A stretch of 64,000 nt of DNA. Origin: Streptococcus cristatus ATCC 51100. GTDB taxonomy: Bacteria > Bacillota > Bacilli > Lactobacillales > Streptococcaceae. Position 1 is the stretch's first letter, and every line of letters starts with the position of its first letter. The notes beneath the pieces were generated by a model. It searched no databases. It saw nothing but the letters and a program-made list of their open reading frames with translations, and had not been told where the DNA came from. Location of the stretch: positions 1,666,001 to 1,730,000 of the forward strand of contig NZ_CP050133.1 in NCBI RefSeq assembly GCF_011612585.1. Reading direction: 5' to 3'. Both the position numbers and the translations under genes were made by a program. Positions 1 to 64,000 of this stretch are shown piece after piece.

Positions 1-772
1 GCACACCTAAGAAATTGATTTTATCCCCAAATTCACGCGCTACACGAATGGCCGTAGGAACCCCGATCCGAAGGGTATCGTAGGTGTCTACCAAGAATAC
101 ACAGTCCCGATGAGTGCTTGCATAAGCCTTGAAAGCCTCGTAATCATTGCCATAAACCTGCACAAGTGCATGGGCATGCGTTCCCAGAACGGGAATATCA
201 AAGAGCTTGCCTGCCCGAACATTGCTGGTACCGTTGGCTCCACCGATAACAGCTGCCCGCGTACCCCAAATCGCCGCATCCATTTCCTGAGCACGACGAG
301 TACCAAACTCCATCAACGGCTCATCTTCGATCACAGAGCGGATGCGAGCTGCCTTGGTCGCAATCAAGGTTTGGAAATTCACGATATTTAAAATCGCAGT
401 TTCTACCAACTGACATTGTGCCAGCGGCCCTTCGACCTGAACAATCGGTTCATTAGCAAAAACCAAATCTCCTTCTTTAGCAGAACGCACGGTCAGCTGC
501 ATCTTGAAATCACGTAAATACTCTAAGAAAGCTCCGTTATAGCCTAAGGACGCTAAATAGTCCAAATCCGTCTGACTGAATGTCAAATCATTCAGATAAG
601 CCACAATCCTCTCTAAGCCCGCAAAAACGGCATAGCCATTATTAAAAGGATTCTTGCGGAAATAGACTTCAAAAACAGCACGCTTATTGTGGATACCCTC
701 GTTGAAATAAACCTGCATCATATTGATTTGATATAAGTCTGTATGTAAAGTCAAACTGTCATCTGGAAACAT
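1..772 (-). CDS. pncB: Nicotinate phosphoribosyltransferase, 3' end beyond the window
   Basis: Makes nicotinate mononucleotide from nicotinate and PRPP in cytoplasmic NAD salvage. The frame is open from an ATG at 772 down to base 1, about 257 codons, so roughly the C-terminal half is missing. Visible family segments are the N-terminal TDLYQINMMQ stretch, EFGTRRAQEMD, GTHAHALVQVYG and VDTYDT, all typical of the NAPRTase family. The start is supported by AAAGGAG a few bases upstream. No riboswitch or operator is evident in the short leader. The gene lies downstream of, and reads in the same direction as, the 25-codon gene at 899-976. Family assignment is firm. Confidence 0.93.
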   Translation of the reverse strand, partial: MFPDDSLTLHTDLYQINMMQVYFNEGIHNKRAVFEVYFRKNPFNNGYAVFAGLERIVAYLNDLTFSQTDLDYLASLGYNGAFLEYLRDFKMQLTVRSAKEGDLVFANEPIVQVEGPLAQCQLVETAILNIVNFQTLIATKAARIRSVIEDEPLMEFGTRRAQEMDAAIWGTRAAVIGGANGTSNVRAGKLFDIPVLGTHAHALVQVYGNDYEAFKAYASTHRDCVFLVDTYDTLRIGVPTAIRVAREFGDKINFLGV

Positions 773-844
773 AATTGAACTCCTTTTATCATAGTTATTA
801 TATATTATAACATAAATTGCAAGAAAGCCTTGATTCAATAGCAA

Positions 845-871
845 AATACCTCCAGAATTTCTTCTGGAGGT
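845..871 (-). terminator. Intrinsic terminator of the 25-codon gene
   Basis: A perfect 10-bp inverted repeat (ACCTCCAGAA, 848-857; TTCTGGAGGT, 862-871) has a 4-base loop. On the minus strand it is followed by ATTTTGC, a short U-run. It lies 27 bp past the small gene's stop, so the predicted transcript is only about 155 nt. Confidence 0.7.
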
Positions 872-898
872 ACCTTCTTTTATCTTTCACTTGGAATA

Positions 899-976
899 TT
901 AGATTCCATAAGTCTTGTTCACGCGGCGCATCTGTTTAAATTCTTTTTTATAGGTTACTTTAACTGCTACTTTCAT
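899..976 (-). CDS. Small basic 25-residue peptide, unrecognised
   Basis: An ATG at 976 follows a good ribosome-binding site (GAGGTGG, 6-7 bases upstream) and opens a 25-codon frame ending in TAA. The product begins MKVAVKVTYKKEF and ends RRVNKTYGI. It is strongly basic (6 Lys, 3 Arg), with no hydrophobic segment, no Cys and no double-glycine leader, so it is neither a membrane peptide nor a typical secreted pheromone. It is flanked by its own promoter (1007-1061) and terminator (845-871), which makes a real short transcript likely. The transcript could instead act mainly as a small regulatory RNA. I recognise no family. Confidence 0.55.
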   Translation of the reverse strand: MKVAVKVTYKKEFKQMRRVNKTYGI

Positions 977-1006
977 TTTTTCCACCTCGTTTCTTTTGAT
1001 GCTTTT

Positions 1007-1061
1007 ATTATAGGCCTCAAAGCTTAAGGAAGGCTTAGAATTTTCTTGCAGAAAGCTTAAA
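1007..1061 (-). promoter_or_regulatory. Promoter with CiaR-like direct repeats
   Basis: On the minus strand TATAAT lies at 1012-1007. Exactly 10 bp upstream is CTTAAG (1028-1023), then 5 bp, then TCTAAG (1039-1034), and a further TTTAAG at 1061-1056. The hexamers are in register at 11 and 22 bp. The known pneumococcal CiaR site is TTTAAG-N5-TTTAAG in the -35 region. The two proximal hexamers each carry one mismatch and the distal one is perfect. Binding by CiaR is inferred. Confidence 0.6.
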
Positions 1062-1095
1062 CGTATAAGGCAAAATCTAATCGAATGTTATCTCG

Positions 1096-3111
1096 CTAGT
1101 CCAGATAATCGCGTTTTTCAAGATGCAGGGATACTAGGTGCCAATTGGCATCCTGCCGCCAGCTAGGATTGGCGACGATTTGGCTGGCGACCTTGCGCGC
1201 TTCTTCCAAAATGGGATAGTCCTCCACGATGTCCGCCACCTGAAACTCTGGGATACCAGACTGACGGGTCCCAAAAATTTCACCAGAGCCACGCATCTTG
1301 AGGTCTTCCTCAGCCAGAACAAAGCCATCTGTTGTCTCGGTCATGATTTTCATACGTTTCTTGCCAGACTCTGTCTTGGGATTGGCAACCAGCACAGCAT
1401 AAGACTGCTTATTTCCTCGACCCACTCGTCCCCGCAGCTGATGAAGCTGGCTGAGTCCGAAGCGGTCAGCATCCATGATAACCATGATGGTCGCATTCGG
1501 AACATTGACGCCGACTTCAATAACTGTAGTTGACACTAGAATATCTGTTTTCCCATCCTTGAAGTCCTGCATAATGGCCTCTTTTTCGTCATTTTTCATA
1601 CGACCGTGAAGGAGAGCCACCTGAGCCTGATTGGCAAAGTAGGCCTTGAGCTCTTCCTCTAGAGCAATCGCATTTTTTAAATCCAAAGCCTCCGATTCCT
1701 CAATCAAGGGAGAAATGAAGTAGACTTGGGCACCCTTGGCCAGCTCTTTTTTCATCCAGTCCAAAACCACTTCCAATTGCTCGTGCTTGACCCAGCGAGT
1801 AATGATAGGCTTGCGGCCAGCCGGCATCTGGTCGATGATAGAGACATCCATGTCACCAAAAGCGGTAATGGCCAAAGTACGAGGAATAGGCGTGGCTGTC
1901 ATCATGAGAACGTCTGGATTATTTCCCTTTTCCCGCAAAATCCGACGCTGGTCCACCCCAAAACGATGTTGCTCATCAATAATGACCAAGCCAAGTCGAT
2001 GATAGACCACCCCTTCCTGAATCAAGGCATGGGTGCCGACCACCATATCTACTTGCCCCGACTCTATGGCAGCTAAAGTCTCTCTGCGTTCAGCGGCTTT
2101 CATACCACCAGTTAGGAGGGCTAAATTCAGTTCAGGAAAGAGCTGAGTCAGGCTATCCAGATGCTGCTCAGCCAAGATTTCTGTCGGAACCATCAAAGCT
2201 GACTGATAGCCTGCCGTATAGGCGGCATACATGGCCAAACCGGCCACAACAGTCTTACCACTACCAACATCTCCTTGCAGGAGACGGTTCATATGAGCAG
2301 GCGATTGCAAATCACTGAGAATTTCTTCCAGACTCCTCTCCTGAGCTTCCGTCAGAGAAAATGGCAATGCAGCTTTTTTTTGAGCCAGCATTTTTTCCTG
2401 CCAAGGAATAGCGAGTCCCTGACTGATATCCTTGTTCTCATGCTTCAGAACCTGCAGCTGCATCTGAAAATAAAAAAGTTCTTCAAACTTGACCCGACGC
2501 AGGGCCTGCTTATATTCCGCCAAATCCCTAGGAAAGTGCATGGCACGCACAGCTTGAGTGCGCCCCAAAAGCTGGTAGCGCTCCAGAAGGACAGGAGGAA
2601 GATTCTCCTCTAACAACTGATCCAAACCTTGGTCAAAGGCTGCCTTAATCAGTTTGACAAGACTGGCCTGACTAATCCCTTGGGCAACTCGATAAACTGG
2701 CTGCAAGTCGTCTTCAACCTGAGCTAACACCTTCATCCCCGTCAGACTAGCCTTGGCTTTATCCCATTTACCAAAAATAGCCACCGTTGCTCCCAGCTCG
2801 ATCTTATCTGCTAGATACGGCTGGTTGAAAAAGTTGACTGCAATCGCGACTTCTCCCTGCTTGATTGTGAAACGCAGGCGATTGCGCTTGTAGCCATAAT
2901 ACTGAACATTAGCTGGAGTCGCGACGATCCCAGAAATGACCGCCTTTTCTCCATCTTCTAAATCAAGGACATTCTTACTCTTAAAATCTTCATAGCGAAA
3001 AGGAAAATAGAGCAGGAGATCCTGCAGGCTCTCAAGGCCTAGTTTTTTAAATTTTTCAGCCGATTTTGGCCCCACTCCTGGCAGAGCCGTCAAAGCCTGG
3101 TGCAGATTCAT
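1096..3111 (-). CDS. recG: ATP-dependent DNA helicase RecG
   Basis: Branch-migration helicase that regresses stalled replication forks and processes recombination intermediates. The 671-residue length is normal. An N-terminal helix-hairpin region (ALTALPGVGPKSAEKF) precedes the OB-fold wedge domain (about 60-150). The superfamily 2 helicase core has Walker A GDVGSGKT, the DEQH box in IIDEQHRFG, the TATPIPRT motif and QLRGRVGRG (motif VI). The start at 3111 is backed by AAGGAG. It is the last gene of the secA-aroF-aroF-acpS-alr-recG group and starts 31 bp after alr ends. I see no terminator before the promoter at 1007-1061, so readthrough into the small gene is possible. Confidence 0.97.
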   Translation of the reverse strand: MNLHQALTALPGVGPKSAEKFKKLGLESLQDLLLYFPFRYEDFKSKNVLDLEDGEKAVISGIVATPANVQYYGYKRNRLRFTIKQGEVAIAVNFFNQPYLADKIELGATVAIFGKWDKAKASLTGMKVLAQVEDDLQPVYRVAQGISQASLVKLIKAAFDQGLDQLLEENLPPVLLERYQLLGRTQAVRAMHFPRDLAEYKQALRRVKFEELFYFQMQLQVLKHENKDISQGLAIPWQEKMLAQKKAALPFSLTEAQERSLEEILSDLQSPAHMNRLLQGDVGSGKTVVAGLAMYAAYTAGYQSALMVPTEILAEQHLDSLTQLFPELNLALLTGGMKAAERRETLAAIESGQVDMVVGTHALIQEGVVYHRLGLVIIDEQHRFGVDQRRILREKGNNPDVLMMTATPIPRTLAITAFGDMDVSIIDQMPAGRKPIITRWVKHEQLEVVLDWMKKELAKGAQVYFISPLIEESEALDLKNAIALEEELKAYFANQAQVALLHGRMKNDEKEAIMQDFKDGKTDILVSTTVIEVGVNVPNATIMVIMDADRFGLSQLHQLRGRVGRGNKQSYAVLVANPKTESGKKRMKIMTETTDGFVLAEEDLKMRGSGEIFGTRQSGIPEFQVADIVEDYPILEEARKVASQIVANPSWRQDANWHLVSLHLEKRDYLD

Positions 3112-3142
3112 CTTGTCTCCTTTCCTTCTTCTTGATTGTCTT

Positions 3143-4249
3143 TTACTTTTTATACTCTCTCGGTACCCTATCGCTGATTAAGCAGACCACTTCATAATTG
3201 ATCGTACCACGTTTGTCTGCCACATCCGTTGCTGTAATAAGCTCGGCTCCACTCTGACCAATCAAGACTACCTGCGTTCCCAAAGGGTAGACTTGAGGTA
3301 GACGCACTGTGATCTGATCCATAGAAACCCGACCGACAATTGGACAGCGCTGACCATCGATCAAGACATCAAAGCCCTGCATGTCGCGGGTCCAGCCATC
3401 AGCATAACCCAGAGGAATGGTTCCAATGATTTGCTGGCTATCACTGGTATAGGTTGCCCCATAACCGACATGGGCGCCCGCTTGAATTTCTTTGACGTGA
3501 ACCAGAGCAGATTCTAAGCTAAGAGCTGGTTTGACCTCATAAGGTAAGTCCAGCACTCGTCCGCTAGGATTCAATCCGTAAATAATATCGCCCAGCCGAA
3601 CAGCATTCATAATCGTGTCACTGTGCCAAAGAGTTGTTGCAGAGTTACTAGCATGCACAACTGGCGGCAAGAAAGCTAACTCACTCAAAATCTCTTTGAA
3701 GCGATTTAATTGAGCTACAAAATGACTTGTATCTAATTCGTCAGCTGTTGCAAAATGAGTGAAAATTCCTTCTACCACAGCTCCTGCTGCTTGCAGGCGG
3801 CTAATTGCTTGCTGGGCTTCTTGACTATCACGGAAGCCAATGCGTCCCATGCCTGAATCAATCTTGATATGAACAGTCAAGCCCGTCAGATTAGCTTGCT
3901 GGCTCAAGAGCTCCTCCAGCCAAGCTAGGCTGGCCACCGTCAAGGTAATCTGCTGCTGGATAGCTAAAGGTACAGCCTCCAATGAAGAAACACCCAAAAT
4001 AAGAATGGATTTAGCAATGCCAGCTTCTCGTAGTTCGAGGGCTTCATCAATATTGGACACGCAAAAACCATCTACAAGCGGCTGAATATACTGAGAGACA
4101 GGAACCGCACCATGTCCATAAGCATTGGCCTTGACTACTGCCCACTTCTGGACCGACTGGGGAATATGAGCCGCAATTTGCTCAATATTAAATGCAATAG
4201 CAGACAGGTCTATGACTGCTTTAGTGGGTCTATGTAGACTAGCTTTCAT
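3143..4249 (-). CDS. alr: Alanine racemase
   Basis: PLP enzyme that interconverts L- and D-alanine for peptidoglycan and teichoic acid D-alanylation. The 368-residue protein carries the PLP lysine in [10 protein letters not shown] (Lys40), the catalytic tyrosine motif VGYGATYTS, and MGRIGFR. It overlaps the 3' end of acpS by 11 bp, which suggests translational coupling. acpS-alr-recG is the usual streptococcal order. Nothing unusual in length or motifs. Confidence 0.96.
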
Positions 4250-4601
4250 TGTCTTCCTCCAAAATCACACTGGCGGTCACCAGATTTCCAGCATGACTGA
4301 TTGATAGCCATACCGAACCAGCAAAGGGAGACTTACTAAAATAGGGAGCCCCCTTATCATCATTTAAAATTTCCAAATCCTGAAAAGTCACAGGGCCAAT
4401 ACCGGTCCCCCAAGCCTTGGCAAAGGCTTCTTTAGCTGACCAGCGACCGGCCAAATATTCCAGCTTGCGCTTGCCCTTTAAGGAGCCAAACCGAGCCAAC
4501 TCCTGAGCTGTCAAGATTTTCTCAGCAAAGCGCTCATTCTTCTCGTAGGCCCGACCAATGCTGGAAATCTCTTCTATATCTATTCCGTGTCCTCTTATCA
4601 T
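4239..4601 (-). CDS. acpS: Holo-[acyl-carrier-protein] synthase
   Basis: Transfers 4'-phosphopantetheine from CoA to acyl carrier protein. GHGIDIEEI (metal-binding Asp) and [14 protein letters not shown] (catalytic Glu/Lys region) are diagnostic. An in-frame ATG exists at 4691, but the 30 extra residues do not resemble the family and would read into the inverted repeat at 4651-4735. The ATG at 4601 gives 120 residues, the family norm, so I use it. Its Shine-Dalgarno is weak (AGAAG). It overlaps alr by 11 bp. Confidence 0.93.
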
Positions 4602-4650
4602 ACTTCTATTAGGAATACGAAGCAACGCCCTTCTCCCAAGGAGATTGAAA

Positions 4651-4735
4651 GAAAATCTAATTTCGACAAGGCAAACCGATGAGAATGACACTGAAATGCA
4701 TCAAAGAGGTTTAACATCATCAAAATTAGATTTTC
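4651..4735. repeat. RUP-like intergenic inverted repeat (candidate MITE)
   Basis: A perfect 13-bp inverted repeat, GAAAATCTAATTT (4651-4663) and AAATTAGATTTTC (4723-4735), bounds an 85-bp segment between aroF and acpS. The right edge reads TTTTCGTAGAGTAT, recalling the ends of the pneumococcal RUP element (CGAAAATC preceded by a TA-rich TACTC). The resemblance is from memory. It could alternatively be a local hairpin that separates acpS-alr-recG from upstream transcription. Confidence 0.5.
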
Positions 4736-4799
4736 GTAGAGTATGAGCTTGCCTATATTCATTAGTAGACTTCTAGCAAAGCCTCCTAATCCTTTCTAT

Positions 4800-5837
4800 T
4801 TAAGCTTCTTTTTCTAAGGTATCATAGATTTCCTGAATGAGCTCTTCTGTCTTGTCCCAGCCCAAGCAAGGATCGGTAATGGACTTACCAAAGACTTCTG
4901 GCTCATTCTGGCGGCCATCCTCCAAGTAGGACTCAATCATGAATCCACGCACAGCCTTTTTGATTTGCTCATTCCAAGCACAGTTGATCAGAGTCTGACG
5001 GATAATACGGATCTGCTCCAAATACTGCTTGCCAGAATTATCATGATTGGTATCAATCAGGATAAAAGGATTGGACAGCTTCATTTCTTCATAGCGTTTG
5101 ATCACATCCAGAAGATTTTCGTAATAGAAGTTAGGCTTGTTCTTACCGTACTCATCTAACGCACCACGCAAAATCACATGCGCAAGAGGATTTCCTAACG
5201 TTTCTACTTCCTGACCATGATAGAGGAAGATTTGCTTATTTTGAGCAGCATAGACAGCATTAAACATGACTCCAAGATTGCCAGATGTTGGATTTTTCAT
5301 ACCAACCGGAGCGTCAATGCCAGACGCTACGAAGCGGTGTTCTTGATCTTCGACCGAACGAGCACCTACGGCATGGTAACTGACCAAATCATCTACCAGC
5401 ACTAGATTAGAAGGATAGAGCATTTCATCAGCAGTGGTCAAGCCCGTCTCAGTAATGACTCGGTAATGAAGCTGGCGCACCGCCTTTAACCCATTGATCA
5501 AGCTTGGACTTTTTGAAGTATCTGGCTGGTGAACGAGCCCTTTATAGCCGTCCCCATTGGTCCGAGGCTTGGCAGTATAGACCCGCATGACGATAAAAAT
5601 CTTATCCGCCACCTTCTGCTGCAGTTCAGCCAATCGACGAGCATACTCCAGCACCGCCTCCTCATTGTCAGATGAGCAGGGACCGATAACCAAGAGCAAG
5701 CGTTGATCTTCTCCCTTGATGATGGCAGCCAATTCCTGATCACGCTGATATTTCTTTTTCAGAGCTTGGTCTGACAAAATTGTTGCAGACTTGATCTGCT
5801 CGATGTCAATTTCCTGACCTTTTTCTATAAATGCCAT
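4800..5837 (-). CDS. DAHP synthase, class I (second tandem copy)
   Basis: 3-deoxy-7-phosphoheptulonate synthase condenses PEP and erythrose-4-phosphate at the first step of the shikimate pathway. The 345 residues include LLVIGPCSSDN, MRVYTAKPRTNGDGYKG, GARSVEDQEHRF and DTNHDNSGKQY, all AroF/G/H-type motifs. The stop of the upstream paralogue (5839) is one base from this start (5837). The two proteins are clearly homologous throughout, most strikingly near the C-terminus (RGFMIESYLEDGRQNEPEV). Two copies often differ in feedback control by Phe or Tyr; which is which cannot be read here. Confidence 0.94.
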   Translation of the reverse strand: MAFIEKGQEIDIEQIKSATILSDQALKKKYQRDQELAAIIKGEDQRLLLVIGPCSSDNEEAVLEYARRLAELQQKVADKIFIVMRVYTAKPRTNGDGYKGLVHQPDTSKSPSLINGLKAVRQLHYRVITETGLTTADEMLYPSNLVLVDDLVSYHAVGARSVEDQEHRFVASGIDAPVGMKNPTSGNLGVMFNAVYAAQNKQIFLYHGQEVETLGNPLAHVILRGALDEYGKNKPNFYYENLLDVIKRYEEMKLSNPFILIDTNHDNSGKQYLEQIRIIRQTLINCAWNEQIKKAVRGFMIESYLEDGRQNEPEVFGKSITDPCLGWDKTEELIQEIYDTLEKEA

Positions 5838-5838
5838 A

Positions 5839-6870
5839 TTATTTACCTAGTGTGTCGTATATCTCATGGACGAGTTCGACCGTCTTGTCCCAGCCTAGGC
5901 ATGGATCTGTGATAGATTTGCCAAAGACTTCTGGTTCATTTTGTCGGCCATCCTCCAAGTAAGATTCAATCATAAAGCCACGAACCACCTTCTTGATTTT
6001 ATCATTCCAGTCGCGGTTGATCAAAGTCTGACGAACAATACGGACTTGCTCCAAATACTGCTTGCCAGAGTTGTCATGGTTAGTATCAATGATGATAAAT
6101 GGATTTTCTAGTCCCATAGCTTCATACTGGGCGATTGTATCCAGCAGATTATCATAATAGTAGTTCGGAATATTTTTGCCATATTCATTGATGGCACCGC
6201 GCAGAATCGCATGAACCAAGGGATTTCCGCTCGTCTCTACTTCTCTATTTGCAAAGAGGAAGCTCTGCTTGTTCTGAGCCGCATAAATACCGTTAAACAT
6301 GACATTCAGATTGCCAGATGTTGGATTTTTCAAACCAGTCGGAAAATCCGCTCCACTGGCTACAAAGCGGTGCTGCTGATCTTCAACAGAACGAGCACCG
6401 ATCGCCATATAGGAAATCAAATCATCTACTAAGGGGAGATTTTCTGGGTAAAGCATCTCGTCAGCCGTCGTCATTCCAGTTTCTGAAATCACGCGGTAAT
6501 GCAGGTTACGCACCGCTTTAATTCCGTTGATTAGGCTAGGTGCCGCTGTCGCATTAGGCTGATGAATCAAACCCTTGTAGCCATCACCATTGGTCCGTGG
6601 CTTGGCTGTGTAGACCCGCATGACCATAAAGATCCGATCTTTAACCTCTTCCTGAAGAGCTGCCAAACGCTTGGCGTATTCCAAGACAGCTTCTTCATTG
6701 TCTGAGGAGCAAGGACCGATGACCAAAAGGATACGATCATCCTCACCGCGGATAATAGCTTCTAGTTGACGATCTCGTTCTTGCTTACGAGCCAAAATAG
6801 AACCTTCTAACTTAGCAAGCTGACGCACTTCTGCTACATTGATTGGTTGACTAGTTGCTTTAAAGGTCAT
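5839..6870 (-). CDS. DAHP synthase, class I (first tandem copy)
   Basis: Paralogue of the adjacent downstream gene, 343 residues, with the same motifs: LLVIGPCSSDN, PRTNGDGYKGL, GARSVEDQQHRF and DTNHDNSGKQY. It starts 16 bp after secA ends and is preceded by AAGGAG, so it is probably cotranscribed with secA. The N-terminal 30 residues, where allosteric determinants lie in this family, differ most between the two copies. That fits separate feedback control, though the effector is not visible. Confidence 0.94.
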   Translation of the reverse strand: MTFKATSQPINVAEVRQLAKLEGSILARKQERDRQLEAIIRGEDDRILLVIGPCSSDNEEAVLEYAKRLAALQEEVKDRIFMVMRVYTAKPRTNGDGYKGLIHQPNATAAPSLINGIKAVRNLHYRVISETGMTTADEMLYPENLPLVDDLISYMAIGARSVEDQQHRFVASGADFPTGLKNPTSGNLNVMFNGIYAAQNKQSFLFANREVETSGNPLVHAILRGAINEYGKNIPNYYYDNLLDTIAQYEAMGLENPFIIIDTNHDNSGKQYLEQVRIVRQTLINRDWNDKIKKVVRGFMIESYLEDGRQNEPEVFGKSITDPCLGWDKTVELVHEIYDTLGK

Positions 6871-6886
6871 CTTCTCTCCTTATAAA

Positions 6887-9406
6887 CTACTTCTTGCGGC
6901 CATGACAGTTTTTAAATTTCTTACCTGAACCACATGGACATAAATCATTTCTTTTTACAGAGGATAAATCAACATTTTTTGGAAGATTTGGGTTTTGAGC
7001 AGCAATGTTTCGAGTAGCTGTCGTGCTGATACTGTGCTCTGTACGTGGACGTTCTTGCTCATGGATCTGTGCTTTCATCATGAGACGAGTCACATCAAAC
7101 TCGATAGAGCCGATCATATCATTAAACATCCGGAAACCTTCTGCCTGATACTCAACAACTGGGTTGTTCTGAGCATAGCCGCGAAGCCCCACAGCCTGAC
7201 GCAATTGATCCAAGGCGTCGATATGATCTGTCCATTTATTATCTACAACACGTAGGATCAGCACTTTTTGGAACTCTTGAACTGCTTCTTCATCACGAAG
7301 TTTAGAAACCTGATTGGCATAAACTTCAGAAGCTCGTTCCATCAAGTAATCTTTGATCTCTTGATTCGATTTACCTTCTAAATCGTCAGCTGAGATAGAA
7401 TCCTCAGCTACAAGGTTATATTTAGCAAAATTCAGAATCGCTTCAATTCTTTCATCGTGGTCTGAATGGCTGCTGCCATCTACGATCCGATTAATGGTAC
7501 GACGGATCATGGCATGAATTTCTGGAGCCAAATCACGGTCTGCTGTGATGACGTCATAGCGCTGAGAATAGATAATTTCACGTTGTTCGCGCATGACATC
7601 GTCATATTGAAGGACTTGCTTACGCGTATCGTAGTTATTTCCTTCAACCCGTTTTTGAGCCCCTTCAACCTGACGCGTGAGCATCCGAGACTTGATGACG
7701 GACTCTTCTTCGCTCAGATTCATCCGGTCTAGCACAGCCTTAATGCGCTCTGAACCGAAACGTTTCATCAAATCGTCTTCGAGAGATAGGTAGAATTGTG
7801 ATTCGCCTGGATCACCCTGACGTCCTGAACGTCCACGAAGCTGATTGTCAATCCGGCGGCTTTCATGACGCTCTGTACCAATGACACAAAGTCCACCCAA
7901 TTCACGTACACCTTCACCTAACTTAATATCGGTACCACGTCCAGCCATGTTGGTCGCAATGGTAATAGCACCACGCTGACCAGCATTCATGATAATCTGT
8001 GCTTCTTTATAATGGTTCTTAGCATTCAGAACTTCATGAGGAATTCCTGCAGCCACTAATTTTTGAGAAAGATAGTCACTCGTGTCAACCGATACTGTAC
8101 CGACCAAGACAGGCTGGCCTGTTTTGTAGCGTTCCTTGACGTCTTCCACGACTGCTTTAAACTTCGCTTCCAAGCTAGGATACAGCAAATCTGGATGGTC
8201 GATACGTTGGACCGGACGGTTAGTTGGAATTGGAATTACACGGATATTATAAATTTCGCGGAATTCTTCTTCTTCTGTTTTACCAGTCCCTGTCATCCCT
8301 GACAGCTTTTTATACATACGGAAAAGGTTCTGGTAAGTAATCGAAGCAGATGTCTTTGATTCTTCTTGGATAGGCACAGCTTCTTTTGCTTCAATCGCTT
8401 GGTGGAGTCCATCAGAGAAACGACGACCTTCCATTGTACGCCCTGTAAATTGGTCAACGATGAGGATTTCCTGCTTTTCGCTCACGACATAATCCACATC
8501 TAAGGTCATAATATAGTTAGCACGCAAGGCATTGTCGATAAAGTGAGTCAAAGCAACATTCTCAAGATCGTATAGATTTTCTAAATTAAAGTAACTTTCA
8601 GCCTTGTCAATACCAGAATCTGACAAACCAATCGTCTTAGATGGAATATCAATGATATAGTCATCTTTTTGAAGTGTTTTCACAAAGCTATCCGCTCTGT
8701 AATAAAGCTGATTCGTATCAGAAGCTGTCGGTCCTGACACGATCAATGGCGTACGCGCTTCGTCAATCAAGATAGAATCCACCTCGTCAACCAAGGCATA
8801 GTTAAGCGGGCGCTGCACCATATTTTCAGCCCGAACCACCATGTTATCGCGCAGGTAGTCAAAACCAATTTCAGAGTTGGTTGAGTAGGTGATGTCACAA
8901 GCATAAGCTTCTCTTTTTTCCATTGGTGACTTAGATGCTAGGTTGATACCAACAGAAAGTCCCAACCAAGAATAAAGTTCACCCATCTCAGTCGCATCAC
9001 GCTCTGACAAGTATTCATTGACTGTAACAACGTGAACTCCTTGGCCAGATAAGGCATTCAGGTAAACAGGCATAGTCGCTGTCAGGGTTTTTCCTTCCCC
9101 CGTACGCATTTCTGGCACATCACCATGGTGAAGGACAATCCCCCCCATAATCTGAACCTTATATGGGAAAAGACCTAAGACACGCTTAGCTCCTTCACGG
9201 ACAACTGCAAATGCTTCAAACAAAAGTTGATCTAAAGTTTCACCATTAGCATAACGTTCCTTAAATTCAACCGTTTTTGCTTGCAGTTCCTCATCGGTCA
9301 AGGCTGCCATTTCGTCCTCATAGGACATGACCTTGTCCGCCATCTTTTCTAATTTTCTTATTTCACCTTTATCATTTTCGATGATTTTTTTTAAAATATT
9401 AGCCAT
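6887..9406 (-). CDS. secA: Preprotein translocase ATPase SecA
   Basis: Motor of the SecYEG translocon, driving secretion of preproteins such as the wall protein encoded nearby. 839 residues, normal for streptococci. Walker [24 protein letters not shown], the [19 protein letters not shown] segment and [12 protein letters not shown] are present. The C-terminal zinc motif is [14 protein letters not shown]. Start supported by AAGGA and by a strong promoter at 9451-9479. It heads the aroF-aroF-acpS-alr-recG group. I see no second-SecA (SecA2) features. Confidence 0.97.
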
Positions 9407-9450
9407 TTTATTCCTTACTCGCTATGTTCTGTTTATAAATGTTTCCTCTC

Positions 9451-9479
9451 ATTATAGCATGTTTCCCCATATCTTTCAA
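9451..9479 (-). promoter_or_regulatory. secA promoter
   Basis: Minus strand: TTGAAA (9479-9474), a 17-bp spacer and a perfect TATAAT (9456-9451), about 45 bp ahead of the secA ATG. Near-consensus housekeeping promoter. Confidence 0.8.
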
Positions 9480-9622
9480 GAAATAATCCATTTAGCAATT
9501 GGCTTGAAAGGCTGTCATTTCTCAATTTACACGCTTATCTGCCTAACTCTTCTTGCACTCAAATTTGCTAAATAATCATGGTTTTCACGAAGTAGTTTCT
9601 CGCATAATTATCATAATTTCGA

Positions 9623-9628
9623 TATAAT
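9623..9628 (+). promoter_or_regulatory. queG -10 box placing the transcript start at the ATG
   Basis: TATAAT ends 7 bases before the queG ATG (9636). No Shine-Dalgarno is present and no convincing -35 is seen. Initiation 7-8 bases after the -10 would make the mRNA leaderless. Confidence 0.55.
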
Positions 9629-9635
9629 AATAGCA

Positions 9636-10760
9636 ATGAATATCAAAGAAGAAATTATCAAATTATCAAAAGACATTGGCATTTCTAAAATTGGCTTTAC
9701 GACAGCAGATGACTTTGACTATCTGGAAAAGTCGCTGCGTTTGGCTGTAGAAGAAGGCCGAAATTCAGGTTTTGAACATAAGAATATTGAGGAACGAATT
9801 AAACCTAAGCTAAGTTTGGCTTCGGCCAAGACCATCATCTCTATCGCAGTCGCCTATCCCCACAAGCTCAAGCAGCAGCCACAAAAAACAGCCTACAAAC
9901 GAGGAAAATTCACTCCCAACAGCTGGGGGCTAGACTATCACTATGTCCTACAGGACAAGCTAGATCGGCTTGCAAAGGGAATTGAGGAGTTAACTGCCGA
10001 CTTTGAATATAAAGGCATGGTAGATACAGGAGCCTTGGTCGACACCGCTGTAGCCCGGCGAGCAGGAATAGGCTTTATCGGCAAGAACGGCTTGGTTATC
10101 TCCAAGGAATTTGGCTCCTACATGTTTTTGGGCGAGCTCATTACCAATCTGGACATCGAACCTGACCAGCCTGTCGACTATGACTGCGGAGACTGTAATC
10201 GCTGCGTGACAGCCTGCCCTACCTCCTGCCTCATTGGCGATGGGACTATGAACGCCAAGCGCTGCCTATCTTTTCAAACCCAAGATAAGGGCATCATGGA
10301 CCTAGAATTTCGCAAAAAAATCAAGACAGTCATCTATGGTTGCGATATCTGCCAAATTTGCTGCCCCTATAATAAAGGTTTAGACAATCCACTCGCAACT
10401 GAGATTGATCCCGATCTAGCTCATCCAGAGCTCCTTCCTTTCTTGGAGCTTTCTAATGGTCAATTTAAGGAAAAATTTGGCCATATAGCAGGTAGCTGGC
10501 GGGGTAAAAACATCCTGCAGCGCAATGCTATCATCGCTCTAGCCAATGCTAATGACCGCTCTGCCATTCCCAAACTGCTAGAAATTATCGATAAAGGACA
10601 AAATCCTATCCATATCGCTACGGCCATCTGGGCTCTCAGTCAGCTAGTACGCGAAGCCAATCCTGAAATGATTGAGATGATTCTTGCTGTGAAAAATCCC
10701 ACAGAAGCTATCAAAGAGGAACAGGAACAATTCCTAAAAAAATTTCACTTAACTAACTAA
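9636..10760 (+). CDS. queG: Epoxyqueuosine reductase QueG
   Basis: Final step of queuosine synthesis in tRNA: reduces epoxyqueuosine using cobalamin and iron-sulfur clusters. The 374-residue protein has the two cluster motifs CGDCNRCVTACPTSCL and CDICQICCPYNKG, and the RRAGIGFIGKNG segment. HEAT-like repeats fill the C-terminus (IIALANANDRSAIPKLLEI). It is a single gene divergent from secA and converges on the terminator at 10765-10825. It appears to lack a 5' leader and ribosome-binding site. Confidence 0.94.
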   Translation: MNIKEEIIKLSKDIGISKIGFTTADDFDYLEKSLRLAVEEGRNSGFEHKNIEERIKPKLSLASAKTIISIAVAYPHKLKQQPQKTAYKRGKFTPNSWGLDYHYVLQDKLDRLAKGIEELTADFEYKGMVDTGALVDTAVARRAGIGFIGKNGLVISKEFGSYMFLGELITNLDIEPDQPVDYDCGDCNRCVTACPTSCLIGDGTMNAKRCLSFQTQDKGIMDLEFRKKIKTVIYGCDICQICCPYNKGLDNPLATEIDPDLAHPELLPFLELSNGQFKEKFGHIAGSWRGKNILQRNAIIALANANDRSAIPKLLEIIDKGQNPIHIATAIWALSQLVREANPEMIEMILAVKNPTEAIKEEQEQFLKKFHLTN

Positions 10761-10764
10761 AAAT

Positions 10765-10825
10765 AAATACAGTCTGATTTAGAAACTGCCTTAGAACGCA
10801 GCTTATACTAAATCAGACTGTATTT
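10765..10825. terminator. Bidirectional terminator between queG and the YebC gene
   Basis: Long inverted repeat, AATACAGTCTGATTTAG (from 10766) with CTAAATCAGACTGTATT (ending 10824). It is A-rich on the left and followed by T's on the right, so it can terminate both convergent genes. Confidence 0.85.
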
Positions 10826-10838
10826 TTATGTTATTCAA

Positions 10839-11555
10839 TTAGAATCCATCTACGTTGGTGTAGATTTTTTGGACATCTTCATCGTCTTCAAGGACGCTAT
10901 ACAATTTTTCGAAGGTTTCTAAATCTTCTCCTGTTAATTCCACTTCAGACTGAGGAATCATTTCAAGCTCTGTCACTTGGAATTCTTGGATACCAGATTC
11001 ACGCAAAGCTACAATTGCTTTATGTAGGTCAGTTGGCGCTGTATAAACAGTGATACTTCCTTCTTCAGCCTCTACATCGTCCACATCTACATCTGCTTCT
11101 AAAAGCAATTCAAAGATGCTATCTGCATCATCACCAGCAAAAACGATAACACCTTTATTATCAAAAAGATAAGACACAGAGCCACTAGCACCCATGTTTC
11201 CGCCATTTTTCCCAAAGGCTGCACGGACATTGGCCGCAGTTCGATTAACATTCGAAGTCAATGTATCAACGATCAGCATAGAACCATTTGGTCCAAAGCC
11301 TTCATAACGGCCTTCTGTAAAGGTCTCGTCTGTATTTCCCTTAGCCTTGTCAATCGCCTTATCAATAACATGCTTTGGCACTTGCGCTTGCTTAGCGCGA
11401 TCAATAACGAACTTAAGGGCTGTGTTCAACTCAGGATCTGGTTCACCTTTTTTCGCTGCTACATAGATCTCTACACCGAATTTAGCATAAACTTTTGAGT
11501 TTGCGCCGTCTTTAGCTGTTTTCTTAGCTACAATATTGGCCCACTTACGTCCCAT
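10839..11555 (-). CDS. YebC/PmpR family protein
   Basis: 238-residue member of the YebC/PmpR (TACO1) family, described both as a DNA-binding regulator and as a translation factor relieving ribosome stalling. Diagnostic features are the N-terminal [20 protein letters not shown], the segment [20 protein letters not shown] and an acidic C-terminal domain. Strong ribosome-binding site AAAGGAG and a TATAAT at 11603-11598. Monocistronic. Several streptococcal paralogues exist and I cannot tell which one this is. Confidence 0.93.
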
Positions 11556-11603
11556 TGGAATTTCTCCTTTAACTATTCTACAATTTTAATCTTTCTTATT
11601 ATA

Positions 11604-11876
11604 ACACAGGAAAGACGAAAAATCATCCAACAAAAACAGGAAAGTCCCCAATTCCCTAAAATTATCTGCTGAAGTACAAACTAAAGATAGAAAAAATTAG
11701 AGTACTAGTTCCTTATACATTTTAGAATACCGAGATAAGTCATTACATTCTCTCGATAGTAAAATGAATGATGCTACTAAATTCAAGGTGATGCTCCTTC
11801 ATTCTCCAGTAAATCTCCTATTTTACTAGAATCTTCTCTCATTTATTATTACCAAAGTTAGCTAATCAAATAAATA
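11604..11876. other. AT-rich intergenic stretch without a recognisable gene
   Basis: Between the YebC-gene promoter and the adhesin terminator. I find no ORF with a ribosome-binding site on either strand. A loose inverted repeat (AGTAAAAT near 11758 and ATTTTACT near 11821) is the only structure seen. Confidence 0.4.
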
Positions 11877-11913
11877 AAAAATCGATAACTTCGTAAAGAA
11901 GTTATCGATTTTT
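11877..11913 (-). terminator. Terminator of the giant surface protein gene
   Basis: Perfect 16-bp arms (AAAAATCGATAACTTC, 11877-11892; its complement 11898-11913) with a 5-base loop, U-rich on the minus strand. It lies about 60 bp beyond the stop codon. Confidence 0.85.
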
Positions 11914-11972
11914 GCGAGCTGTTAACTAATCGTCCACAACTCTTCAGTGATTACTATCCAAGCTAGAAAGAA

Positions 11973-14900
11973 TTAATCTTCTTCTTTCAATCTTGGTTTA
12001 ATCAAGCTGACACCTGCGAGTGTTGCAACAATTCCTAAACCAAGTACTGCTGCTGAGGATGATTTCTCACCTGTATTTGGCAGAGCAGTAGTTCCAGGAA
12101 CTTTCGGTTCCACCGGCTTGTTCGGTACTTGTTTATTTGGTACCGGAGCTGGAGTTGGTGGAACAGGTTTCGGTTCTGGTTTTGGTTCTGGTTTTGGCTC
12201 CGGAGTAGGAGTTGGTTTTGGTTCCGGAGTTGGTGTAGGTGTAGGTGGAACTTCTACCTTCTTGTAAGTTACGACTTCATCTGCTGGTTTAGCTGAGTCT
12301 GCTGTAACCTTCACATCTGCTACGCTTGCTTTATCTGCTACGTAACCCTTGATGTCTGGTGAAGTTTGTCCCTTGATCACGTCATCTTGTGATGTCCATG
12401 GGCCTTTTTCTACGATCGCTTTCGTTACGACGTTGATCTTCAGAATACGCGTGAATTTAGCGCTATCTGTGAAGCTTGGTGCTGCTTCTTTACCATCTTC
12501 GTATACGTACTTGATCGTACGGCTCAATTCTTTCACAGCTTCTTGTTGAGCTGACTTGATCTTATCATCTGTCCACTTAGGTCCATCCGGATTCTTAGGA
12601 TCCATTGGATCGTTTGGTTTCGGCGGATTATTCGGATCGAATGGTACTACGCCTTCTTCCAATTGAACAGTGAAGTTTTGGTCCTTGCTTGCATCATCAT
12701 CAAAGTTTTGTGGATCCTTGAACTCATCGTTCACAACCTTGTAACCTTGGTTAGTCAATTCTTTCAACTTCGCAAGGTATTGGTCACGGCTAATTGGTTC
12801 ACCTGACTTACCGCCTTCTGAGATCTTCGCCAATTCTTTCTTAGCTTGGTCTACGAAGGTGATGGTTGCTTTTTGATCAGCCTTCTTGTAAGTTACGACT
12901 TCATCAGCTGGTTTCGCTGAGTCTGCTGTAACCTTCACATCTGCTACGCTTGCTTTATCTGCTACGTAACCCTTGATGTTTGGTGAAGTTTGTCCCTTGA
13001 TCACGTCGTCTTGTGATGTCCATGGGCCTTTTTCTACGATCGCTTTCGTTACGACGTTGATCTTCAGAATACGCGTGAATTTAGCGCTGTCTGTGAAGCT
13101 TGGTGCTGCTTCTTTACCATCTTCGTATACGTACTTGATCGTACGGCTCAATTCTTTCACAGCTTCTTGTTGAGCTGACTTGATCTTATCATCTGTCCAC
13201 TTAGGTCCATCCGGATTCTTAGGATCCATTGGATCGTTTGGTTTCGGCGGATTATTCGGATCGAATGGTACTACGCCTTCTTCCAATTGAACAGTGAAGT
13301 TTTGGTCCTTGCTTGCATCATCATCAAAGTTTTGTGGATCCTTGAACTCATCGTTCACAACCTTGTAACCTTGGTTAGTCAATTCTTTCAACTTCGCAAG
13401 GTATTGGTCACGGCTAATTGGTTCACCTGACTTACCGCCTTCTGAGATCTTCGCCAATTCTTTCTTAGCTTGATCTACGAAGGTGATGGTTGCTTTTTGA
13501 TCAGCCTTCTTGTAAGTTACGACTTCATCAGCTGGTTTCGCTGAGTCTGCTGTAACCTTCACATCTGCTACGCTTGCTTTATCCGCTACGTAACCCTTGA
13601 TGTTTGGTGAAGTTTGTCCCTTGATCACGTCGTCTTGTGATGTCCATGGGCCTTTTTCTACGATCGCTTTCGTTACGACGTTGATCTTCAGAATACGCGT
13701 GAATTTAGCGCTGTCTGTGAAGCTTGGTGCTGCTTCTTTACCATCTTCGTATACGTACTTGATCGTACGGCTCAATTCTTTCACAGCTTCTTGTTGAGCT
13801 GACTTGATCTTATCATCTGTCCACTTAGGTCCATCCGGATTCTTAGGATCCATTGGATCGTTTGGTTTCGGCGGATTATTCGGATCGAATGGTACTACGC
13901 CTTCTTCCAATTGAACAGTAAAGTTTTGGTCCTTGCTTGCATCATCATCAAAGTTTTGTGGATCCTTGAACTCATCGTTCACAACCTTGTAACCTTGGTT
14001 AGTCAATTCTTTCAACTTCGCAAGGTATTGGTCACGGCTAATTGGTTCACCTGACTTACCGCCTTCTGAGATCTTCGCCAATTCTTTCTTAGCTTGGTCT
14101 ACGAAGGTGATGGTTGCTTTTTGATCAGCCTTCTTGTAAGTTACGACTTCATCTGCTGGTTTAGCTGAATCTGCTGTAACCTTCACATCTGCTACGCTTG
14201 CTTTATCCGCTACGTAACCCTTGATGTTTGGTGAAGTTTGTCCCTTGATCACGTCGTCTTGTGATGTCCATGGGCCTTTTTCTACGATCGCTTTCGTTAC
14301 GACGTTGATCTTCAGAATACGCGTGAATTTAGCGCTGTCTGTGAAGCTTGGTGCTGCTTCTTTACCATCTTCGTATACGTACTTGATCGTACGGCTCAAT
14401 TCTTTCACAGCTTCTTGTTGAGCTGACTTGATCTTATCATCTGTCCACTTAGGTCCATCCGGATTCTTAGGATCCATTGGATCGTTTGGTTTCGGCGGAT
14501 TATTCGGATCGAATGGTACTACGCCTTCTTCCAATTGAACAGTAAAGTTTTGGTCCTTGCTTGCATCATCATCAAAGTTTTGTGGATCCTTGAACTCATC
14601 GTTCACAACCTTGTAACCTTGGTTAGTCAATTCTTTCAACTTCGCAAGGTATTGGTCACGGCTAATTGGTTCGCCTGACTTACCGCCTTCTGAGATCTTC
14701 GCCAATTCTTTCTTAGCTTGGTCTACGAAGGTGATGGTTGCTTTTTGATCAGCCTTCTTGTAAGTTACGACTTCATCTGCTGGTTTAGCTGAATCTGCTG
14801 TAACCTTCACATCTGCTACGCTTGCTTTATCTGCTACGTAACCCTTGATGTCTGGTGAAGTTTGTCCCTTGATCACGTCATCTTGTGATGTCCATGGGCC

Positions 14901-17900
14901 TTTTTCTACGATCGCTTTCGTTACGACGTTGATCTTCAGAATACGCGTGAATTTAGCGCTGTCTGTGAAGCTTGGTGCTGCTTCTTTACCATCTTCGTAT
15001 ACGTACTTGATCGTACGGCTCAATTCTTTCACAGCTTCTTGTTGAGCTGACTTGATCTTATCATCTGTCCACTTAGGTCCATCCGGATTCTTAGGATCCA
15101 TTGGATCGTTTGGTTTCGGCGGATTATTCGGATCGAATGGTACTACGCCTTCTTCCAATTGAACAGTAAAGTTTTGGTCCTTGCTTGCATCATCATCAAA
15201 GTTTTGTGGATCCTTGAACTCATCGTTCACAACCTTGTAACCTTGGTTAGTCAATTCTTTCAACTTCGCAAGGTATTGGTCACGGCTAATTGGTTCGCCT
15301 GACTTACCGCCTTCTGAGATCTTCGCCAATTCTTTCTTAGCTTGGTCTACGAAGGTGATGGTTGCTTTTTGATCAGCCTTCTTGTAAGTTACGACTTCAT
15401 CAGCTGGTTTAGCTGAGTCTGCTGTAACCTTCACATCTGCTACGCTTGGTTTGTCCGCTACGTAACCCTTGATGTCTGGTGAAGTTTGTCCCTTGATCAC
15501 GTCATCTTGTGATGTCCATGGGCCTTTTTCTACGATCGCTTTCGTTACGACGTTGATCTTCAGAATACGCGTGAATTTAGCGCTGTCTGTGAAGCTTGGT
15601 GCTGCTTCTTTACCATCTTCGTATACGTACTTGATCGTACGGCTCAATTCTTTCACAGCTTCTTGTTGAGCTGACTTGATCTTATCATCTGTCCACTTAG
15701 GTCCATCCGGATTCTTAGGATCCATTGGATCGTTTGGTCTCGGCGGATTATTCGGATTGAATGGTACTACAACCTGACGCATAGTAACGGTGAAGGTTTG
15801 ATCCTTCTTATCGTCATTATCGAAGGTCTTAGGTCCTGAGAACTCATCGTTCACAACTTCATAGCCCTTGTCTGTCAATTCTTTCAGACGAGCTGCGTAG
15901 TTGGTTGTACCGATTGGCTCACCTGACTTACCGCTTTCAACGATCTTGGTCAATTCCTTGTTACCGTCAGTTTGGTCTACGAAGCTGATAATCGCTTTTT
16001 GACCATCCTTCACGAAGTTGATTGGTGTATCCTTCGTTGGATCACTTGGAATTGGTGGTGGGTTGTAACCCTTGCTTGGATCGCTCGGATCTTTCGGTGT
16101 CAATGGTGTTGTGCCATCTGGACCTACTGGTGTAGTGCCTGGTACATGTGGAATCACTGGAAGATCAGTACCTGGTTTGCTTGGATCTGTTGGATCGTTT
16201 GGATATGGAAGATTTGGAACTTTTGGAAGTCCGTCTGGTACATTTGGTACGTATGAACCAAGTTTGCTGTACTTAACTGTTTCTTCGCTATCCTTATCAT
16301 CAGGAGTCACTGTCTTGGCTGCTACATTGGCCTTATCTGCCACGAATCCAGTTACGACTGGTGTAGCTTCTTGGGCCAATTCTTTCGTAGCTGGTGTCCA
16401 TGGAGTGAAGGTTTCAACGTTCGTTACACGGTTACGTTCACCTGTACGTGTGAAGGCTGCTTCTTGAGTCACTGGAGCTTTCAGAGCTGGACGACCCGCT
16501 GTTTGACCATCTGCGTATTCGTACTTGATGGTACGTGATACTTTCTTGTTGAGCTTAGCTGGGTCTGTAATCTTCTCTGTACCTTGACGAAGAGTAACGG
16601 TGAAGGTTTGATCCTTCTTATCGTCATTATCGAAGGTCTTAGGTCCTGCGAACTCATCCGTTACAACTTCGTAACCCTTGTCTGTCAATTCTTTCAGACG
16701 AGCTGCGTAGTTGGTTGTACCGATTGGCTCACCTGACTTACCGCTTTCAACAACCTTGGTCAATTCCTTGTTACCGTCAGTTTGGTCTACGAAGCTGATA
16801 ATCGCTTTTTGACCATCCTTCACGAAGTTGATTGGTGTATCCTTCGTTGGATCACTTGGAACTGGTGGTGGGTTGTAACCCTTGCTTGGATCGCTCGGAT
16901 CTTTCGGTGTCAATGGTGTTGTGCCATCTGGGCCTACTGGTGTAGTGCCTGGTACACGTGGAATCACTGGAAGATCAGTTCCTGGTTTCGTTGGATCTGT
17001 TGGATCGTTTGGATATGGAAGATTTGGAACTTTTGGAAGTCCATCTGGTACATTTGGTACGTATGAACCAAGTTTCTTGTATTGTACAACTTCTTCGCTA
17101 TCCTTATCATCAGGAGTCACTGTCTTGGCTGCGACATTGGCCTTATCTGCCACGAATCCAGTTACGACTGGTGTAGCTTCTTGAGCCAATTCTTTCGTAG
17201 CTGGTGTCCATGGAGTGAAGGTTTCAACGCCAGTTACACGGTTACGTTCACCTGTACGTGTGAAGGCTGCTTCTTGAGTCACTGGAGCTTTCAGAGCTGG
17301 ACGACCCGCTGTTTGACCATCTGCGTATTCGTACTTGATGGTACGTGATACTTTCTTGTTGAGCTTAGCTGGGTCTGTAATCTTCTCTGTACCTTGACGA
17401 AGAGTAACGGTGAAGGTTTGATCCTTCTTATCGTCATTATCGAAGGTCTTAGGTCCTGCGAACTCATCCGTTACAACTTCGTAACCCTTGTCTGTCAATT
17501 CTTTCAGACGAGCTGCGTAGTTGGTTGTACCGATTGGCTCACCTGACTTACCGCTTTCAACAACCTTGGTCAATTCCTTGTTACCGTCAGTTTGGTCTAC
17601 GAAGCTGATAATCGCTTTTTGACCATCCTTCACGAAGTTGATTGGTGTATCCTTCGTTGGATCACTTGGAACTGGTGGTGGGTTGTAACCCTTGCTTGGA
17701 TCGCTCGGATCTTTCGGTGTCAATGGTGTAGTACCATCTGGGCCTACTGGTGTAGTGCCTGGTACATGTGGAATCACTGGAAGATCAGTGCCTGGTTTCG
17801 TTGGATCTGTTGGATCGTTTGGATATGGAAGGTTTGGTACTTTTGGAAGTCCGTCTGGTACATTTGGTACATATGAACCAAGTTTGCTGTACTTAACTGT

Positions 17901-20900
17901 TTCTTCGCTATCCTTATCATCAGGAGTCACTGTCTTGGCTGCGACATTGGCCTTATCTGCCACGAATCCAGTTACGACTGGTGTAGCTTCTTGAGCCAAT
18001 TCTTTCGTAGCTGGTGTCCATGCACCGTAAGTCTTCTTGTCAGTTACACGGTCGCGCTCACCTGTACGTGTGAAGGCTGCTTCTTGTGTTACAGGAGCTT
18101 TCAGAGCTGGACGGCCTGCTGTTTGACCATCTGCATATTGATACTTGATGGTACGTGTAACCTTCTTGTTGAGTTCTGCTGGATCCTTGATTGCTTCTTT
18201 ACCATGACGAAGAGTAACAACAAATTGTTGATCCTTCTTATCGTCATTATCGAAGGTCTTAGGTCCTGCGAACTCATCCGTTACAACTTCGTAACCCTTG
18301 TCTGTCAATTCTTTCAGACGAGCTGCGTAGTTGGTTGTACCGATTGGCTCACCTGACTTACCGCTTTCAACAACCTTGGTCAATTCCTTGTTACCGTCAG
18401 TTTGGTCTACGAAGCTGATAATCGCTTTTTGACCATCCTTCACGAAGTTGATTGGTGTATCCTTCGTTGGATCACTTGGAACTGGTGGTGGGTTGTAACC
18501 CTTGCTTGGATCGCTCGGATCTTTCGGTGTCAATGGTGTAGTACCATCTGGGCCTACTGGTGTAGTGCCTGGTACATGTGGAATCACTGGAAGATCAGTG
18601 CCTGGTTTCGTTGGATCTGTTGGATCGTTTGGATATGGAAGGTTTGGTACTTTTGGAAGTCCGTCTGGTACATTTGGTACATATGAACCAAGTTTGCTGT
18701 ACTTAACTGTTTCTTCGCTATCCTTATCATCAGGAGTCACTGTCTTGGCTGCGACATTGGCCTTATCTGCCACGAATCCAGTTACGACTGGTGTAGCTTC
18801 TTGAGCCAATTCTTTCGTAGCTGGTGTCCATGCACCGTAAGTCTTCTTGTCAGTTACACGGTCGCGCTCACCTGTACGTGTGAAGGCTGCTTCTTGTGTT
18901 ACAGGAGCTTTCAGAGCTGGACGGCCTGCTGTTTGACCATCTGCATATTGATACTTGATGGTACGTGTAACCTTCTTGTTGAGTTCTGCTGGATCCTTGA
19001 TTGCTTCTTTACCATGACGAAGAGTAACAACAAATTGTTGATCCTTCTTATCGTCATTATCGAAGGTCTTAGGTCCCTTGAACTCATCGTTCACCACTTC
19101 GTAGCCCTTGTCTGTCAATTCTTTCAGACGAGTTGCGTAGTTAGTAGTTCCGATTGGCTCACCTGACTTACCGCTTTCAACGACCTTACCAACTTCCTTG
19201 TTGTTATCGTCTTGGTCTACGAAGGTAATAATCGCTTTTTGACCATCTTTAACATAATTGATTGGTGTATCCTGTGTTGGATCACTTGGAATTGGTGGTG
19301 GGTTGTAACCCTTGCTTGGATCGCTCGGATCTTTCGGTGTCAATGGTGTAGTACCATCTGGACCTACTGGTGTAGTGCCTGGTACATCTGGAACTACTGG
19401 AAGATCAGTTCCTGGTTTCGTTGGATCTGTTGGATCGTTTGGATATGGAAGATTTGGTACTTTTGGAAGTCCGTCTGGTACATTTGGTACGTATGAACCG
19501 AGCTTCTTGTATTGTACAACTTCTTCGCTGTTAGCGTCGCCAGCTTTCACTGTCTTCGCTGCTACATTGGCCTTATCTGCCACAAATCCAGTCACAACTG
19601 GTGTGCCTTCTTGTGCCAATTCTTTTGTAGCTGGTGTCCATGCGCCGAAGGTTTCAACGCCAGTTACACGGTTGCGTTCACCTGTACGTGTGAAGGCTGC
19701 TTCTTGAGTCACAGGAGCTTTCAGAGCTGGACGTCCCGCTGTTTGACCATCTGCGTATTGGTACTTGATCGTACGAGTAACCTTGCTATTCAATTTAGCT
19801 GGGTCTGTAATTGGCTCTTTACCTTGACGAAGAGTAACAACAAATTGTTGATCTTTCTTATCATCGTTATCGAAGGTCTTAGGTCCCTTGAACTCATCGT
19901 TCACTACTTCGTAGCCCTTGTCTGTCAATTCTTTCAGACGGGTTGCGTAGTTAGTTGTTCCGATTGGCTCACCTGACTTACCGCTTTCAACGACCTTACC
20001 AACTTCCTTGTTGTTATCATCTTGGTCTACGAATGTAATAATCGCTTTTTGACCATCTTTAACATAATTGATTGGTGTATCCTGTGTTGGATCACTTGGA
20101 ATTGGTGGTGGGTTGTAACCCTTGCTTGGATCGCTCGGATCTTTCGGTGTCAATGGTGTAGTACCATCTGGACCTACTGGTGTAGTGCCTGGTACATCTG
20201 GAACTACTGGAAGATCAGTTCCTGGTTTCGTTGGATCTGTTGGATCGTTTGGATATGGAAGATTTGGTACTTTTGGAAGTCCGTCTGGTACATTTGGTAC
20301 GTATGAACCGAGCTTCTTGTATTGTACAACTTCTTCGCTGTTAGCGTCGCCAGCTTTCACTGTCTTCGCTGCTACATTGGCCTTATCTGCCACAAATCCA
20401 GTCACAACTGGTATGCCTTCTTGTGCCAATTCTTTTGTAGCTGGTGTCCATGCGCCGAAGGTTTCAACGCCAGTTACACGGTTGCGTTCACCTGTACGTG
20501 TGAAGGCTGCTTCTTGAGTCACAGGAGCTTTCAGAGCTGGACGTCCCGCTGTTTGACCATCTGCGTATTGGTACTTGATCGTACGAGTAACCTTGCTATT
20601 CAATTTAGCTGGGTCTGTAATTGGCTCTTTACCTTGACGAAGAGTAACAACAAATTGTTGATCTTTCTTATCATCGTTATCGAACTTCTGACCATTTGGT
20701 TGCGTGAAACCATCACTTACAAGAGTGTAACCAGCTTGTTTCAATTGTTCGATACGAGATGCTGTTGAGTAAGCTACTGGCTCACCTGACTTACCAGCCA
20801 CAGAATCTGTGTAAAGAGTCTTAGCTTCAACACCATTCTTACCATCTGTTACGTACTTGATAGAACCACGTTGCTCATCCAAGTTATACTTGACAACTTC

Positions 20901-23900
20901 TACTGGATTTTCAGAAGTAGGGTCAACAGTCACACCTGGAACTTTTGGTTTGTCCGGACTGTAGCCTGTGATCGCTGGAGATGTCACTTCTGGAAGATTA
21001 GCATTTGGTTTATCCCAAGCACCAGGAGTTTTCTCACCTGTCACCTTGTTAACAGAAACTGGACGAGTAAACGTTACTGGTTGAGTAACTGTTGGAGGAA
21101 GCGCTGGGCGACCTTCTGTTACACCATCACCATATTGGTATTGAATAGTCCGAGTAACATTTTTCGTTTCTTGTGTTGTTTCAACAACTGGAGTAACGAC
21201 AACTTTCCAAACTTGGTCTTTTGTCTTATCGTTATCAAACTTCTGACCACTTGGTTGAGTGAAGCCATCACTTACAAGTTTGTAACCTGCTTGTTGAAGT
21301 TGAGCGATACGGCTAGCAGTTGAATAAACAACATCTTCACCTGATTTACCTGTAACACCGTCTGTGTAAAGAGTCTTAGCTGGAACACCGTTTTGTCCAT
21401 CTGTTACATACTCAATGATACCACGTTGATCATCTTGGCTGTAGCTTACTACTTCATCTTCGTTAGGAGATGTAGGAGTAACAGTTGAGGCTGGAACACT
21501 TGGTTTGTCTGGAGTGAAACCAGTAACTGCTGGAGAATCAACTTTTGGAAGTTCTTCACTTGGCTTGTTCCATTGTCCAGGAGTTTCAACACCTGTCACC
21601 TTGTTCACAGAAACTGGGCGAGTAAATGTTGTTGTTTGAGTAACTGGACGAGGAAGTGCTGGACGACCTGCGGTCACTCCATCCTTGTATTGGTAACGAA
21701 CGTTACGAGTAACATCTTTTGTTTCTTGTTTTGTCTCAATACGTGGAGTAAGAACAACTTCCCATGTTTGATCTACATTGTTATTACTGTCAAATCTTTG
21801 ACCGCCAGCTTTAGTAAAGCCGTCGCTAACAAGATCATAACCCAACTGTTTAAATTCGTTGATTTTCGCAGTTGTTGTATAGTTTACAGGTGTATCTGAC
21901 TTACCAGTTACGTTGTCTGTGTGAAGGGTCTTAGCTGGAACACCATTTTTACCATCTGTACGGTAAACGATGCTTCCCTTTTGATCTGCAGCTGAATAGC
22001 TTACAATTTCACGCCAACTTGGATCTGTTGGAGCAACAGAGGCTGAATTTACACGTGGTTTGTTTGGTGTAAAGCCTGCTACTTCTGGGCTATCAACCGC
22101 AGCAACATTTTGACGGCTAGGTGTCCAGTTGCCGTATGTCTTCTTACCAGTTACTGGATCTTCTGATACTTGACGAGTAAATTGAACTGTTTGTTCAACT
22201 GGTTGTGGAAGAGCTGGACGATTTCTAGTCACACCATCTTCATATTCGTAAGCGATTGTACGAGTAACGTCTTTTGTTTCAGTTGTTACTTTTGGATTAT
22301 TCTTACGGTATGAAACAATTTCACGCCAGCTTGGATCTGTTGGTGAAACAGTAGCTGAATTTACACGAGTTTTATTTGGTGTAAAGCCTTGAATTGCTGG
22401 TGTATCAACCGCATCTACAGTTCGAGTGCTTGGAGTCCAGTTGCCGTATGTCTTCTTACCAGTTCTTGCATCTTCTGACACTTGTCGTGTAAATCGTACA
22501 TTTTGTTGTACTTCACGTGGAAGGGCTGGACGACCTGAAGTCACACCATCTTCGTATTCATAAGCAATTGTACGAGTAACATCTTTGGTTTCAGTTGTTA
22601 CTTTTGGAGCATTCTTGTCGTAGTAAACCGTTACATCACTTGGAGTAGAATTTGGATTTACTGTAACTCCGGGAACAGTTGCTGTATCTGGAGTATATCC
22701 TGGGACATCTAGAGAATCTACAGGTGCAAAATTCTTAGATGCAGGACTCCATGGACCTGGTCTACCACCTGTCACAGTCCGAGTGAACTCAGCTGTTTGA
22801 GTGTAAGCTGGCGGAAGTGTCGGTCCTGTCACACCTGGTTTATATTTATAATAAATAGTACGAGAGACTGTCTTCTTTTCTGTCTTCGTATCAGTTGCAC
22901 CTCTACGGTAAACGTAGGTTACTGTACCGTTGGTACCCCAGTCAGCCAGAGTTCCTGAAGGTGGCAAGCTACCTCTCTTCATTCCAATGAAACCATAGCC
23001 AGGAATCGTCTTCTGTTCAGTGGTATAAGGCTTAGCCTTGAAGGCACCTTGTGGATAAGTTACTGAGCCTTCAGCGATTTCTCGACCTTGCTCATCTTCA
23101 TAACGTACGTCAACAGAGGCACTTTGATAGAAGTCGAAGCGTTTGATTTGGAACTGTTGCAAGTTCTTGTAGTTACCAGTCGTCGCCGTAACCACCATGG
23201 ACATCAGTTGTTCTGGAGTAGAAACTTTCTTCTTCCATTGCTTAATCCCAAGATTACTTTCGTAAGAGACAGTTAATTCCTTGGTTACACCGTCATACTG
23301 GATAGCAAATCTGTGGAAACGACCATCCAAGTCACTTGAGTCTAGACGTTGAGCACTACCAGCATCTGTCTCAGCCCACCAGCGGTCATACTCACCACCA
23401 GTGAAGATACCTCCACCACGAACTTTTTTATGAGTAGTATTTACCCAGGCACCAAATTGTCCCAGACGAGGGTCTTCCGCCCAACCATATTGGAATGAGT
23501 CCGTATTGCTAGTATCAAAACGGTTCCCTTTCGGTGGTGTGTGGACGTTCCAGAAAGTATCCAGCTTGAAACCATTCGCGTTACGCAAACCACCAATACC
23601 AAGGTTACCACCATCGGCACCTAGGTCTGTTGTATTCCCTGTATGGAAGGCAAAACCAATACCATCGGCACCATAGCGTTCCTGAGTCTTATCACCAAGG
23701 TTAACTCCACCAGTCAGCTTGAAGCTTTGGTTCATATTGATCTTACTCTTCAGACTGAAGTTACCTGTCTTAGAGGTTTCATCTGGAGTAAGGGTCACGA
23801 TACCATCGTATGAATTATAGGTAGCTGAACCATTCAATCTGAAGTAGTCAAGGAAGTTTTCTTTTGTTACAGTTGTCTTCCCTGTTTGTGGGTCAAACGA

Positions 23901-24638
23901 ACGGAAGCCACTTTCTCCTGATTTACGGAAATCAGCGTAACCTTTATTTACTTCGCTTTGAGCAGCTGCTAATGTTGAATTAGCTTCACTTTTGGCTACT
24001 GCATTTGCTGCTTGGCTAGCTGTTGCCAAACTAGCTGCTTGGCTAGCTGCCTTTTCAACTGATACCTTAGCAGGTTCTACAGCAGCAGTTGATTCTGTAG
24101 CTGCTTCAGATGAAACCGCAGTTGACTCTGCAGTAGCTGAAGTAGCTGGGCTAACTCGAGCCTCAGACTGAATTGCAGCGGTTGATTGGCTAGTCGCTAC
24201 TGAAGCTTTAGACACTTGTGAAGTAGCTTCTTTTAAAGCTGCTTCACTTTTTGAAGTAACTTCTGATTTAACAGTTTTTTCTTCCACTTTGCTTGATAGG
24301 TCTTCAGCAGAGGTAGAAGATGCTGTAGATGCTGCACTTGAAACTGCGTTGCTTTCAGCAACAGTTGCTACGGTAGAATTCTTTTCTATGGCCGACTCGG
24401 AGTCAGAATCATTCGCTCCCGAATCTTCTCCTGAATCTGGCACAGAGGTCGTTTTCTCCGTAGAGGTGCTTGAAGAATCCGTCTTAGCTAACGTATCGGC
24501 TGAAACGACATTCCCCCCAAAGAACATGAAAGCTGCGACTGCTACAGAAGCCACGCCCACATTAAACTTACGAACTGAGTATCGAAGCCGTTTCTCAGCA
24601 CTCGCACGGTTTAATCTGCGTCTCGCATTTTTATCCAT
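11973..24638 (-). CDS. Giant LPXTG wall-anchored adhesin with lectin-like head and mucin-binding-type repeats
   Basis: About 4,221 residues. Start: AGGAG lies 8 bases before the ATG at 24638 and only 2-3 bases before the ATG at 24644, so I use the inner one. Order: YSIRK-type signal peptide (YSVRKFNVGVASVAVA, residues 20-35; cleavage after about 47); Ser/Ala/Thr-rich region to about 250; L-type lectin-like domain about 260-505 (YGADGIGFAFHTGN); one MucBP-like module to about 580; divergent repeats (TRTIAYEYEDGVT type) to about 1315; six 270-residue repeats to about 2956; five and a part 208-residue repeats to about 4127; Pro/Glu/Lys wall-spanning segment; LPNTG sorting signal at 4186-4190, hydrophobic stretch and KPRLKEED tail. 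Sortase A substrate. A role as a fibrillar adhesin binding host or bacterial glycans is inferred. Monocistronic. Confidence 0.93.
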   Translation of the reverse strand: MDKNARRRLNRASAEKRLRYSVRKFNVGVASVAVAAFMFFGGNVVSADTLAKTDSSSTSTEKTTSVPDSGEDSGANDSDSESAIEKNSTVATVAESNAVSSAASTASSTSAEDLSSKVEEKTVKSEVTSKSEAALKEATSQVSKASVATSQSTAAIQSEARVSPATSATAESTAVSSEAATESTAAVEPAKVSVEKAASQAASLATASQAANAVAKSEANSTLAAAQSEVNKGYADFRKSGESGFRSFDPQTGKTTVTKENFLDYFRLNGSATYNSYDGIVTLTPDETSKTGNFSLKSKINMNQSFKLTGGVNLGDKTQERYGADGIGFAFHTGNTTDLGADGGNLGIGGLRNANGFKLDTFWNVHTPPKGNRFDTSNTDSFQYGWAEDPRLGQFGAWVNTTHKKVRGGGIFTGGEYDRWWAETDAGSAQRLDSSDLDGRFHRFAIQYDGVTKELTVSYESNLGIKQWKKKVSTPEQLMSMVVTATTGNYKNLQQFQIKRFDFYQSASVDVRYEDEQGREIAEGSVTYPQGAFKAKPYTTEQKTIPGYGFIGMKRGSLPPSGTLADWGTNGTVTYVYRRGATDTKTEKKTVSRTIYYKYKPGVTGPTLPPAYTQTAEFTRTVTGGRPGPWSPASKNFAPVDSLDVPGYTPDTATVPGVTVNPNSTPSDVTVYYDKNAPKVTTETKDVTRTIAYEYEDGVTSGRPALPREVQQNVRFTRQVSEDARTGKKTYGNWTPSTRTVDAVDTPAIQGFTPNKTRVNSATVSPTDPSWREIVSYRKNNPKVTTETKDVTRTIAYEYEDGVTRNRPALPQPVEQTVQFTRQVSEDPVTGKKTYGNWTPSRQNVAAVDSPEVAGFTPNKPRVNSASVAPTDPSWREIVSYSAADQKGSIVYRTDGKNGVPAKTLHTDNVTGKSDTPVNYTTTAKINEFKQLGYDLVSDGFTKAGGQRFDSNNNVDQTWEVVLTPRIETKQETKDVTRNVRYQYKDGVTAGRPALPRPVTQTTTFTRPVSVNKVTGVETPGQWNKPSEELPKVDSPAVTGFTPDKPSVPASTVTPTSPNEDEVVSYSQDDQRGIIEYVTDGQNGVPAKTLYTDGVTGKSGEDVVYSTASRIAQLQQAGYKLVSDGFTQPSGQKFDNDKTKDQVWKVVVTPVVETTQETKNVTRTIQYQYGDGVTEGRPALPPTVTQPVTFTRPVSVNKVTGEKTPGAWDKPNANLPEVTSPAITGYSPDKPKVPGVTVDPTSENPVEVVKYNLDEQRGSIKYVTDGKNGVEAKTLYTDSVAGKSGEPVAYSTASRIEQLKQAGYTLVSDGFTQPNGQKFDNDDKKDQQFVVTLRQGKEPITDPAKLNSKVTRTIKYQYADGQTAGRPALKAPVTQEAAFTRTGERNRVTGVETFGAWTPATKELAQEGIPVVTGFVADKANVAAKTVKAGDANSEEVVQYKKLGSYVPNVPDGLPKVPNLPYPNDPTDPTKPGTDLPVVPDVPGTTPVGPDGTTPLTPKDPSDPSKGYNPPPIPSDPTQDTPINYVKDGQKAIITFVDQDDNNKEVGKVVESGKSGEPIGTTNYATRLKELTDKGYEVVNDEFKGPKTFDNDDKKDQQFVVTLRQGKEPITDPAKLNSKVTRTIKYQYADGQTAGRPALKAPVTQEAAFTRTGERNRVTGVETFGAWTPATKELAQEGTPVVTGFVADKANVAAKTVKAGDANSEEVVQYKKLGSYVPNVPDGLPKVPNLPYPNDPTDPTKPGTDLPVVPDVPGTTPVGPDGTTPLTPKDPSDPSKGYNPPPIPSDPTQDTPINYVKDGQKAIITFVDQDDNNKEVGKVVESGKSGEPIGTTNYATRLKELTDKGYEVVNDEFKGPKTFDNDDKKDQQFVVTLRHGKEAIKDPAELNKKVTRTIKYQYADGQTAGRPALKAPVTQEAAFTRTGERDRVTDKKTYGAWTPATKELAQEATPVVTGFVADKANVAAKTVTPDDKDSEETVKYSKLGSYVPNVPDGLPKVPNLPYPNDPTDPTKPGTDLPVIPHVPGTTPVGPDGTTPLTPKDPSDPSKGYNPPPVPSDPTKDTPINFVKDGQKAIISFVDQTDGNKELTKVVESGKSGEPIGTTNYAARLKELTDKGYEVVTDEFAGPKTFDNDDKKDQQFVVTLRHGKEAIKDPAELNKKVTRTIKYQYADGQTAGRPALKAPVTQEAAFTRTGERDRVTDKKTYGAWTPATKELAQEATPVVTGFVADKANVAAKTVTPDDKDSEETVKYSKLGSYVPNVPDGLPKVPNLPYPNDPTDPTKPGTDLPVIPHVPGTTPVGPDGTTPLTPKDPSDPSKGYNPPPVPSDPTKDTPINFVKDGQKAIISFVDQTDGNKELTKVVESGKSGEPIGTTNYAARLKELTDKGYEVVTDEFAGPKTFDNDDKKDQTFTVTLRQGTEKITDPAKLNKKVSRTIKYEYADGQTAGRPALKAPVTQEAAFTRTGERNRVTGVETFTPWTPATKELAQEATPVVTGFVADKANVAAKTVTPDDKDSEEVVQYKKLGSYVPNVPDGLPKVPNLPYPNDPTDPTKPGTDLPVIPRVPGTTPVGPDGTTPLTPKDPSDPSKGYNPPPVPSDPTKDTPINFVKDGQKAIISFVDQTDGNKELTKVVESGKSGEPIGTTNYAARLKELTDKGYEVVTDEFAGPKTFDNDDKKDQTFTVTLRQGTEKITDPAKLNKKVSRTIKYEYADGQTAGRPALKAPVTQEAAFTRTGERNRVTNVETFTPWTPATKELAQEATPVVTGFVADKANVAAKTVTPDDKDSEETVKYSKLGSYVPNVPDGLPKVPNLPYPNDPTDPSKPGTDLPVIPHVPGTTPVGPDGTTPLTPKDPSDPSKGYNPPPIPSDPTKDTPINFVKDGQKAIISFVDQTDGNKELTKIVESGKSGEPIGTTNYAARLKELTDKGYEVVNDEFSGPKTFDNDDKKDQTFTVTMRQVVVPFNPNNPPRPNDPMDPKNPDGPKWTDDKIKSAQQEAVKELSRTIKYVYEDGKEAAPSFTDSAKFTRILKINVVTKAIVEKGPWTSQDDVIKGQTSPDIKGYVADKPSVADVKVTADSAKPADEVVTYKKADQKATITFVDQAKKELAKISEGGKSGEPISRDQYLAKLKELTNQGYKVVNDEFKDPQNFDDDASKDQNFTVQLEEGVVPFDPNNPPKPNDPMDPKNPDGPKWTDDKIKSAQQEAVKELSRTIKYVYEDGKEAAPSFTDSAKFTRILKINVVTKAIVEKGPWTSQDDVIKGQTSPDIKGYVADKASVADVKVTADSAKPADEVVTYKKADQKATITFVDQAKKELAKISEGGKSGEPISRDQYLAKLKELTNQGYKVVNDEFKDPQNFDDDASKDQNFTVQLEEGVVPFDPNNPPKPNDPMDPKNPDGPKWTDDKIKSAQQEAVKELSRTIKYVYEDGKEAAPSFTDSAKFTRILKINVVTKAIVEKGPWTSQDDVIKGQTSPNIKGYVADKASVADVKVTADSAKPADEVVTYKKADQKATITFVDQAKKELAKISEGGKSGEPISRDQYLAKLKELTNQGYKVVNDEFKDPQNFDDDASKDQNFTVQLEEGVVPFDPNNPPKPNDPMDPKNPDGPKWTDDKIKSAQQEAVKELSRTIKYVYEDGKEAAPSFTDSAKFTRILKINVVTKAIVEKGPWTSQDDVIKGQTSPNIKGYVADKASVADVKVTADSAKPADEVVTYKKADQKATITFVDQAKKELAKISEGGKSGEPISRDQYLAKLKELTNQGYKVVNDEFKDPQNFDDDASKDQNFTVQLEEGVVPFDPNNPPKPNDPMDPKNPDGPKWTDDKIKSAQQEAVKELSRTIKYVYEDGKEAAPSFTDSAKFTRILKINVVTKAIVEKGPWTSQDDVIKGQTSPNIKGYVADKASVADVKVTADSAKPADEVVTYKKADQKATITFVDQAKKELAKISEGGKSGEPISRDQYLAKLKELTNQGYKVVNDEFKDPQNFDDDASKDQNFTVQLEEGVVPFDPNNPPKPNDPMDPKNPDGPKWTDDKIKSAQQEAVKELSRTIKYVYEDGKEAAPSFTDSAKFTRILKINVVTKAIVEKGPWTSQDDVIKGQTSPDIKGYVADKASVADVKVTADSAKPADEVVTYKKVEVPPTPTPTPEPKPTPTPEPKPEPKPEPKPVPPTPAPVPNKQVPNKPVEPKVPGTTALPNTGEKSSSAAVLGLGIVATLAGVSLIKPRLKEED
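12258..15768 (-). repeat. Tandem 624-bp repeat block in the adhesin gene
   Basis: Five complete and one partial copy of a 624-bp (208-codon) unit; corresponding points recur at 12349, 12973, 13597, 14221, 14845 and 15469. Each unit has a Pro/Asp linker (NNPPKPNDPMDPKNPDGP), a RTIKYVYEDGKEAAPSF module and a KATITFVDQAKKELAKISEG module. Copies differ by only scattered substitutions, for example Asp/Asn in GQTSPD/NIKGY. Confidence 0.95.
15770..20686 (-). repeat. Tandem 810-bp repeat block in the adhesin gene
   Basis: Six copies of an 810-bp (270-codon) unit, with register points at 15972, 16782, 17592, 18402, 19212 and 20022. Each contains TRTIKYQYADGQTAGRPAL, a Pro-rich hinge (VPNVPDGLPKVPNLPYPNDP) and KAIITFVDQ. 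Neighbouring copies share variants, so the block looks homogenised by recombination. Confidence 0.95.
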
Positions 24639-24716
24639 GAACATCTCTCCTTTTTAAAATATAGTTCAACCACCTATTACTCAACACCTTAACGCCTGAG
24701 CAGCAAAGTATTTTAT

Positions 24717-24769
24717 AACATATGATTGGTGGTTTTAATGTCAAAGTTTAGACACTAAACCATACCAAT
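24717..24769 (-). promoter_or_regulatory. Adhesin promoter with overlapping inverted repeat
   Basis: Minus strand: TTGACA (24744-24739), 16 bp, TATGTT (24722-24717), about 80 bp ahead of the start codon. An interrupted inverted repeat, ATTGGT..GGTTTTAATGTC (24725-24742) against GACACTAAACC..ACCAAT (24751-24769), covers the -35. It may be a regulator's operator; no consensus is recognised. Confidence 0.5.
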
Positions 24770-24941
24770 AATTATACCGTTTTTTTCCTATTATATCAAG
24801 GATTTTGCCGTCTAATTTTTTTCTGTAACAAAAGTGTAATATCATATTATAGGGATAACAAAAAGCTTTAACCAAGCCGTTTCAAGAGGATGAGAACAAC
24901 AAAAAACGACCTTGATAATTTGATGATCAAAACAAAATAAA

Positions 24942-24960
24942 AGAGCCCCTGCAGGGCTCT
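24942..24960 (-). terminator. Terminator of the ecsA-ecsB-ccrZ-trmB group
   Basis: AGAGCCC (24942-24948) and GGGCTCT (24954-24960) form a GC-rich stem, followed on the minus strand by TTTTATTTTG. Located about 70 bp past the trmB stop. Confidence 0.85.
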
Positions 24961-25028
24961 ATCCAACAAAAGTCAGTCATAAAATCCGACACTTGAGATA
25001 GAAAACCTGTTTAGGACTCTCTGTGTTT

Positions 25029-25667
25029 TTATTGAAACTCTGCTTCGACTCGGTAAATAACCTGACCCTTGCTAGAAAATTTTTGTTCATACTCAGTTAG
25101 GACATTGCCTTCAAAGTCACTGGCATGAAGATCCAGCCAAACACCTTTGAGAACCATGCCATACTGCGAAAAGCTGACCAGGCTGTATTCGAACAAGCCA
25201 CGATTGTCCGTTTTGAAGTGGATTTCACCTTTTTCTGGCAAAATTTGCTTGAAGGTATCCAAGAAGGACTTATAGGTCAAGCGACGTTTTTCATGCCGTT
25301 TCTTAGGCCATGGATCAGAGAAGTTCAAGTAAAGTCGGTCAATTTCTCCGTCTGCAAAATAGTTGGTCAATTCCGAACCATCCACCCAGAGCAGCTTAAT
25401 ATTGGGTACATCAGCCTCCAAAACCTTATCCAAGGCGTAACTAAGGACAGACTTCTGAATGTCAATCCCGATGTAATTGATGTCTGGATTAGCCTTGGCC
25501 ATCCCTGTGATAAAAGCTCCTTTACCACTCCCAACTTCAACATGGATCGGATGGTCGTTTCCAAAAATTTCTCGCCACTTTCCCTTGGCATCAACTGGAT
25601 TTAGAACCACATAGTGGGGGTTCGCTTCTAATAGTTCAGTCGCCCCCTTACGATTTCTTACTCTCAT
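25029..25667 (-). CDS. trmB: tRNA (guanine-N7-)-methyltransferase
   Basis: Forms m7G46 in tRNA variable loops using SAM. 212 residues, normal length. SAM-binding [26 protein letters not shown], and the TrmB signature [13 protein letters not shown] are all present. It overlaps ccrZ by 4 bp (25664-25667). The ccrZ-trmB pairing is the standard streptococcal arrangement. Last gene before the terminator at 24942-24960. Confidence 0.96.
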
Positions 25668-26458
25668 CTTACCTTTCCATACTTAGAACGGAAGTTGCGT
25701 AGAGCGTAAATCTCCCGGTTCACATTTTCTAAATCATTATTTTCGTAATATTTAGCAATCTGCATCAAATAAGAGTATTGACCAAACCAATACAGTTTTT
25801 TGATAACCTTGTCATTGTACTTATAACCGTAGTAGGTCAACCACTCCTGCCAATTGGTATCTGGGATATAATGACTCAATATATGAGCAACATCCAACAT
25901 TCTGTCCGTCAGCCGAACCGAATCCCAATCCACCAAATAAATCAAGCCACTATCCGTCTGAAACCAGTTGCTATGTCGTACATCACCGTGGACAATCGTT
26001 GCATAGTCTTCACGAAAAGCAGGGACCGTTTGCCGCAAATCCCGAATAATAGATTGCAGGTACTGATTGTTCCTTAAAACGACTGGTGCTTGATTAAGCC
26101 AGCTATTGATTAGATCGATTGGCGTTTCCAAAATATAACCCAATTTGGCCAACTGAGTCATCAGAGGCTTCGACCGATGCAAACGCGTTAAAATATTGAT
26201 CACTTGCTTTTTAGACATATCATTAGGCGTTAAAATGGCACCTGAAAGCCACTCTTGTCCACTCATGACATTGCCATCTGGCAAGCGTCGACTCCACAGA
26301 AGTTGCGGAGCAATTTGTTCTCTGGCTAAGCCTGCCAGAATCGGGGTCGTATTCATCTTGACGAAAACTCGCCCCCCGTCTGGATAAGTTCCCATATAGG
26401 CCTTTCCGCTCTTACCAGCTATTGGTGTCAGGGCTAGCTCGTTATCAACCAAGACCAT
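25664..26458 (-). CDS. ccrZ: Cell cycle regulator CcrZ (phosphotransferase family)
   Basis: 264-residue aminoglycoside/choline-kinase-fold protein. The catalytic loop is [12 protein letters not shown] and the metal-binding Asp is in [10 protein letters not shown]. In pneumococcus the orthologue next to trmB, CcrZ, couples division and DNA replication by activating DnaA through FtsZ; a ribose/2-deoxyribose kinase activity has been ascribed to it. Function here is by family and gene neighbourhood. It follows ecsB after about 50 bp and overlaps trmB by 4 bp. Confidence 0.85.
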
Positions 26459-26508
26459 GATTCCCCTCCTTAAAAAGTTTCCTCACTATTTTACTAATTT
26501 TCATTCTT

Positions 26509-27555
26509 TTAGTCAACCAATCTTTTTAGTTTATATGGCAAATAGACTAGATACAAAAAGATTGTCACTCCAAGCATTGCTAACACTGCCATTCTATCTT
26601 GGAAAAAGAGCACTGCCACTAGCGTTTCAAAAAGCAAAACACTATGCCCAACCCCTATGATGACCTGTCTTGCGCCTTTGATTTTAGACTTACTATTCAG
26701 CGGGAAAAGCTGGGTTAAATACTGATAATCAAAGGCTTCATACAAGGCCAGCAACTGAAAGAGCAGAAGATAGTTAAAAAGGACGACAAAACCTGCAGCA
26801 ATCCAAGACTGGCTGACGAAGACAATCGTTAAGAGGGCTAAAAGTAGAAGACGCAAGGTCAGAGGTAATAAATCGCCATTGCGAAGATAGGAGCGTAAAA
26901 ACATGTTTTGCCAAGTCTTAGCATGGGTCTTAGGCAAAAGTCTCGTCAGCCCGTCCAAATAAGCTCTTCTTTTGACACTATTAGAAATGCCTTTCACATT
27001 TGTAAAGAGGGCAAAGAAACGAAGAACTTTCTGCTTGCGGCCTTCCTCAGCTGCAATTGCATATTGCCAATTGAGACGATCAAACAAGAAAAAGCGACGC
27101 CCTTTGAACTGAAAGACTAGCCATTTTAGCAATAACATAAGGAGACAGTACAGCCCAAAATCCCAGAATGGCAAACCTAGAGCCAAAAACAGGGGGGCTA
27201 GCAAGATCAGCAACAAGGTTTGCAGCAGACCAAAGAGAATATACGAACGCTGGATTTGTCCCTTGACAAACTCAATAACTGCCCGCTCCTGCACTAGCAA
27301 GAAGAGCTTATCCGGCTTCTCAAGATAGGTTGCAATATTACCAAAAGGAAGAATGACCACAGAAAACAAGACTAATCCTACTATGATCGGCCAAGACTGA
27401 CTAGGAAAATTCCGCAGCAATTGATTGTACTGAACCGCCAGAAATCCGAGAAAAATCAATAGAAACAAGACAAAGTGATCATTGAGAACATAGCGCAGAT
27501 ACTTCAGACACCGCTGACGGAAATCTTGCTTGCGTTTAGAAAATACTTCTTTCAT
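26509..27555 (-). CDS. ecsB: EcsB-type ABC transporter permease
   Basis: 348-residue multi-pass membrane protein. Hydrophobic segments include FVLFLLIFLGFLAV, WPIIVGLVLFSVVIL and LLQTLLLILLAPLFLALG. It overlaps the upstream ATPase gene by 4 bp. The pair matches the EcsAB exporter, which in Bacilli affects regulated intramembrane proteolysis and secretion. The substrate is unknown. Assignment rests on topology, length and partner. Confidence 0.85.
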   Translation of the reverse strand: MKEVFSKRKQDFRQRCLKYLRYVLNDHFVLFLLIFLGFLAVQYNQLLRNFPSQSWPIIVGLVLFSVVILPFGNIATYLEKPDKLFLLVQERAVIEFVKGQIQRSYILFGLLQTLLLILLAPLFLALGLPFWDFGLYCLLMLLLKWLVFQFKGRRFFLFDRLNWQYAIAAEEGRKQKVLRFFALFTNVKGISNSVKRRAYLDGLTRLLPKTHAKTWQNMFLRSYLRNGDLLPLTLRLLLLALLTIVFVSQSWIAAGFVVLFNYLLLFQLLALYEAFDYQYLTQLFPLNSKSKIKGARQVIIGVGHSVLLFETLVAVLFFQDRMAVLAMLGVTIFLYLVYLPYKLKRLVD

Positions 27556-28283
27556 AGCGCAGCCTCTTCCGTCAAGGCCAGATAGATGTCATTGAGACTA
27601 GCGTCCGGCATCTGAAATTCTCCTCGCAACTCAGCTAGATTGCCTTTGGCGCGCACCTGCCCTTTATGCAAAATCACAAAGCTATCACACATCTTCTCAG
27701 CTGAGTCCAAAACATGGGTACTCATGAGGATGGACTTACCTTTTTTCTTTTCCTCATCCAAGAGCTGGATAAGGTCTGCAATAGCTACCGGATCCAGCCC
27801 CAGAAAAGGCTCATCCACGATAAAAAGACTAGGATCTACCACGAAAGCACAGATAATCATGACCTTCTGCTTCATCCCCTTAGAGAAATGCACTGGAAAC
27901 CAGTCCAACTTATCCTTGAGTCGGAAGATAGTTAAGAGGCGCTCCACGCGCTCAAAAGCGACTTCCTGCTCAATATCGTAAGCCATGGCAACCGTTTCAA
28001 TATGCTCACGCAGGGTCAACTCCTCATAAAGGCTCGGTGTCTCTGGGATAAAGCCAATCTTCTTACGGTAAGCGCTAGGATTTTTTCCCAGCTGCAAACC
28101 ATCAATCCGAATTTCTCCCTTGTAAGGTGTCAATAAACCGATAATTTCATTGATGGTAGTGGATTTACCAGCACCATTGAGACCAATTAAACCGACCAGC
28201 TGACCATCGCCCACTTCAAAGCTGACATCCTTTAAAACCGGGATATTTACATAGCCGCCCGTAAGCTCTTTGATTTCTAACAT
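27552..28283 (-). CDS. ecsA: EcsA-type ABC transporter ATP-binding protein
   Basis: 243-residue ATPase with Walker A GLNGAGKST, a Q-loop (GFIPETPSLYEELT), signature-region HFSKGMKQKV, Walker B LFIVDEPFLGLDP and H-loop STHVLD. It partners the downstream EcsB permease. Transcribed away from hit; the two share a 67-bp divergent promoter region. First gene of the four-gene group ecsA-ecsB-ccrZ-trmB. Confidence 0.9.
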   Translation of the reverse strand: MLEIKELTGGYVNIPVLKDVSFEVGDGQLVGLIGLNGAGKSTTINEIIGLLTPYKGEIRIDGLQLGKNPSAYRKKIGFIPETPSLYEELTLREHIETVAMAYDIEQEVAFERVERLLTIFRLKDKLDWFPVHFSKGMKQKVMIICAFVVDPSLFIVDEPFLGLDPVAIADLIQLLDEEKKKGKSILMSTHVLDSAEKMCDSFVILHKGQVRAKGNLAELRGEFQMPDASLNDIYLALTEEAAL

Positions 28284-28300
28284 ATTTTCTCCAAATCTGG

Positions 28301-28306
28301 TATAAT
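28301..28306 (+). promoter_or_regulatory. hit -10 box in the ecsA/hit divergent region
   Basis: TATAAT on the plus strand. A second TATAAT reads on the minus strand at 28321-28316, so the divergent promoters overlap. No clear -35 was found for either. Confidence 0.5.
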
Positions 28307-28350
28307 AGTTCTTATATTATAACAAAATCTAGCGAATAGAGGTATCATTT

Positions 28351-28761
28351 ATGGCTGATTGTATTTTTTGTAAGATTATTGCAGGGGAGATCCCGTCTTC
28401 TAAAGTTTATGAAGATGACCAGGTAGTTGCCTTTCTAGACATTTCTCAGGTCACTCCAGGCCATACTTTGGTCGTTCCCAAGCAGCATTTCAGAAACCTC
28501 CTAGAAATGGATGCAGACAGTTCTAGTCAGCTCTTCGCTCGTGTCCCAGACATCGCCCGCAAGGTCATGAAAGCAACAGGCGCCAAGGGCATGAACATCC
28601 TTAACAACAACGAAGAAATCGCCGGCCAGACCGTCTTTCATACCCATGTCCACCTAGCTCCTCGCTATGAAGAGACAGACGGTTTACAAATCAGCTTTGA
28701 AACCCACGAACCAGATTTTCCAGCCTTAGCTCAATTGGCTGAAAAGATTGCTCAAGCTTAA
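28351..28761 (+). CDS. hit: HIT family nucleotide hydrolase
   Basis: 136-residue histidine-triad protein that hydrolyses AMP-linked nucleotides. N-terminal CIFCKIIAGEIP (zinc-type cysteines) and the triad TVFHTHVHLAPR are seen. AGAGGT precedes the start. It is followed after 9 bp by a small coiled-coil gene, likely cotranscribed. Its position divergent from the ecsAB genes is conserved in streptococci. Confidence 0.93.
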   Translation: MADCIFCKIIAGEIPSSKVYEDDQVVAFLDISQVTPGHTLVVPKQHFRNLLEMDADSSSQLFARVPDIARKVMKATGAKGMNILNNNEEIAGQTVFHTHVHLAPRYEETDGLQISFETHEPDFPALAQLAEKIAQA

Positions 28762-28770
28762 GGAGGAACT

Positions 28771-29046
28771 ATGAAATTTTCAAATCTTATGCTGTTCACA
28801 GGTGCCGCCTGGACCAGCTACCGATTGGTCAAAAACCGGAAGACAATTAGCCAAGAAGTCGTCGAAACATCTGATATCCTAGATAAAATTCAGGATAATT
28901 TAGCTAACATCCAGCACAATCTCGCCATTATCCAAGAACAGCGAGACAATATCAAGGAAATGGCTCAGGACTTGACTTACAAATACAAGATTTTTGAGAA
29001 ACAAGCCCAAGCTCAAATCACGCAAATACAGGACATCTGGCAATAG
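28771..29046 (+). CDS. Small conserved hypothetical protein, helical
   Basis: 91 residues with an AAGGAGG ribosome-binding site. A short hydrophobic N-terminus (SNLMLFTGAAWTSYRLV) precedes a long polar helix (ILDKIQDNLANIQHNLAII) that reads as a coiled coil. It is probably membrane-tethered. No function is recognised. It is the second gene of the hit transcript and ends at a strong terminator. Confidence 0.8.
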   Translation: MKFSNLMLFTGAAWTSYRLVKNRKTISQEVVETSDILDKIQDNLANIQHNLAIIQEQRDNIKEMAQDLTYKYKIFEKQAQAQITQIQDIWQ

Positions 29047-29066
29047 AATTCCCCTCTCATAACAAG

Positions 29067-29097
29067 AAAAACCATGGACACAGCCATGGTTTTTTTC
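29067..29097 (+). terminator. Terminator of the hit operon
   Basis: AAAACCATGG and CCATGGTTTTTTT form a stem with a short loop and a seven-T tail. Confidence 0.9.
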
Positions 29098-29146
29098 ATA
29101 TTTGAGAGATAAAAACTTCAATCAAAACTTATCAACTATTCTTCCT

Positions 29147-30502
29147 TTAGTCCTTTCTCAAGAATTGATCCAAGTAATAGTCAAAGTAAGTTTTGCTTCC
29201 TGTGATGACTACTGCACGACCTTCAATACCATAACGTATCTTCTTGGCTTGGGCATCCGTTAAGCTTATTTCAGCTTCAACCTTAAAGAAGTTGCCTTTT
29301 TCCGTTTTCGTCGCATTGTTGTCAATGTTTGAAATTTTAGATTTGAGAACAAATTCTTTATTATTTCCATCCATTGCAGTGAAACGCAGAGTCTCACCTT
29401 TTTTCAGACTAGCAACATCTTTTGAGGTCACATAGGTTGTGATAACGACCTTTTTTTCCTTGGTCAAAACAGGATACAATTGAGCAAGCAACTTCCCTTC
29501 AGGAACCAGATTCGCTCCTGCTGTTTCAGGATTTAGGTGGAGAATACCATCTTCAGTTGCTGTGATCACGCCCTTTTGAGTAATACCACCTTGCACCTTG
29601 AGATTGTTTTCAACTTCTAAAATCTTTTGATTCAAGGCCGTCAATTCTTGACCAACTTTAGTCAACTGCTGAGCTTTCAAAGACTCAAGCTGGCTATCCA
29701 AGCTACCAGAATAGGCTTGCTGAGCACCGGAACCTGCATACTGCACTCGATAGCCCGAAAGAGCTGATTCAAACTGGGAAATCTGATTGTCAATCTGCGA
29801 CAGAACTTGACTCTTTAGCTGACCTTGACTATCAGCAGCAGCTTGCGCCTCATAAGCCTGATAAATGCTATAACCAGCATTAGTCGAAGGGACACTTGTC
29901 CCATTTTGGATAGCATTTCTAAGGGTCTGATAATCTGCTAATTTGGCATTTGTTTCATTGATCAGATTCCCCAGCTCTGCTTGTGAATTGCTAGCTGCTG
30001 AATTTTGAGAAGCAATGGTCGAATTTTGCTGTTCGGTATTACTACGGATACTCGCAGCTTGGTTCTTATAATCATTAAATGCTTGCTCATAGCCGAAGCG
30101 ATCCTCTCCTGAAAACTGGCTAGTCCCCGTCTTCAGACTTTCTTGCAGCAGCTCCAACTGACGTTTTTGCTCCTTCAAGCTTTCTACTTGAGAGGAGAAG
30201 GTTTCTTTTTGAGTATTTTCGCTATCAGACTTATACTGAACTAAAAGATCCCCTTTTTTAACAACCTTGTTTTCCTTCAAATTATTAGTGACAATGGCAT
30301 TGTTACTGGTTGATTGGATGTTAGCCAGAATCTTGCTAGGTTCAATAGAAGCACCTGAAGTAATAGTGATTTCTTTTTTAGCAAAGAGGGAGAATAAGAC
30401 CACAAAAATCAACAAGAAGAAAGTCGGTAAAATCACGCGCACAGAAAAGCTAGAATATCTACGGTTATAAAATTCGGCACTCTCTAAGTAATGTTCTTCC
30501 AT
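29147..30502 (-). CDS. comB: Peptide export accessory protein ComB
   Basis: 451-residue HlyD-family protein that works with the ComA ABC exporter. One N-terminal membrane segment (VILPTFFLLIFVVLFSLFA), a lipoyl-like half (KILANIQSTSNNAIV, VVKKGDLLVQY), a long coiled-coil centre (about 90-290), then the second half-motif (ATEDGILHLNPET). Sequence and length are close to pneumococcal ComB, which helps export the competence pheromone CSP. It starts 14 bp after comA. Paralogous BlpB-type proteins are similar, so the name rests on the ComB-like N-terminus (LESAEFYNRRY). Confidence 0.88.
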   Translation of the reverse strand: MEEHYLESAEFYNRRYSSFSVRVILPTFFLLIFVVLFSLFAKKEITITSGASIEPSKILANIQSTSNNAIVTNNLKENKVVKKGDLLVQYKSDSENTQKETFSSQVESLKEQKRQLELLQESLKTGTSQFSGEDRFGYEQAFNDYKNQAASIRSNTEQQNSTIASQNSAASNSQAELGNLINETNAKLADYQTLRNAIQNGTSVPSTNAGYSIYQAYEAQAAADSQGQLKSQVLSQIDNQISQFESALSGYRVQYAGSGAQQAYSGSLDSQLESLKAQQLTKVGQELTALNQKILEVENNLKVQGGITQKGVITATEDGILHLNPETAGANLVPEGKLLAQLYPVLTKEKKVVITTYVTSKDVASLKKGETLRFTAMDGNNKEFVLKSKISNIDNNATKTEKGNFFKVEAEISLTDAQAKKIRYGIEGRAVVITGSKTYFDYYLDQFLRKD

Positions 30503-30516
30503 CTTCTTTCTCCTTT

Positions 30517-32670
30517 CTAACTATTCACCAGATGAGCATAGAAGCCATCCTGAGCAACCAACTCTTCATGTGTTCCTTGCTCCACGATTTCACCCTTGTC
30601 CAGAACAACCACTTTTTCAGATCGCTCCGCAATGGTCAATCGATGGGCAATGAAAATAATGGTCTTGTCCAACTCCAAAAGGTTGTCAATAATCTTTTTC
30701 TCTGTCAAGATATCCAGATTGCTGGTCGCCTCATCAAGGATCAAAACAGGAGCATCTGTCAAAAGAGCCCGAGCCAAGGCCAAGCGCTGACGCTGACCAC
30801 CTGAAATTCCTGAACCATCCGATGTCAATTCTGTTTGGTAATTCAAAGGCATCCGTTCAATATCTTCACGAATTTCTGCAATTTCCAACGCCCGAATGAT
30901 TTCTTTCTGAGTCGTTCCGGGCTTGGCACCTAGGAGAACATTCTCCAAGATGGTACCATTAAAAACATAAGGCTGTTGCGGCAAGTAATTGATATGACGG
31001 CGCAAGACATGCTTGTCAATCTGATTGAGGTTGATATTATTAACCAGAATTTCTCCCTCGTTTGGATCGTAAAAGTTCACGATCATCTTGGCAAGAGTCG
31101 TCTTTCCAGAACCAGAAATTCCTACAAAGGCCACCTTGCTGCCTCTTTCAATGGTCAAATTAATATCCGACAGAACGTTTCGTCCATAGCCATACTTGTA
31201 GCTGACATTTCTCAACTCAATGTCGCCCTTGGTCATGCTCAAATCACGGATCGCTTTTTTATCCATAAATTCAGAGTCAACCAGATAAACCTCGTTCAAG
31301 CGATTATTGGCAACTTGTGCAGTCTGAAGCTTGGTCTGTAAATTGATAATATTTTCCAGCGGATTTGTGAAATAAACCAACAAAGTATTATAAGTAATCA
31401 ACTGCCCCAAGGTCATTTTATTGTCCATTACCAAAAGAGCTCCCATCCAAAGGATTGCAACATTCAGCAAGAGCTGAGCCGTCTTCTTCAAACCGATTTG
31501 GATATTCTCCATTCGACTATAAGTAAATGATTTCTTTAGATAGTCAACAAATTCTCTATCAATTTTTTGATAGCGGAAATCTTCACTTGTCAAGGATTTG
31601 ATCGTCTCAATACCATTGATATCTTCGATAATGGAAGAAGACAGGATGGCATTGGATTCCATCGTATCGCGATTCATTTTTTCAAATGGCTTCATGAAGG
31701 CAAAAATCACGACGATATAGATTGGCAGCGAGAGCAAACTGATAAAGAACAAATAGAAGTTTTGTGAGAACAAAACAATTGCCATAACGACAACGATAGA
31801 GACATCCAAAAAGATGGACAGAATGGTGCTGGCCAAGGCATCAATGATACTATTGGCATCGTTGAAGCGCGATACGATTTCCCCTGTCCTTCTCGTCGCA
31901 AAAAAAGACATCGGTAGATGAAAGACATGCTTAATATAGGACAAAATCACATCAATCGAAAGGCGTTGGCCTAAAATAAGAAGCAGATAGCTCTGAGCAT
32001 AAGTTAGGACCTGTTGCAAAATGTAGACAACTATTAGACCGAGAGAAATAATTCCTAAGGTATTCCTCATCTGATTCGGTACGTAAGTATCAATAATCCC
32101 CTGCATGTAGTAAGAGCCCACGATATTGATAATCGTCACCAGCATCGTTGCAATAACGATATTGGCAATCAGTCCCTTTTGTTTCATTAAAATCGGAACA
32201 AAAGACCAGAGACCGTTTTTCTTTTCCTTGTGTGGTCTATATTCTGGCGCTGGGGCGATGAAAATAGAGACACCTGTCCACTCTTGCGCAAACTGTTCCT
32301 TAGAAAGCTTGGTCATTTTAACAGCCGGATCTGGATCCGCAATATAAACCGAATGTTTATCGTGCCCAGTCACAACATAATAGTGAAGCAATTTCTTGTC
32401 TTTGATAACATGGGCGATAAAAGGATAAACGATGCCCTTCATGTCAAATAAAGACATATCCGCTTTAAAGGCTCGTGTTTCAAAACCTAACTCTTCCGAA
32501 ACCTTCACTAGCCCAAAAGCAGTTGTTCCTCTTAAAGTTGTCTTGGCCATTTCACGCAAACTAGCCAAAGAATAATAGGAACCATAATAGCCATATATCA
32601 TGGCCAGCGCTGCTACACCACAATCTCTCGCGTCAACTTGAGCCCTATAATGACGCTTTGTAAATCTCAT
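30517..32670 (-). CDS. comA: Peptide-cleaving ABC exporter ComA
   Basis: Removes double-glycine leaders and exports the mature peptide. The start is the ATG at 32670 (AGGAG 5-6 bases upstream), giving 717 residues, the pneumococcal ComA length; an ORF extension to 32727 has no ribosome-binding site. Order: C39 peptidase (Cys17 in DARDCGVAAL, His in YYVVTGH, Asp in YIADPDP), six membrane segments (about 160-440), ATPase with Walker A GISGSGKTT, signature ISGGQRQRLALAR, Walker B LILDEATSNLD and H-loop FIAHRL. It lies downstream of two double-glycine peptide genes that are plausible cargo. It probably also exports the competence pheromone, whose gene is not in the window. Confidence 0.9.
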   Translation of the reverse strand: MRFTKRHYRAQVDARDCGVAALAMIYGYYGSYYSLASLREMAKTTLRGTTAFGLVKVSEELGFETRAFKADMSLFDMKGIVYPFIAHVIKDKKLLHYYVVTGHDKHSVYIADPDPAVKMTKLSKEQFAQEWTGVSIFIAPAPEYRPHKEKKNGLWSFVPILMKQKGLIANIVIATMLVTIINIVGSYYMQGIIDTYVPNQMRNTLGIISLGLIVVYILQQVLTYAQSYLLLILGQRLSIDVILSYIKHVFHLPMSFFATRRTGEIVSRFNDANSIIDALASTILSIFLDVSIVVVMAIVLFSQNFYLFFISLLSLPIYIVVIFAFMKPFEKMNRDTMESNAILSSSIIEDINGIETIKSLTSEDFRYQKIDREFVDYLKKSFTYSRMENIQIGLKKTAQLLLNVAILWMGALLVMDNKMTLGQLITYNTLLVYFTNPLENIINLQTKLQTAQVANNRLNEVYLVDSEFMDKKAIRDLSMTKGDIELRNVSYKYGYGRNVLSDINLTIERGSKVAFVGISGSGKTTLAKMIVNFYDPNEGEILVNNINLNQIDKHVLRRHINYLPQQPYVFNGTILENVLLGAKPGTTQKEIIRALEIAEIREDIERMPLNYQTELTSDGSGISGGQRQRLALARALLTDAPVLILDEATSNLDILTEKKIIDNLLELDKTIIFIAHRLTIAERSEKVVVLDKGEIVEQGTHEELVAQDGFYAHLVNS

Positions 32671-32750
32671 ACAAACTCCTTTATTCACAAAAGTGTAAAT
32701 TTGCTTTTTATGGAGAGCGACCCTCACATAAAAACTCCTAATTAGTAAAC

Positions 32751-32778
32751 ATACTATTCAACACAAACTGCTTGTCAA
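32751..32778 (-). promoter_or_regulatory. comAB promoter
   Basis: Minus strand: perfect TTGACA (32778-32773), 16 bp, TAGTAT (32756-32751), about 80 bp ahead of the comA start. It separates comAB from the peptide genes, which end at their own terminator. I could not identify a ComE box with the expected repeat spacing. Confidence 0.55.
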
Positions 32779-32967
32779 CTTTATCCATAGCGGTTCTCTC
32801 TAATAAAAACAAGTATAAATTAGGGAAAGAACTTTCATAACAAGCAAAAAATAGATATCTCTATCATACACTAATGTGGCGTATTTTTCCAATGGTATCA
32901 GTCGTTTTACTCTATATAAGCACAAAATTACTTAAAAAACAGACATAATGTAACTTTTACACTAAAA

Positions 32968-33001
32968 AGCCTCTTGTCCAAATCAAGACGAACAAGAGGC
33001 T
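32968..33001 (-). terminator. Terminator of the double-glycine peptide operon
   Basis: AGCCTCTTGT (32968-32977) pairs with ACAAGAGGCT (32992-33001). On the minus strand the stem is followed by TTTTTAG. It sits 20 bp past the second peptide gene. Confidence 0.85.
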
Positions 33002-33021
33002 CTATGTCGAAACAAAAAATA

Positions 33022-33282
33022 TTAGTTAAAAACGTCTGGGCTTGCAGCACCACCGTTGTTAGCGCCACCACGATTGCTAGAGCCAGAACGTGATCCAAAT
33101 CTAGAACGAATACGACCATATGCACGAATAGCAAGTCCACGTACAGTGCGACCAACTTCACGACCGATATCAAATACGGCACGTACAAGGTCACCACCGA
33201 CCCATCCACCTTCTACTTCAACCAATTCAGCTTCAGTAAGAGGCATAAATTTTTGATCTAATGATTTAAAATCTTTGTTCAT
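33022..33282 (-). CDS. Double-glycine leader peptide, Arg-rich (putative bacteriocin or signal)
   Basis: 86 residues. AAGGTGA sits 6 bases before the ATG at 33282; an in-frame GTG at 33291 overlaps no useful ribosome-binding site. The leader ends PLTEAELVEVEGG (26 residues), a classical ComA/BlpA-type cleavage site. The predicted mature 60-mer starts WVGGDLVRAVFDIGREVGR. It has 10 Arg, no Lys and no Cys, and ends in a Gly/Ser/Asn-rich tail. An amphipathic Arg helix plus a flexible tail is unlike the usual Gly-zipper class IIb bacteriocins. Second gene after the ComR-box promoter, 206 bp from the first peptide start. No immunity gene is recognised beside it. Confidence 0.75.
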   Translation of the reverse strand: MNKDFKSLDQKFMPLTEAELVEVEGGWVGGDLVRAVFDIGREVGRTVRGLAIRAYGRIRSRFGSRSGSSNRGGANNGGAASPDVFN

Positions 33283-33314
33283 AAAATTCACCTTCTTCTA
33301 TTTAAAATATTAAA

Positions 33315-33488
33315 TTAGCTGAAAAGTCCTACTAAGAAGCCTGAAACCAATGAGCCACCCAAAATAGCCAATGATACTGTGAAAATGTCAACAGGGATAC
33401 CATAGAATGCCCATCCACCGTCGATCATCATCATTTCTTCTTCAGTCAACGCAGCAAATTGGTTGTCCATCATAGCAAAGTTTTCCAT
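33315..33488 (-). CDS. Double-glycine leader peptide, hydrophobic (putative bacteriocin)
   Basis: 57 residues from the ATG at 33488, preceded by AAAAGGAG; the longer in-frame ORF lacks a ribosome-binding site. The leader is 25 residues ending LTEEEMMMIDGG. The 32-residue mature part starts WAFYGIPVD and continues with a strongly hydrophobic, glycine-containing stretch (LAILGGSLVSGFLVGLFS) that could span a membrane and resembles pore-forming peptides. Both mature peptides begin with Trp directly after Gly-Gly, suggesting they are a pair. First gene of the two-peptide operon apart from an 18-codon leader ORF. Confidence 0.8.
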   Translation of the reverse strand: MENFAMMDNQFAALTEEEMMMIDGGWAFYGIPVDIFTVSLAILGGSLVSGFLVGLFS

Positions 33489-33504
33489 ATGTGTTCTCCT
33501 TTTT

Positions 33505-33561
33505 TTACAAGGTTTCCTTAACCTTGTTAATATATTGTTTGCGGTCAGTTTTTTCAAACAT
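33505..33561 (-). CDS. Possible 18-codon leader ORF of the peptide operon
   Basis: ATG at 33561, 15 bases after the -10 box, then 18 codons (MFEKTDRKQYINKVKETL) and TAA. The stop is 16 bases ahead of the first peptide gene's start. The ribosome-binding site is weak (GGTG, about 11 bases upstream). Its last third forms the hairpin at 33507-33527. The product lacks the aromatic (WW) end of ComS/XIP precursors. It may be a leader peptide or chance. Confidence 0.3.
   Translation of the reverse strand: MFEKTDRKQYINKVKETL
33507..33527 (-). other. Hairpin ahead of the first peptide gene
   Basis: ACAAGGTT and AACCTTGT (8-bp arms, 5-base loop) lie directly before the AAAAAAAGGAG ribosome-binding site. 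No U-run follows, so it is not a terminator. It may stabilise the mRNA or affect initiation. Confidence 0.4.
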
Positions 33562-33576
33562 TGACTCAACACCTAT

Positions 33577-33624
33577 ATTATACAACAACCATATGTGGTT
33601 CAACATGACATTGATGTCATGTTG
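33577..33624 (-). promoter_or_regulatory. ComR-box-type palindrome and -10 of the peptide operon
   Basis: A perfect palindrome with 11-bp arms, CAACATGACAT (33601-33611) and ATGTCATGTTG (33614-33624), has a 2-base centre. It fits the ECom/ComR consensus AACANGACA, N4, TGTCNTGTT at every fixed position (33602-33623). On the minus strand a perfect TATAAT (33582-33577) follows exactly 19 bp after the box, and there is no -35. This is the architecture of ComR-activated sigX and comS promoters. The regulator is not encoded in this window. Confidence 0.75.
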
Positions 33625-33697
33625 AGAAGAAAAATGTGTAATTTTTTTATAATATTTGAAATATCCTCTTTTTCCCATTTTCCCTAGTTTCATTTTG

Positions 33698-33706
33698 TGG
33701 TACAAT
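33698..33706 (+). promoter_or_regulatory. rnhC extended -10 promoter close to the start codon
   Basis: TGG followed by TACAAT (33701-33706) forms an extended -10 whose last base is 7 bp ahead of the rnhC ATG (33714). Transcription would start at or next to the ATG. Confidence 0.5.
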
Positions 33707-33713
33707 AGGGGCT

Positions 33714-34598
33714 ATGGAAAGTATAACTTTAAGTCCTAAACGAGCAGAAATTGAGGCTTTTGTCCAGAAATATCAAGACAAGCTTGTGCCTAGTAAAAAT
33801 CAGTATATCCAATATCTACTGAAATTGAACCAGGCAACTGTCAGTATCTATACTTCTGGCAAGGTTCTTTTCCAAGGAGAAAAAGCTGGTCACTATGCTG
33901 CTTTTTTCGGCCATCAAGCCGAGGAAGCCAGCAAGACTTCTCAGAAGATCTCCCTTATAGGTACGGATGAGGTCGGAAATGGCTCTTACTTTGGTGGTTT
34001 AGCAGTTGTTGCTTCCTTTGTCAGTCCAGAACAGCACGCTTTCTTGTGTAAGTTGGGCGTGGGCGATTCGAAGGCCTTGACCGACCTTAAGATTCGGCAA
34101 CTGGCACCGATTTTGAAAAAGGAAATCCAACATCAGGCTCTGCTCCTGTCTCCAGAAAAATATAACGAAGTGATTGCCTCTGGTTACAATGCTGTGTCTG
34201 TCAAGGTGGCTCTTCACAATCAAGCCATTTATCTGCTATTGCAAAAAGGTTTAACACCAGAAAAAATCGTCATTGACGCCTTTACCAGTCAGCAGAATTA
34301 TGACAAATACCTACAAAATGAAAAGAATCATTTTCCAAATCCCGTTAGCCTCATCGAGAAAGCGGAAGGAAAGTTTCTAGCTGTCGCTGTTAGCTCCATT
34401 ATCGCTCGCGACCTCTTCCTGGAAAATCTGGAAAATCTGAGCCAAGAGCTTGGCTATACCCTTCCGAGTGGAGCTGGAAGCAAGAGCGACCAGGTTGCTA
34501 GCCAAATACTCCAAGCCTATGGAATGGCTGGCCTCCAGCATACCGCTAAACTTCATTTTAAAAATACAGAAAAAGCTAAAAAGCTCTTAGAAAGGTAG
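33714..34598 (+). CDS. rnhC: Ribonuclease HIII
   Basis: Cleaves RNA in RNA-DNA hybrids such as R-loops. 294 residues with the N-terminal TBP-like substrate-binding domain (about 1-80) and a type 2 RNase H core: [18 protein letters not shown] (catalytic Asp and Glu), VGDSKALTD and [14 protein letters not shown]. It precedes lepB by 3 bp. It starts about 90 bp from the ComR-box palindrome on the opposite strand. No proper Shine-Dalgarno; probably leaderless. Confidence 0.95.
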
Positions 34599-34601
34599 AC
34601 T

Positions 34602-35234
34602 ATGAAAAACAAACGCTTTGACTTCCGTGCCTTCCTCAAGGAGTGGGGAGTCTTTACCCTGATTATCTCTGTTATCTTACTCACTCGCTGGCTACTCTGG
34701 GCACCTGTCAAGGTAGACGGCCACTCTATGGACCCAACCTTAGCAAATGGGGAGTATCTGATGGTTTTGAAACACCAGTCCATTGATCGTTTCGATATTG
34801 TCGTAGCCTCTGAACAGGATGACGATGGCAAAAAGAAAGAAGTCGTCAAGCGAGTCATTGGCCTTCCGGGCGATACCATTCAGTACGAAAACGACACCCT
34901 TTATATCAATGGTAAAAAAACTGACGAATCTTACTTAACAGAATACATCAAGAAATTCAAAAAGGACAAGCTCCAATCTACTTATGTAGGCAAGGATTAT
35001 ACGGACAACGGAACTTTCTTCCGCAAGCTTGCCTCTCAAGCCCAGGCCTTTACCGTGGACAAGGAAGGTAGCCCCGTCTTTACCATCAAACTCCTAGATG
35101 ATGAGTACCTGCTTTTAGGTGACGATCGCATTGTATCCAAGGATAGCCGGCAGGTCGGTGCCTTTAAATCCAGTCAGATTCAAGGCGAAGCTAAATTCCG
35201 TATCTGGCCAATCCTACCTTTCAAGACTTACTAA
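34602..35234 (+). CDS. lepB: Signal peptidase I
   Basis: Membrane serine protease that removes signal peptides after Sec export. 210 residues. One N-terminal membrane helix (VFTLIISVILLTRWLLW) precedes the Ser box GHSMDPTLANGEY (catalytic Ser) and the Lys box KRVIGLPGDTI (catalytic Lys). LLGDDRIVSKDSRQVG is box E. Overlaps the rnhC transcript closely and ends at a hairpin. Confidence 0.96.
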   Translation: MKNKRFDFRAFLKEWGVFTLIISVILLTRWLLWAPVKVDGHSMDPTLANGEYLMVLKHQSIDRFDIVVASEQDDDGKKKEVVKRVIGLPGDTIQYENDTLYINGKKTDESYLTEYIKKFKKDKLQSTYVGKDYTDNGTFFRKLASQAQAFTVDKEGSPVFTIKLLDDEYLLLGDDRIVSKDSRQVGAFKSSQIQGEAKFRIWPILPFKTY

Positions 35235-35254
35235 TACTTAAGAGTATACCCCCT

Positions 35255-35293
35255 CCAAACTCAGTTGACTACTCAGCTGGGTTTGCTTTTTAA
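35255..35293 (+). terminator. Terminator after lepB
   Basis: AACTCAG and CTGGGTT pair with one G-U pair around a short loop and are followed by TGCTTTTT. It overlaps the region just upstream of recD2 (start 35310), so partial readthrough is possible. Confidence 0.6.
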
Positions 35294-35309
35294 AGAGCAT
35301 ATATAAATA

Positions 35310-37670
35310 ATGACAGAATTTTATTTTTCAGGCACAATTGAGCGCATCATTTTTGAAAATCCCAGCAATTTCTTTCGAATCCTCCTCTTGGATATCCAAG
35401 ACACAGATTGTGAAGATTTTGATGATTTTGAGATTATCGTGACCGGAACCATGGCCGATATTATCGAAGGCGAGGATTATACATTTTGGGGCAATCTAGT
35501 TCAGCATCCCAAGTACGGACAGCAGCTAAAAATTTCCCGCTATGAGAGGGCAAAACCGACTAGTAAGGGGCTGGTTAAATATTTTTCCAGTGACCACTTT
35601 AAGGGTATCGGTGTCAAGACAGCCCAAAAAATTGTGGATCTTTATGGGGACGAAACCATTGATAAGATTTTAGCTGAGCCAGAAAAACTCAAAGAAATCA
35701 CTGGCCTTTCCGCCAAAAATCGAGAAGCCTTTGTTGCCAAACTGCAACTCAACTATGGAACAGAGCTGGTCTTAGCTAAGCTGGCTGCCTACGGCATTCC
35801 CAACAAACTAGCCTTTCAGATTCAGGAAACCTACAAGGAAGAAACGCTTGAAATCGTCAAGCAGTATCCCTACCGGCTAGTTGAAGATATCCAAGGTATC
35901 GGTTTTAAAATTGCTGACCAGCTGGCTCAGCAGTTGGGAATTGAAAGTGATGCCCCTGAGCGTTTTCGGGCTGGCTTGATTCATACCCTCCTGACCCAGT
36001 CCATGGAAACCGGAGATACCTATTTGGAAGCTAGAGACCTATTGGCTCATACGATTGATCTTCTGGAGAGTTCGCGTCAAGTAGAGCTAGACCCTAGTCT
36101 GGTAGCCGATGAATTGGCTCACCTGATTGAAGAAGACAAAGTCCAAAATGTTGAGACTAAGATTTTTGAAAACAGTCTCTTCTTTGCCGAGGAAGGCATC
36201 TGCAGCAATCTAATTCGCCTTTTGGAAAAAGGCCATCAGGATCGCTTTGAAGAAGAGAAAATCCTCGATGCCATAAGCCAGGCTGAAGATGACCTAGGCA
36301 TCCACTATGATCAGATTCAGAAGCAGGCCATTTTCGACGCTATCACACAAAAAGTCTTTATCCTGACGGGTGGACCAGGAACAGGAAAAACAACCGTCAT
36401 CAATGGTATCATTTCCGTCTATAGCCAGCTTCGAGAGTTGGATTTGAAAAAGAAGGCAGATTTGCCCATTCTCCTTGCTGCTCCGACTGGTCGAGCTGCT
36501 CGCCGTATGAACGAACTGACTGGACTACCCAGCGCTACGATCCACCGACATCTCGGTATGACTGGAGATGATGATACCAGTCATTTGGATGATTATCTGG
36601 ATGCTGATTTTATCATTGTTGATGAGTTCTCCATGGTGGACACTTGGCTGGCCAATCAGCTCCTCAGTAATATCTCCTCCAATACCAAACTGCTTTTGGT
36701 GGGCGATGCAGAGCAGTTACCCTCTGTCAGTCCTGGGCAGGTATTAGCTGACCTACTGCAAATACCGAGTATCCCCCAAACCAAGCTGGAAAAAATTTAC
36801 CGTCAGAGCCAAGATTCGACTATTGTTACTCTGGCTAGTCAAATCCAAAAGGGACTACTGCCAGAAGATTTTACTGAAAAAAAAGCGGATCGATCTTATT
36901 TTGAAGCTCGAAATGAACACATCCCGCCCATGATTGAACGAATTGCCAGCGCAGCTATTCGCAGTGGCATCCCAGCTCAAGATGTGCAAGTGCTGGCTCC
37001 CATGTACCGCGGACAGGCCGGTATTGACCAGATAAACAACCTCATGCAAAATCTGATCAATCCTGTGGAAAAAGATCAGCTGACCTTTGAGGCACCTGAC
37101 TGCCAATATCGACAAGGAGACCGGGTCATCCACTTGGTCAATGATGCAGAAAGCAATGTCTTTAACGGTGACTTAGGCTACATCGTAGACCTGCTCCCAG
37201 CTAAGTACACCGAGTCCAAGCAGGACGAATTAACCATCAACTTTGACGGCAATGAAATTAGCTACCAGCGCAGCGAATGGTACAAAATTCGCCTAGCCTA
37301 TGCCATGAGCATCCACAAGTCTCAAGGTAGCGAGTTTCCCGTGGTTATCCTTCCCATTACCCGAAGCAGCCACCGCATGCTCCAGCGCAATCTGGTCTAC
37401 ACAGCTATTACCCGAGCCAAGAGCAAACTGATCCTACTTGGGGAAAAGTCAGCCTTTGACTACGCTGTAAAGAATACTGGAACGGCCCGCAAAACCTATC
37501 TGATTGAACGTTTTGGGGATGTAGAATCCCCTCAAGAAATTATCCACAATCCTGTGGATAACAGCAAATCGCCTGTGGAAAACTATGCCCTAACAGAGGA
37601 AAACTTCCAGAAAATTGATCCTATGATTGGGATAACAGAAGAAGATATTCACAGTATTTTTGGAGAATAA
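35310..37670 (+). CDS. recD2: RecD2-type 5'-3' DNA helicase
   Basis: 786-residue superfamily 1B helicase of the RecD2 subfamily, found without RecBC and linked to mismatch and gap repair. The N-terminal third holds helix-hairpin-helix-like elements (GIGVKTAQKIVDLYG, IQGIGFKIADQLAQQLG). The helicase core has Walker A TGGPGTGKTT, APTGRAARRM, Walker B IIVDEFSMVD and the late motifs YAMSIHKSQGSEFP and YTAITRAKSKL. No clear promoter of its own; probably transcribed with rnhC-lepB. Confidence 0.94.
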   Translation: MTEFYFSGTIERIIFENPSNFFRILLLDIQDTDCEDFDDFEIIVTGTMADIIEGEDYTFWGNLVQHPKYGQQLKISRYERAKPTSKGLVKYFSSDHFKGIGVKTAQKIVDLYGDETIDKILAEPEKLKEITGLSAKNREAFVAKLQLNYGTELVLAKLAAYGIPNKLAFQIQETYKEETLEIVKQYPYRLVEDIQGIGFKIADQLAQQLGIESDAPERFRAGLIHTLLTQSMETGDTYLEARDLLAHTIDLLESSRQVELDPSLVADELAHLIEEDKVQNVETKIFENSLFFAEEGICSNLIRLLEKGHQDRFEEEKILDAISQAEDDLGIHYDQIQKQAIFDAITQKVFILTGGPGTGKTTVINGIISVYSQLRELDLKKKADLPILLAAPTGRAARRMNELTGLPSATIHRHLGMTGDDDTSHLDDYLDADFIIVDEFSMVDTWLANQLLSNISSNTKLLLVGDAEQLPSVSPGQVLADLLQIPSIPQTKLEKIYRQSQDSTIVTLASQIQKGLLPEDFTEKKADRSYFEARNEHIPPMIERIASAAIRSGIPAQDVQVLAPMYRGQAGIDQINNLMQNLINPVEKDQLTFEAPDCQYRQGDRVIHLVNDAESNVFNGDLGYIVDLLPAKYTESKQDELTINFDGNEISYQRSEWYKIRLAYAMSIHKSQGSEFPVVILPITRSSHRMLQRNLVYTAITRAKSKLILLGEKSAFDYAVKNTGTARKTYLIERFGDVESPQEIIHNPVDNSKSPVENYALTEENFQKIDPMIGITEEDIHSIFGE

Positions 37671-37674
37671 ACAC

Positions 37675-37709
37675 AAAAAGGAGTTGAGATTTACTCTCAA
37701 CTCCTTTTT
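37675..37709. terminator. Bidirectional terminator between recD2 and the tetR-type gene
   Basis: AAAAAGGAGTTGAGA and TCTCAACTCCTTTTT form a 15-bp perfect stem with a 5-base loop. Suitable for recD2 on plus and for the TetR gene on minus. Confidence 0.85.
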
Positions 37710-37732
37710 ACTTTACGCAACCAACAATATAT

Positions 37733-38377
37733 CTAGCAGCCCCTCTTTAAATAAGTCAGAGTCTGCTCCATCAGCTCGTCACTAAGAATATCAATGCCAA
37801 TGGATTCCAGCATAAAGCGGATAAAGCGGAGACGTTCAGCCTGCTTTTCAAAACTTTTCTCTGAGAATTGACCCACTAACCAAAAATTAAGCAAGAGAAG
37901 GAAAACTTCAGCTCCTTCATCTGGAAACTGGGTCTGAAAGGAGCCATCCGCCATCCCCTTCTTGATAATCGAAGCAATAATAGGGGCGCTGATTTTCAGA
38001 TTATCCTGCAAGATAGCCAGTCCAAAACCCGCATCCTTATCGTACTCATCCATAACCGAATCCATGGAATGAATGGTCTGGCTCTCCAGATTGGCCTTAA
38101 CGAGCGCCTGTAACTGTTCCTTTCCGCTCAGCTGCTCGGTCGCTTGCAAAGTCCTGGCGATTTCTTCCACCATCAGTTCCTTCAGATGCTGCATCACCTT
38201 TAGGATAATCTCATCCTTTGACTGAAAATGATGATAAATAGCTCCTTTTGAAATACCTGCTGTCCGTGCGATATCCTGCATGCTGGTTTTTTCATAGCCT
38301 TTTTGAACGAAAAGTTGAGAAGCTGTCGCCAAAATTTTTTCGATCATTGCCTGAGATTTATCTGCCCTCGCTGCCAT
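37733..38377 (-). CDS. TetR/AcrR family transcriptional regulator
   Basis: 214 residues from the ATG at 38377, which has AAGGGA 7 bases upstream; an alternative ATG at 38392 has none. The N-terminal helix-turn-helix is classic (KILATASQLFVQKGYEKTSM, then GISKGAIYHHFQSKDE). The ligand-binding C-terminal domain is unclassified. The sequence GACTAGAC upstream of this gene (38398-38405) also occurs in the promoter leader of the neighbouring 39-kb gene (39102-39109), a possible shared operator. No efflux gene is adjacent, which is unusual for this family. Confidence 0.9.
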   Translation of the reverse strand: MAARADKSQAMIEKILATASQLFVQKGYEKTSMQDIARTAGISKGAIYHHFQSKDEIILKVMQHLKELMVEEIARTLQATEQLSGKEQLQALVKANLESQTIHSMDSVMDEYDKDAGFGLAILQDNLKISAPIIASIIKKGMADGSFQTQFPDEGAEVFLLLLNFWLVGQFSEKSFEKQAERLRFIRFMLESIGIDILSDELMEQTLTYLKRGC

Positions 38378-38748
38378 TCTTCTTCCCTTCATTTCTAGTC
38401 TAGTCCTATTCTATCAAAAAATCTGGGAAATACAAAAAAACTACATACTCACAACTATATTTCACTTCTGGTGCTATCCCGTCCTACCTCCTTTTGATGG
38501 ACTTGGTACCAAAGACAGATACTATAGAAAACCAGTAAACATTAACCAAGGCTATTTATCAAACCATGAAAGAGAATGCTGTAAGGGATAAACTGTCTTT
38601 TTTGTAAGAAGTAATCAGGCAAATGGCAACAAAGACAAAAAATGAACTGCCAAACTGTCTGGACTATACTCAGTAGCTAGTAGAAAAAGCCGCATCTTTT
38701 ATTTCCAAACTGTTCTAGATCTCCCAATTTATCTAGACTTTCTATCTA
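38378..38748. other. Non-coding stretch, possibly decayed sequence
   Basis: Apart from the GACTAGAC site near 38400, neither strand holds an ORF with a ribosome-binding site and I see no terminator or known repeat. Repeated stop codons in all frames suggest relic sequence. Whether a gene once lay here cannot be shown. Confidence 0.4.
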
Positions 38749-39075
38749 CTACTTCTTCCTTTCTTGATTTTGCAATCGCCGAATTTGCCAGAGATTGGAG
38801 GCAAGGCTCAGACCCCCTACTGCCATAATACCCAGTCCTCGCCAAGGGCTAAAGACAGAAGTCAGCAAGCCACCAGCAAGGACAGCATATCCAGCTTTGA
38901 CTCCCCACTTAGAATAGCGTATGAGATTCTCACCCTGTGTTATCTTTTCTAGCAACACCTTACATTTTTCTGCCTGCTGCTGCAAAAACTCTTTCTGACC
39001 TTCCCGCTGCCGATCCAGCTCCTGATTAAACTTGAGGATGTGCTCGCTTGTTTTTTCTACTACAGATTTCTTCAT
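38749..39075 (-). CDS. Small coiled-coil/membrane protein, hypothetical
   Basis: 108 residues with a GGAG ribosome-binding site. The first half is a charged helix likely to form a coiled coil (HILKFNQELDRQREGQKEFL). It is followed by two hydrophobic segments (AGYAVLAGGLLTSVFSPW and GLGIMAVGGLSLASNLW) and a basic end (RRLQNQERKK). Probably an inner-membrane hairpin with cytoplasmic ends. It has a strong promoter and a structured leader. No family recognised. Confidence 0.8.
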   Translation of the reverse strand: MKKSVVEKTSEHILKFNQELDRQREGQKEFLQQQAEKCKVLLEKITQGENLIRYSKWGVKAGYAVLAGGLLTSVFSPWRGLGIMAVGGLSLASNLWQIRRLQNQERKK

Positions 39076-39093
39076 TTCTGCTCCTTTCTTTCA

Positions 39094-39117
39094 AAAAAAC
39101 CGACTAGACGGTTTTTA
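39094..39117 (-). promoter_or_regulatory. Leader hairpin/possible TetR operator
   Basis: Minus strand AAAACCG-TCTAGT-CGGTTTTTTT begins about 7 bases after the predicted transcription start. It reads both as a short terminator-like hairpin with a T-run and as a TetR-type palindrome (ACCG, CTAG core, CGGT). Confidence 0.5.
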
Positions 39118-39130
39118 ATTTTATAAACTC

Positions 39131-39159
39131 AGTATAACAGACACAGAAAACTTTGTCCA
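39131..39159 (-). promoter_or_regulatory. Promoter of the 108-residue protein gene
   Basis: Minus strand TGGACA (39159-39154), 17 bp, TATACT (39136-39131): near-consensus. Confidence 0.75.
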
Positions 39160-39254
39160 GTATTTTTTCAAAAAAGATTATTTTCGCTTAATGAAAATCA
39201 TCAGCCAACTTAGAAACTCGTCACAAGCAACTCTCTCATACTAAAAACTATATC

Positions 39255-39283
39255 TAAAAAAGCTCGGTAATGAACCAAGCCTT
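39255..39283 (-). terminator. dinB terminator
   Basis: GCTTGGT and ACCGAGC form a stem (one G-U pair) followed on the minus strand by TTTTTTAG, just past the dinB stop. Confidence 0.75.
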
Positions 39284-39290
39284 TATCTTT

Positions 39291-40355
39291 TTATCCAAAC
39301 CCCGTCACTGTCAGTCCCAACAAGCGAACGCCTCGCGGCTGCTCTTCCAAGCTATCGTAAATCTCATGAGCCGTTCGCTCGATTTGCTCCTTGTCTTGAG
39401 TGGCTAGATTCAAACTTTTCCTTTTTGTCAAGGTAGAGAAATCGGCATAGCGGATTTTTAGGACAACCGTCTTGCCAGCTTTCTGGTGTTTCTCTAAGCT
39501 GAGAGCGACCTTAGCTGCCAAGCGAGATAGTTCTTTTTTTATATCCTCCTCGCCATGGAGCAATTTAGCATAGGTTCGCTCCTTACCGATAGACTTGCGA
39601 ATACGATTGGACTTGACCGGACTATTGCTGATACCACGCGCTTTCCGGTAGAGATCAAAGCCAAAGCGACCAAACTTATCAATCAAGGTCATTTCTGGTA
39701 TTTTGAGTAGATCTGCACCAGTATAAACACCCATTTCATACAGTTTTTCAACGCTCTTCTTACCAACTCCGTGAAACTTAGCAATGTCCATGGACGCCAG
39801 AAAGGCCTCTGCCTCCTCGGGTAAAATAACCGTCAGACCGTGCGGCTTCTCATAATCACTGGCAATCTTGGCCAGAAATTTATTATAAGAAACGCCTGCC
39901 GAAGCCGTCAGTTGCAGCTCATTCCAGATATCGTGCTGGATCAGCTTGGCAATTTTGACTGCAGATTTGATACCCAACTTATTTTCCGTCACATCCAGAT
40001 AAGCCTCGTCGATACTCATGGGCTCAATTTTATCCGTGTAGCGCTTGAAAATCTCTCGAATCTGCAAACCAACTGTTTGATATTTTTCATAATTTCCCGA
40101 AATAAAAATTCCCTGCGGGCAACGCTCGTAGGCTTCCTTGGAGCTCATAGCCGAATGAACTCCGAACTTTCTGGCTTCATAATTACAAGTCGAAACCACA
40201 CCACGTCCACCCGTCTGACGCGGATCACTACCGATAATCACAGGCTTTCCCTTGAGCTTAGGATTGTCCCGCTCTTCGACCGAAGCAAAAAAAGCATCCA
40301 TATCAATATGAATGATCTTTCGCGATGTGTCATTGATTAGCGGAAAAATTAGCAT
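39291..40355 (-). CDS. dinB: DNA polymerase IV
   Basis: Y-family translesion polymerase. 354 residues, normal. [17 protein letters not shown] is the first catalytic motif and [11 protein letters not shown] the second. [21 protein letters not shown] is the helix-hairpin-helix. The little-finger domain contains [13 protein letters not shown]. Monocistronic, divergent from pflB. No LexA-like site is evident, as expected in streptococci, which lack a classical SOS response. Confidence 0.95.
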
Positions 40356-40668
40356 GCCGTCTCCTATAAGTTAGAATAGCTCTTTAGCAAATTTTATCAT
40401 TTTTAAAGCAAGTTTCAAAGGATTTTTGCTCAAAAGCAAGACCGGAAAATGTGAGACACTTTCTGAGGTGAATAGACAAAGTATTAAAATAGGAATTTCA
40501 GTATTGGACAAATTTCTACATAGTAACGTTCAAAGCAAGTACAAAATAATTCAACTTATCAGCTTCTTTCTACTATTTTCATTTACCATTTTCAAAATTA
40601 TAAAACAGTTTACGATAAAATATCAATCTGTATTATAAAAGAAAGCCTCTTTTAGCACCGAAATTCGT
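40356..40668. other. AT-rich region between dinB and the pflB promoter
   Basis: No supported gene. A plus-strand frame at 40426-40638 has neither ribosome-binding site nor recognisable product. Nothing else is seen before the pflB promoter. Confidence 0.4.
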
Positions 40669-40697
40669 TTGTGAAACCGATTACCTTATGATATACT
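40669..40697 (+). promoter_or_regulatory. pflB promoter with cre-like site
   Basis: TTGTGA (40669-40674), 17 bp, TATACT (40692-40697). Within the spacer, TGAAACCGATTAC (40672-40684) matches the core of the CcpA cre consensus WTGNAANCGNWNNCW at all fixed positions except the flanking W bases. Overlap with the -35 suggests glucose-dependent control by CcpA. Confidence 0.6.
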
Positions 40698-40747
40698 TTA
40701 ATTATAAATGTAACAGTTTATGTTGCTAGAATAAAGAGGAAAATCTA

Positions 40748-43063
40748 ATGGTTGTTAAAACAGTTGTGGAAGCTCAAGATATTTTTGACAAAGCTTGGGA
40801 AGGCTTCAAAGGTGAAGATTGGAAAGAGAAAGCAAGTGTTTCTCGCTTCGTTCAAGCCAACTACACACCTTATGATGGAGATGAAAGCTTCTTGGCGGGT
40901 CCTACTGAGCGCTCACTCCACATCAAGAAAATCGTAGAAGAAACAAAAGCTCACTACGAAGAAACTCGTTTCCCAATGGACACTCGTCCAACATCTATTG
41001 CAGATATCCCTGCTGGTTATATCGACAGAGATAACGAACTAATTTACGGTATTCAAAACGATGAACTCTTCAAATTGAACTTCATGCCAAAAGGTGGTAT
41101 CCGTATGGCTGAAACAACTTTGAAGGAAAATGGTTATGAACCTGATCCAGCTGTTCACGAAATTTTCACAAAATATGTGACAACTGTTAACGACGGTATT
41201 TTCCGTGCTTATACTTCTAACATCCGCCGTGCTCGTCACGCCCACACTGTAACAGGTCTTCCAGATGCCTACTCACGTGGACGTATCATCGGTGTTTACG
41301 CACGTCTTGCTCTTTACGGTGCAGACTACTTGATGCAAGAAAAAGTCAACGACTGGAATGCAATCAAAGAAATCGACGAAGAAACAATCCGCCTTCGTGA
41401 AGAAGTAAACCTTCAATACCAAGCATTGCAACAAGTTGTTCGCTTGGGTGATCTTTACGGAGTTGATGTTCGTAAACCAGCGATGAACGTTAAAGAAGCG
41501 ATCCAATGGGTTAACATCGCCTTCATGGCTGTCTGCCGTGTTATCAACGGCGCTGCAACATCTCTAGGACGTGTGCCAATCGTATTAGATATCTTTGCAG
41601 AACGTGACCTTGCTCGTGGTACATTTACTGAATCAGAAATCCAAGAATTTGTTGATGATTTCGTTATGAAACTTCGTACAGTGAAGTTTGCTCGTACAAA
41701 AGCTTATGACCAATTGTACTCAGGCGACCCAACTTTCATCACCACTTCTATGGCTGGTATGGGTAACGACGGTCGTCACCGTGTTACTAAGATGGACTAC
41801 CGTTTCTTGAACACTCTTGACAATATCGGTAACTCTCCAGAGCCAAACTTGACAGTTCTCTGGACTGACAAACTTCCATACTCATTCCGTCGCTACTGTA
41901 TGCATATGAGCCACAAACACTCTTCTATCCAATACGAAGGTGTAACAACAATGGCTAAAGACGGATACGGAGAAATGAGCTGTATCTCATGCTGTGTGTC
42001 ACCACTTGACCCAGAAAACGAAGATCAACGTCACAACATCCAGTACTTCGGTGCTCGTGTGAACGTTCTTAAAGCCCTTCTTACTGGTTTGAACGGTGGT
42101 TACGACGATGTTCACAAAGACTACAAAGTATTTGACATCGATCCTATCCGTGACGAAGTTCTTGAATTTGAATCAGTTAAAGCGAACTTTGAAAAATCTC
42201 TTGACTGGTTGACTGACACTTACGTAGATGCTTTGAACATCATCCACTACATGACTGACAAGTACAACTACGAAGCTGTTCAAATGGCCTTCTTGCCAAC
42301 TAAACAACGTGCTAACATGGGATTCGGTATCTGCGGATTCGCTAACACTGTTGACACATTGTCAGCTATCAAGTACGCTACAGTTAAACCACTCCGTGAC
42401 GAAAATGGCTACATCTACGATTACGAAACAATCGGTGAATACCCACGTTGGGGTGAAGATGACCCACGTTCAAACGAATTGGCAGAATGGTTGATCGAAG
42501 CTTATACAACTCGTCTACGTAGCCACAAACTTTACAAAGACGCGGAAGCTACTGTATCACTTTTGACCATCACATCTAATGTTGCTTACTCTAAACAAAC
42601 TGGTAACTCACCAGTCCACAAAGGTGTATACCTCAACGAAGATGGTTCTGTGAACTTGTCTAAACTTGAATTCTTCTCACCAGGTGCTAACCCATCTAAC
42701 AAAGCTAAAGGTGGCTGGTTGCAAAACTTGAACTCACTTGCTAGCCTAGACTTTGGTTACGCAGCTGACGGTATCTCATTGACAACTCAAGTTTCTCCAC
42801 GTGCTCTTGGTAAGACTCGTGACGAACAAGTTGATAACTTGGTAACAATCCTTGATGGTTACTTTGAAAACGGTGGACAACACGTTAACTTGAACGTTAT
42901 GGACTTGCAAGATGTTTACGACAAGATCATGTCTGGCGAAGACGTTATCGTACGTATCTCTGGATACTGTGTAAACACTAAATACCTCACTCCAGAACAA
43001 AAAACTGAATTGACACAACGTGTCTTCCACGAAGTTCTTTCAATGGATGACGCACTTAGCTAA
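40748..43063 (+). CDS. pflB: Formate acetyltransferase (pyruvate formate-lyase)
   Basis: Glycyl-radical enzyme converting pyruvate and CoA to acetyl-CoA and formate in anaerobic mixed-acid fermentation. 771 residues. The catalytic cysteine pair is in [15 protein letters not shown] and the glycyl-radical loop is [17 protein letters not shown] near the C-terminus. Ribosome-binding site AGAGGA. Strong codon bias, as expected for an abundant enzyme. It needs the activase PflA, not in the window. Ends at a terminator. Confidence 0.97.
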
Positions 43064-43080
43064 GCCTCTTTCCTAATTGT

Positions 43081-43110
43081 AAAACCAGCTGAAAATCAGC
43101 TGGTTTTCTT
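43081..43110 (+). terminator. pflB terminator
   Basis: AAAACCAGCTG and CAGCTGGTTTT with a 4-base loop, then CTTTTAC; 18 bp past the stop. Confidence 0.85.
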
Positions 43111-43143
43111 TTACTTTGGAGAGATAGCTTTAAGCATTTGTGT

Positions 43144-43149
43144 TATAAT
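43144..43149 (+). promoter_or_regulatory. Extended -10 promoter of the thrE-type pair
   Basis: TG, one base, then TATAAT (43144-43149), about 32 bp ahead of the start. Confidence 0.6.
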
Positions 43150-43181
43150 AGAGTTATTGTAAAATGAAAAAGGGGGATATA

Positions 43182-43955
43182 ATGGCTGAGAAAATGTCTA
43201 CAGATGAAAAAAATCTTAATCTGGCCGTCGATGTTATCATGCTAGCTGGGACCTTGCTATTACAAAGCGGCTCAGAGATTTATCGGGTCGAAGACACTAT
43301 GATCCGGATTGCCCATTCGCAAGGCATCCTGGACTGCAATGCCTTAGCCATGCCCGTTGCCATATTCTTTTCAATTGAAAACACTAATATTTCTCGAATG
43401 AAGCGAAATATCCATATGAACTACAATATCGAGAAAGTCTGCGATGTCAATCAAGTCTCTCGGCAATTAGTCAGTGGAGCAATCAATTTGGAAGAAGCTC
43501 TTGAACAACTAAGGGCACTTAAAACAAAAGGGGTTCCCTATAGCAAAAGAGAACTCATTACAGCAGCCACACTCAGTGCTCCTTTCTTTTCTATCATGTT
43601 CGGTGGAAATTTTTACGATGCTCTTGGAGCCGGTATCGCAACTCTATTTGGCTTCTCTTTCTCCCTTTATGTCGATAAATATATTCGAATTCCTTTTGTT
43701 TCAGCCTTTGCTGGAGCTTTTGTCTTCGGATTATTAGCCCAGATTTGGGCTTACTATTCGGGATTCGATTCAACAGCAGACTTGATCATCGCAGGAGCTG
43801 TTATGCCCTTCGTCCCAGGAATCGCTCTGACTAACTCAGTTAGAGATATTATGACCAACCACATCAACTCTGGAATGAGCAAACTCTTTGAATCGCTCCT
43901 CATTACCCTTGCTCTCGGTGCCGGTACCTCTGTCGCCCTCATTCTTATGAAATAA
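43182..43955 (+). CDS. Threonine/serine exporter family protein, N-terminal subunit type
   Basis: 257 residues from the ATG at 43182, which has AGGGGG upstream; an upstream ATG at 43164 has no ribosome-binding site. DUF1212-type hydrophilic N-terminus (LLLQSGSEIYRVEDTMIRIA) followed by about five hydrophobic segments (FGFSFSLYVDKY, AGAFVFGLLAQIWAYY, ITLALGAGTSVALILM). It pairs with the following gene; in other bacteria the two parts are fused in ThrE. Substrate is by family only. Confidence 0.87.
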   Translation: MAEKMSTDEKNLNLAVDVIMLAGTLLLQSGSEIYRVEDTMIRIAHSQGILDCNALAMPVAIFFSIENTNISRMKRNIHMNYNIEKVCDVNQVSRQLVSGAINLEEALEQLRALKTKGVPYSKRELITAATLSAPFFSIMFGGNFYDALGAGIATLFGFSFSLYVDKYIRIPFVSAFAGAFVFGLLAQIWAYYSGFDSTADLIIAGAVMPFVPGIALTNSVRDIMTNHINSGMSKLFESLLITLALGAGTSVALILMK

Positions 43956-43959
43956 GCCT

Positions 43960-44418
43960 ATGACAATCTTGACTTTCTTACTGCAAGCCCTTGCCAGCCT
44001 ACTGGCTATCATCACTTTTCTAATCGTTCTAAATGTCCAGCGTAGTATGCTGATTCCCGGCGGAGTTTTAGGAATGGCTACTTGGCTACTTTATCTCCTA
44101 CTAAAGGGACCCACCAATGTTATCATTGCAACCTTTGTGGCTGCTATCATTGGTTCCTGTGCCAGCCAAATCCTCAGCATCATCTACAGAACGCCTGCTG
44201 TCGTCTTTATTTTGGCTATTCTAGCGCCTCTAGTACCTGGATATATTTCCTATCGGACAACTGCCTTCTTTGTGACAGGTGATTACAGTCATGCTATGGT
44301 CAATGCTACCTTGGTCGTTATCCTAGCCTTGGTCATCTCTATCGGCATGGCTAGCGGGACGGTTGTATTAAAGATTTACAGCTACCTGAAGAAACATCCT
44401 CTTCACTATAAAAAATGA
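43960..44418 (+). CDS. Threonine/serine exporter family protein, C-terminal subunit type
   Basis: 152 residues, nearly all hydrophobic: four to five membrane segments (FLLQALASLLAIITFLIVL, LAILAPLVPGYISY). DUF3815-like half of ThrE, 4 bp after its partner. Its stop codon TGA (44416-44418) lies inside the left copy of the 28-bp palindrome that flanks the IS element, so the insertion left the protein intact. Confidence 0.87.
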   Translation: MTILTFLLQALASLLAIITFLIVLNVQRSMLIPGGVLGMATWLLYLLLKGPTNVIIATFVAAIIGSCASQILSIIYRTPAVVFILAILAPLVPGYISYRTTAFFVTGDYSHAMVNATLVVILALVISIGMASGTVVLKIYSYLKKHPLHYKK

Positions 44419-44440
44419 GTCAATACATATTGACTCATTT
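44413..44440. repeat. 28-bp palindromic direct repeat, left of the IS
   Basis: Arms AAATGAGTCAATA and TATTGACTCATTT around CA. Identical, in the same orientation, to 45980-46007. It contains the stop of the exporter gene and can fold as its terminator. Confidence 0.9.
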
Positions 44441-45979
44441 CAGATTGAAGACAAACATTCCAAATGGTGTTTGTCTTTTTCTGTTTGTCAGGCTAATATT
44501 TCATCTTTTGATAGAATAATGGTCATTTGAACAAAATAAAAAGGCTTGTCCACCCTCATTTTTACTAGTTTTTTAAGATTCAAACACGCCAAAGTAAGCC
44601 CAACCTTATCTTCCATTTTGGACTTTCCTTTCTCTCTGGTGTATCTCAAGTTATGATATTCCTTAGCAGTCCCAAAGAGTCGCTCAATTGTTTCCTTGCG
44701 CTTCTTATAAAGCTCCTTCATCCCTCTTTTGTGGCGAATCTCTTCACAAAATTCAAGGTCATCTTTCCATACATGTCTTGTGATGACTTTCTGCTGATTC
44801 TGGCTCTGGGTACAAACTGATGATAGGGGACAGGCGACACATACTTTTGGATCACTCTTATACTCACGGTAGCCTGCTCGGGTCGTCGTGCGATAGGTTA
44901 ACACTTGGTTCTCTGGGCAGAGGTAACAGTCATAGAAGGCATCATAAACAAAATCACCGGGCCTTAAGTTCCCTTTTACACCCTTGGGGCGGGTATAGGG
45001 AAAGACAGGGATGATGTTTCGCTCTAATAAATAATGAGCAATAGCTGGGGTCTTATAGCCTGAGTCCGCAATAATGTAGCGTGGGGAGAAAGCTTCTATC
45101 TTTGAAAAAAGGGCAGGGAAAGCCTGACTATCGTGTACATTTCCTGCTTCAACACTATAAGCTAGTGCCCAACCATGCTTGTCACAAGCTACCTGGGCAG
45201 AATAGGCAAATACTTCCTTGTGTTGACCCTTGTGGAACCAGCCACTCTCTGGGTCTGTCCTTGAGATTTTCTTTTCTTTAGCCTCGCTTTCTTTTGCGGG
45301 CTTTAAGGACTTTTTTTCATGTTTCCTCCTATCTAAATCAATCTCAACTTCCAATTGCTCACTCATAAATTTAGCTTGTTGGGCAACCATTTTCTTACGA
45401 TATTTGTGACTGTTAGCTGCCGCTTTGATGTGAGTACCATCCACAAATAGTTCCGAAGGATCAATTAAGCCAGCACATAAAGCTTGATGGAGCACTCGCG
45501 AAAATATCTCTGAAATTAATTCTTTATCTTGAAAACGACGACTGTAATTCTTTCCATAGGTGGTAAAATGAGGGACCTTGTCATCCAAGCTTAGTCCAAG
45601 AAACCAACGATAAGCTACATTTACTTCAATATCTTTAATGGTTTGGCGCATGGAGCGAATGCCATAAAAACATTGAATCAAAGGGATTTTGACTAACATG
45701 ACAGGATCGAGACTAGGACGACCATTATCTGGACTATAGGTGTCTTCTACCAAGTCATAGATAAAATCAAAATCAAGCTTTGAATCCACTTGGCGAAGAA
45801 AGTGATCCTCTGGGACCAATTCGTCAATCGTATAGAAGCCATATTGGCAGCGATGATAATCAGGTTTTTCTTTGTGAAACATAGAGAATACCTCACAATT
45901 CTTCTCACCTCTATTATACGACTTTACAAAAAGAAAAGCCCTTAGAAAAGTGTCTTCTAAGGACTTTGTCTTCAATCTG
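44441..45979. mobile_element. IS1182-family insertion sequence
   Basis: 1,539 bp bounded by 15-bp perfect terminal inverted repeats (CAGATTGAAGACAAA at 44441-44455 and its complement at 45965-45979). It carries one intact transposase gene on the minus strand. Flanked by a 28-bp direct repeat, read as the target duplication. Inserted between convergent thrE- and mvaA-type genes. Confidence 0.9.
44488..45882 (-). CDS. IS1182-family transposase
   Basis: 464 residues from the ATG at 45882 (AGGT upstream). The N-terminal DUF772-like region reads CQYGFYTIDELVPEDHFLRQ, then GRPSLDPVMLVKIPLIQCF. DDE core positions include LFVDGTHIKAAANSHK, IIADSGYKTPAIAHYLL, and ERLFGTAKEYHNLRYT. A cysteine cluster (CYLCPENQ, CVACPLSSVC) is typical of the family. 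The frame runs open back to 46005 through the right flanking palindrome, but those residues are chance extension. Length is normal and no frameshift is seen, so it may be active. Confidence 0.92.
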   Translation of the reverse strand: MFHKEKPDYHRCQYGFYTIDELVPEDHFLRQVDSKLDFDFIYDLVEDTYSPDNGRPSLDPVMLVKIPLIQCFYGIRSMRQTIKDIEVNVAYRWFLGLSLDDKVPHFTTYGKNYSRRFQDKELISEIFSRVLHQALCAGLIDPSELFVDGTHIKAAANSHKYRKKMVAQQAKFMSEQLEVEIDLDRRKHEKKSLKPAKESEAKEKKISRTDPESGWFHKGQHKEVFAYSAQVACDKHGWALAYSVEAGNVHDSQAFPALFSKIEAFSPRYIIADSGYKTPAIAHYLLERNIIPVFPYTRPKGVKGNLRPGDFVYDAFYDCYLCPENQVLTYRTTTRAGYREYKSDPKVCVACPLSSVCTQSQNQQKVITRHVWKDDLEFCEEIRHKRGMKELYKKRKETIERLFGTAKEYHNLRYTREKGKSKMEDKVGLTLACLNLKKLVKMRVDKPFYFVQMTIILSKDEILA

Positions 45980-46007
45980 AAATGAGTCAATACATATTGA
46001 CTCATTT
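45980..46007. repeat. 28-bp palindromic direct repeat, right of the IS
   Basis: Identical copy of 44413-44440 in direct orientation. It contains the mvaA stop (TGA at 46004-46002) and can fold as its terminator. Confidence 0.9.
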
Positions 46008-47282
46008 TTCTTTACGCATTTTGGTTAGAATTTCCTTAGCTTTTGCCTGATTAAATTGCTTCTCTTTGAGAAGCTCTGCAACAACAGCAGCAATCTCATC
46101 TTCCTGAGCACCGGCCAATAAAGCTAGGGATTTAGCTTGGAGCTTCATGTGGCCAGCCTGAATTCCCGTAGTCACCAGCGCTCTTAAAGCCGCAAAATTT
46201 TGCGCTAAGCCGACAGAAGCGATAATCGAAGCTAATTCTTTGGCTGTCGGTTGCCCCAATAAATCAAAACTAGCGACAACCATTGGATTAAGCCCAATGG
46301 AACCTCCCTTGGCCGCAACCGGCATGGGTAAAGTCAACTGGCCATAGAGTTTTCTTTCCTCTAGATTTGCCTTCCAATTACTCAATCCTTGATAACGGCC
46401 ATCGCGAGCAGCATAGGCATGGGCCCCTGCTTCAATAGCGCGCCAGTCGTTACCTGTCGCCAAAAGAACTGCATCAATGCCGTTGAAAATGCCTTTATTA
46501 TGCGTGCTGGCTCGATAAGGATCCTGTTTTGCAAATTGACTGGCTAGAGCAATTCTTTGAGCAGTGCGTTCAGCTTCTGCCTTGTCTCGACTGAGTGAGT
46601 GGAAATCAATTTCACAAGAGGCTGTTACGAGCGCCTCAGTCGCATAGTTAGACAGGATGGCCATCAAGCTCTGTCCACCTGTTAGCTCCTCTAATCGTTC
46701 TTTTAGGGCTTCTAGCATTGTATTAAGGATATTGGCACCCATGGCTTCCTGAGTGTCCACGACAAGGTAGACAACTAGAAAATCTGTCTCTCCCTCCAGG
46801 AAATCCGTTCGCAAGTCACGCGCCCCACCTCCTCGCTTGACGATGGAAGGATGGGCTTGATTTGCCAATTCTAATAAAGCTGACTTCTCATTTTGGATCT
46901 GCTCCAGGGCTTTAGCTACATCGGGCACATCATAGAGTGCGACCTGCCCAACCATCTGCCGATTATGAATCTTGGTCTTGAAACCGCCGTTGCGCTGAAT
47001 GATTTTTGCTGCAAAACTAGCAGCAGCAACGACAGAGGGCTCCTCTGTTGCAAAAGGTACCTGATAAACCTGCCCATCTATAAGAAAGTCCGGTGCAATC
47101 GAATAAGGCAAAGCCAGAATAGAAAGCACATTTTCACTCATTTGATTGGCTGTCTCCAGCGGTAAATGGCTTTGATTAGCAAGGTTTTGCCAATTCTCAT
47201 CCTGGAGTAGCTCATAGGCTTTCAGAAACTCTAGCCGCTCTGCAGGTGTCTTTTTAGAAAATCCGGTCCAATTTATTTTCAT
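46002..47282 (-). CDS. mvaA: Hydroxymethylglutaryl-CoA reductase, class II
   Basis: Makes mevalonate from HMG-CoA, committing carbon to isoprenoids for undecaprenyl phosphate. 426 residues. Class II features include KRGGGARDL, LLATGNDWRAIEAGAHAYA and GTTGIQ-like VTTGIQAGHMKLQAKSLA. It overlaps mvaS by 4 bp (47279-47282) and is the last gene of that pair. Its stop lies within the right palindromic repeat of the IS insertion. Confidence 0.95.
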   Translation of the reverse strand: MKINWTGFSKKTPAERLEFLKAYELLQDENWQNLANQSHLPLETANQMSENVLSILALPYSIAPDFLIDGQVYQVPFATEEPSVVAAASFAAKIIQRNGGFKTKIHNRQMVGQVALYDVPDVAKALEQIQNEKSALLELANQAHPSIVKRGGGARDLRTDFLEGETDFLVVYLVVDTQEAMGANILNTMLEALKERLEELTGGQSLMAILSNYATEALVTASCEIDFHSLSRDKAEAERTAQRIALASQFAKQDPYRASTHNKGIFNGIDAVLLATGNDWRAIEAGAHAYAARDGRYQGLSNWKANLEERKLYGQLTLPMPVAAKGGSIGLNPMVVASFDLLGQPTAKELASIIASVGLAQNFAALRALVTTGIQAGHMKLQAKSLALLAGAQEDEIAAVVAELLKEKQFNQAKAKEILTKMRKEK

Positions 47283-48457
47283 GATGATTTCTCAACTTTG
47301 ATATACTTGCGCTGATGCTGGTCGATTTGAACTAAGGCGTAAACTTGGTCATCGTAGTCAGAAAAAACAGCTGATCCGTTTTCATCTAGCTGGGCTTCTG
47401 CAAAGAAAAGCTCTTCATAAGCAGCAACTGTCAGTTCTTGACGTTGATTTAATTTCTCCAAACGATTAGTCGTCAGCTGTTTTTCATAACCTTCTACCAG
47501 ATTTGCACTGAAAATCTCAGCGACAGCACCGCTACCATAACTAAAGAGAGCAATCTTGTCACCAGCCTTAAGATTTTCAGAGTTTTCTAAGAGAGACAAG
47601 AGCCCCAAAAAGAGCGAGCCTGTGTAGATGTTTCCGACCTTTTGGCTATAGAGAATAGACTTATCAAAGTTTTCTTGCAGTTTTCTCTGCTCTTCCTGAG
47701 ACAAGCTCTGATCCATAATTTTATTTAGACCCTTGAGTGCCAATTTAGGATAAGGAAGATGGAAACAGACCGCTGCAAAGTCAGCTAAAGCTAAGCCATG
47801 ACGCTTTTGATATTCCGTCCAAGTCGTCTCAAGGCAATCCAAATACTGCTGGGTTGAGTAGACACCATTGACATAAGGAGTCGTAGAGTAATTTGGTCGC
47901 CAGAAATCCATAATATCACGAGTCTGAGCCACATTATCTTCATTGAATTCAAGGATTCGTGGATTTTGACTGATCAGCATAGCGATAGCTCCTGCACCTT
48001 GAGTCGGCTCGCCTGGCGCCTCTATCCCGTATTTTGCAATATCACTAGCGATAACCAAAACCTTGCTTTCTGGATACTGTTTGATATGCAGCTTGGCATA
48101 GTCTAGAGCAGCAGTTCCAGCGTAGCAGGCTTCCTTCATTTCAAAGCTACGAGCAAAGGGCTGGATGCCCAGAAGACCATGAATAAAGACTGAAGCCGCC
48201 TTACTTTGGTCGATGCTAGACTCCGTTGCAACAATAATCATATCAATGACCTTCTTATCCTCTACGGTCAAGATTTGCTCAGCCGCTGCTGCGCCCAAAG
48301 TGACAATATCCTCAGTTAAAGGAGCAATGCTAATCTCCTTCATCAACAATCCCTTACTAAGCTTGTTGGGATCAATTCCCCGCTTCTCAGCCAGATGATC
48401 TAATTTTAAAACATAATTGCTGGTCGCAAAACCGATTTGATCGATTCCGATTTTCAT
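47279..48457 (-). CDS. mvaS: Hydroxymethylglutaryl-CoA synthase
   Basis: Condenses acetoacetyl-CoA with acetyl-CoA, the mevalonate-pathway entry step. About 392 residues from the ATG at 48457 (GAGGT 8 bases upstream; the neighbouring ATGs at 48460 and 48475 are possible). The catalytic cysteine lies in EACYAGTAAL, the histidine in CFHLPYPKLA, and MKIGIDQIGF is the usual start. Coupled to mvaA by a 4-bp overlap. Confidence 0.95.
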   Translation of the reverse strand: MKIGIDQIGFATSNYVLKLDHLAEKRGIDPNKLSKGLLMKEISIAPLTEDIVTLGAAAAEQILTVEDKKVIDMIIVATESSIDQSKAASVFIHGLLGIQPFARSFEMKEACYAGTAALDYAKLHIKQYPESKVLVIASDIAKYGIEAPGEPTQGAGAIAMLISQNPRILEFNEDNVAQTRDIMDFWRPNYSTTPYVNGVYSTQQYLDCLETTWTEYQKRHGLALADFAAVCFHLPYPKLALKGLNKIMDQSLSQEEQRKLQENFDKSILYSQKVGNIYTGSLFLGLLSLLENSENLKAGDKIALFSYGSGAVAEIFSANLVEGYEKQLTTNRLEKLNQRQELTVAAYEELFFAEAQLDENGSAVFSDYDDQVYALVQIDQHQRKYIKVEKSS

Positions 48458-48501
48458 CATAAAGACCTCATTCATTTGATAGCTAATAGTATTCAGACAC
48501 T

Positions 48502-48507
48502 ATTTTA
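48502..48507 (-). promoter_or_regulatory. mvaS -10 box
   Basis: TGG followed by TAAAAT on the minus strand (extended -10 form), 45 bp ahead of mvaS. Confidence 0.45.
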
Positions 48508-48585
48508 CCATAATTAAGGCTAAAACTCTTTTAAAAACCATTTTTTAAGCCCAAATCCGACTTGAGACGGAGAAAGCTCATCATC

Positions 48586-48631
48586 AAAAAATGAGAGAAA
48601 CTCAATTTTTCCAATTCAGTTTCCCTCATTA
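48586..48631 (-). terminator. Terminator of the nrdR-dnaB-dnaI-nitroreductase-der group
   Basis: Imperfect 18-bp inverted repeat (AATGAGAGAAACTCAATT against AATTCAGTTTCCCTCATT) with T-run TTTTTTG on the minus strand, about 110 bp beyond der. Confidence 0.8.
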
Positions 48632-48742
48632 ATCTATTCCAAATTTTGAGCTAGCAAGTTTAGGGATTTAAGGATAAGCTTCCGCCCATAAATTCCCTGA
48701 AATCGCTCTTGTTTTTTCTTTATAAACAGTCCGAAGCAAGTC

Positions 48743-50053
48743 CTACTTCCGCTTCCTTGCAATCAGGTGAATCGGTGTTCCTTCAAAGACAAAGGCCTTG
48801 CGGATTTGATTTTCTAAGAAACGCAGGTAAGAGAAGTGCATGAGCTCTTCTTCGTTGACAAAGATGACAAAGGTTGGCGGTTTTGTCGCTACCTGAGTCG
48901 CATAAAAAATCTTGAGACGCTTGCCCTTGTCAGTCGGCGTCGGATTAATCGCGATAGCATCCATGATGACATCATTGAGTACCGCTGATGGAATTCGGGT
49001 AGTCTGACTCTGACTGATTTGCTTAATCATGTCCGGCAGCTTATGGAGACGCTGCTTGGTTAGGGCAGAGACGAAGATAATCGGGGCATAAGACAAGTAC
49101 TGGAACTGGTCGCGGATATCTTCTTCCCAGTCTTTCATGGTATGGTTGTCTTTTTCCAGCGTATCCCACTTATTGACGACGATGATCATCCCTTTTCCTG
49201 CTTCATGGGCAAAGCCAGCGATTCGCTTGTCGTACTCACGAATTCCTTCTTCAGCATTCAGCACCATCAGAACGACATCTGAGCGGTCAATCGCCCGCAT
49301 GGCCCGCATGACAGAGTATTTCTCCGTATTTTCATAGACCTTGCCTGACTTGCGCATACCAGCCGTATCGATCATTGTAAACTCCTGACCTTCACTATCC
49401 GTAAAGACCGTATCAATAGCATCGCGCGTGGTACCAGCCACTGGACTGGCAATGACCCGATCCTCACCCAAGATAGCATTGATCAAACTGGACTTGCCGA
49501 CATTGGGACGGCCAATCAAGCTAAACTTAATCATATCAGGATTTTCAACCACTTCCTCATGTGGAAGATTTTCAATGATAGCATCCAGAACATCCCCTGT
49601 ACCAATCCCATGGACAGAAGATACTGGGAATGGATCGCCTAAGCCCAGTGCATAGAAATCATAGATTTCATTGCGCATTTCGGGATTATCCACTTTATTA
49701 ACCGCTAAAATAATCGGTTTATGGGTCTTGTAGAGCATGCGAGCGACATACTCGTCCGCATCCGTGATACCTTCCTTGCCAGACACGACAAAAACGATAA
49801 CATCAGCCTCGTCCATAGCGATCTCCGCTTGGTGCTTGATTTGCTCCATAAAAGGCGCATCAACATCGTCAATTCCGCCTGTATCAATGATACTAAACTT
49901 ACGATTAAGCCAATCAGCCGTCGCATAGATGCGGTCACGGGTAACCCCTTCTACGTCTTCCACAATGGAAATCCGCTCACCCGCAATCCGGTTAAATAGC
50001 GTTGACTTGCCGACATTGGGACGGCCGACAATGGCAATAGTTGGTAAAGCCAT
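48743..50053 (-). CDS. der: Ribosome assembly GTPase Der (EngA)
   Basis: Essential 50S assembly GTPase, 436 residues. Two G domains: [13 protein letters not shown] (about 9-22) and [15 protein letters not shown] (about 181-195), each with its DTGG/DTAG switch and NKVD/NKWD motif, then a C-terminal KH-like domain. Last gene of the group that begins with nrdR. Confidence 0.97.
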
Positions 50054-50095
50054 GTTTTTCCTCTTTCATTCTTTGGGACAGAGCTGAGCTCCGTC

Positions 50096-50812
50096 TTATT
50101 TTTCTAATTTCTTTTCTTTAAACAGTTGGGCAATTGCTTGATTCGGCTCTTGACCAAATTGGACTGCCAAACGCTGGCTCCAAGTATCCTGTGCCCGATC
50201 ACCAGCATACTCAGTCTGCACACGGTCATAAGCCTCGATGACTGAACTTCCTTGCTCACAGTATTCTTCCTCGAAGACCACCGCTTTATACGGCAGACGT
50301 GGTTTGACAGCATGGTTTTGATTAGGCTTTCCTAAAGCCATGCCGAAAATTGGATAAGTATAGTCTGGCAGATTAAAGAGCTGGGCAATTTTTGAAGCTT
50401 CATAGCGGACTAAACCAATAATAACGCCGCCATAACCCAGACTTTCAGCTGCTAAGAGGGTATTTTGCCCCGCCAAAGCAGCATCTACCGAGCTAATGAG
50501 AATATTTTCGGTTCCTTCAGGGTAAAAACCATCCGTGTGCAATTGAACACCCTTTTGAGCACGATTGAGGTCTCCTACAAAGAGCAAAAATGCTGAAGCC
50601 TGAAGAATTGCTTTCTGCGGAACTAAATCAAAGAGGGCTTCTTTTTTCTCCTGACTGCGCACCACAATGATAGAGTAGGACTGGAAGTTTTTCCAGCTGG
50701 AAGCAGCGCGTCCAGCATCGATAATCGCGCGTAGTTCTTCATCTGAAATCTGCTCTTCCGTAAAGCGCCGAACAGACGTATGAGCCTTCATCAAGTTAAT
50801 TGTTTCATTCAT
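50096..50812 (-). CDS. NADPH-dependent nitroreductase (NfsA/FRP type)
   Basis: 238-residue FMN oxidoreductase. N-terminal HTSVRRFTEEQISD and AAESLGYGGVIIGLVR are typical of the NfsA/FRP subfamily; PIFGMALGKPNQ lies in the flavin-binding half. Overlaps the dnaI stop by 4 bp, so it is translated with the replication genes although functionally unrelated. Physiological substrate unknown. Confidence 0.9.
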   Translation of the reverse strand: MNETINLMKAHTSVRRFTEEQISDEELRAIIDAGRAASSWKNFQSYSIIVVRSQEKKEALFDLVPQKAILQASAFLLFVGDLNRAQKGVQLHTDGFYPEGTENILISSVDAALAGQNTLLAAESLGYGGVIIGLVRYEASKIAQLFNLPDYTYPIFGMALGKPNQNHAVKPRLPYKAVVFEEEYCEQGSSVIEAYDRVQTEYAGDRAQDTWSQRLAVQFGQEPNQAIAQLFKEKKLEK

Positions 50813-51708
50813 CGACGGTTCTCTCCTTCTAGATGCACTTCTTGAGCCAGAAACTTAATCCGCTCCATAACCCGCTTGGCTTGCCAGGTCTCATCGCCAT
50901 TCTTAGAATTAGCAAAGTGACGCTCCAAATCTGCAAAACTAAAGTTAGAAGTAAAGAAAGTTGGCAGATTTTCCTGCATGCGGTGCTGGAGAATGACCTG
51001 CAAAATCTCATCCCGCATCCATGGGCTAGACTGCTCTGCACCGATATCGTCCAAAATCAGCACTTGAGCTGTCTTGACCTGGTCAATCTTGTCCTTAACC
51101 AAACCAGAACTGATAGCATTCTTAACATCCAAAACAAAGCTCGGATAGTGAAGCAGAGTCGTTGAGACACTACGTTTTTCTGACAAATCATGTGCCAGCG
51201 CAGCCATCATGTAGCTCTTACCTACGCCGAAATCTCCGTAGAGATAAACAGCCTTTTTATAATTAGGAAAGTCCGCAACAAAACTGGTCAAGAGCTCAAA
51301 AGCCTTGTAACGACCAATATCGTCTAAGTCCACTTTGGCCAAACTAGCTTCTTTTAGACTAGTTGGTAGATTGATGAGGTTGAGACGGTTTCTAATGGCC
51401 TCCTGTCTCTCCTGCTCGATCAACTCAGGTGTTTCCTCATAGGCAACATCCGCATAGCCTTCATTTCTCACCAAAATTGGCTTATATCCCTTAGCAATAT
51501 AGTTCTGATCTTCTAGCAGGAAACGATCTCGTTCGGTAATGTATTGATTGAACTTAGAAATGCTACGCTGAATTTCGGTTGGAGACAATTGTTCTCGACT
51601 GATAAAGGCAGCGATATCTGGATCTGCTAAAATCTGCTGGACCAATTTTTGATAATCAAACTGCTTCACCTTATTCATATGAGGCATTGCCTGTCCTATT
51701 TTTTCCAT
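50809..51708 (-). CDS. dnaI: Primosomal protein DnaI (helicase loader)
   Basis: AAA+ ATPase that loads the replicative helicase with DnaB. 299 residues. The N-terminal helicase-binding region (about 1-110) precedes Walker A YGDFGVGKSYMMAAL, Walker B VLILDDIGAE and sensor STNFSF-like FFTSNFSFADLE. It directly follows dnaB with no gap. Confidence 0.95.
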   Translation of the reverse strand: MEKIGQAMPHMNKVKQFDYQKLVQQILADPDIAAFISREQLSPTEIQRSISKFNQYITERDRFLLEDQNYIAKGYKPILVRNEGYADVAYEETPELIEQERQEAIRNRLNLINLPTSLKEASLAKVDLDDIGRYKAFELLTSFVADFPNYKKAVYLYGDFGVGKSYMMAALAHDLSEKRSVSTTLLHYPSFVLDVKNAISSGLVKDKIDQVKTAQVLILDDIGAEQSSPWMRDEILQVILQHRMQENLPTFFTSNFSFADLERHFANSKNGDETWQAKRVMERIKFLAQEVHLEGENRR

Positions 51709-52863
51709 TTAATCGCCTCCTTCTTCCAGTCTTGCTAAAAGTCTTCTTTTTTGCTCTTCTAGTTCAGCTTGCTTTTCTAAGCTAGTTTCATTTTTGTAAT
51801 CCGGCTGACTCCAGTTCGGCACATTGCTTTTAGCAGCAGCTGGGCTGACTTGCGCAGGACGACTATTCGTCTGCTGATTACGCTCACGGATTTTCAGGAC
51901 TGCCTCTTCAGCCGAGGTCACCTTTTGATAAGAAAAGTCATTGGCCACCTTGAGGGCATACTTTTCATTGATATTGGCCGAATCAACCTTATTAAAAGTC
52001 AATAGCAGGATGATATTGATAACTTCATCCAACAGTCCCATCTCTGCCAAATCCTGAATCAGCTTCCGTTCACTACGCGTAATGGCCGCCTGACGGGTTT
52101 TCTTGATTTCGGCCAAAAAGAGTAGTGGCTGCTTGCTTTTAGCCTCACGGATAATAGACTGCTCTTGCTGAGAAAAATCTCCCGAAACTGGTTTTTGCAG
52201 AATCTTTTGCTGCATCCGTTTCGTCGAAATCACATGTGACACAGCTGTTTCACGCGCTAAGACATAGGTCTCATACCACGTCCATTTCTTCTGCTCCGCA
52301 ATAGCAAACAAGTCCAAGAGATCCGATTTTTCATCCGCAAAACGCAAGCCATCCTGAGCCATTCTCTGTTTAAAATGTGTCAAGTCAAAATCATTCTGGC
52401 GACTGGTTCTCGTCGGACCGACCTCTTCCATGCCATAAATCTGGCTAAAAGAAGCACCGATTTTTTGTCCAGCTGGATTTTCTGGTCGTAGCTTGTCTAC
52501 TGCCGCCTGACCAATCTTTTTCTCCAAAAGACTACTGTACACATGATGAGCAAAGAAGTCCTCAGCGGACAAGGTTGGATAGAGTCGGATGAAAAATCCC
52601 GTTTCCGTCTGGAAAAGCTCTAGCAAGCCAATAGCTGATAGGCGTTCCAAGCTCCTCTCCAACACTTCCATACCAAAATCAAGATGATTCAGAATATGAC
52701 TGAAAAGTCGCTGCTGAGTTCCATTATCCCAAAAAGAAACTAGATAAAGATAAAGCGCGACTGCATCCTTGCCCACAATGGGTAGGTAATAACGGGTCAG
52801 TCCGCTCATATCTTGACTGACCTGGTTATTAGACAAGAAAGAAAAATGATCATTTGGTTTCAT
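51709..52863 (-). CDS. dnaB: Replication initiation/membrane attachment protein DnaB
   Basis: 384-residue Gram-positive DnaB, which with DnaD and DnaI loads helicase at origin and restart sites. Two DnaB/DnaD-type (DDBH) regions are seen: about 10-130 (LTRYYLPIVGKDAVALYLYL) and a C-terminal one around 300 (INEKYALKVANDFSYQKV). Its stop abuts the dnaI start. It follows nrdR by 6 bp. Confidence 0.92.
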   Translation of the reverse strand: MKPNDHFSFLSNNQVSQDMSGLTRYYLPIVGKDAVALYLYLVSFWDNGTQQRLFSHILNHLDFGMEVLERSLERLSAIGLLELFQTETGFFIRLYPTLSAEDFFAHHVYSSLLEKKIGQAAVDKLRPENPAGQKIGASFSQIYGMEEVGPTRTSRQNDFDLTHFKQRMAQDGLRFADEKSDLLDLFAIAEQKKWTWYETYVLARETAVSHVISTKRMQQKILQKPVSGDFSQQEQSIIREAKSKQPLLFLAEIKKTRQAAITRSERKLIQDLAEMGLLDEVINIILLLTFNKVDSANINEKYALKVANDFSYQKVTSAEEAVLKIRERNQQTNSRPAQVSPAAAKSNVPNWSQPDYKNETSLEKQAELEEQKRRLLARLEEGGD

Positions 52864-52869
52864 AAGCCA

Positions 52870-53343
52870 TTATTTTTCCTTTTTCTTCTTAGAACCCTTG
52901 GTAATCTGCTTCAAAAGGCTTTCCAGCTCGCCAACATCTTTGAAACTCCGATAAACACTGGCAAAACGGACATAGGTAATTTCATCCAGTTCGGCCAGCT
53001 CATCCATGACCAGAGAGCCAATATATTCGCTGGCAATTTCATTTTCACTCTGACTGCGAAGTTTTTGCTCAATCCGATTGACCAATTCTTCAATCTCGTC
53101 ACTTGATACCGGACGCTTTTGAGCGGAGCGGATGATTCCGTTAAAGATCTTATCCCGAGAAAACTGCTCACGCGTTCCATCTTTTTTGACAACGACTAGG
53201 GTTCTTTCTTCCACGCGCTCATAAGTTGTAAAACGATGCTGGCATTCCTCGCATTCACGGCGACGACGGATTGTATTTCCATCTTCTGCCTGCCGGCTGT
53301 CAACCACACTTGATTTGCTTCCGCCACATTTGGGACAACGCAT
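52870..53343 (-). CDS. nrdR: Ribonucleotide reductase repressor NrdR
   Basis: Zinc-ribbon and ATP-cone protein that represses nrd operons when dATP is high. 157 residues. The zinc ribbon is [11 protein letters not shown] plus [12 protein letters not shown]; the ATP cone is [20 protein letters not shown]. Ribosome-binding site AGGAGG. First gene of nrdR-dnaB-dnaI-nitroreductase-der. An extended TATAAT lies at 53378-53373; no NrdR boxes are seen there. Confidence 0.97.
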
Positions 53344-53429
53344 GTCATTTCCTCCTAGAATCTTAATACTTCATTATACCATGTTTTGACCAATAACAAA
53401 AGACGAGAGATTTCTCGCCCATAAAAAAA

Positions 53430-53453
53430 CTAAAGCTGGCAAAGCAGCTTTAG
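53430..53453 (-). terminator. Terminator of the symporter gene
   Basis: CTAAAGCTG and CAGCTTTAG with a short loop, followed by TTTTTTT on the minus strand. Confidence 0.9.
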
Positions 53454-53491
53454 CAAGAAAATCTTCTTTCAAAAATCCAGCAAATGGAAAC

Positions 53492-54823
53492 TCAGCCCTT
53501 CTTGTCAAAATACTTTTTGGTCTCAGCAATAATAACAGGAGATAAGGCCAAAAGAGCAATCAGATTTGGCAAGGCCATCAAGGCATTGACAATATCGGCA
53601 ATGACCCAAACTGCTTCTAACTCGATAAAGCCACCTAAGAGCACCATAGCGACAAAGATGATTCGGTACAAGCGAATATATTTAACACCAAACAGGAACT
53701 CAAAGCAACGTTCACCGTAATAGTTCCAGCCTAAAATAGTGGTAAAAGCAAACAGAACTAGAAAAACGGATAGAAGAATTGGACCAAAATTAGCAAAAAC
53801 ACTCGCAAAGGCTGCCTGAGTCAAGGACACGCCGTTAAGATTGCCATCCCAGACCCCTGTGATTAAAATCGTCAATCCTGTCAAACTACAGATAATCAAG
53901 GTATCGATAAAGGTTCCGGTCATGGAAATCAAGCCTTGTTCTACCGGTTCCTTAGTCCGAGCTGCCGCCGCTGCAATAGGTGCAGACCCCAAACCAGATT
54001 CATTGGAGAATACCCCGCGCGCGACCCCATTTTGAATCGCCATCTGGATGGTTGCACCAGTAAAGCCACCGACAGCAGCCGTCTGACTAAATGCAGAACT
54101 AAAGACTAGCTGGAGAGTGGGCAGCAGACGATCTAGATTGACTGCTAACACAGTCACAGTCCCCAAGATATAAATAGCTGCCATAAAAGGCACAACCTTG
54201 GTCGACACTCGAGCAATCGACTGGATACCGCTAAAAATAACCAGAGCCACCAAAATAGCCAAGATAGAGGCAGTCACAGCTGGAGGCAACTGAATGGTAT
54301 TCTGCATAGCTTCTGTAATGGAATTCACCTGTGTGAAGGTCCCAATCCCTAAAAGAGCCACCAAGACACCTGCTACAGCAAAGAAGATAGCCAGTGGACG
54401 CCATTTTTCGCCCATCCCCAAAAGAATATAATGCATAGGACCACCAGCAACTGCTCCGTGAGCATCCTTAGAACGATACTTGATTGCTAATAAACCTTCG
54501 GCATACTTGGTTGCCATTCCAAAGAAAGCTGCTAGCCACATCCAAAATAAGGCGCCCGGTCCACCAACTTTTATGGCAGTCGCTACACCGATAATATTCC
54601 CCGTTCCAACCGTGGCTGCCAATGCTGTACAAAGAGCTGCAAAACTTGACACGTCTCCATGATGATCCTCACCGGAAACAAAAATTAAGCGAAAGGCGCG
54701 AGAAAGGCGTGAAATCTGTAGCAACCTCAGACGAAGTGTCAGATAGAGCCCTGTGCCAACTAATAAAATCAAGAGGGGAGGCCCCCAGACCAGAGAATCA
54801 ATTTGATTCAACAATTTCAACAT
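53492..54823 (-). CDS. Sodium:alanine/glycine symporter (AGCS family)
   Basis: 443-residue membrane symporter from the ATG at 54823 (AAAGGAG upstream; a longer frame to 54877 would begin inside the riboswitch terminator). Family signatures: AATVGTGNIIGVATAI, GGPMHYILLGMG, NESGLGSAPIAAAAA and about ten hydrophobic segments. A glycine riboswitch with intrinsic terminator precedes it, so uptake responds to glycine. Homologues are called alsT, dagA or similar. Confidence 0.93.
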   Translation of the reverse strand: MLKLLNQIDSLVWGPPLLILLVGTGLYLTLRLRLLQISRLSRAFRLIFVSGEDHHGDVSSFAALCTALAATVGTGNIIGVATAIKVGGPGALFWMWLAAFFGMATKYAEGLLAIKYRSKDAHGAVAGGPMHYILLGMGEKWRPLAIFFAVAGVLVALLGIGTFTQVNSITEAMQNTIQLPPAVTASILAILVALVIFSGIQSIARVSTKVVPFMAAIYILGTVTVLAVNLDRLLPTLQLVFSSAFSQTAAVGGFTGATIQMAIQNGVARGVFSNESGLGSAPIAAAAARTKEPVEQGLISMTGTFIDTLIICSLTGLTILITGVWDGNLNGVSLTQAAFASVFANFGPILLSVFLVLFAFTTILGWNYYGERCFEFLFGVKYIRLYRIIFVAMVLLGGFIELEAVWVIADIVNALMALPNLIALLALSPVIIAETKKYFDKKG

Positions 54824-54861
54824 AAATCTTCTGCTCCTTTTCCACACCGAGAAAAAGAAAA

Positions 54862-54883
54862 GTACATGTGTAAACATGTACTC
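54862..54883 (-). terminator. Riboswitch expression-platform terminator
   Basis: GTACATGT and ACATGTAC with a 4-base loop, followed on the minus strand by TTTTCTTTTT, between the aptamer and the symporter start. Confidence 0.85.
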
Positions 54884-55010
54884 TGGATGCCTGAGAACGA
54901 CCGTTTCTTGTCCTTCCCTTGCTCTGTCCTTTTACCTGAGAGTTTGAGCAGTTGCCTGCCTTGCCCCTTCGGTGCCAATCATGGTCTCTCCAGAGTTCCG
55001 TCCATTTCAC
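54884..55010 (-). ncRNA. Glycine riboswitch, apparently single aptamer
   Basis: Minus-strand RNA contains the glycine-aptamer hallmarks in order: GGACGGAACTCTGGAGAGACC (55002-54983, in part), TGGCACCGAAGGGGCAAG, AACTGCTCAAACTCTCAGG and AAAAGGACAGAG (ending 54922). A second full aptamer is absent; AAGGACAAGAAACGG may be the ghost stem seen with singlet glycine riboswitches. The product is an alanine/glycine carrier, a known target class. Confidence 0.88.
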
Positions 55011-55150
55011 AGTCATAAGGCTCAAACGCTTATTTCTGAAAAACTTCATTCGGTGTTTATTCTAAATTTTCTATTATTTTAAAATAATATTCGGTTTTTG
55101 TCAATGTTTTATAACAGACTTTAAACATGTAAACGTTTTTTAACACAAAA

Positions 55151-55167
55151 AGAAGCCTAAGGCTTCT
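55151..55167 (-). terminator. trxA copy 1 terminator
   Basis: AGAAGCC and GGCTTCT with a 3-base loop, followed by TTTTTGTG on the minus strand. Confidence 0.8.
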
Positions 55168-55170
55168 TTC

Positions 55171-55485
55171 TTAACTTAATTCTGCCAAAATAGCCTTCAG
55201 TTGCTCCTTCGTATGAACACCAGCTACTTGCTTAACGACTTGACCGTCTTTCTTGAACAAAAGGGTCGGAATGGACATAATGCCAAATTCGCGGGCAGTA
55301 TTTGGATTTTCATCCACATCCATTTTGAGGATTTTCAGTTCGTCCTCATGAACTTCTCCTGCCAACTGCTCCAAGATAGGCGCCTGCATACGGCATGGAC
55401 CACACCATGTTGCCCAAAAATCAATCAAAACCAGTCCATCTTTTGTCTCTTCAGCGAATGTTGCATCTGTAACTGCTGCTACCAT
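55171..55485 (-). CDS. trxA: Thioredoxin (copy 1)
   Basis: 104-residue redox protein with the active site WATWCGPCRMQAP and the cis-Pro loop MSIPTLLFKKDGQ. The gene and about 40 bp upstream are almost identical to trxA at 57619-57933, with differences mainly in the last 45 bp (TKEQLKAILAELS versus TKDQLKAIIAELS). It lies beside the symporter, on the far side of the LysR/DUF4865 cassette from mutS2. AAAGGAG precedes the start. Confidence 0.95.
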   Translation of the reverse strand: MVAAVTDATFAEETKDGLVLIDFWATWCGPCRMQAPILEQLAGEVHEDELKILKMDVDENPNTAREFGIMSIPTLLFKKDGQVVKQVAGVHTKEQLKAILAELS

Positions 55486-55523
55486 AAATCTTCTCCTTTG
55501 AATAGCTTACTTTTGATAATATT
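55215..55523 (-). repeat. trxA duplication, left copy
   Basis: About 309 bp nearly identical, in direct orientation, to 57663-57971 (offset 2,448 bp), including the promoter-proximal 38 bp. Only a handful of substitutions are seen. Confidence 0.9.
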
Positions 55524-55575
55524 TTACAACAAAAGCAAGAGAAAGAAAAAAATTCTCTAGCTAAGTAAAGAATTC

Positions 55576-55983
55576 TTATTTTTCCAAACAATTTTTTAAA
55601 ATAAAAATAGATTGAGGAACATCTGAGAAAACTTGGCTCAAAAATTCCAAATGTTGCTGATCTTTGCTATCTAAAGCTACGGTGTGCTTGACATTTACAG
55701 TGCCATCATCGTTCTCAATGATCTGATGACCAAAAAGGATATCTCCAAACGGGGTCGCTGTTTTATCCCAAAATTCCTCAAAGGGCTTGACAAGTGTCAG
55801 CTGATATTCCATTGGGGGCATTCCTTCGAGTTCCATTATCCCACAAGATCCTGTCTTAAATCCACCATTTAATGTAATATTTTTTAAATCTTCTTCCCAG
55901 TCATACCACTTTTCAATATTTTCATAGTAGGACCATACATCTTCTTTTGCTGCTTTCATGCTTAAACTAAAACTAAATTCCAT
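55576..55983 (-). CDS. SRPBCC-family protein
   Basis: 135-residue START/polyketide-cyclase-fold protein: MEFSFSLSMKAAKEDVWSY, FEEFWDKTATPFGDILFGHQ and a C-terminal helix. This fold binds small hydrophobic ligands; no specific function is known here. AT-rich, with a GGAG-like ribosome-binding site. Part of the cassette between the trxA copies, oriented like the LysR gene. Confidence 0.75.
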   Translation of the reverse strand: MEFSFSLSMKAAKEDVWSYYENIEKWYDWEEDLKNITLNGGFKTGSCGIMELEGMPPMEYQLTLVKPFEEFWDKTATPFGDILFGHQIIENDDGTVNVKHTVALDSKDQQHLEFLSQVFSDVPQSIFILKNCLEK

Positions 55984-56083
55984 TACAATAACTCCTTTAT
56001 AATATGTACACTTATTATAAGTATATTTATAATATTTGTCAAATGTTTTTTCTTTCTAGCACTAATATTTCTTCTAAAATAGT

Positions 56084-56830
56084 CTACTTAATTTGATTCT
56101 GCTTTTCATACTGATAAAATGGGATAAGAATGATGTCTTGGTCGTATGGCTTGATATTCGCTCTCTTATTTAGCCATTTAGGCAATAGTGCGATTCCTTT
56201 CCCGTTTTCAACTAAGCTGATAATGTTCTCAAAAGAATCAATTTCTACAACTGATTTTAAATGAGCAAACTTCATTAAGCTTTGTTTTCTAAAAGGGCAA
56301 TTTTTATCTTTATTAACGAATATGGGCATTTCCTCAGTAGCCTTTATGATGCTCGAACAAGCATAAACTGACTCAATATGTCCAATAGTCTCATCATAAT
56401 GTTTCAAATTTTCAATTTTTTGAAAACAAAAAATTCTATCAAAGTCTTCCTGATGAGCAATGGTGGGTATATCCGAAGTTTTTTGGATATTAATTTCGCT
56501 TTTATCCAAATCAATTGTTTGCGAATTATTAATATCGTGATTGAATAATAATTCTGAAATTAAGATGGATATTTTCGAGGTTTCACATTTCTTTTTTAAT
56601 TTCTCTAAATTGTTAGAAGTTTCCTTACAAAATTGATAAAATAAGTCTCCACTTTTTGTCGGAACTAAACCATTATATTTTCTGTAAAATAATTTCGTAT
56701 CTAATTCAGTTTCAAGCACTTTCAATCTAGCGCTGAGATTAGATTGCGCATATTGTAAGATCTTTGAACTTTTGTTTATTGACCTTGTCTCATAGATTGT
56801 CACAAAAATGCTTATATCATTAAAATTCAT
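56084..56830 (-). CDS. LysR-type transcriptional regulator
   Basis: 248 residues, shorter than the usual 290-300. The N-terminal winged HTH is complete (FVTIYETRSINKSSKILQYA, QSNLSARLKVLETELDTKLF). The effector domain is divergent (VENGKGIALLPKWLNKRANI). Divergent from the DUF4865 gene across 108 bp, the usual layout of a LysR regulator and its target. Very AT-rich, unlike its neighbours. Confidence 0.85.
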   Translation of the reverse strand: MNFNDISIFVTIYETRSINKSSKILQYAQSNLSARLKVLETELDTKLFYRKYNGLVPTKSGDLFYQFCKETSNNLEKLKKKCETSKISILISELLFNHDINNSQTIDLDKSEINIQKTSDIPTIAHQEDFDRIFCFQKIENLKHYDETIGHIESVYACSSIIKATEEMPIFVNKDKNCPFRKQSLMKFAHLKSVVEIDSFENIISLVENGKGIALLPKWLNKRANIKPYDQDIILIPFYQYEKQNQIK

Positions 56831-56852
56831 TTAAAACACCCTATCACTTTTT

Positions 56853-56868
56853 ATGATAATTATATCAT
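56853..56868. promoter_or_regulatory. LysR-type palindrome in the divergent promoter
   Basis: ATGAT-AATTAT-ATCAT fits the T-N11-A form of LysR boxes, between the LysR start (56830) and the DUF4865 start (56939). Autoregulation is inferred. Confidence 0.45.
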
Positions 56869-56938
56869 TTTTAAGTATTATTCAACATGATATAAATTAT
56901 TTATACTATCAATAGTTAATTAGAAAAGGGGTGCTGAA

Positions 56939-57457
56939 ATGCAAGCAATGCAATATACTATAAAATTACCATCAGATTATGATATGGATATCATTAGACA
57001 ACGTGTCCGAAATACAGGTCGTTTGATGGATGGATTCGACGATTTATTTTTCAAGGTTTATTTAATCTCTGAAAAGTCTGAAGGCCAATTATTTAATAGT
57101 TATTGTCCACTATATATCTGGAAAAATACCAAAGGAATGACAAAATTCATATTTGATGGTTACTTTGATCATATTTTAAATTCTTTTGGCTGGCAGAATA
57201 TTGAAATCGGAGTGACTTCATCAGTCGAAATATCTGATCATTTTGACTCAAGTAAATATGCTACATTGGAAATCATTGATATAGAAGCGTCGGAAAGTTT
57301 AAAATCCTTTACCATTCACGAGCAAATGCAAAACAACGAAAGTGGCAAAGTCGTTATTTTCAATCCTGATAAATGGAAAAAATGTATTTTTGCTTTTTAT
57401 ACCAATAAACCCGATACACAACTACCAACATTTGAAATTTTGCATATTTCACAATAA
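56939..57457 (+). CDS. DUF4865 family protein
   Basis: 172 residues from the ATG at 56939 (AAGGGG 7 bases upstream). MQYTIKLPSDYDMDIIRQRV and GRLMDGFDDLFFKVYL match what I recall of DUF4865 proteins, which are commonly encoded beside LysR regulators. Molecular function unknown. AT-rich. Divergent from the LysR gene in the trxA-flanked cassette. Confidence 0.75.
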   Translation: MQAMQYTIKLPSDYDMDIIRQRVRNTGRLMDGFDDLFFKVYLISEKSEGQLFNSYCPLYIWKNTKGMTKFIFDGYFDHILNSFGWQNIEIGVTSSVEISDHFDSSKYATLEIIDIEASESLKSFTIHEQMQNNESGKVVIFNPDKWKKCIFAFYTNKPDTQLPTFEILHISQ

Positions 57458-57577
57458 GTAGCATATGATAAGTAATAGGGAAATGCCTGAGCAAACAATT
57501 TTTCATTTTTTTGCACACTATGATAGTATACTTGCTTTTCCCAAAATTGTATGACCTTTACTGTCATCGGCCAAATG

Positions 57578-57608
57578 AAAAAATCGTTACGACATGTAAC
57601 GATTTTTT
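57578..57608. terminator. Terminator between DUF4865 gene and trxA copy 2
   Basis: AAAAAATCGTTAC and GTAACGATTTTTT, a 13-bp stem with 5-base loop, usable in both directions. Confidence 0.9.
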
Positions 57609-57618
57609 GGCTATGATA

Positions 57619-57933
57619 TTAACTCAATTCCGCGATAATAGCCTTGAGCTGGTCTTTGGTGTGAACACCAGCTACTTGCTTAACGACTTGACCGTCTTTC
57701 TTGAACAAAAGGGTCGGAATGGACATAATGCCAAATTCGCGGGCAGTATTTGGATTTTCATCCACATCCATTTTGAGGATTTTCAGTTCGTCCTTATGAA
57801 CTTCCTCTGCCAACTGCTCCAAGATAGGCGCCTGCATACGGCATGGACCACACCATGTTGCCCAAAAATCAATCAGAACCAGTCCATCTTTTGTCTCTTC
57901 AGCGAATGTTGCATCTGTAACTGCTGCTACCAT
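57619..57933 (-). CDS. trxA: Thioredoxin (copy 2)
   Basis: 104 residues, active site WATWCGPCRMQAP, differing from copy 1 at about five residues (for example LAEEVHKDELK versus LAGEVHEDELK). It lies 94 bp downstream of mutS2, the usual neighbour of trxA in streptococci, so this is probably the ancestral position. AAAGGAG upstream. Confidence 0.95.
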   Translation of the reverse strand: MVAAVTDATFAEETKDGLVLIDFWATWCGPCRMQAPILEQLAEEVHKDELKILKMDVDENPNTAREFGIMSIPTLLFKKDGQVVKQVAGVHTKDQLKAIIAELS

Positions 57934-57971
57934 AAATCTTCTCCTTTGAATAGCTTACTTTTGATAATATT
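57663..57971 (-). repeat. trxA duplication, right copy
   Basis: Direct repeat partner of 55215-55523. Together they bracket the SRPBCC/LysR/DUF4865 cassette. Confidence 0.9.
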
Positions 57972-58027
57972 GTACACCAAACCCAGAGGAAAAGAAAATA
58001 TTTGCTACGGCAAGATCCGATGCTTCC

Positions 58028-60361
58028 CTACTTAAATATCACAATCGTTGCACCGCTACCACCAGCATTTTGCGGAGCATAGCCGAAGGACTTGGCCTGC
58101 TTGTTCCGACGGAGGTATTTGGTTACTCCTTCACGGATGACACCTGTTCCAATACCGTGGATAATGTCCACCTGAGCCATGTTGTTGAGAAGGGCCTGAT
58201 CGATAAAGGCATCGAGCTCCTCCATAGCCTCTTCATAGCGTTTGCCACGCAGATCTAGTCTGGCTCTTGGACCTTTGGTATTGGTTCGCTTGACCACATT
58301 GACCTGCTTGCGCTTAGGTTGCTGCTCCTTTTCAGTCTTGAGTAAGTTGAACTCCTGCTCTTCTAGTGTCATCTTGATAAGACCGACCTGAGCTTCCCAG
58401 CGTCCGTCCTTGAGCTGCTTGACCAAGGTTCCCCGCTGACCATAGCTGGTGACTAGGATATCATCTCCCACCTTGGGCGCCCGATTTTTCTTGGCCTGCT
58501 TGAGCACCTTATTCTTTGATAAATCAACGGTTGCTGGCGCCAACTTTTTAAGCTGAGCCTTGGCTTCAATAATCTCATGCGGTTTAAGACTGGACTTGTC
58601 ATGGAGATTTTTGAGAATGCTCTCGCTTTCTGACAAAGCCAAATCAACGATTTCCTGAGCCTCCAATCGCGCCTTATTGAGCTCGGTTTCCTTTTCTCGG
58701 TTAAACTCATTGTAAAGTTTTTTGAGGGCTCTGTTAAATTTGAGATTTTCCTGCTCCACCTCACGGATATTATCCAAGCGCTTACGGCTTTCCAGCGTCT
58801 GCTCCTCTAGGCGCTCAATGATCCGATTGACATCACTGTCTGTGTCGGTCTGCTCTTGGGCGTGGCCAACGATAACTTCCGACAAGCCCAAACGCCGAGC
58901 AATTTCAAAGGCATTGGAGCGGCCAGGCACTCCCTGCATAAAGCGATAGGTCGGCCGCAAACTATCTGTATCAAATTCCATGCTGGCATTTTCCACCCAG
59001 TCCGTCTCAATCCCATAAGCTTTGAGCTCAGGATAGTGGGTCGTCGCCATGGTTTTAATCTGCCTTAGCCGTAAATCTTCCAAGATGGCAATAGCCAGAG
59101 CTGCTCCTTCTTGCGGGTCAGTCCCAGCTCCCAGCTCATCCAGCAGAACCAGGCTCTCACTATCAACTTGCTCCAAAATAGAGACGATATTAGTCATGTG
59201 ACTGGAGAAAGTCGATAGGCTCTGCTCAATGGACTGCTCATCACCAATGTCTGCAAAAATCTGACTGAAAATCCCGACGCGACTCCCCTTGTCCGCCAAA
59301 ATCGGCAGACCTGATTGGGCCATGATCTGAGCTAGCCCCAAGGTCTTCAGCATGATGGTCTTACCACCGGTATTTGGCCCGGTAATGACAATCTCTGTCA
59401 AGTCTGATCCGAAATGCAGGTCATTAGCCACTGCATTTTCAATCAGGGGATGGCGGACACTGAGTAGTTGGATATCCTGCTCTTCTGACAGGTCTGGCAC
59501 CACCGCTCCCGTCTCCTGCATGAAGCGGACCTTGGCACGCACCAGATCTAGATGACCGATAATCCAAGCATTGTTGGCAATTTCAGCCGCATGTGGCCGT
59601 ATCATATCCGACATAGCCTGCAAAATCCGCTGAATTTCATAGCGCTCGTCTGCCCGACTGCTAGCAATCTCTTCATTGAGATTGACCACCGCCCGCGGCT
59701 CAATGTAAACCGTACTTCCGCTGGCCGAAATATCGTGAACGACACCCGCAACACGGTTACGGTAGGTATTTTTCACAGGCAGTACATTGCGGCCGTTCCG
59801 GCTGGCCACCACTTGGTCCGCCAGCATGTCTCCCTTAGTTTTGAGAATTTCTTGCAGAATATCCCGAACCTGAACTTCATTTTCTTGGATTCTCCGGCGA
59901 ATACGACTCAACTCTTCACTAGCAAAACTTTCGAGAAAGCCTCCATCATTGATAGCTTGCAGGCTTCCCTGAATACTAGGAAACTCTACTAGATTGTTAA
60001 AAAGGCGATCCAAACGCTCCAATTGGACATTTTCCAGATCCTCGTAGAAGGACACCAGCTCGTGTGTCACAGCTAAAACCCGCTTGAGAGCTAAAAACTC
60101 CTCAATATTCAAGTCGCTCTCCAGCTCCAAGCGCTTGGTCAAGCCCCTAATATCCTGAATGGCTCCCAAACTAAAGTGCGGGTGTTGCACAAAAATCTGC
60201 CGCATATCAGACATTTCCAAAAAAGCAGCAGCAATTGATTCTTTTTTACTGTTTGGCTGGAGCTGCTTCAACTCCAACTCTCCCAGCTCAGTCAGTAGAT
60301 AGGGAGAAAAAAGCTCCTTAATTTTATCAAATTCCAAAGTTTCTAAAATTTTATGATTCAT
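58028..60361 (-). CDS. mutS2: Endonuclease MutS2
   Basis: MutS-like ATPase with a C-terminal Smr nuclease domain; suppresses homologous recombination and, in Bacillus, acts on collided ribosomes. 777-780 residues. Walker [15 protein letters not shown], Walker [17 protein letters not shown], Smr [12 protein letters not shown] and [13 protein letters not shown]. Three ATGs (60370, 60364, 60361) lie within 10 bases and the ribosome-binding site is weak, so the start is uncertain; I use the innermost. Confidence 0.95.
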
Positions 60362-60395
60362 CATGTTCATTCTATTTCTATATGATTTAAACTGA

Positions 60396-60425
60396 AAAAG
60401 AAACTCAGCTACAGAGCAACTGAGT
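60396..60425 (-). terminator. Hairpin between cvpA and mutS2
   Basis: ACTCAG and CTGAGT arms with T-rich tail TTCTTTTT on the minus strand, immediately after cvpA and 35 bp before mutS2. Confidence 0.7.
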
Positions 60426-60430
60426 CTTAA

Positions 60431-60982
60431 TTATCCGATAATTTTTGTGACCCAAAGGTCATGTAAAATGGATGAAGTTACAGGCGTATGATTAATAATA
60501 AATCGAATCAGCAAACTAGAATTTAAGCGTTCTTGGATAAAGGACATAGGCACAGTAGCTAAAATAGTCAGTCCCATCTCGATAACAAAGAGTGCGATGA
60601 AGACCGCAATAGCCCCACTAACCATATTGAAAATTTTGGTATCCCACTTATTCGGATAGGGAATTAAATTTGCAAAAATCCCCAAAAAGCGGCCTACTAT
60701 ATAAACAAGACTGAAAACAAGAAGATAAGCCAGCCCCGCATAAAAAACCTTATCCAAATGGAAAAGTTGAGAACTTGCAAAGAAATAAGTCGAGCTGCCT
60801 TTAACAGCGCTAGCATAGGGCACCCACAAGCTAATAGACTTAGCCAAGTCCTGATATAGAGCTCCAGCCACTAGCATGGATACAATCGTCATAGCAGCAT
60901 AATAGCCCTGCAGAACAATCCCACGCGAGTAGCCAATATAAAAGCTCCAAGCTAATATTAGTAAAATAATAATCGCAAACAC
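60431..60982 (-). CDS. cvpA: CvpA family membrane protein
   Basis: 183 residues, four hydrophobic segments (IIILLILAWSFYIGY, GYYAAMTIVSMLVAGALY, GLAYLLVFSLVYIVG, VFIALFVIEMGLTIL), matching the CvpA family. Overlaps zapA by 1 bp. The zapA-cvpA-mutS2 order is standard in streptococci. Role in these bacteria unknown. Confidence 0.9.
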   Translation of the reverse strand: MFAIIILLILAWSFYIGYSRGIVLQGYYAAMTIVSMLVAGALYQDLAKSISLWVPYASAVKGSSTYFFASSQLFHLDKVFYAGLAYLLVFSLVYIVGRFLGIFANLIPYPNKWDTKIFNMVSGAIAVFIALFVIEMGLTILATVPMSFIQERLNSSLLIRFIINHTPVTSSILHDLWVTKIIG

Positions 60983-61284
60983 TATCTTTCCCCTGTATTA
61001 GCTGACTTTTCCTTTAGTTCACTAAGCATTTTGTGACGAAGGCCTTCCAATTCTTTTTCCTTATCATCAAACTCAATCTCGCGGCTGAGCTGGGTAGATA
61101 AACTATTAATCGCCAACAAAATAGCCAAGACTTCATCATCTGCCGCAGGCATCTGCTCTTTAATAGCCTTATATTTTTCCTTGGCAACCCGCTCCACTTC
61201 TTCCATAAAAAGATTATCATGTTCTGTTGTTAAAGTTAAGGTTTTGTTTCCAAATGTAAACTTATATCTATTCAAATTTGCCAT
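60982..61284 (-). CDS. zapA: Cell division protein ZapA
   Basis: 100 residues. Promotes FtsZ bundling. N-terminal head MANLNRYKFTFGNKTLTL and a C-terminal coiled coil (LSTQLSREIEFDDKEKELEG). GAGGTGA precedes the start. First gene of zapA-cvpA-mutS2. Confidence 0.88.
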   Translation of the reverse strand: MANLNRYKFTFGNKTLTLTTEHDNLFMEEVERVAKEKYKAIKEQMPAADDEVLAILLAINSLSTQLSREIEFDDKEKELEGLRHKMLSELKEKSANTGER

Positions 61285-61359
61285 AAAATCACCTCATGAT
61301 ATTATACCAAAAATCGCTACATTTGTCAGGTAGAAATCTGCTATCTATCCTTTGATAAA

Positions 61360-61770
61360 TTATAACTCTTTCGTATAATAATATCGCTCACCTGTATAGG
61401 GATATTCTTTTAATCTAAACACTTCCTCATAGCCATGCTTTTTATAAAAATCTGGCGCTTGGAAATGAAAAGTATCCACAAATGAATACTTACACTTCCT
61501 GTCACGAGCTTCCTCTTCTGCCCTTTGCAAAATATCCGAGCCAAGCCCTTGCCCTCGTAAAGCCTCACTCACATATAAATACTCAATTTCCAGCCAATAT
61601 CCAAACGTTTCGGCTACTAGGCCGCCCATTAAATTTCCGTCCTCATCTTCGACAAAGATATTGAGAGGCTCACTTGTTGAAGCTTCCCGTTTAGAGCGGT
61701 TATAAGCCCGGATTAAATTCCCAAGTTCCTGGACACGTTCAGATTCTTTATTTTCCAATCTCAATTTCAT
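61360..61770 (-). CDS. GNAT family N-acetyltransferase
   Basis: 136 residues. Acetyl-CoA-binding motif A LRGQGLGSDILQRAEEEAR, then DFYKKHGYEEVF. Substrate unknown. Stands alone with AAGGAG upstream. Confidence 0.9.
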   Translation of the reverse strand: MKLRLENKESERVQELGNLIRAYNRSKREASTSEPLNIFVEDEDGNLMGGLVAETFGYWLEIEYLYVSEALRGQGLGSDILQRAEEEARDRKCKYSFVDTFHFQAPDFYKKHGYEEVFRLKEYPYTGERYYYTKEL

Positions 61771-61881
61771 TAAGCTCTCCTTCTTATCAAATCTTAAATC
61801 TATTCTACCATTTTAGCAAGATAAGTAGAATTTATTCATTTCAAAAGTAAAAATTTAAAAGATAGATACCTTAAAATATAT

Positions 61882-61909
61882 TAGAAAAGACAAGGCAGCA
61901 AACCTTGTC
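61882..61909 (-). terminator. Terminator of the ABC-2 exporter operon
   Basis: GACAAGG (61889-61895) and CCTTGTC (61903-61909), followed on the minus strand by TTTTCTAA. Confidence 0.75.
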
Positions 61910-61979
61910 CTTATACTGTATCTAATAGTTCTCTTATTCATAGACTTTCTATATAAATCTCACACTTTATATATTCCCA

Positions 61980-62765
61980 TTACGAACCCGCACTTTCGTA
62001 GGCGTCCAACCCCCTATCCCAAAGTTTGAGGGAAATGAAAAAGAAAACAAGGGAAATCAGAATCAAACCACCAATGTTAAAGAGCCCATCCTTGTCCTGC
62101 AAGAAATAGCTAGCAGGATAGTAGGCCGTAAAGGCGAAAGGCACGATAAAGCTAATCAACCAACGAAGAAGCGAATTGTAGATAGAAATCGGGTACTTAG
62201 CAAAATCATTAAACATATAGAAAATGTAAATCATAGCGCCTGATTGCTTGGTCCAAAAAGCAATGCTGGCTGTGGCTATTTTCAAGGAGGTATAAATCAA
62301 GGTCGCAAAAGGAATGCAGACTAGGAAAAGCAAGAATTTCGGTAGAGTCCAAGCAATGCTAGTCACCGTAGTCCCTAGCAAAATTCCGCCGACCAACAAC
62401 TCACCCAAGGCATCAATCTGAAAGGTCTCAACGAGGATATGGAAGAGAGGATTGATAGGACGAGTCAGGTACTTGTCAAACTCTCCTTTTCTCACCAAGC
62501 GTTGCCCCAGTGCCCAGAGATTGTCAAAAAAGAGGTGGTCCAGTCCCTTGGGAATCAAGGAAAATCCATAGATAAAGGCGATTTCTTGAAAAGTCCAACC
62601 TTCTAGGGAAGGAATGTGTTGAAAGATGACATTGAGAAACAAGAGGTTCAAGCCTTGGGTCAGGAAAACACCTAAAACACCAACCACAAAATCCACCTTG
62701 TATTCCATGATTTGCTTGATATATTGTCTGATAAAAATCAGATGCATGCGTTGATATTTTTTCAT
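61980..62765 (-). CDS. ABC-2 type permease (second)
   Basis: 261 residues, six hydrophobic segments (VDFVVGVLGVFLTQGLNLLF, LLVGGILLGTTVTSIAW, ISLVFFFISLKLWDRGL). ABC-2/DUF990-like topology with NLWALGQRLVRKGEFDKYL and PINPLFHI. One base separates it from the upstream permease gene; together with the ATPase they form an exporter. Substrate unknown. Confidence 0.87.
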   Translation of the reverse strand: MKKYQRMHLIFIRQYIKQIMEYKVDFVVGVLGVFLTQGLNLLFLNVIFQHIPSLEGWTFQEIAFIYGFSLIPKGLDHLFFDNLWALGQRLVRKGEFDKYLTRPINPLFHILVETFQIDALGELLVGGILLGTTVTSIAWTLPKFLLFLVCIPFATLIYTSLKIATASIAFWTKQSGAMIYIFYMFNDFAKYPISIYNSLLRWLISFIVPFAFTAYYPASYFLQDKDGLFNIGGLILISLVFFFISLKLWDRGLDAYESAGS

Positions 62766-62766
62766 A

Positions 62767-63585
62767 CTAACCTCCCTGAATGGTGATAAATGACTGGACT
62801 CGTTTCCAAATCAACTGAGACAAGCCCACCATCACTATGAGCCAGAAGAACTGTAGCAAAAGCGCTTGAAGAATCTGACTGGCATCGTATTTCCCAACAA
62901 TGATCATAACTGGAGTATAAATCAAGGATGAAAAAGGCAAGAAGGACAGAATATCTGAAACAATCTTAGGGAAGAAAGCCAAGGGAATCAAACTCCCCGA
63001 CATAAAGTCAATCAGAGAATTCTTGAGCAGATTAGAGCCCCATAGATTTTTAAAAACAAAGGCTGAAAACCCAAAGCAGATATTAAAGAAAAAATTGATC
63101 AGGTAGGCTAGCGTTAAGCTAAAAAGATAAATGACAGTTAGTCCCAGCACTTCTACAATACCTTGCCCAGAAAAGATCTTCATCAGAACAATGACACTTA
63201 AAAATGGAAGGCCAACACTGATAAAAATCAACCACTTGGAACCAAGCTCGGTGAAGAGATATGAGGCCGCAAAATGCACTGGTCGCAGCAAGCGCATGAT
63301 AATGGAGCCATCCTTGACCTCCTCCCCAATCATAAAAGAAGAATCCGACCTAGTCAAAAGATTGGTCACAAAACTCATGATGATGTAGAGGGTGATATCC
63401 GCCATACTGAAACCCTGGATCAAAGACTCCTGCGAGGAATCAAAGACTGCCTTCCAGAGATAAAACTCAACAAAGGCCCCCATGACATCGCCAATCCGAT
63501 AGAGAAGAAAGTTGACTCGATAGGTAATCAACTCCTGAATCCCCGCATTGATAAAGGGTTTATAACGTCTCCACAATTTGACCAT
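62767..63585 (-). CDS. ABC-2 type permease (first)
   Basis: 272 residues from the ATG at 63585 (AGGAG 8 bases upstream; a frame to 63627 lacks this). Six membrane segments (FLLYRIGDVMGAFVEFYLW, LGLTVIYLFSLTLAYLINF). LLRPVHFAASYLFTELGSKW resembles its partner's RPINPLFHI region, so the two permeases are paralogous. Operon with the ATPase upstream. Confidence 0.87.
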   Translation of the reverse strand: MVKLWRRYKPFINAGIQELITYRVNFLLYRIGDVMGAFVEFYLWKAVFDSSQESLIQGFSMADITLYIIMSFVTNLLTRSDSSFMIGEEVKDGSIIMRLLRPVHFAASYLFTELGSKWLIFISVGLPFLSVIVLMKIFSGQGIVEVLGLTVIYLFSLTLAYLINFFFNICFGFSAFVFKNLWGSNLLKNSLIDFMSGSLIPLAFFPKIVSDILSFLPFSSLIYTPVMIIVGKYDASQILQALLLQFFWLIVMVGLSQLIWKRVQSFITIQGG

Positions 63586-63586
63586 C

Positions 63587-64000
63587 TTAGAGCTCCTTTC
63601 GGTAGAAGCGACGGATAATATCCTCAATATCCGTATCCACCATTTTCAAATCACGGATTTCAAAATCAGACAAGGTTTGCTTGATAATATCAGCCGACTG
63701 GTAGCGGGAACTATCAAATTCAATATTGAGGCTATTTCCTTGTCTATCAATGGTCATATCAGGCAGGCCTTCATAGTGAGAAGCGAGATGACTTTGACCC
63801 GGTACCAGTTCAAAGGAAAGAGTCTTCATCTTGCCAAAGGTCTCCTTGAGCTGGCTCACCGTTCCATCAAAAATCTCCTGTCCCTTGTCAATCATAAAAA
63901 TCCGATCACAAAGTTGCTCAATGTCGCTCAAGTCGTGAGTTGTCAAGAGAATAGTGGTCTCTTCCTCCTGATTGATTTGGGTGATGGCCCGACGAATGTT
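63587..64000 (-). CDS. ABC-2 transporter ATP-binding protein, 5' end beyond the window
   Basis: The frame is open to base 64000. The visible C-terminal part holds the H-loop TTHDLSDIEQLCDRI and the accessory C-terminal domain. Walker A and B lie outside the window. It ends one base before the first permease gene, consistent with a drug- or lipid-type ABC-2 exporter. Confidence 0.88.
   Translation of the reverse strand, partial: NIRRAITQINQEEETTILLTTHDLSDIEQLCDRIFMIDKGQEIFDGTVSQLKETFGKMKTLSFELVPGQSHLASHYEGLPDMTIDRQGNSLNIEFDSSRYQSADIIKQTLSDFEIRDLKMVDTDIEDIIRRFYRKEL

Follow-up and report, generated by a model that had tools for sequence, protein, structure and literature searches.

In the Streptococcus cristatus sequence analysed here (64,000 nucleotides, hereafter the window), the promoter of two double-glycine peptide genes carries a palindrome that, by its sequence, is a ComR-class operator, and the only protein of this genome in which we found the DNA-reading motif of ComR is a stand-alone ComR DNA-binding domain (the orphan domain). 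It appears moderately probable that the orphan domain binds this box and switches on this promoter only, with no pheromone being sensed. The wider reading, in which a ComR-family receptor has naturally lost everything but its DNA-binding domain and now serves, blind to any signal, as the dedicated activator of one bacteriocin-like promoter in a ComCDE species, with an inverted repeat in the promoter spacer possibly serving as a second operator that supplies the missing control, seems to us evenly poised. Table 1 lists the features.

Table 1. Features of the peptide locus and the orphan domain (window positions unless stated otherwise)
Feature	Position	Strand	Basis or remark
ComR-type box AACATGACATTGATGTCATGTT	33602-33623	-	perfect palindrome; nine-promoter alignment and pattern search
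Inverted repeat AACCA-CATA-TGGTT	33587-33600	-	in the spacer between box and -10, replacing the usual T-tract; possible second operator
TATAAT (-10) of the minus-strand unit	33577-33582	-	distance to the box exactly 19 bp; -35 missing
Second, weaker sigma-70-like match TTGAAA-17-TATATT (10/12)	33557-33529	-	promoter scan; downstream of the box promoter and upstream of peptide 1
Double-glycine peptide 1, 57 aa, class IIb bacteriocin-like	33315-33488	-	TIGR03949 25.4 bits (cut-off 21.5); PF10439 29.8 bits (cut-off 27.1)
Double-glycine peptide 2, 86 aa, Arg-rich after GG	33022-33282	-	PF10439, leader only, 14.3 bits, below cut-off
Strong hairpin with T run behind it, probably terminating the peptide unit	32961-33007	-	-24.3 kcal/mol, z -4.46
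comA-like peptidase-containing ABC transporter	30517-32670	-	TIGR01193 1132.8 bits; Peptidase_C39
comB-like accessory protein	29147-30502	-	TIGR01000 525.2 bits
Stand-alone ComR DNA-binding domain, 74 aa	G000:C1:613183-613404, outside the window		between an nnrD-like gene and xseA

The box combines a GACA-N4-TGTC core with outer AACA and TGTT arms and matches the published type of pattern at 16/16 fixed positions, as the first-pass annotation had claimed. That annotation was also right that the palindrome is perfect, but its arms are 12 nt long rather than 11 (33600-33611 and 33614-33625, 100% complementary, with 2 nt between them). ComR-box promoters have 19–20 bp between box and -10 and lack a -35, and inspection of the hexamers upstream of TATAAT bears out both the exact 19-bp distance and the missing -35 of the earlier description: GTTGAA, TGTTGA and ATGTTG stand at spacings of 16, 17 and 18 bp, and the only weakly -35-like hexamer is TTGAAC at the short spacing of 15 bp. 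Assuming that transcription starts 7 nt after TATAAT, the box is centred at about -42.5, which, without a -35, is the geometry of a class II activator, so that activation by the amount of protein is favoured. The scan that returned the second promoter-like sequence found 9 matches compared to 4.3 in shuffles; in the alignment of nine orthologous promoters, its TATATT is invariant and its -35-like hexamer is variable.

The box of the peptide promoter is the sole occurrence with 0 mismatches in the 2,031,205-bp genome; the search for other copies that the first-pass annotation had proposed thus yielded no second exact one. Three other places have 1–2 mismatches, and we rejected them as comX or comS promoters because all three lie inside open frames; a relaxed search (up to 3 mismatches in 18 fixed core positions) added just one further place, at 772160. 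From base composition, 0.0007 exact sites are expected per genome, and 8 × 10−7 with TATAAT at exactly 19 bp. Of 284 genomes of the genus, 75 contain a box followed by N19 and TATAAT (up to 1 mismatch), with 113 places in all, compared to 0 for the reversed control. Where the surrounding genes were covered (30 places), the box mostly lies ahead of comX-like genes or directly behind comR-like ones, which identifies its type. In many other genomes of the genus, a box identical in sequence pattern and spacing stands in front of comX or of a comS that adjoins comR, in agreement with the earlier assignment to the ComR class. Among the nine aligned promoters, the arms vary at 0/20 positions, compared to 13/93 upstream and 14/91 downstream, whereas both centre bases vary and the spacer varies at 6/19 positions. 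At the flanking rate (approximately 15%), the absence of arm changes has a chance of approximately 0.04, so that conservation alone lends modest support. The DNA of the locus gave no match when searched against plasmids.

The T-rich spacer of ComR-box promoters is missing from this promoter. TTTT is found near the box in 85 of the 104 places outside the clade and in 0 of the 9 inside it; conversely, a perfect 5-4-5 inverted repeat occurs in the spacer of 8 of the 9 places inside the clade vs. 1 of the 104 outside. The repeat takes the form AACCC/GGGTT or AACCA/TGGTT, with paired A/T to C/G changes in the arms between strains, and is broken in genome G241. Because both forms keep pairing, these few sequences weakly hint that the repeat may be a second operator.

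Orthologues of peptide 1 (88–100% identity) are present in 12 of the 284 genus genomes, and the box promoter in 9 of these 12 (G000, which is the genome under study, G019–G025 and G241); 63 further genomes have peptide 1 matches at E up to 0.001. The named relatives at the locus (10 loci) comprise six S. cristatus strains, Streptococcus sp. Marseille-P6264 and three S. oralis strains. Two of the S. oralis copies of the operon have a readable promoter, which carries TTGACA-17-TATAAT instead of the box, and the third starts too near the contig end for its promoter to be read; no orthologue of the orphan domain was found in the S. oralis genomes with the box-less copies. Given that these copies have a -35 there, the box sits at the place of the -35, as expected for an activator. 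In S. oralis (L159, L160 and L154), the contigs that carry the peptide pair and comAB are approximately 4–5 kb long, and in one case a transposase-like ORF adjoins these genes, which suggests a mobile or repeated context.

Peptide 1 combines a GG leader with a family match of the class IIb double-glycine bacteriocins; the relatives of peptide 2 are few and restricted (15 matches), and we recognised no cognate immunity gene between peptide 2 and comA in the ORF list. Small peptides with a GG leader also occur near comAB in other mitis-group genomes, including those that we take to be of the BlpU type; these and similar peptides are 34–59% identical to peptide 1 over all or part of its length. 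The first-pass annotation had the box drive two double-glycine peptides next to ComAB. The peptides do adjoin the box, but ComAB is linked to it by neighbourhood only, as the hairpin intervenes and comA is preceded by a promoter-like sequence of its own (TTGACA-16-TAGTAT). On account of the hairpin, although the consensus terminator scan does not list it, we rejected a single operon of peptides and comAB, and from the sequence the peptide pair is probably a transcription unit separate from comAB. ComA is the sole C39-peptidase match found in the genome and, on that ground, the likely exporter of the pair; in the proposed reading, the peptides would be bacteriocins exported by the ComAB of this locus. 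Elsewhere in the window (11973-24644, minus strand), an ORF of 4223 aa resembles a surface protein, with long repeats that are nearly identical and an LPNTG-like motif at its end.

A full-length ComR query run against this genome (E up to 10) retrieved the orphan domain (51% identity over 61 residues) and, weakly, an Rgg-like protein (L018), and no other place; no full-length ComR was found. The RQLxRxE recognition-helix motif is present in the orphan domain alone among 20 loci of this genome (19 HTH_3 matches and the Rgg). Its R36, Q37 and R40, which are invariant with 10 ComR-like domains, correspond to R33, Q34 and R37 of ComR; as described in the paratox study, R33 and R37 recognise DNA, Q34 holds the domain against the TPR, and K49, a position where the orphan domain has T, is called invariable in ComR (PMC8383118). 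All five PDB sequence matches of the orphan domain are ComR, and its model (pLDDT 91.1, pTM 0.80, five helices) matches the fold of ComR at ranks 1–10, followed by stand-alone C proteins of restriction-modification systems. It thus has the N-terminal HTH of ComR with the DNA-reading residues and lacks the pheromone-binding TPR domain, the protein ending at 73–74 aa in 8 of 8 genomes. There is also no pheromone gene under a ComR box beside it, the sole exact box being 1.09 Mb away. In the eight genomes, 19 of 73 codons vary synonymously only, compared to 4 that vary nonsynonymously (pS up to 0.38, pN up to 0.023), and this strong purifying selection indicates that the orphan domain is being kept as a protein rather than decaying as a fragment.

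The earlier suggestion that a ComR- or Rgg-like regulator elsewhere may control the pair is therefore upheld in that the genome-wide comR/rgg search it called for found homologues, namely the orphan domain and one Rgg over the family cut-off, and amended in that the ComR-type protein is a 74-aa domain rather than full-length. The second quorum signal proposed along with it is not supported, because the only protein with the ComR DNA-reading motif lacks the TPR sensor. Of three other short frames (in G068, G037 and G217), the one assessed, L147 in G068, was rejected as a second stand-alone domain because it is a full-length ComR-like gene that has been broken. A protein search whose reach is limited to similar-length proteins sharing 5-residue words gave 94 matches, 91 at at least 93% identity and three at 60–89%. 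Upstream of the nnrD-like gene, L164 and L182 contain repeats of approximately 50–220 bp that match within and between strains.

Among the matches listed, ordered by score, orthologues of the orphan domain (96–100% identity) occur in 8 of the 284 genomes (G000, G019–G024 and G241), so that all but one of the 9 box genomes have one and none of the 275 others does; the next best, also among the matches listed, are 54% identical and belong to frames as long as a complete ComR. All of this co-occurrence falls within one clade and hence represents few independent events. The exception is G025 (strain S22), in which the box is intact and the orphan gene is missing, the flanking matches being 128 bp apart vs. 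504 bp in the genome under study; searches with full-length ComR and with the orphan domain found no other ComR-type protein there. A recent import of the box locus into G025 was rejected, as the locus is evenly 91–94% identical to the others. Full-length ComR-like proteins (31–35% identity) are present in 5 of the 9 box genomes and were not found in G000, G022, G024 and G025. The Rgg-like protein L018 (G000:C1:364581-365468) occurs in 7 of the 9, including G025, and is absent from G019 and G021. No single candidate regulator is thus present in all nine box genomes, and the orphan domain fits best. At L018:2420-2640, short tandem repeats (units with CTCGGCTGGCCACTTTTCCTATAG) lie on the far side of a small ORF that looks secreted and adjoins the Rgg-like gene.

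In the mechanism that we propose, two copies of the orphan domain would bind the two half-sites at the place of the missing -35 and, once bound, would recruit RNA polymerase as a class II activator, with an output that would follow the amount of orphan protein and not a pheromone. In ComR, according to two studies, the TPR holds the DNA-binding domain until the pheromone binds, upon which the protein dimerises (PMC5131902, PMC8383118); without the TPR clamp, the orphan domain should be free to bind. We infer binding to this box, dimerisation on DNA and activation rather than repression by the orphan protein. Several points weigh against this explanation: the box is intact in S22, which has no orphan gene; full-length ComR-like proteins coexist with the box in 5 of the 9 genomes; the residue at the K49 position is, going by the alignment, T; the T-rich spacer is missing; the second promoter-like sequence could give basal expression; and an isolated domain may dimerise poorly, as the TPR aids dimerisation in ComR.

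If the orphan domain binds the box, it might instead repress, as an operator-blocking or dominant-negative remnant that either keeps the peptides off or, where full-length ComR-like proteins are present, blocks these, for which the five box genomes with such proteins offer possible competitors. Sensorless HTH proteins are often repressors, and the stand-alone C proteins, which are the next fold neighbours, act in both ways, activating at low and repressing at high levels; the promoter that is read could then be the second, downstream one. We nevertheless consider repression unlikely, since the box lies at activator distance in place of a -35, copies without box or domain carry a consensus -35, and the genome under study has, as far as our searches found, no full-length ComR to compete with. 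That the box is read by a different regulator with a real peptide signal, be it L018 or a MutR/Rgg-type protein at 750895, finds some support in G025, where L018 is present and the orphan domain is not, and in the one TIGR01716 Rgg of the genome under study. We give this little credence, however, given that L018 is missing from two box genomes, that its relatives at 36–48% identity occur in box-less genomes, and that neither L018, whose recognition-helix region reads SPTTLSKIE, nor the 750895 locus has the RQLxRxE motif.

Slightly less credible again is that the box is a relic of a lost full-length ComR-type regulator, with the promoter working by its -10 alone or transcription starting from the second promoter-like sequence. 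The persistence of the box in G025, in which no ComR-type protein was found, is consistent with such a relic, as is the modest significance of the arm invariance; variation of the centre and spacer around invariant arms, and selection to keep the DNA-binding domain, argue against it. Activation by the orphan domain remains the reading that we prefer.

Control of bacteriocins by the ComR class is already known from S. salivarius, where ComR, ScuR and SarF control bacteriocin promoters (PMC6703854, PMC12998947). As described there, a ComR-box at a fixed distance from the -10 directly precedes the bacteriocin genes, uncoupled from comX, as it is here; however, S. salivarius uses RRNPP regulators of full length, each with a TPR sensor and a peptide, compared to a sensorless domain and no full-length ComR found here, and the spacer is T-rich (PMC6703854), compared to an inverted repeat. 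The comS and comX promoters of ComRS species share the same palindrome, the 19 bp to the -10 and the lack of a -35 (PMC4072589), whereas here the target is a peptide pair, there is no adjoining comR, and the T-tract is missing. The isolated ComR domain of the paratox work (7n10, 7n1n; PMC8383118), which has approximately 66–68 residues and folds by itself, is 38–40% identical to the orphan domain in the fold alignment, but it is a laboratory construct or a proteolysis product of full-length ComR, whereas the orphan domain is a natural gene. The C proteins C.BclI, C.AhdI and C.Esp1396I are likewise stand-alone HTH proteins of approximately 75–80 aa with the same fold, a size class into which the orphan domain falls (by fold only), and they provide a model for dose regulation by a sensorless HTH; identity is 21–26%, and the orphan domain is flanked by the nnrD-like gene and xseA, with no linked restriction-modification genes at its flanks.

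In the open PMC literature, we found no report of a natural stand-alone ComR DNA-binding domain, nor of one paired with a promoter of this type in a species that has ComCDE. Work on ComR has treated it as a switch of two domains, with the DNA-binding domain clamped by the TPR for as long as no pheromone is bound. If the proposed mechanism is correct, a natural gene under selection, with a single perfect target box in its genome, would reveal what the isolated domain is able to do in a cell and whether the evolution of RRNPP regulators can lead to sensorless ones, and a ComCDE species would have a ComR-type input to peptide production. The use of ComCDE expected by the first-pass annotation agrees with a ComC/ComD/ComE-type locus near the origin, the names resting on position, sequence features and a LytTR match. 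We also observed a second ComC/ComD/ComE-type locus; at L183:711-3155, a second histidine-kinase/LytTR-regulator locus includes an additional LytTR protein of small size. A transposase-like ORF at window positions 44488-46005 (minus strand) is nearly identical to another at L181:4591-6078, the latter beside the ComE-type gene.
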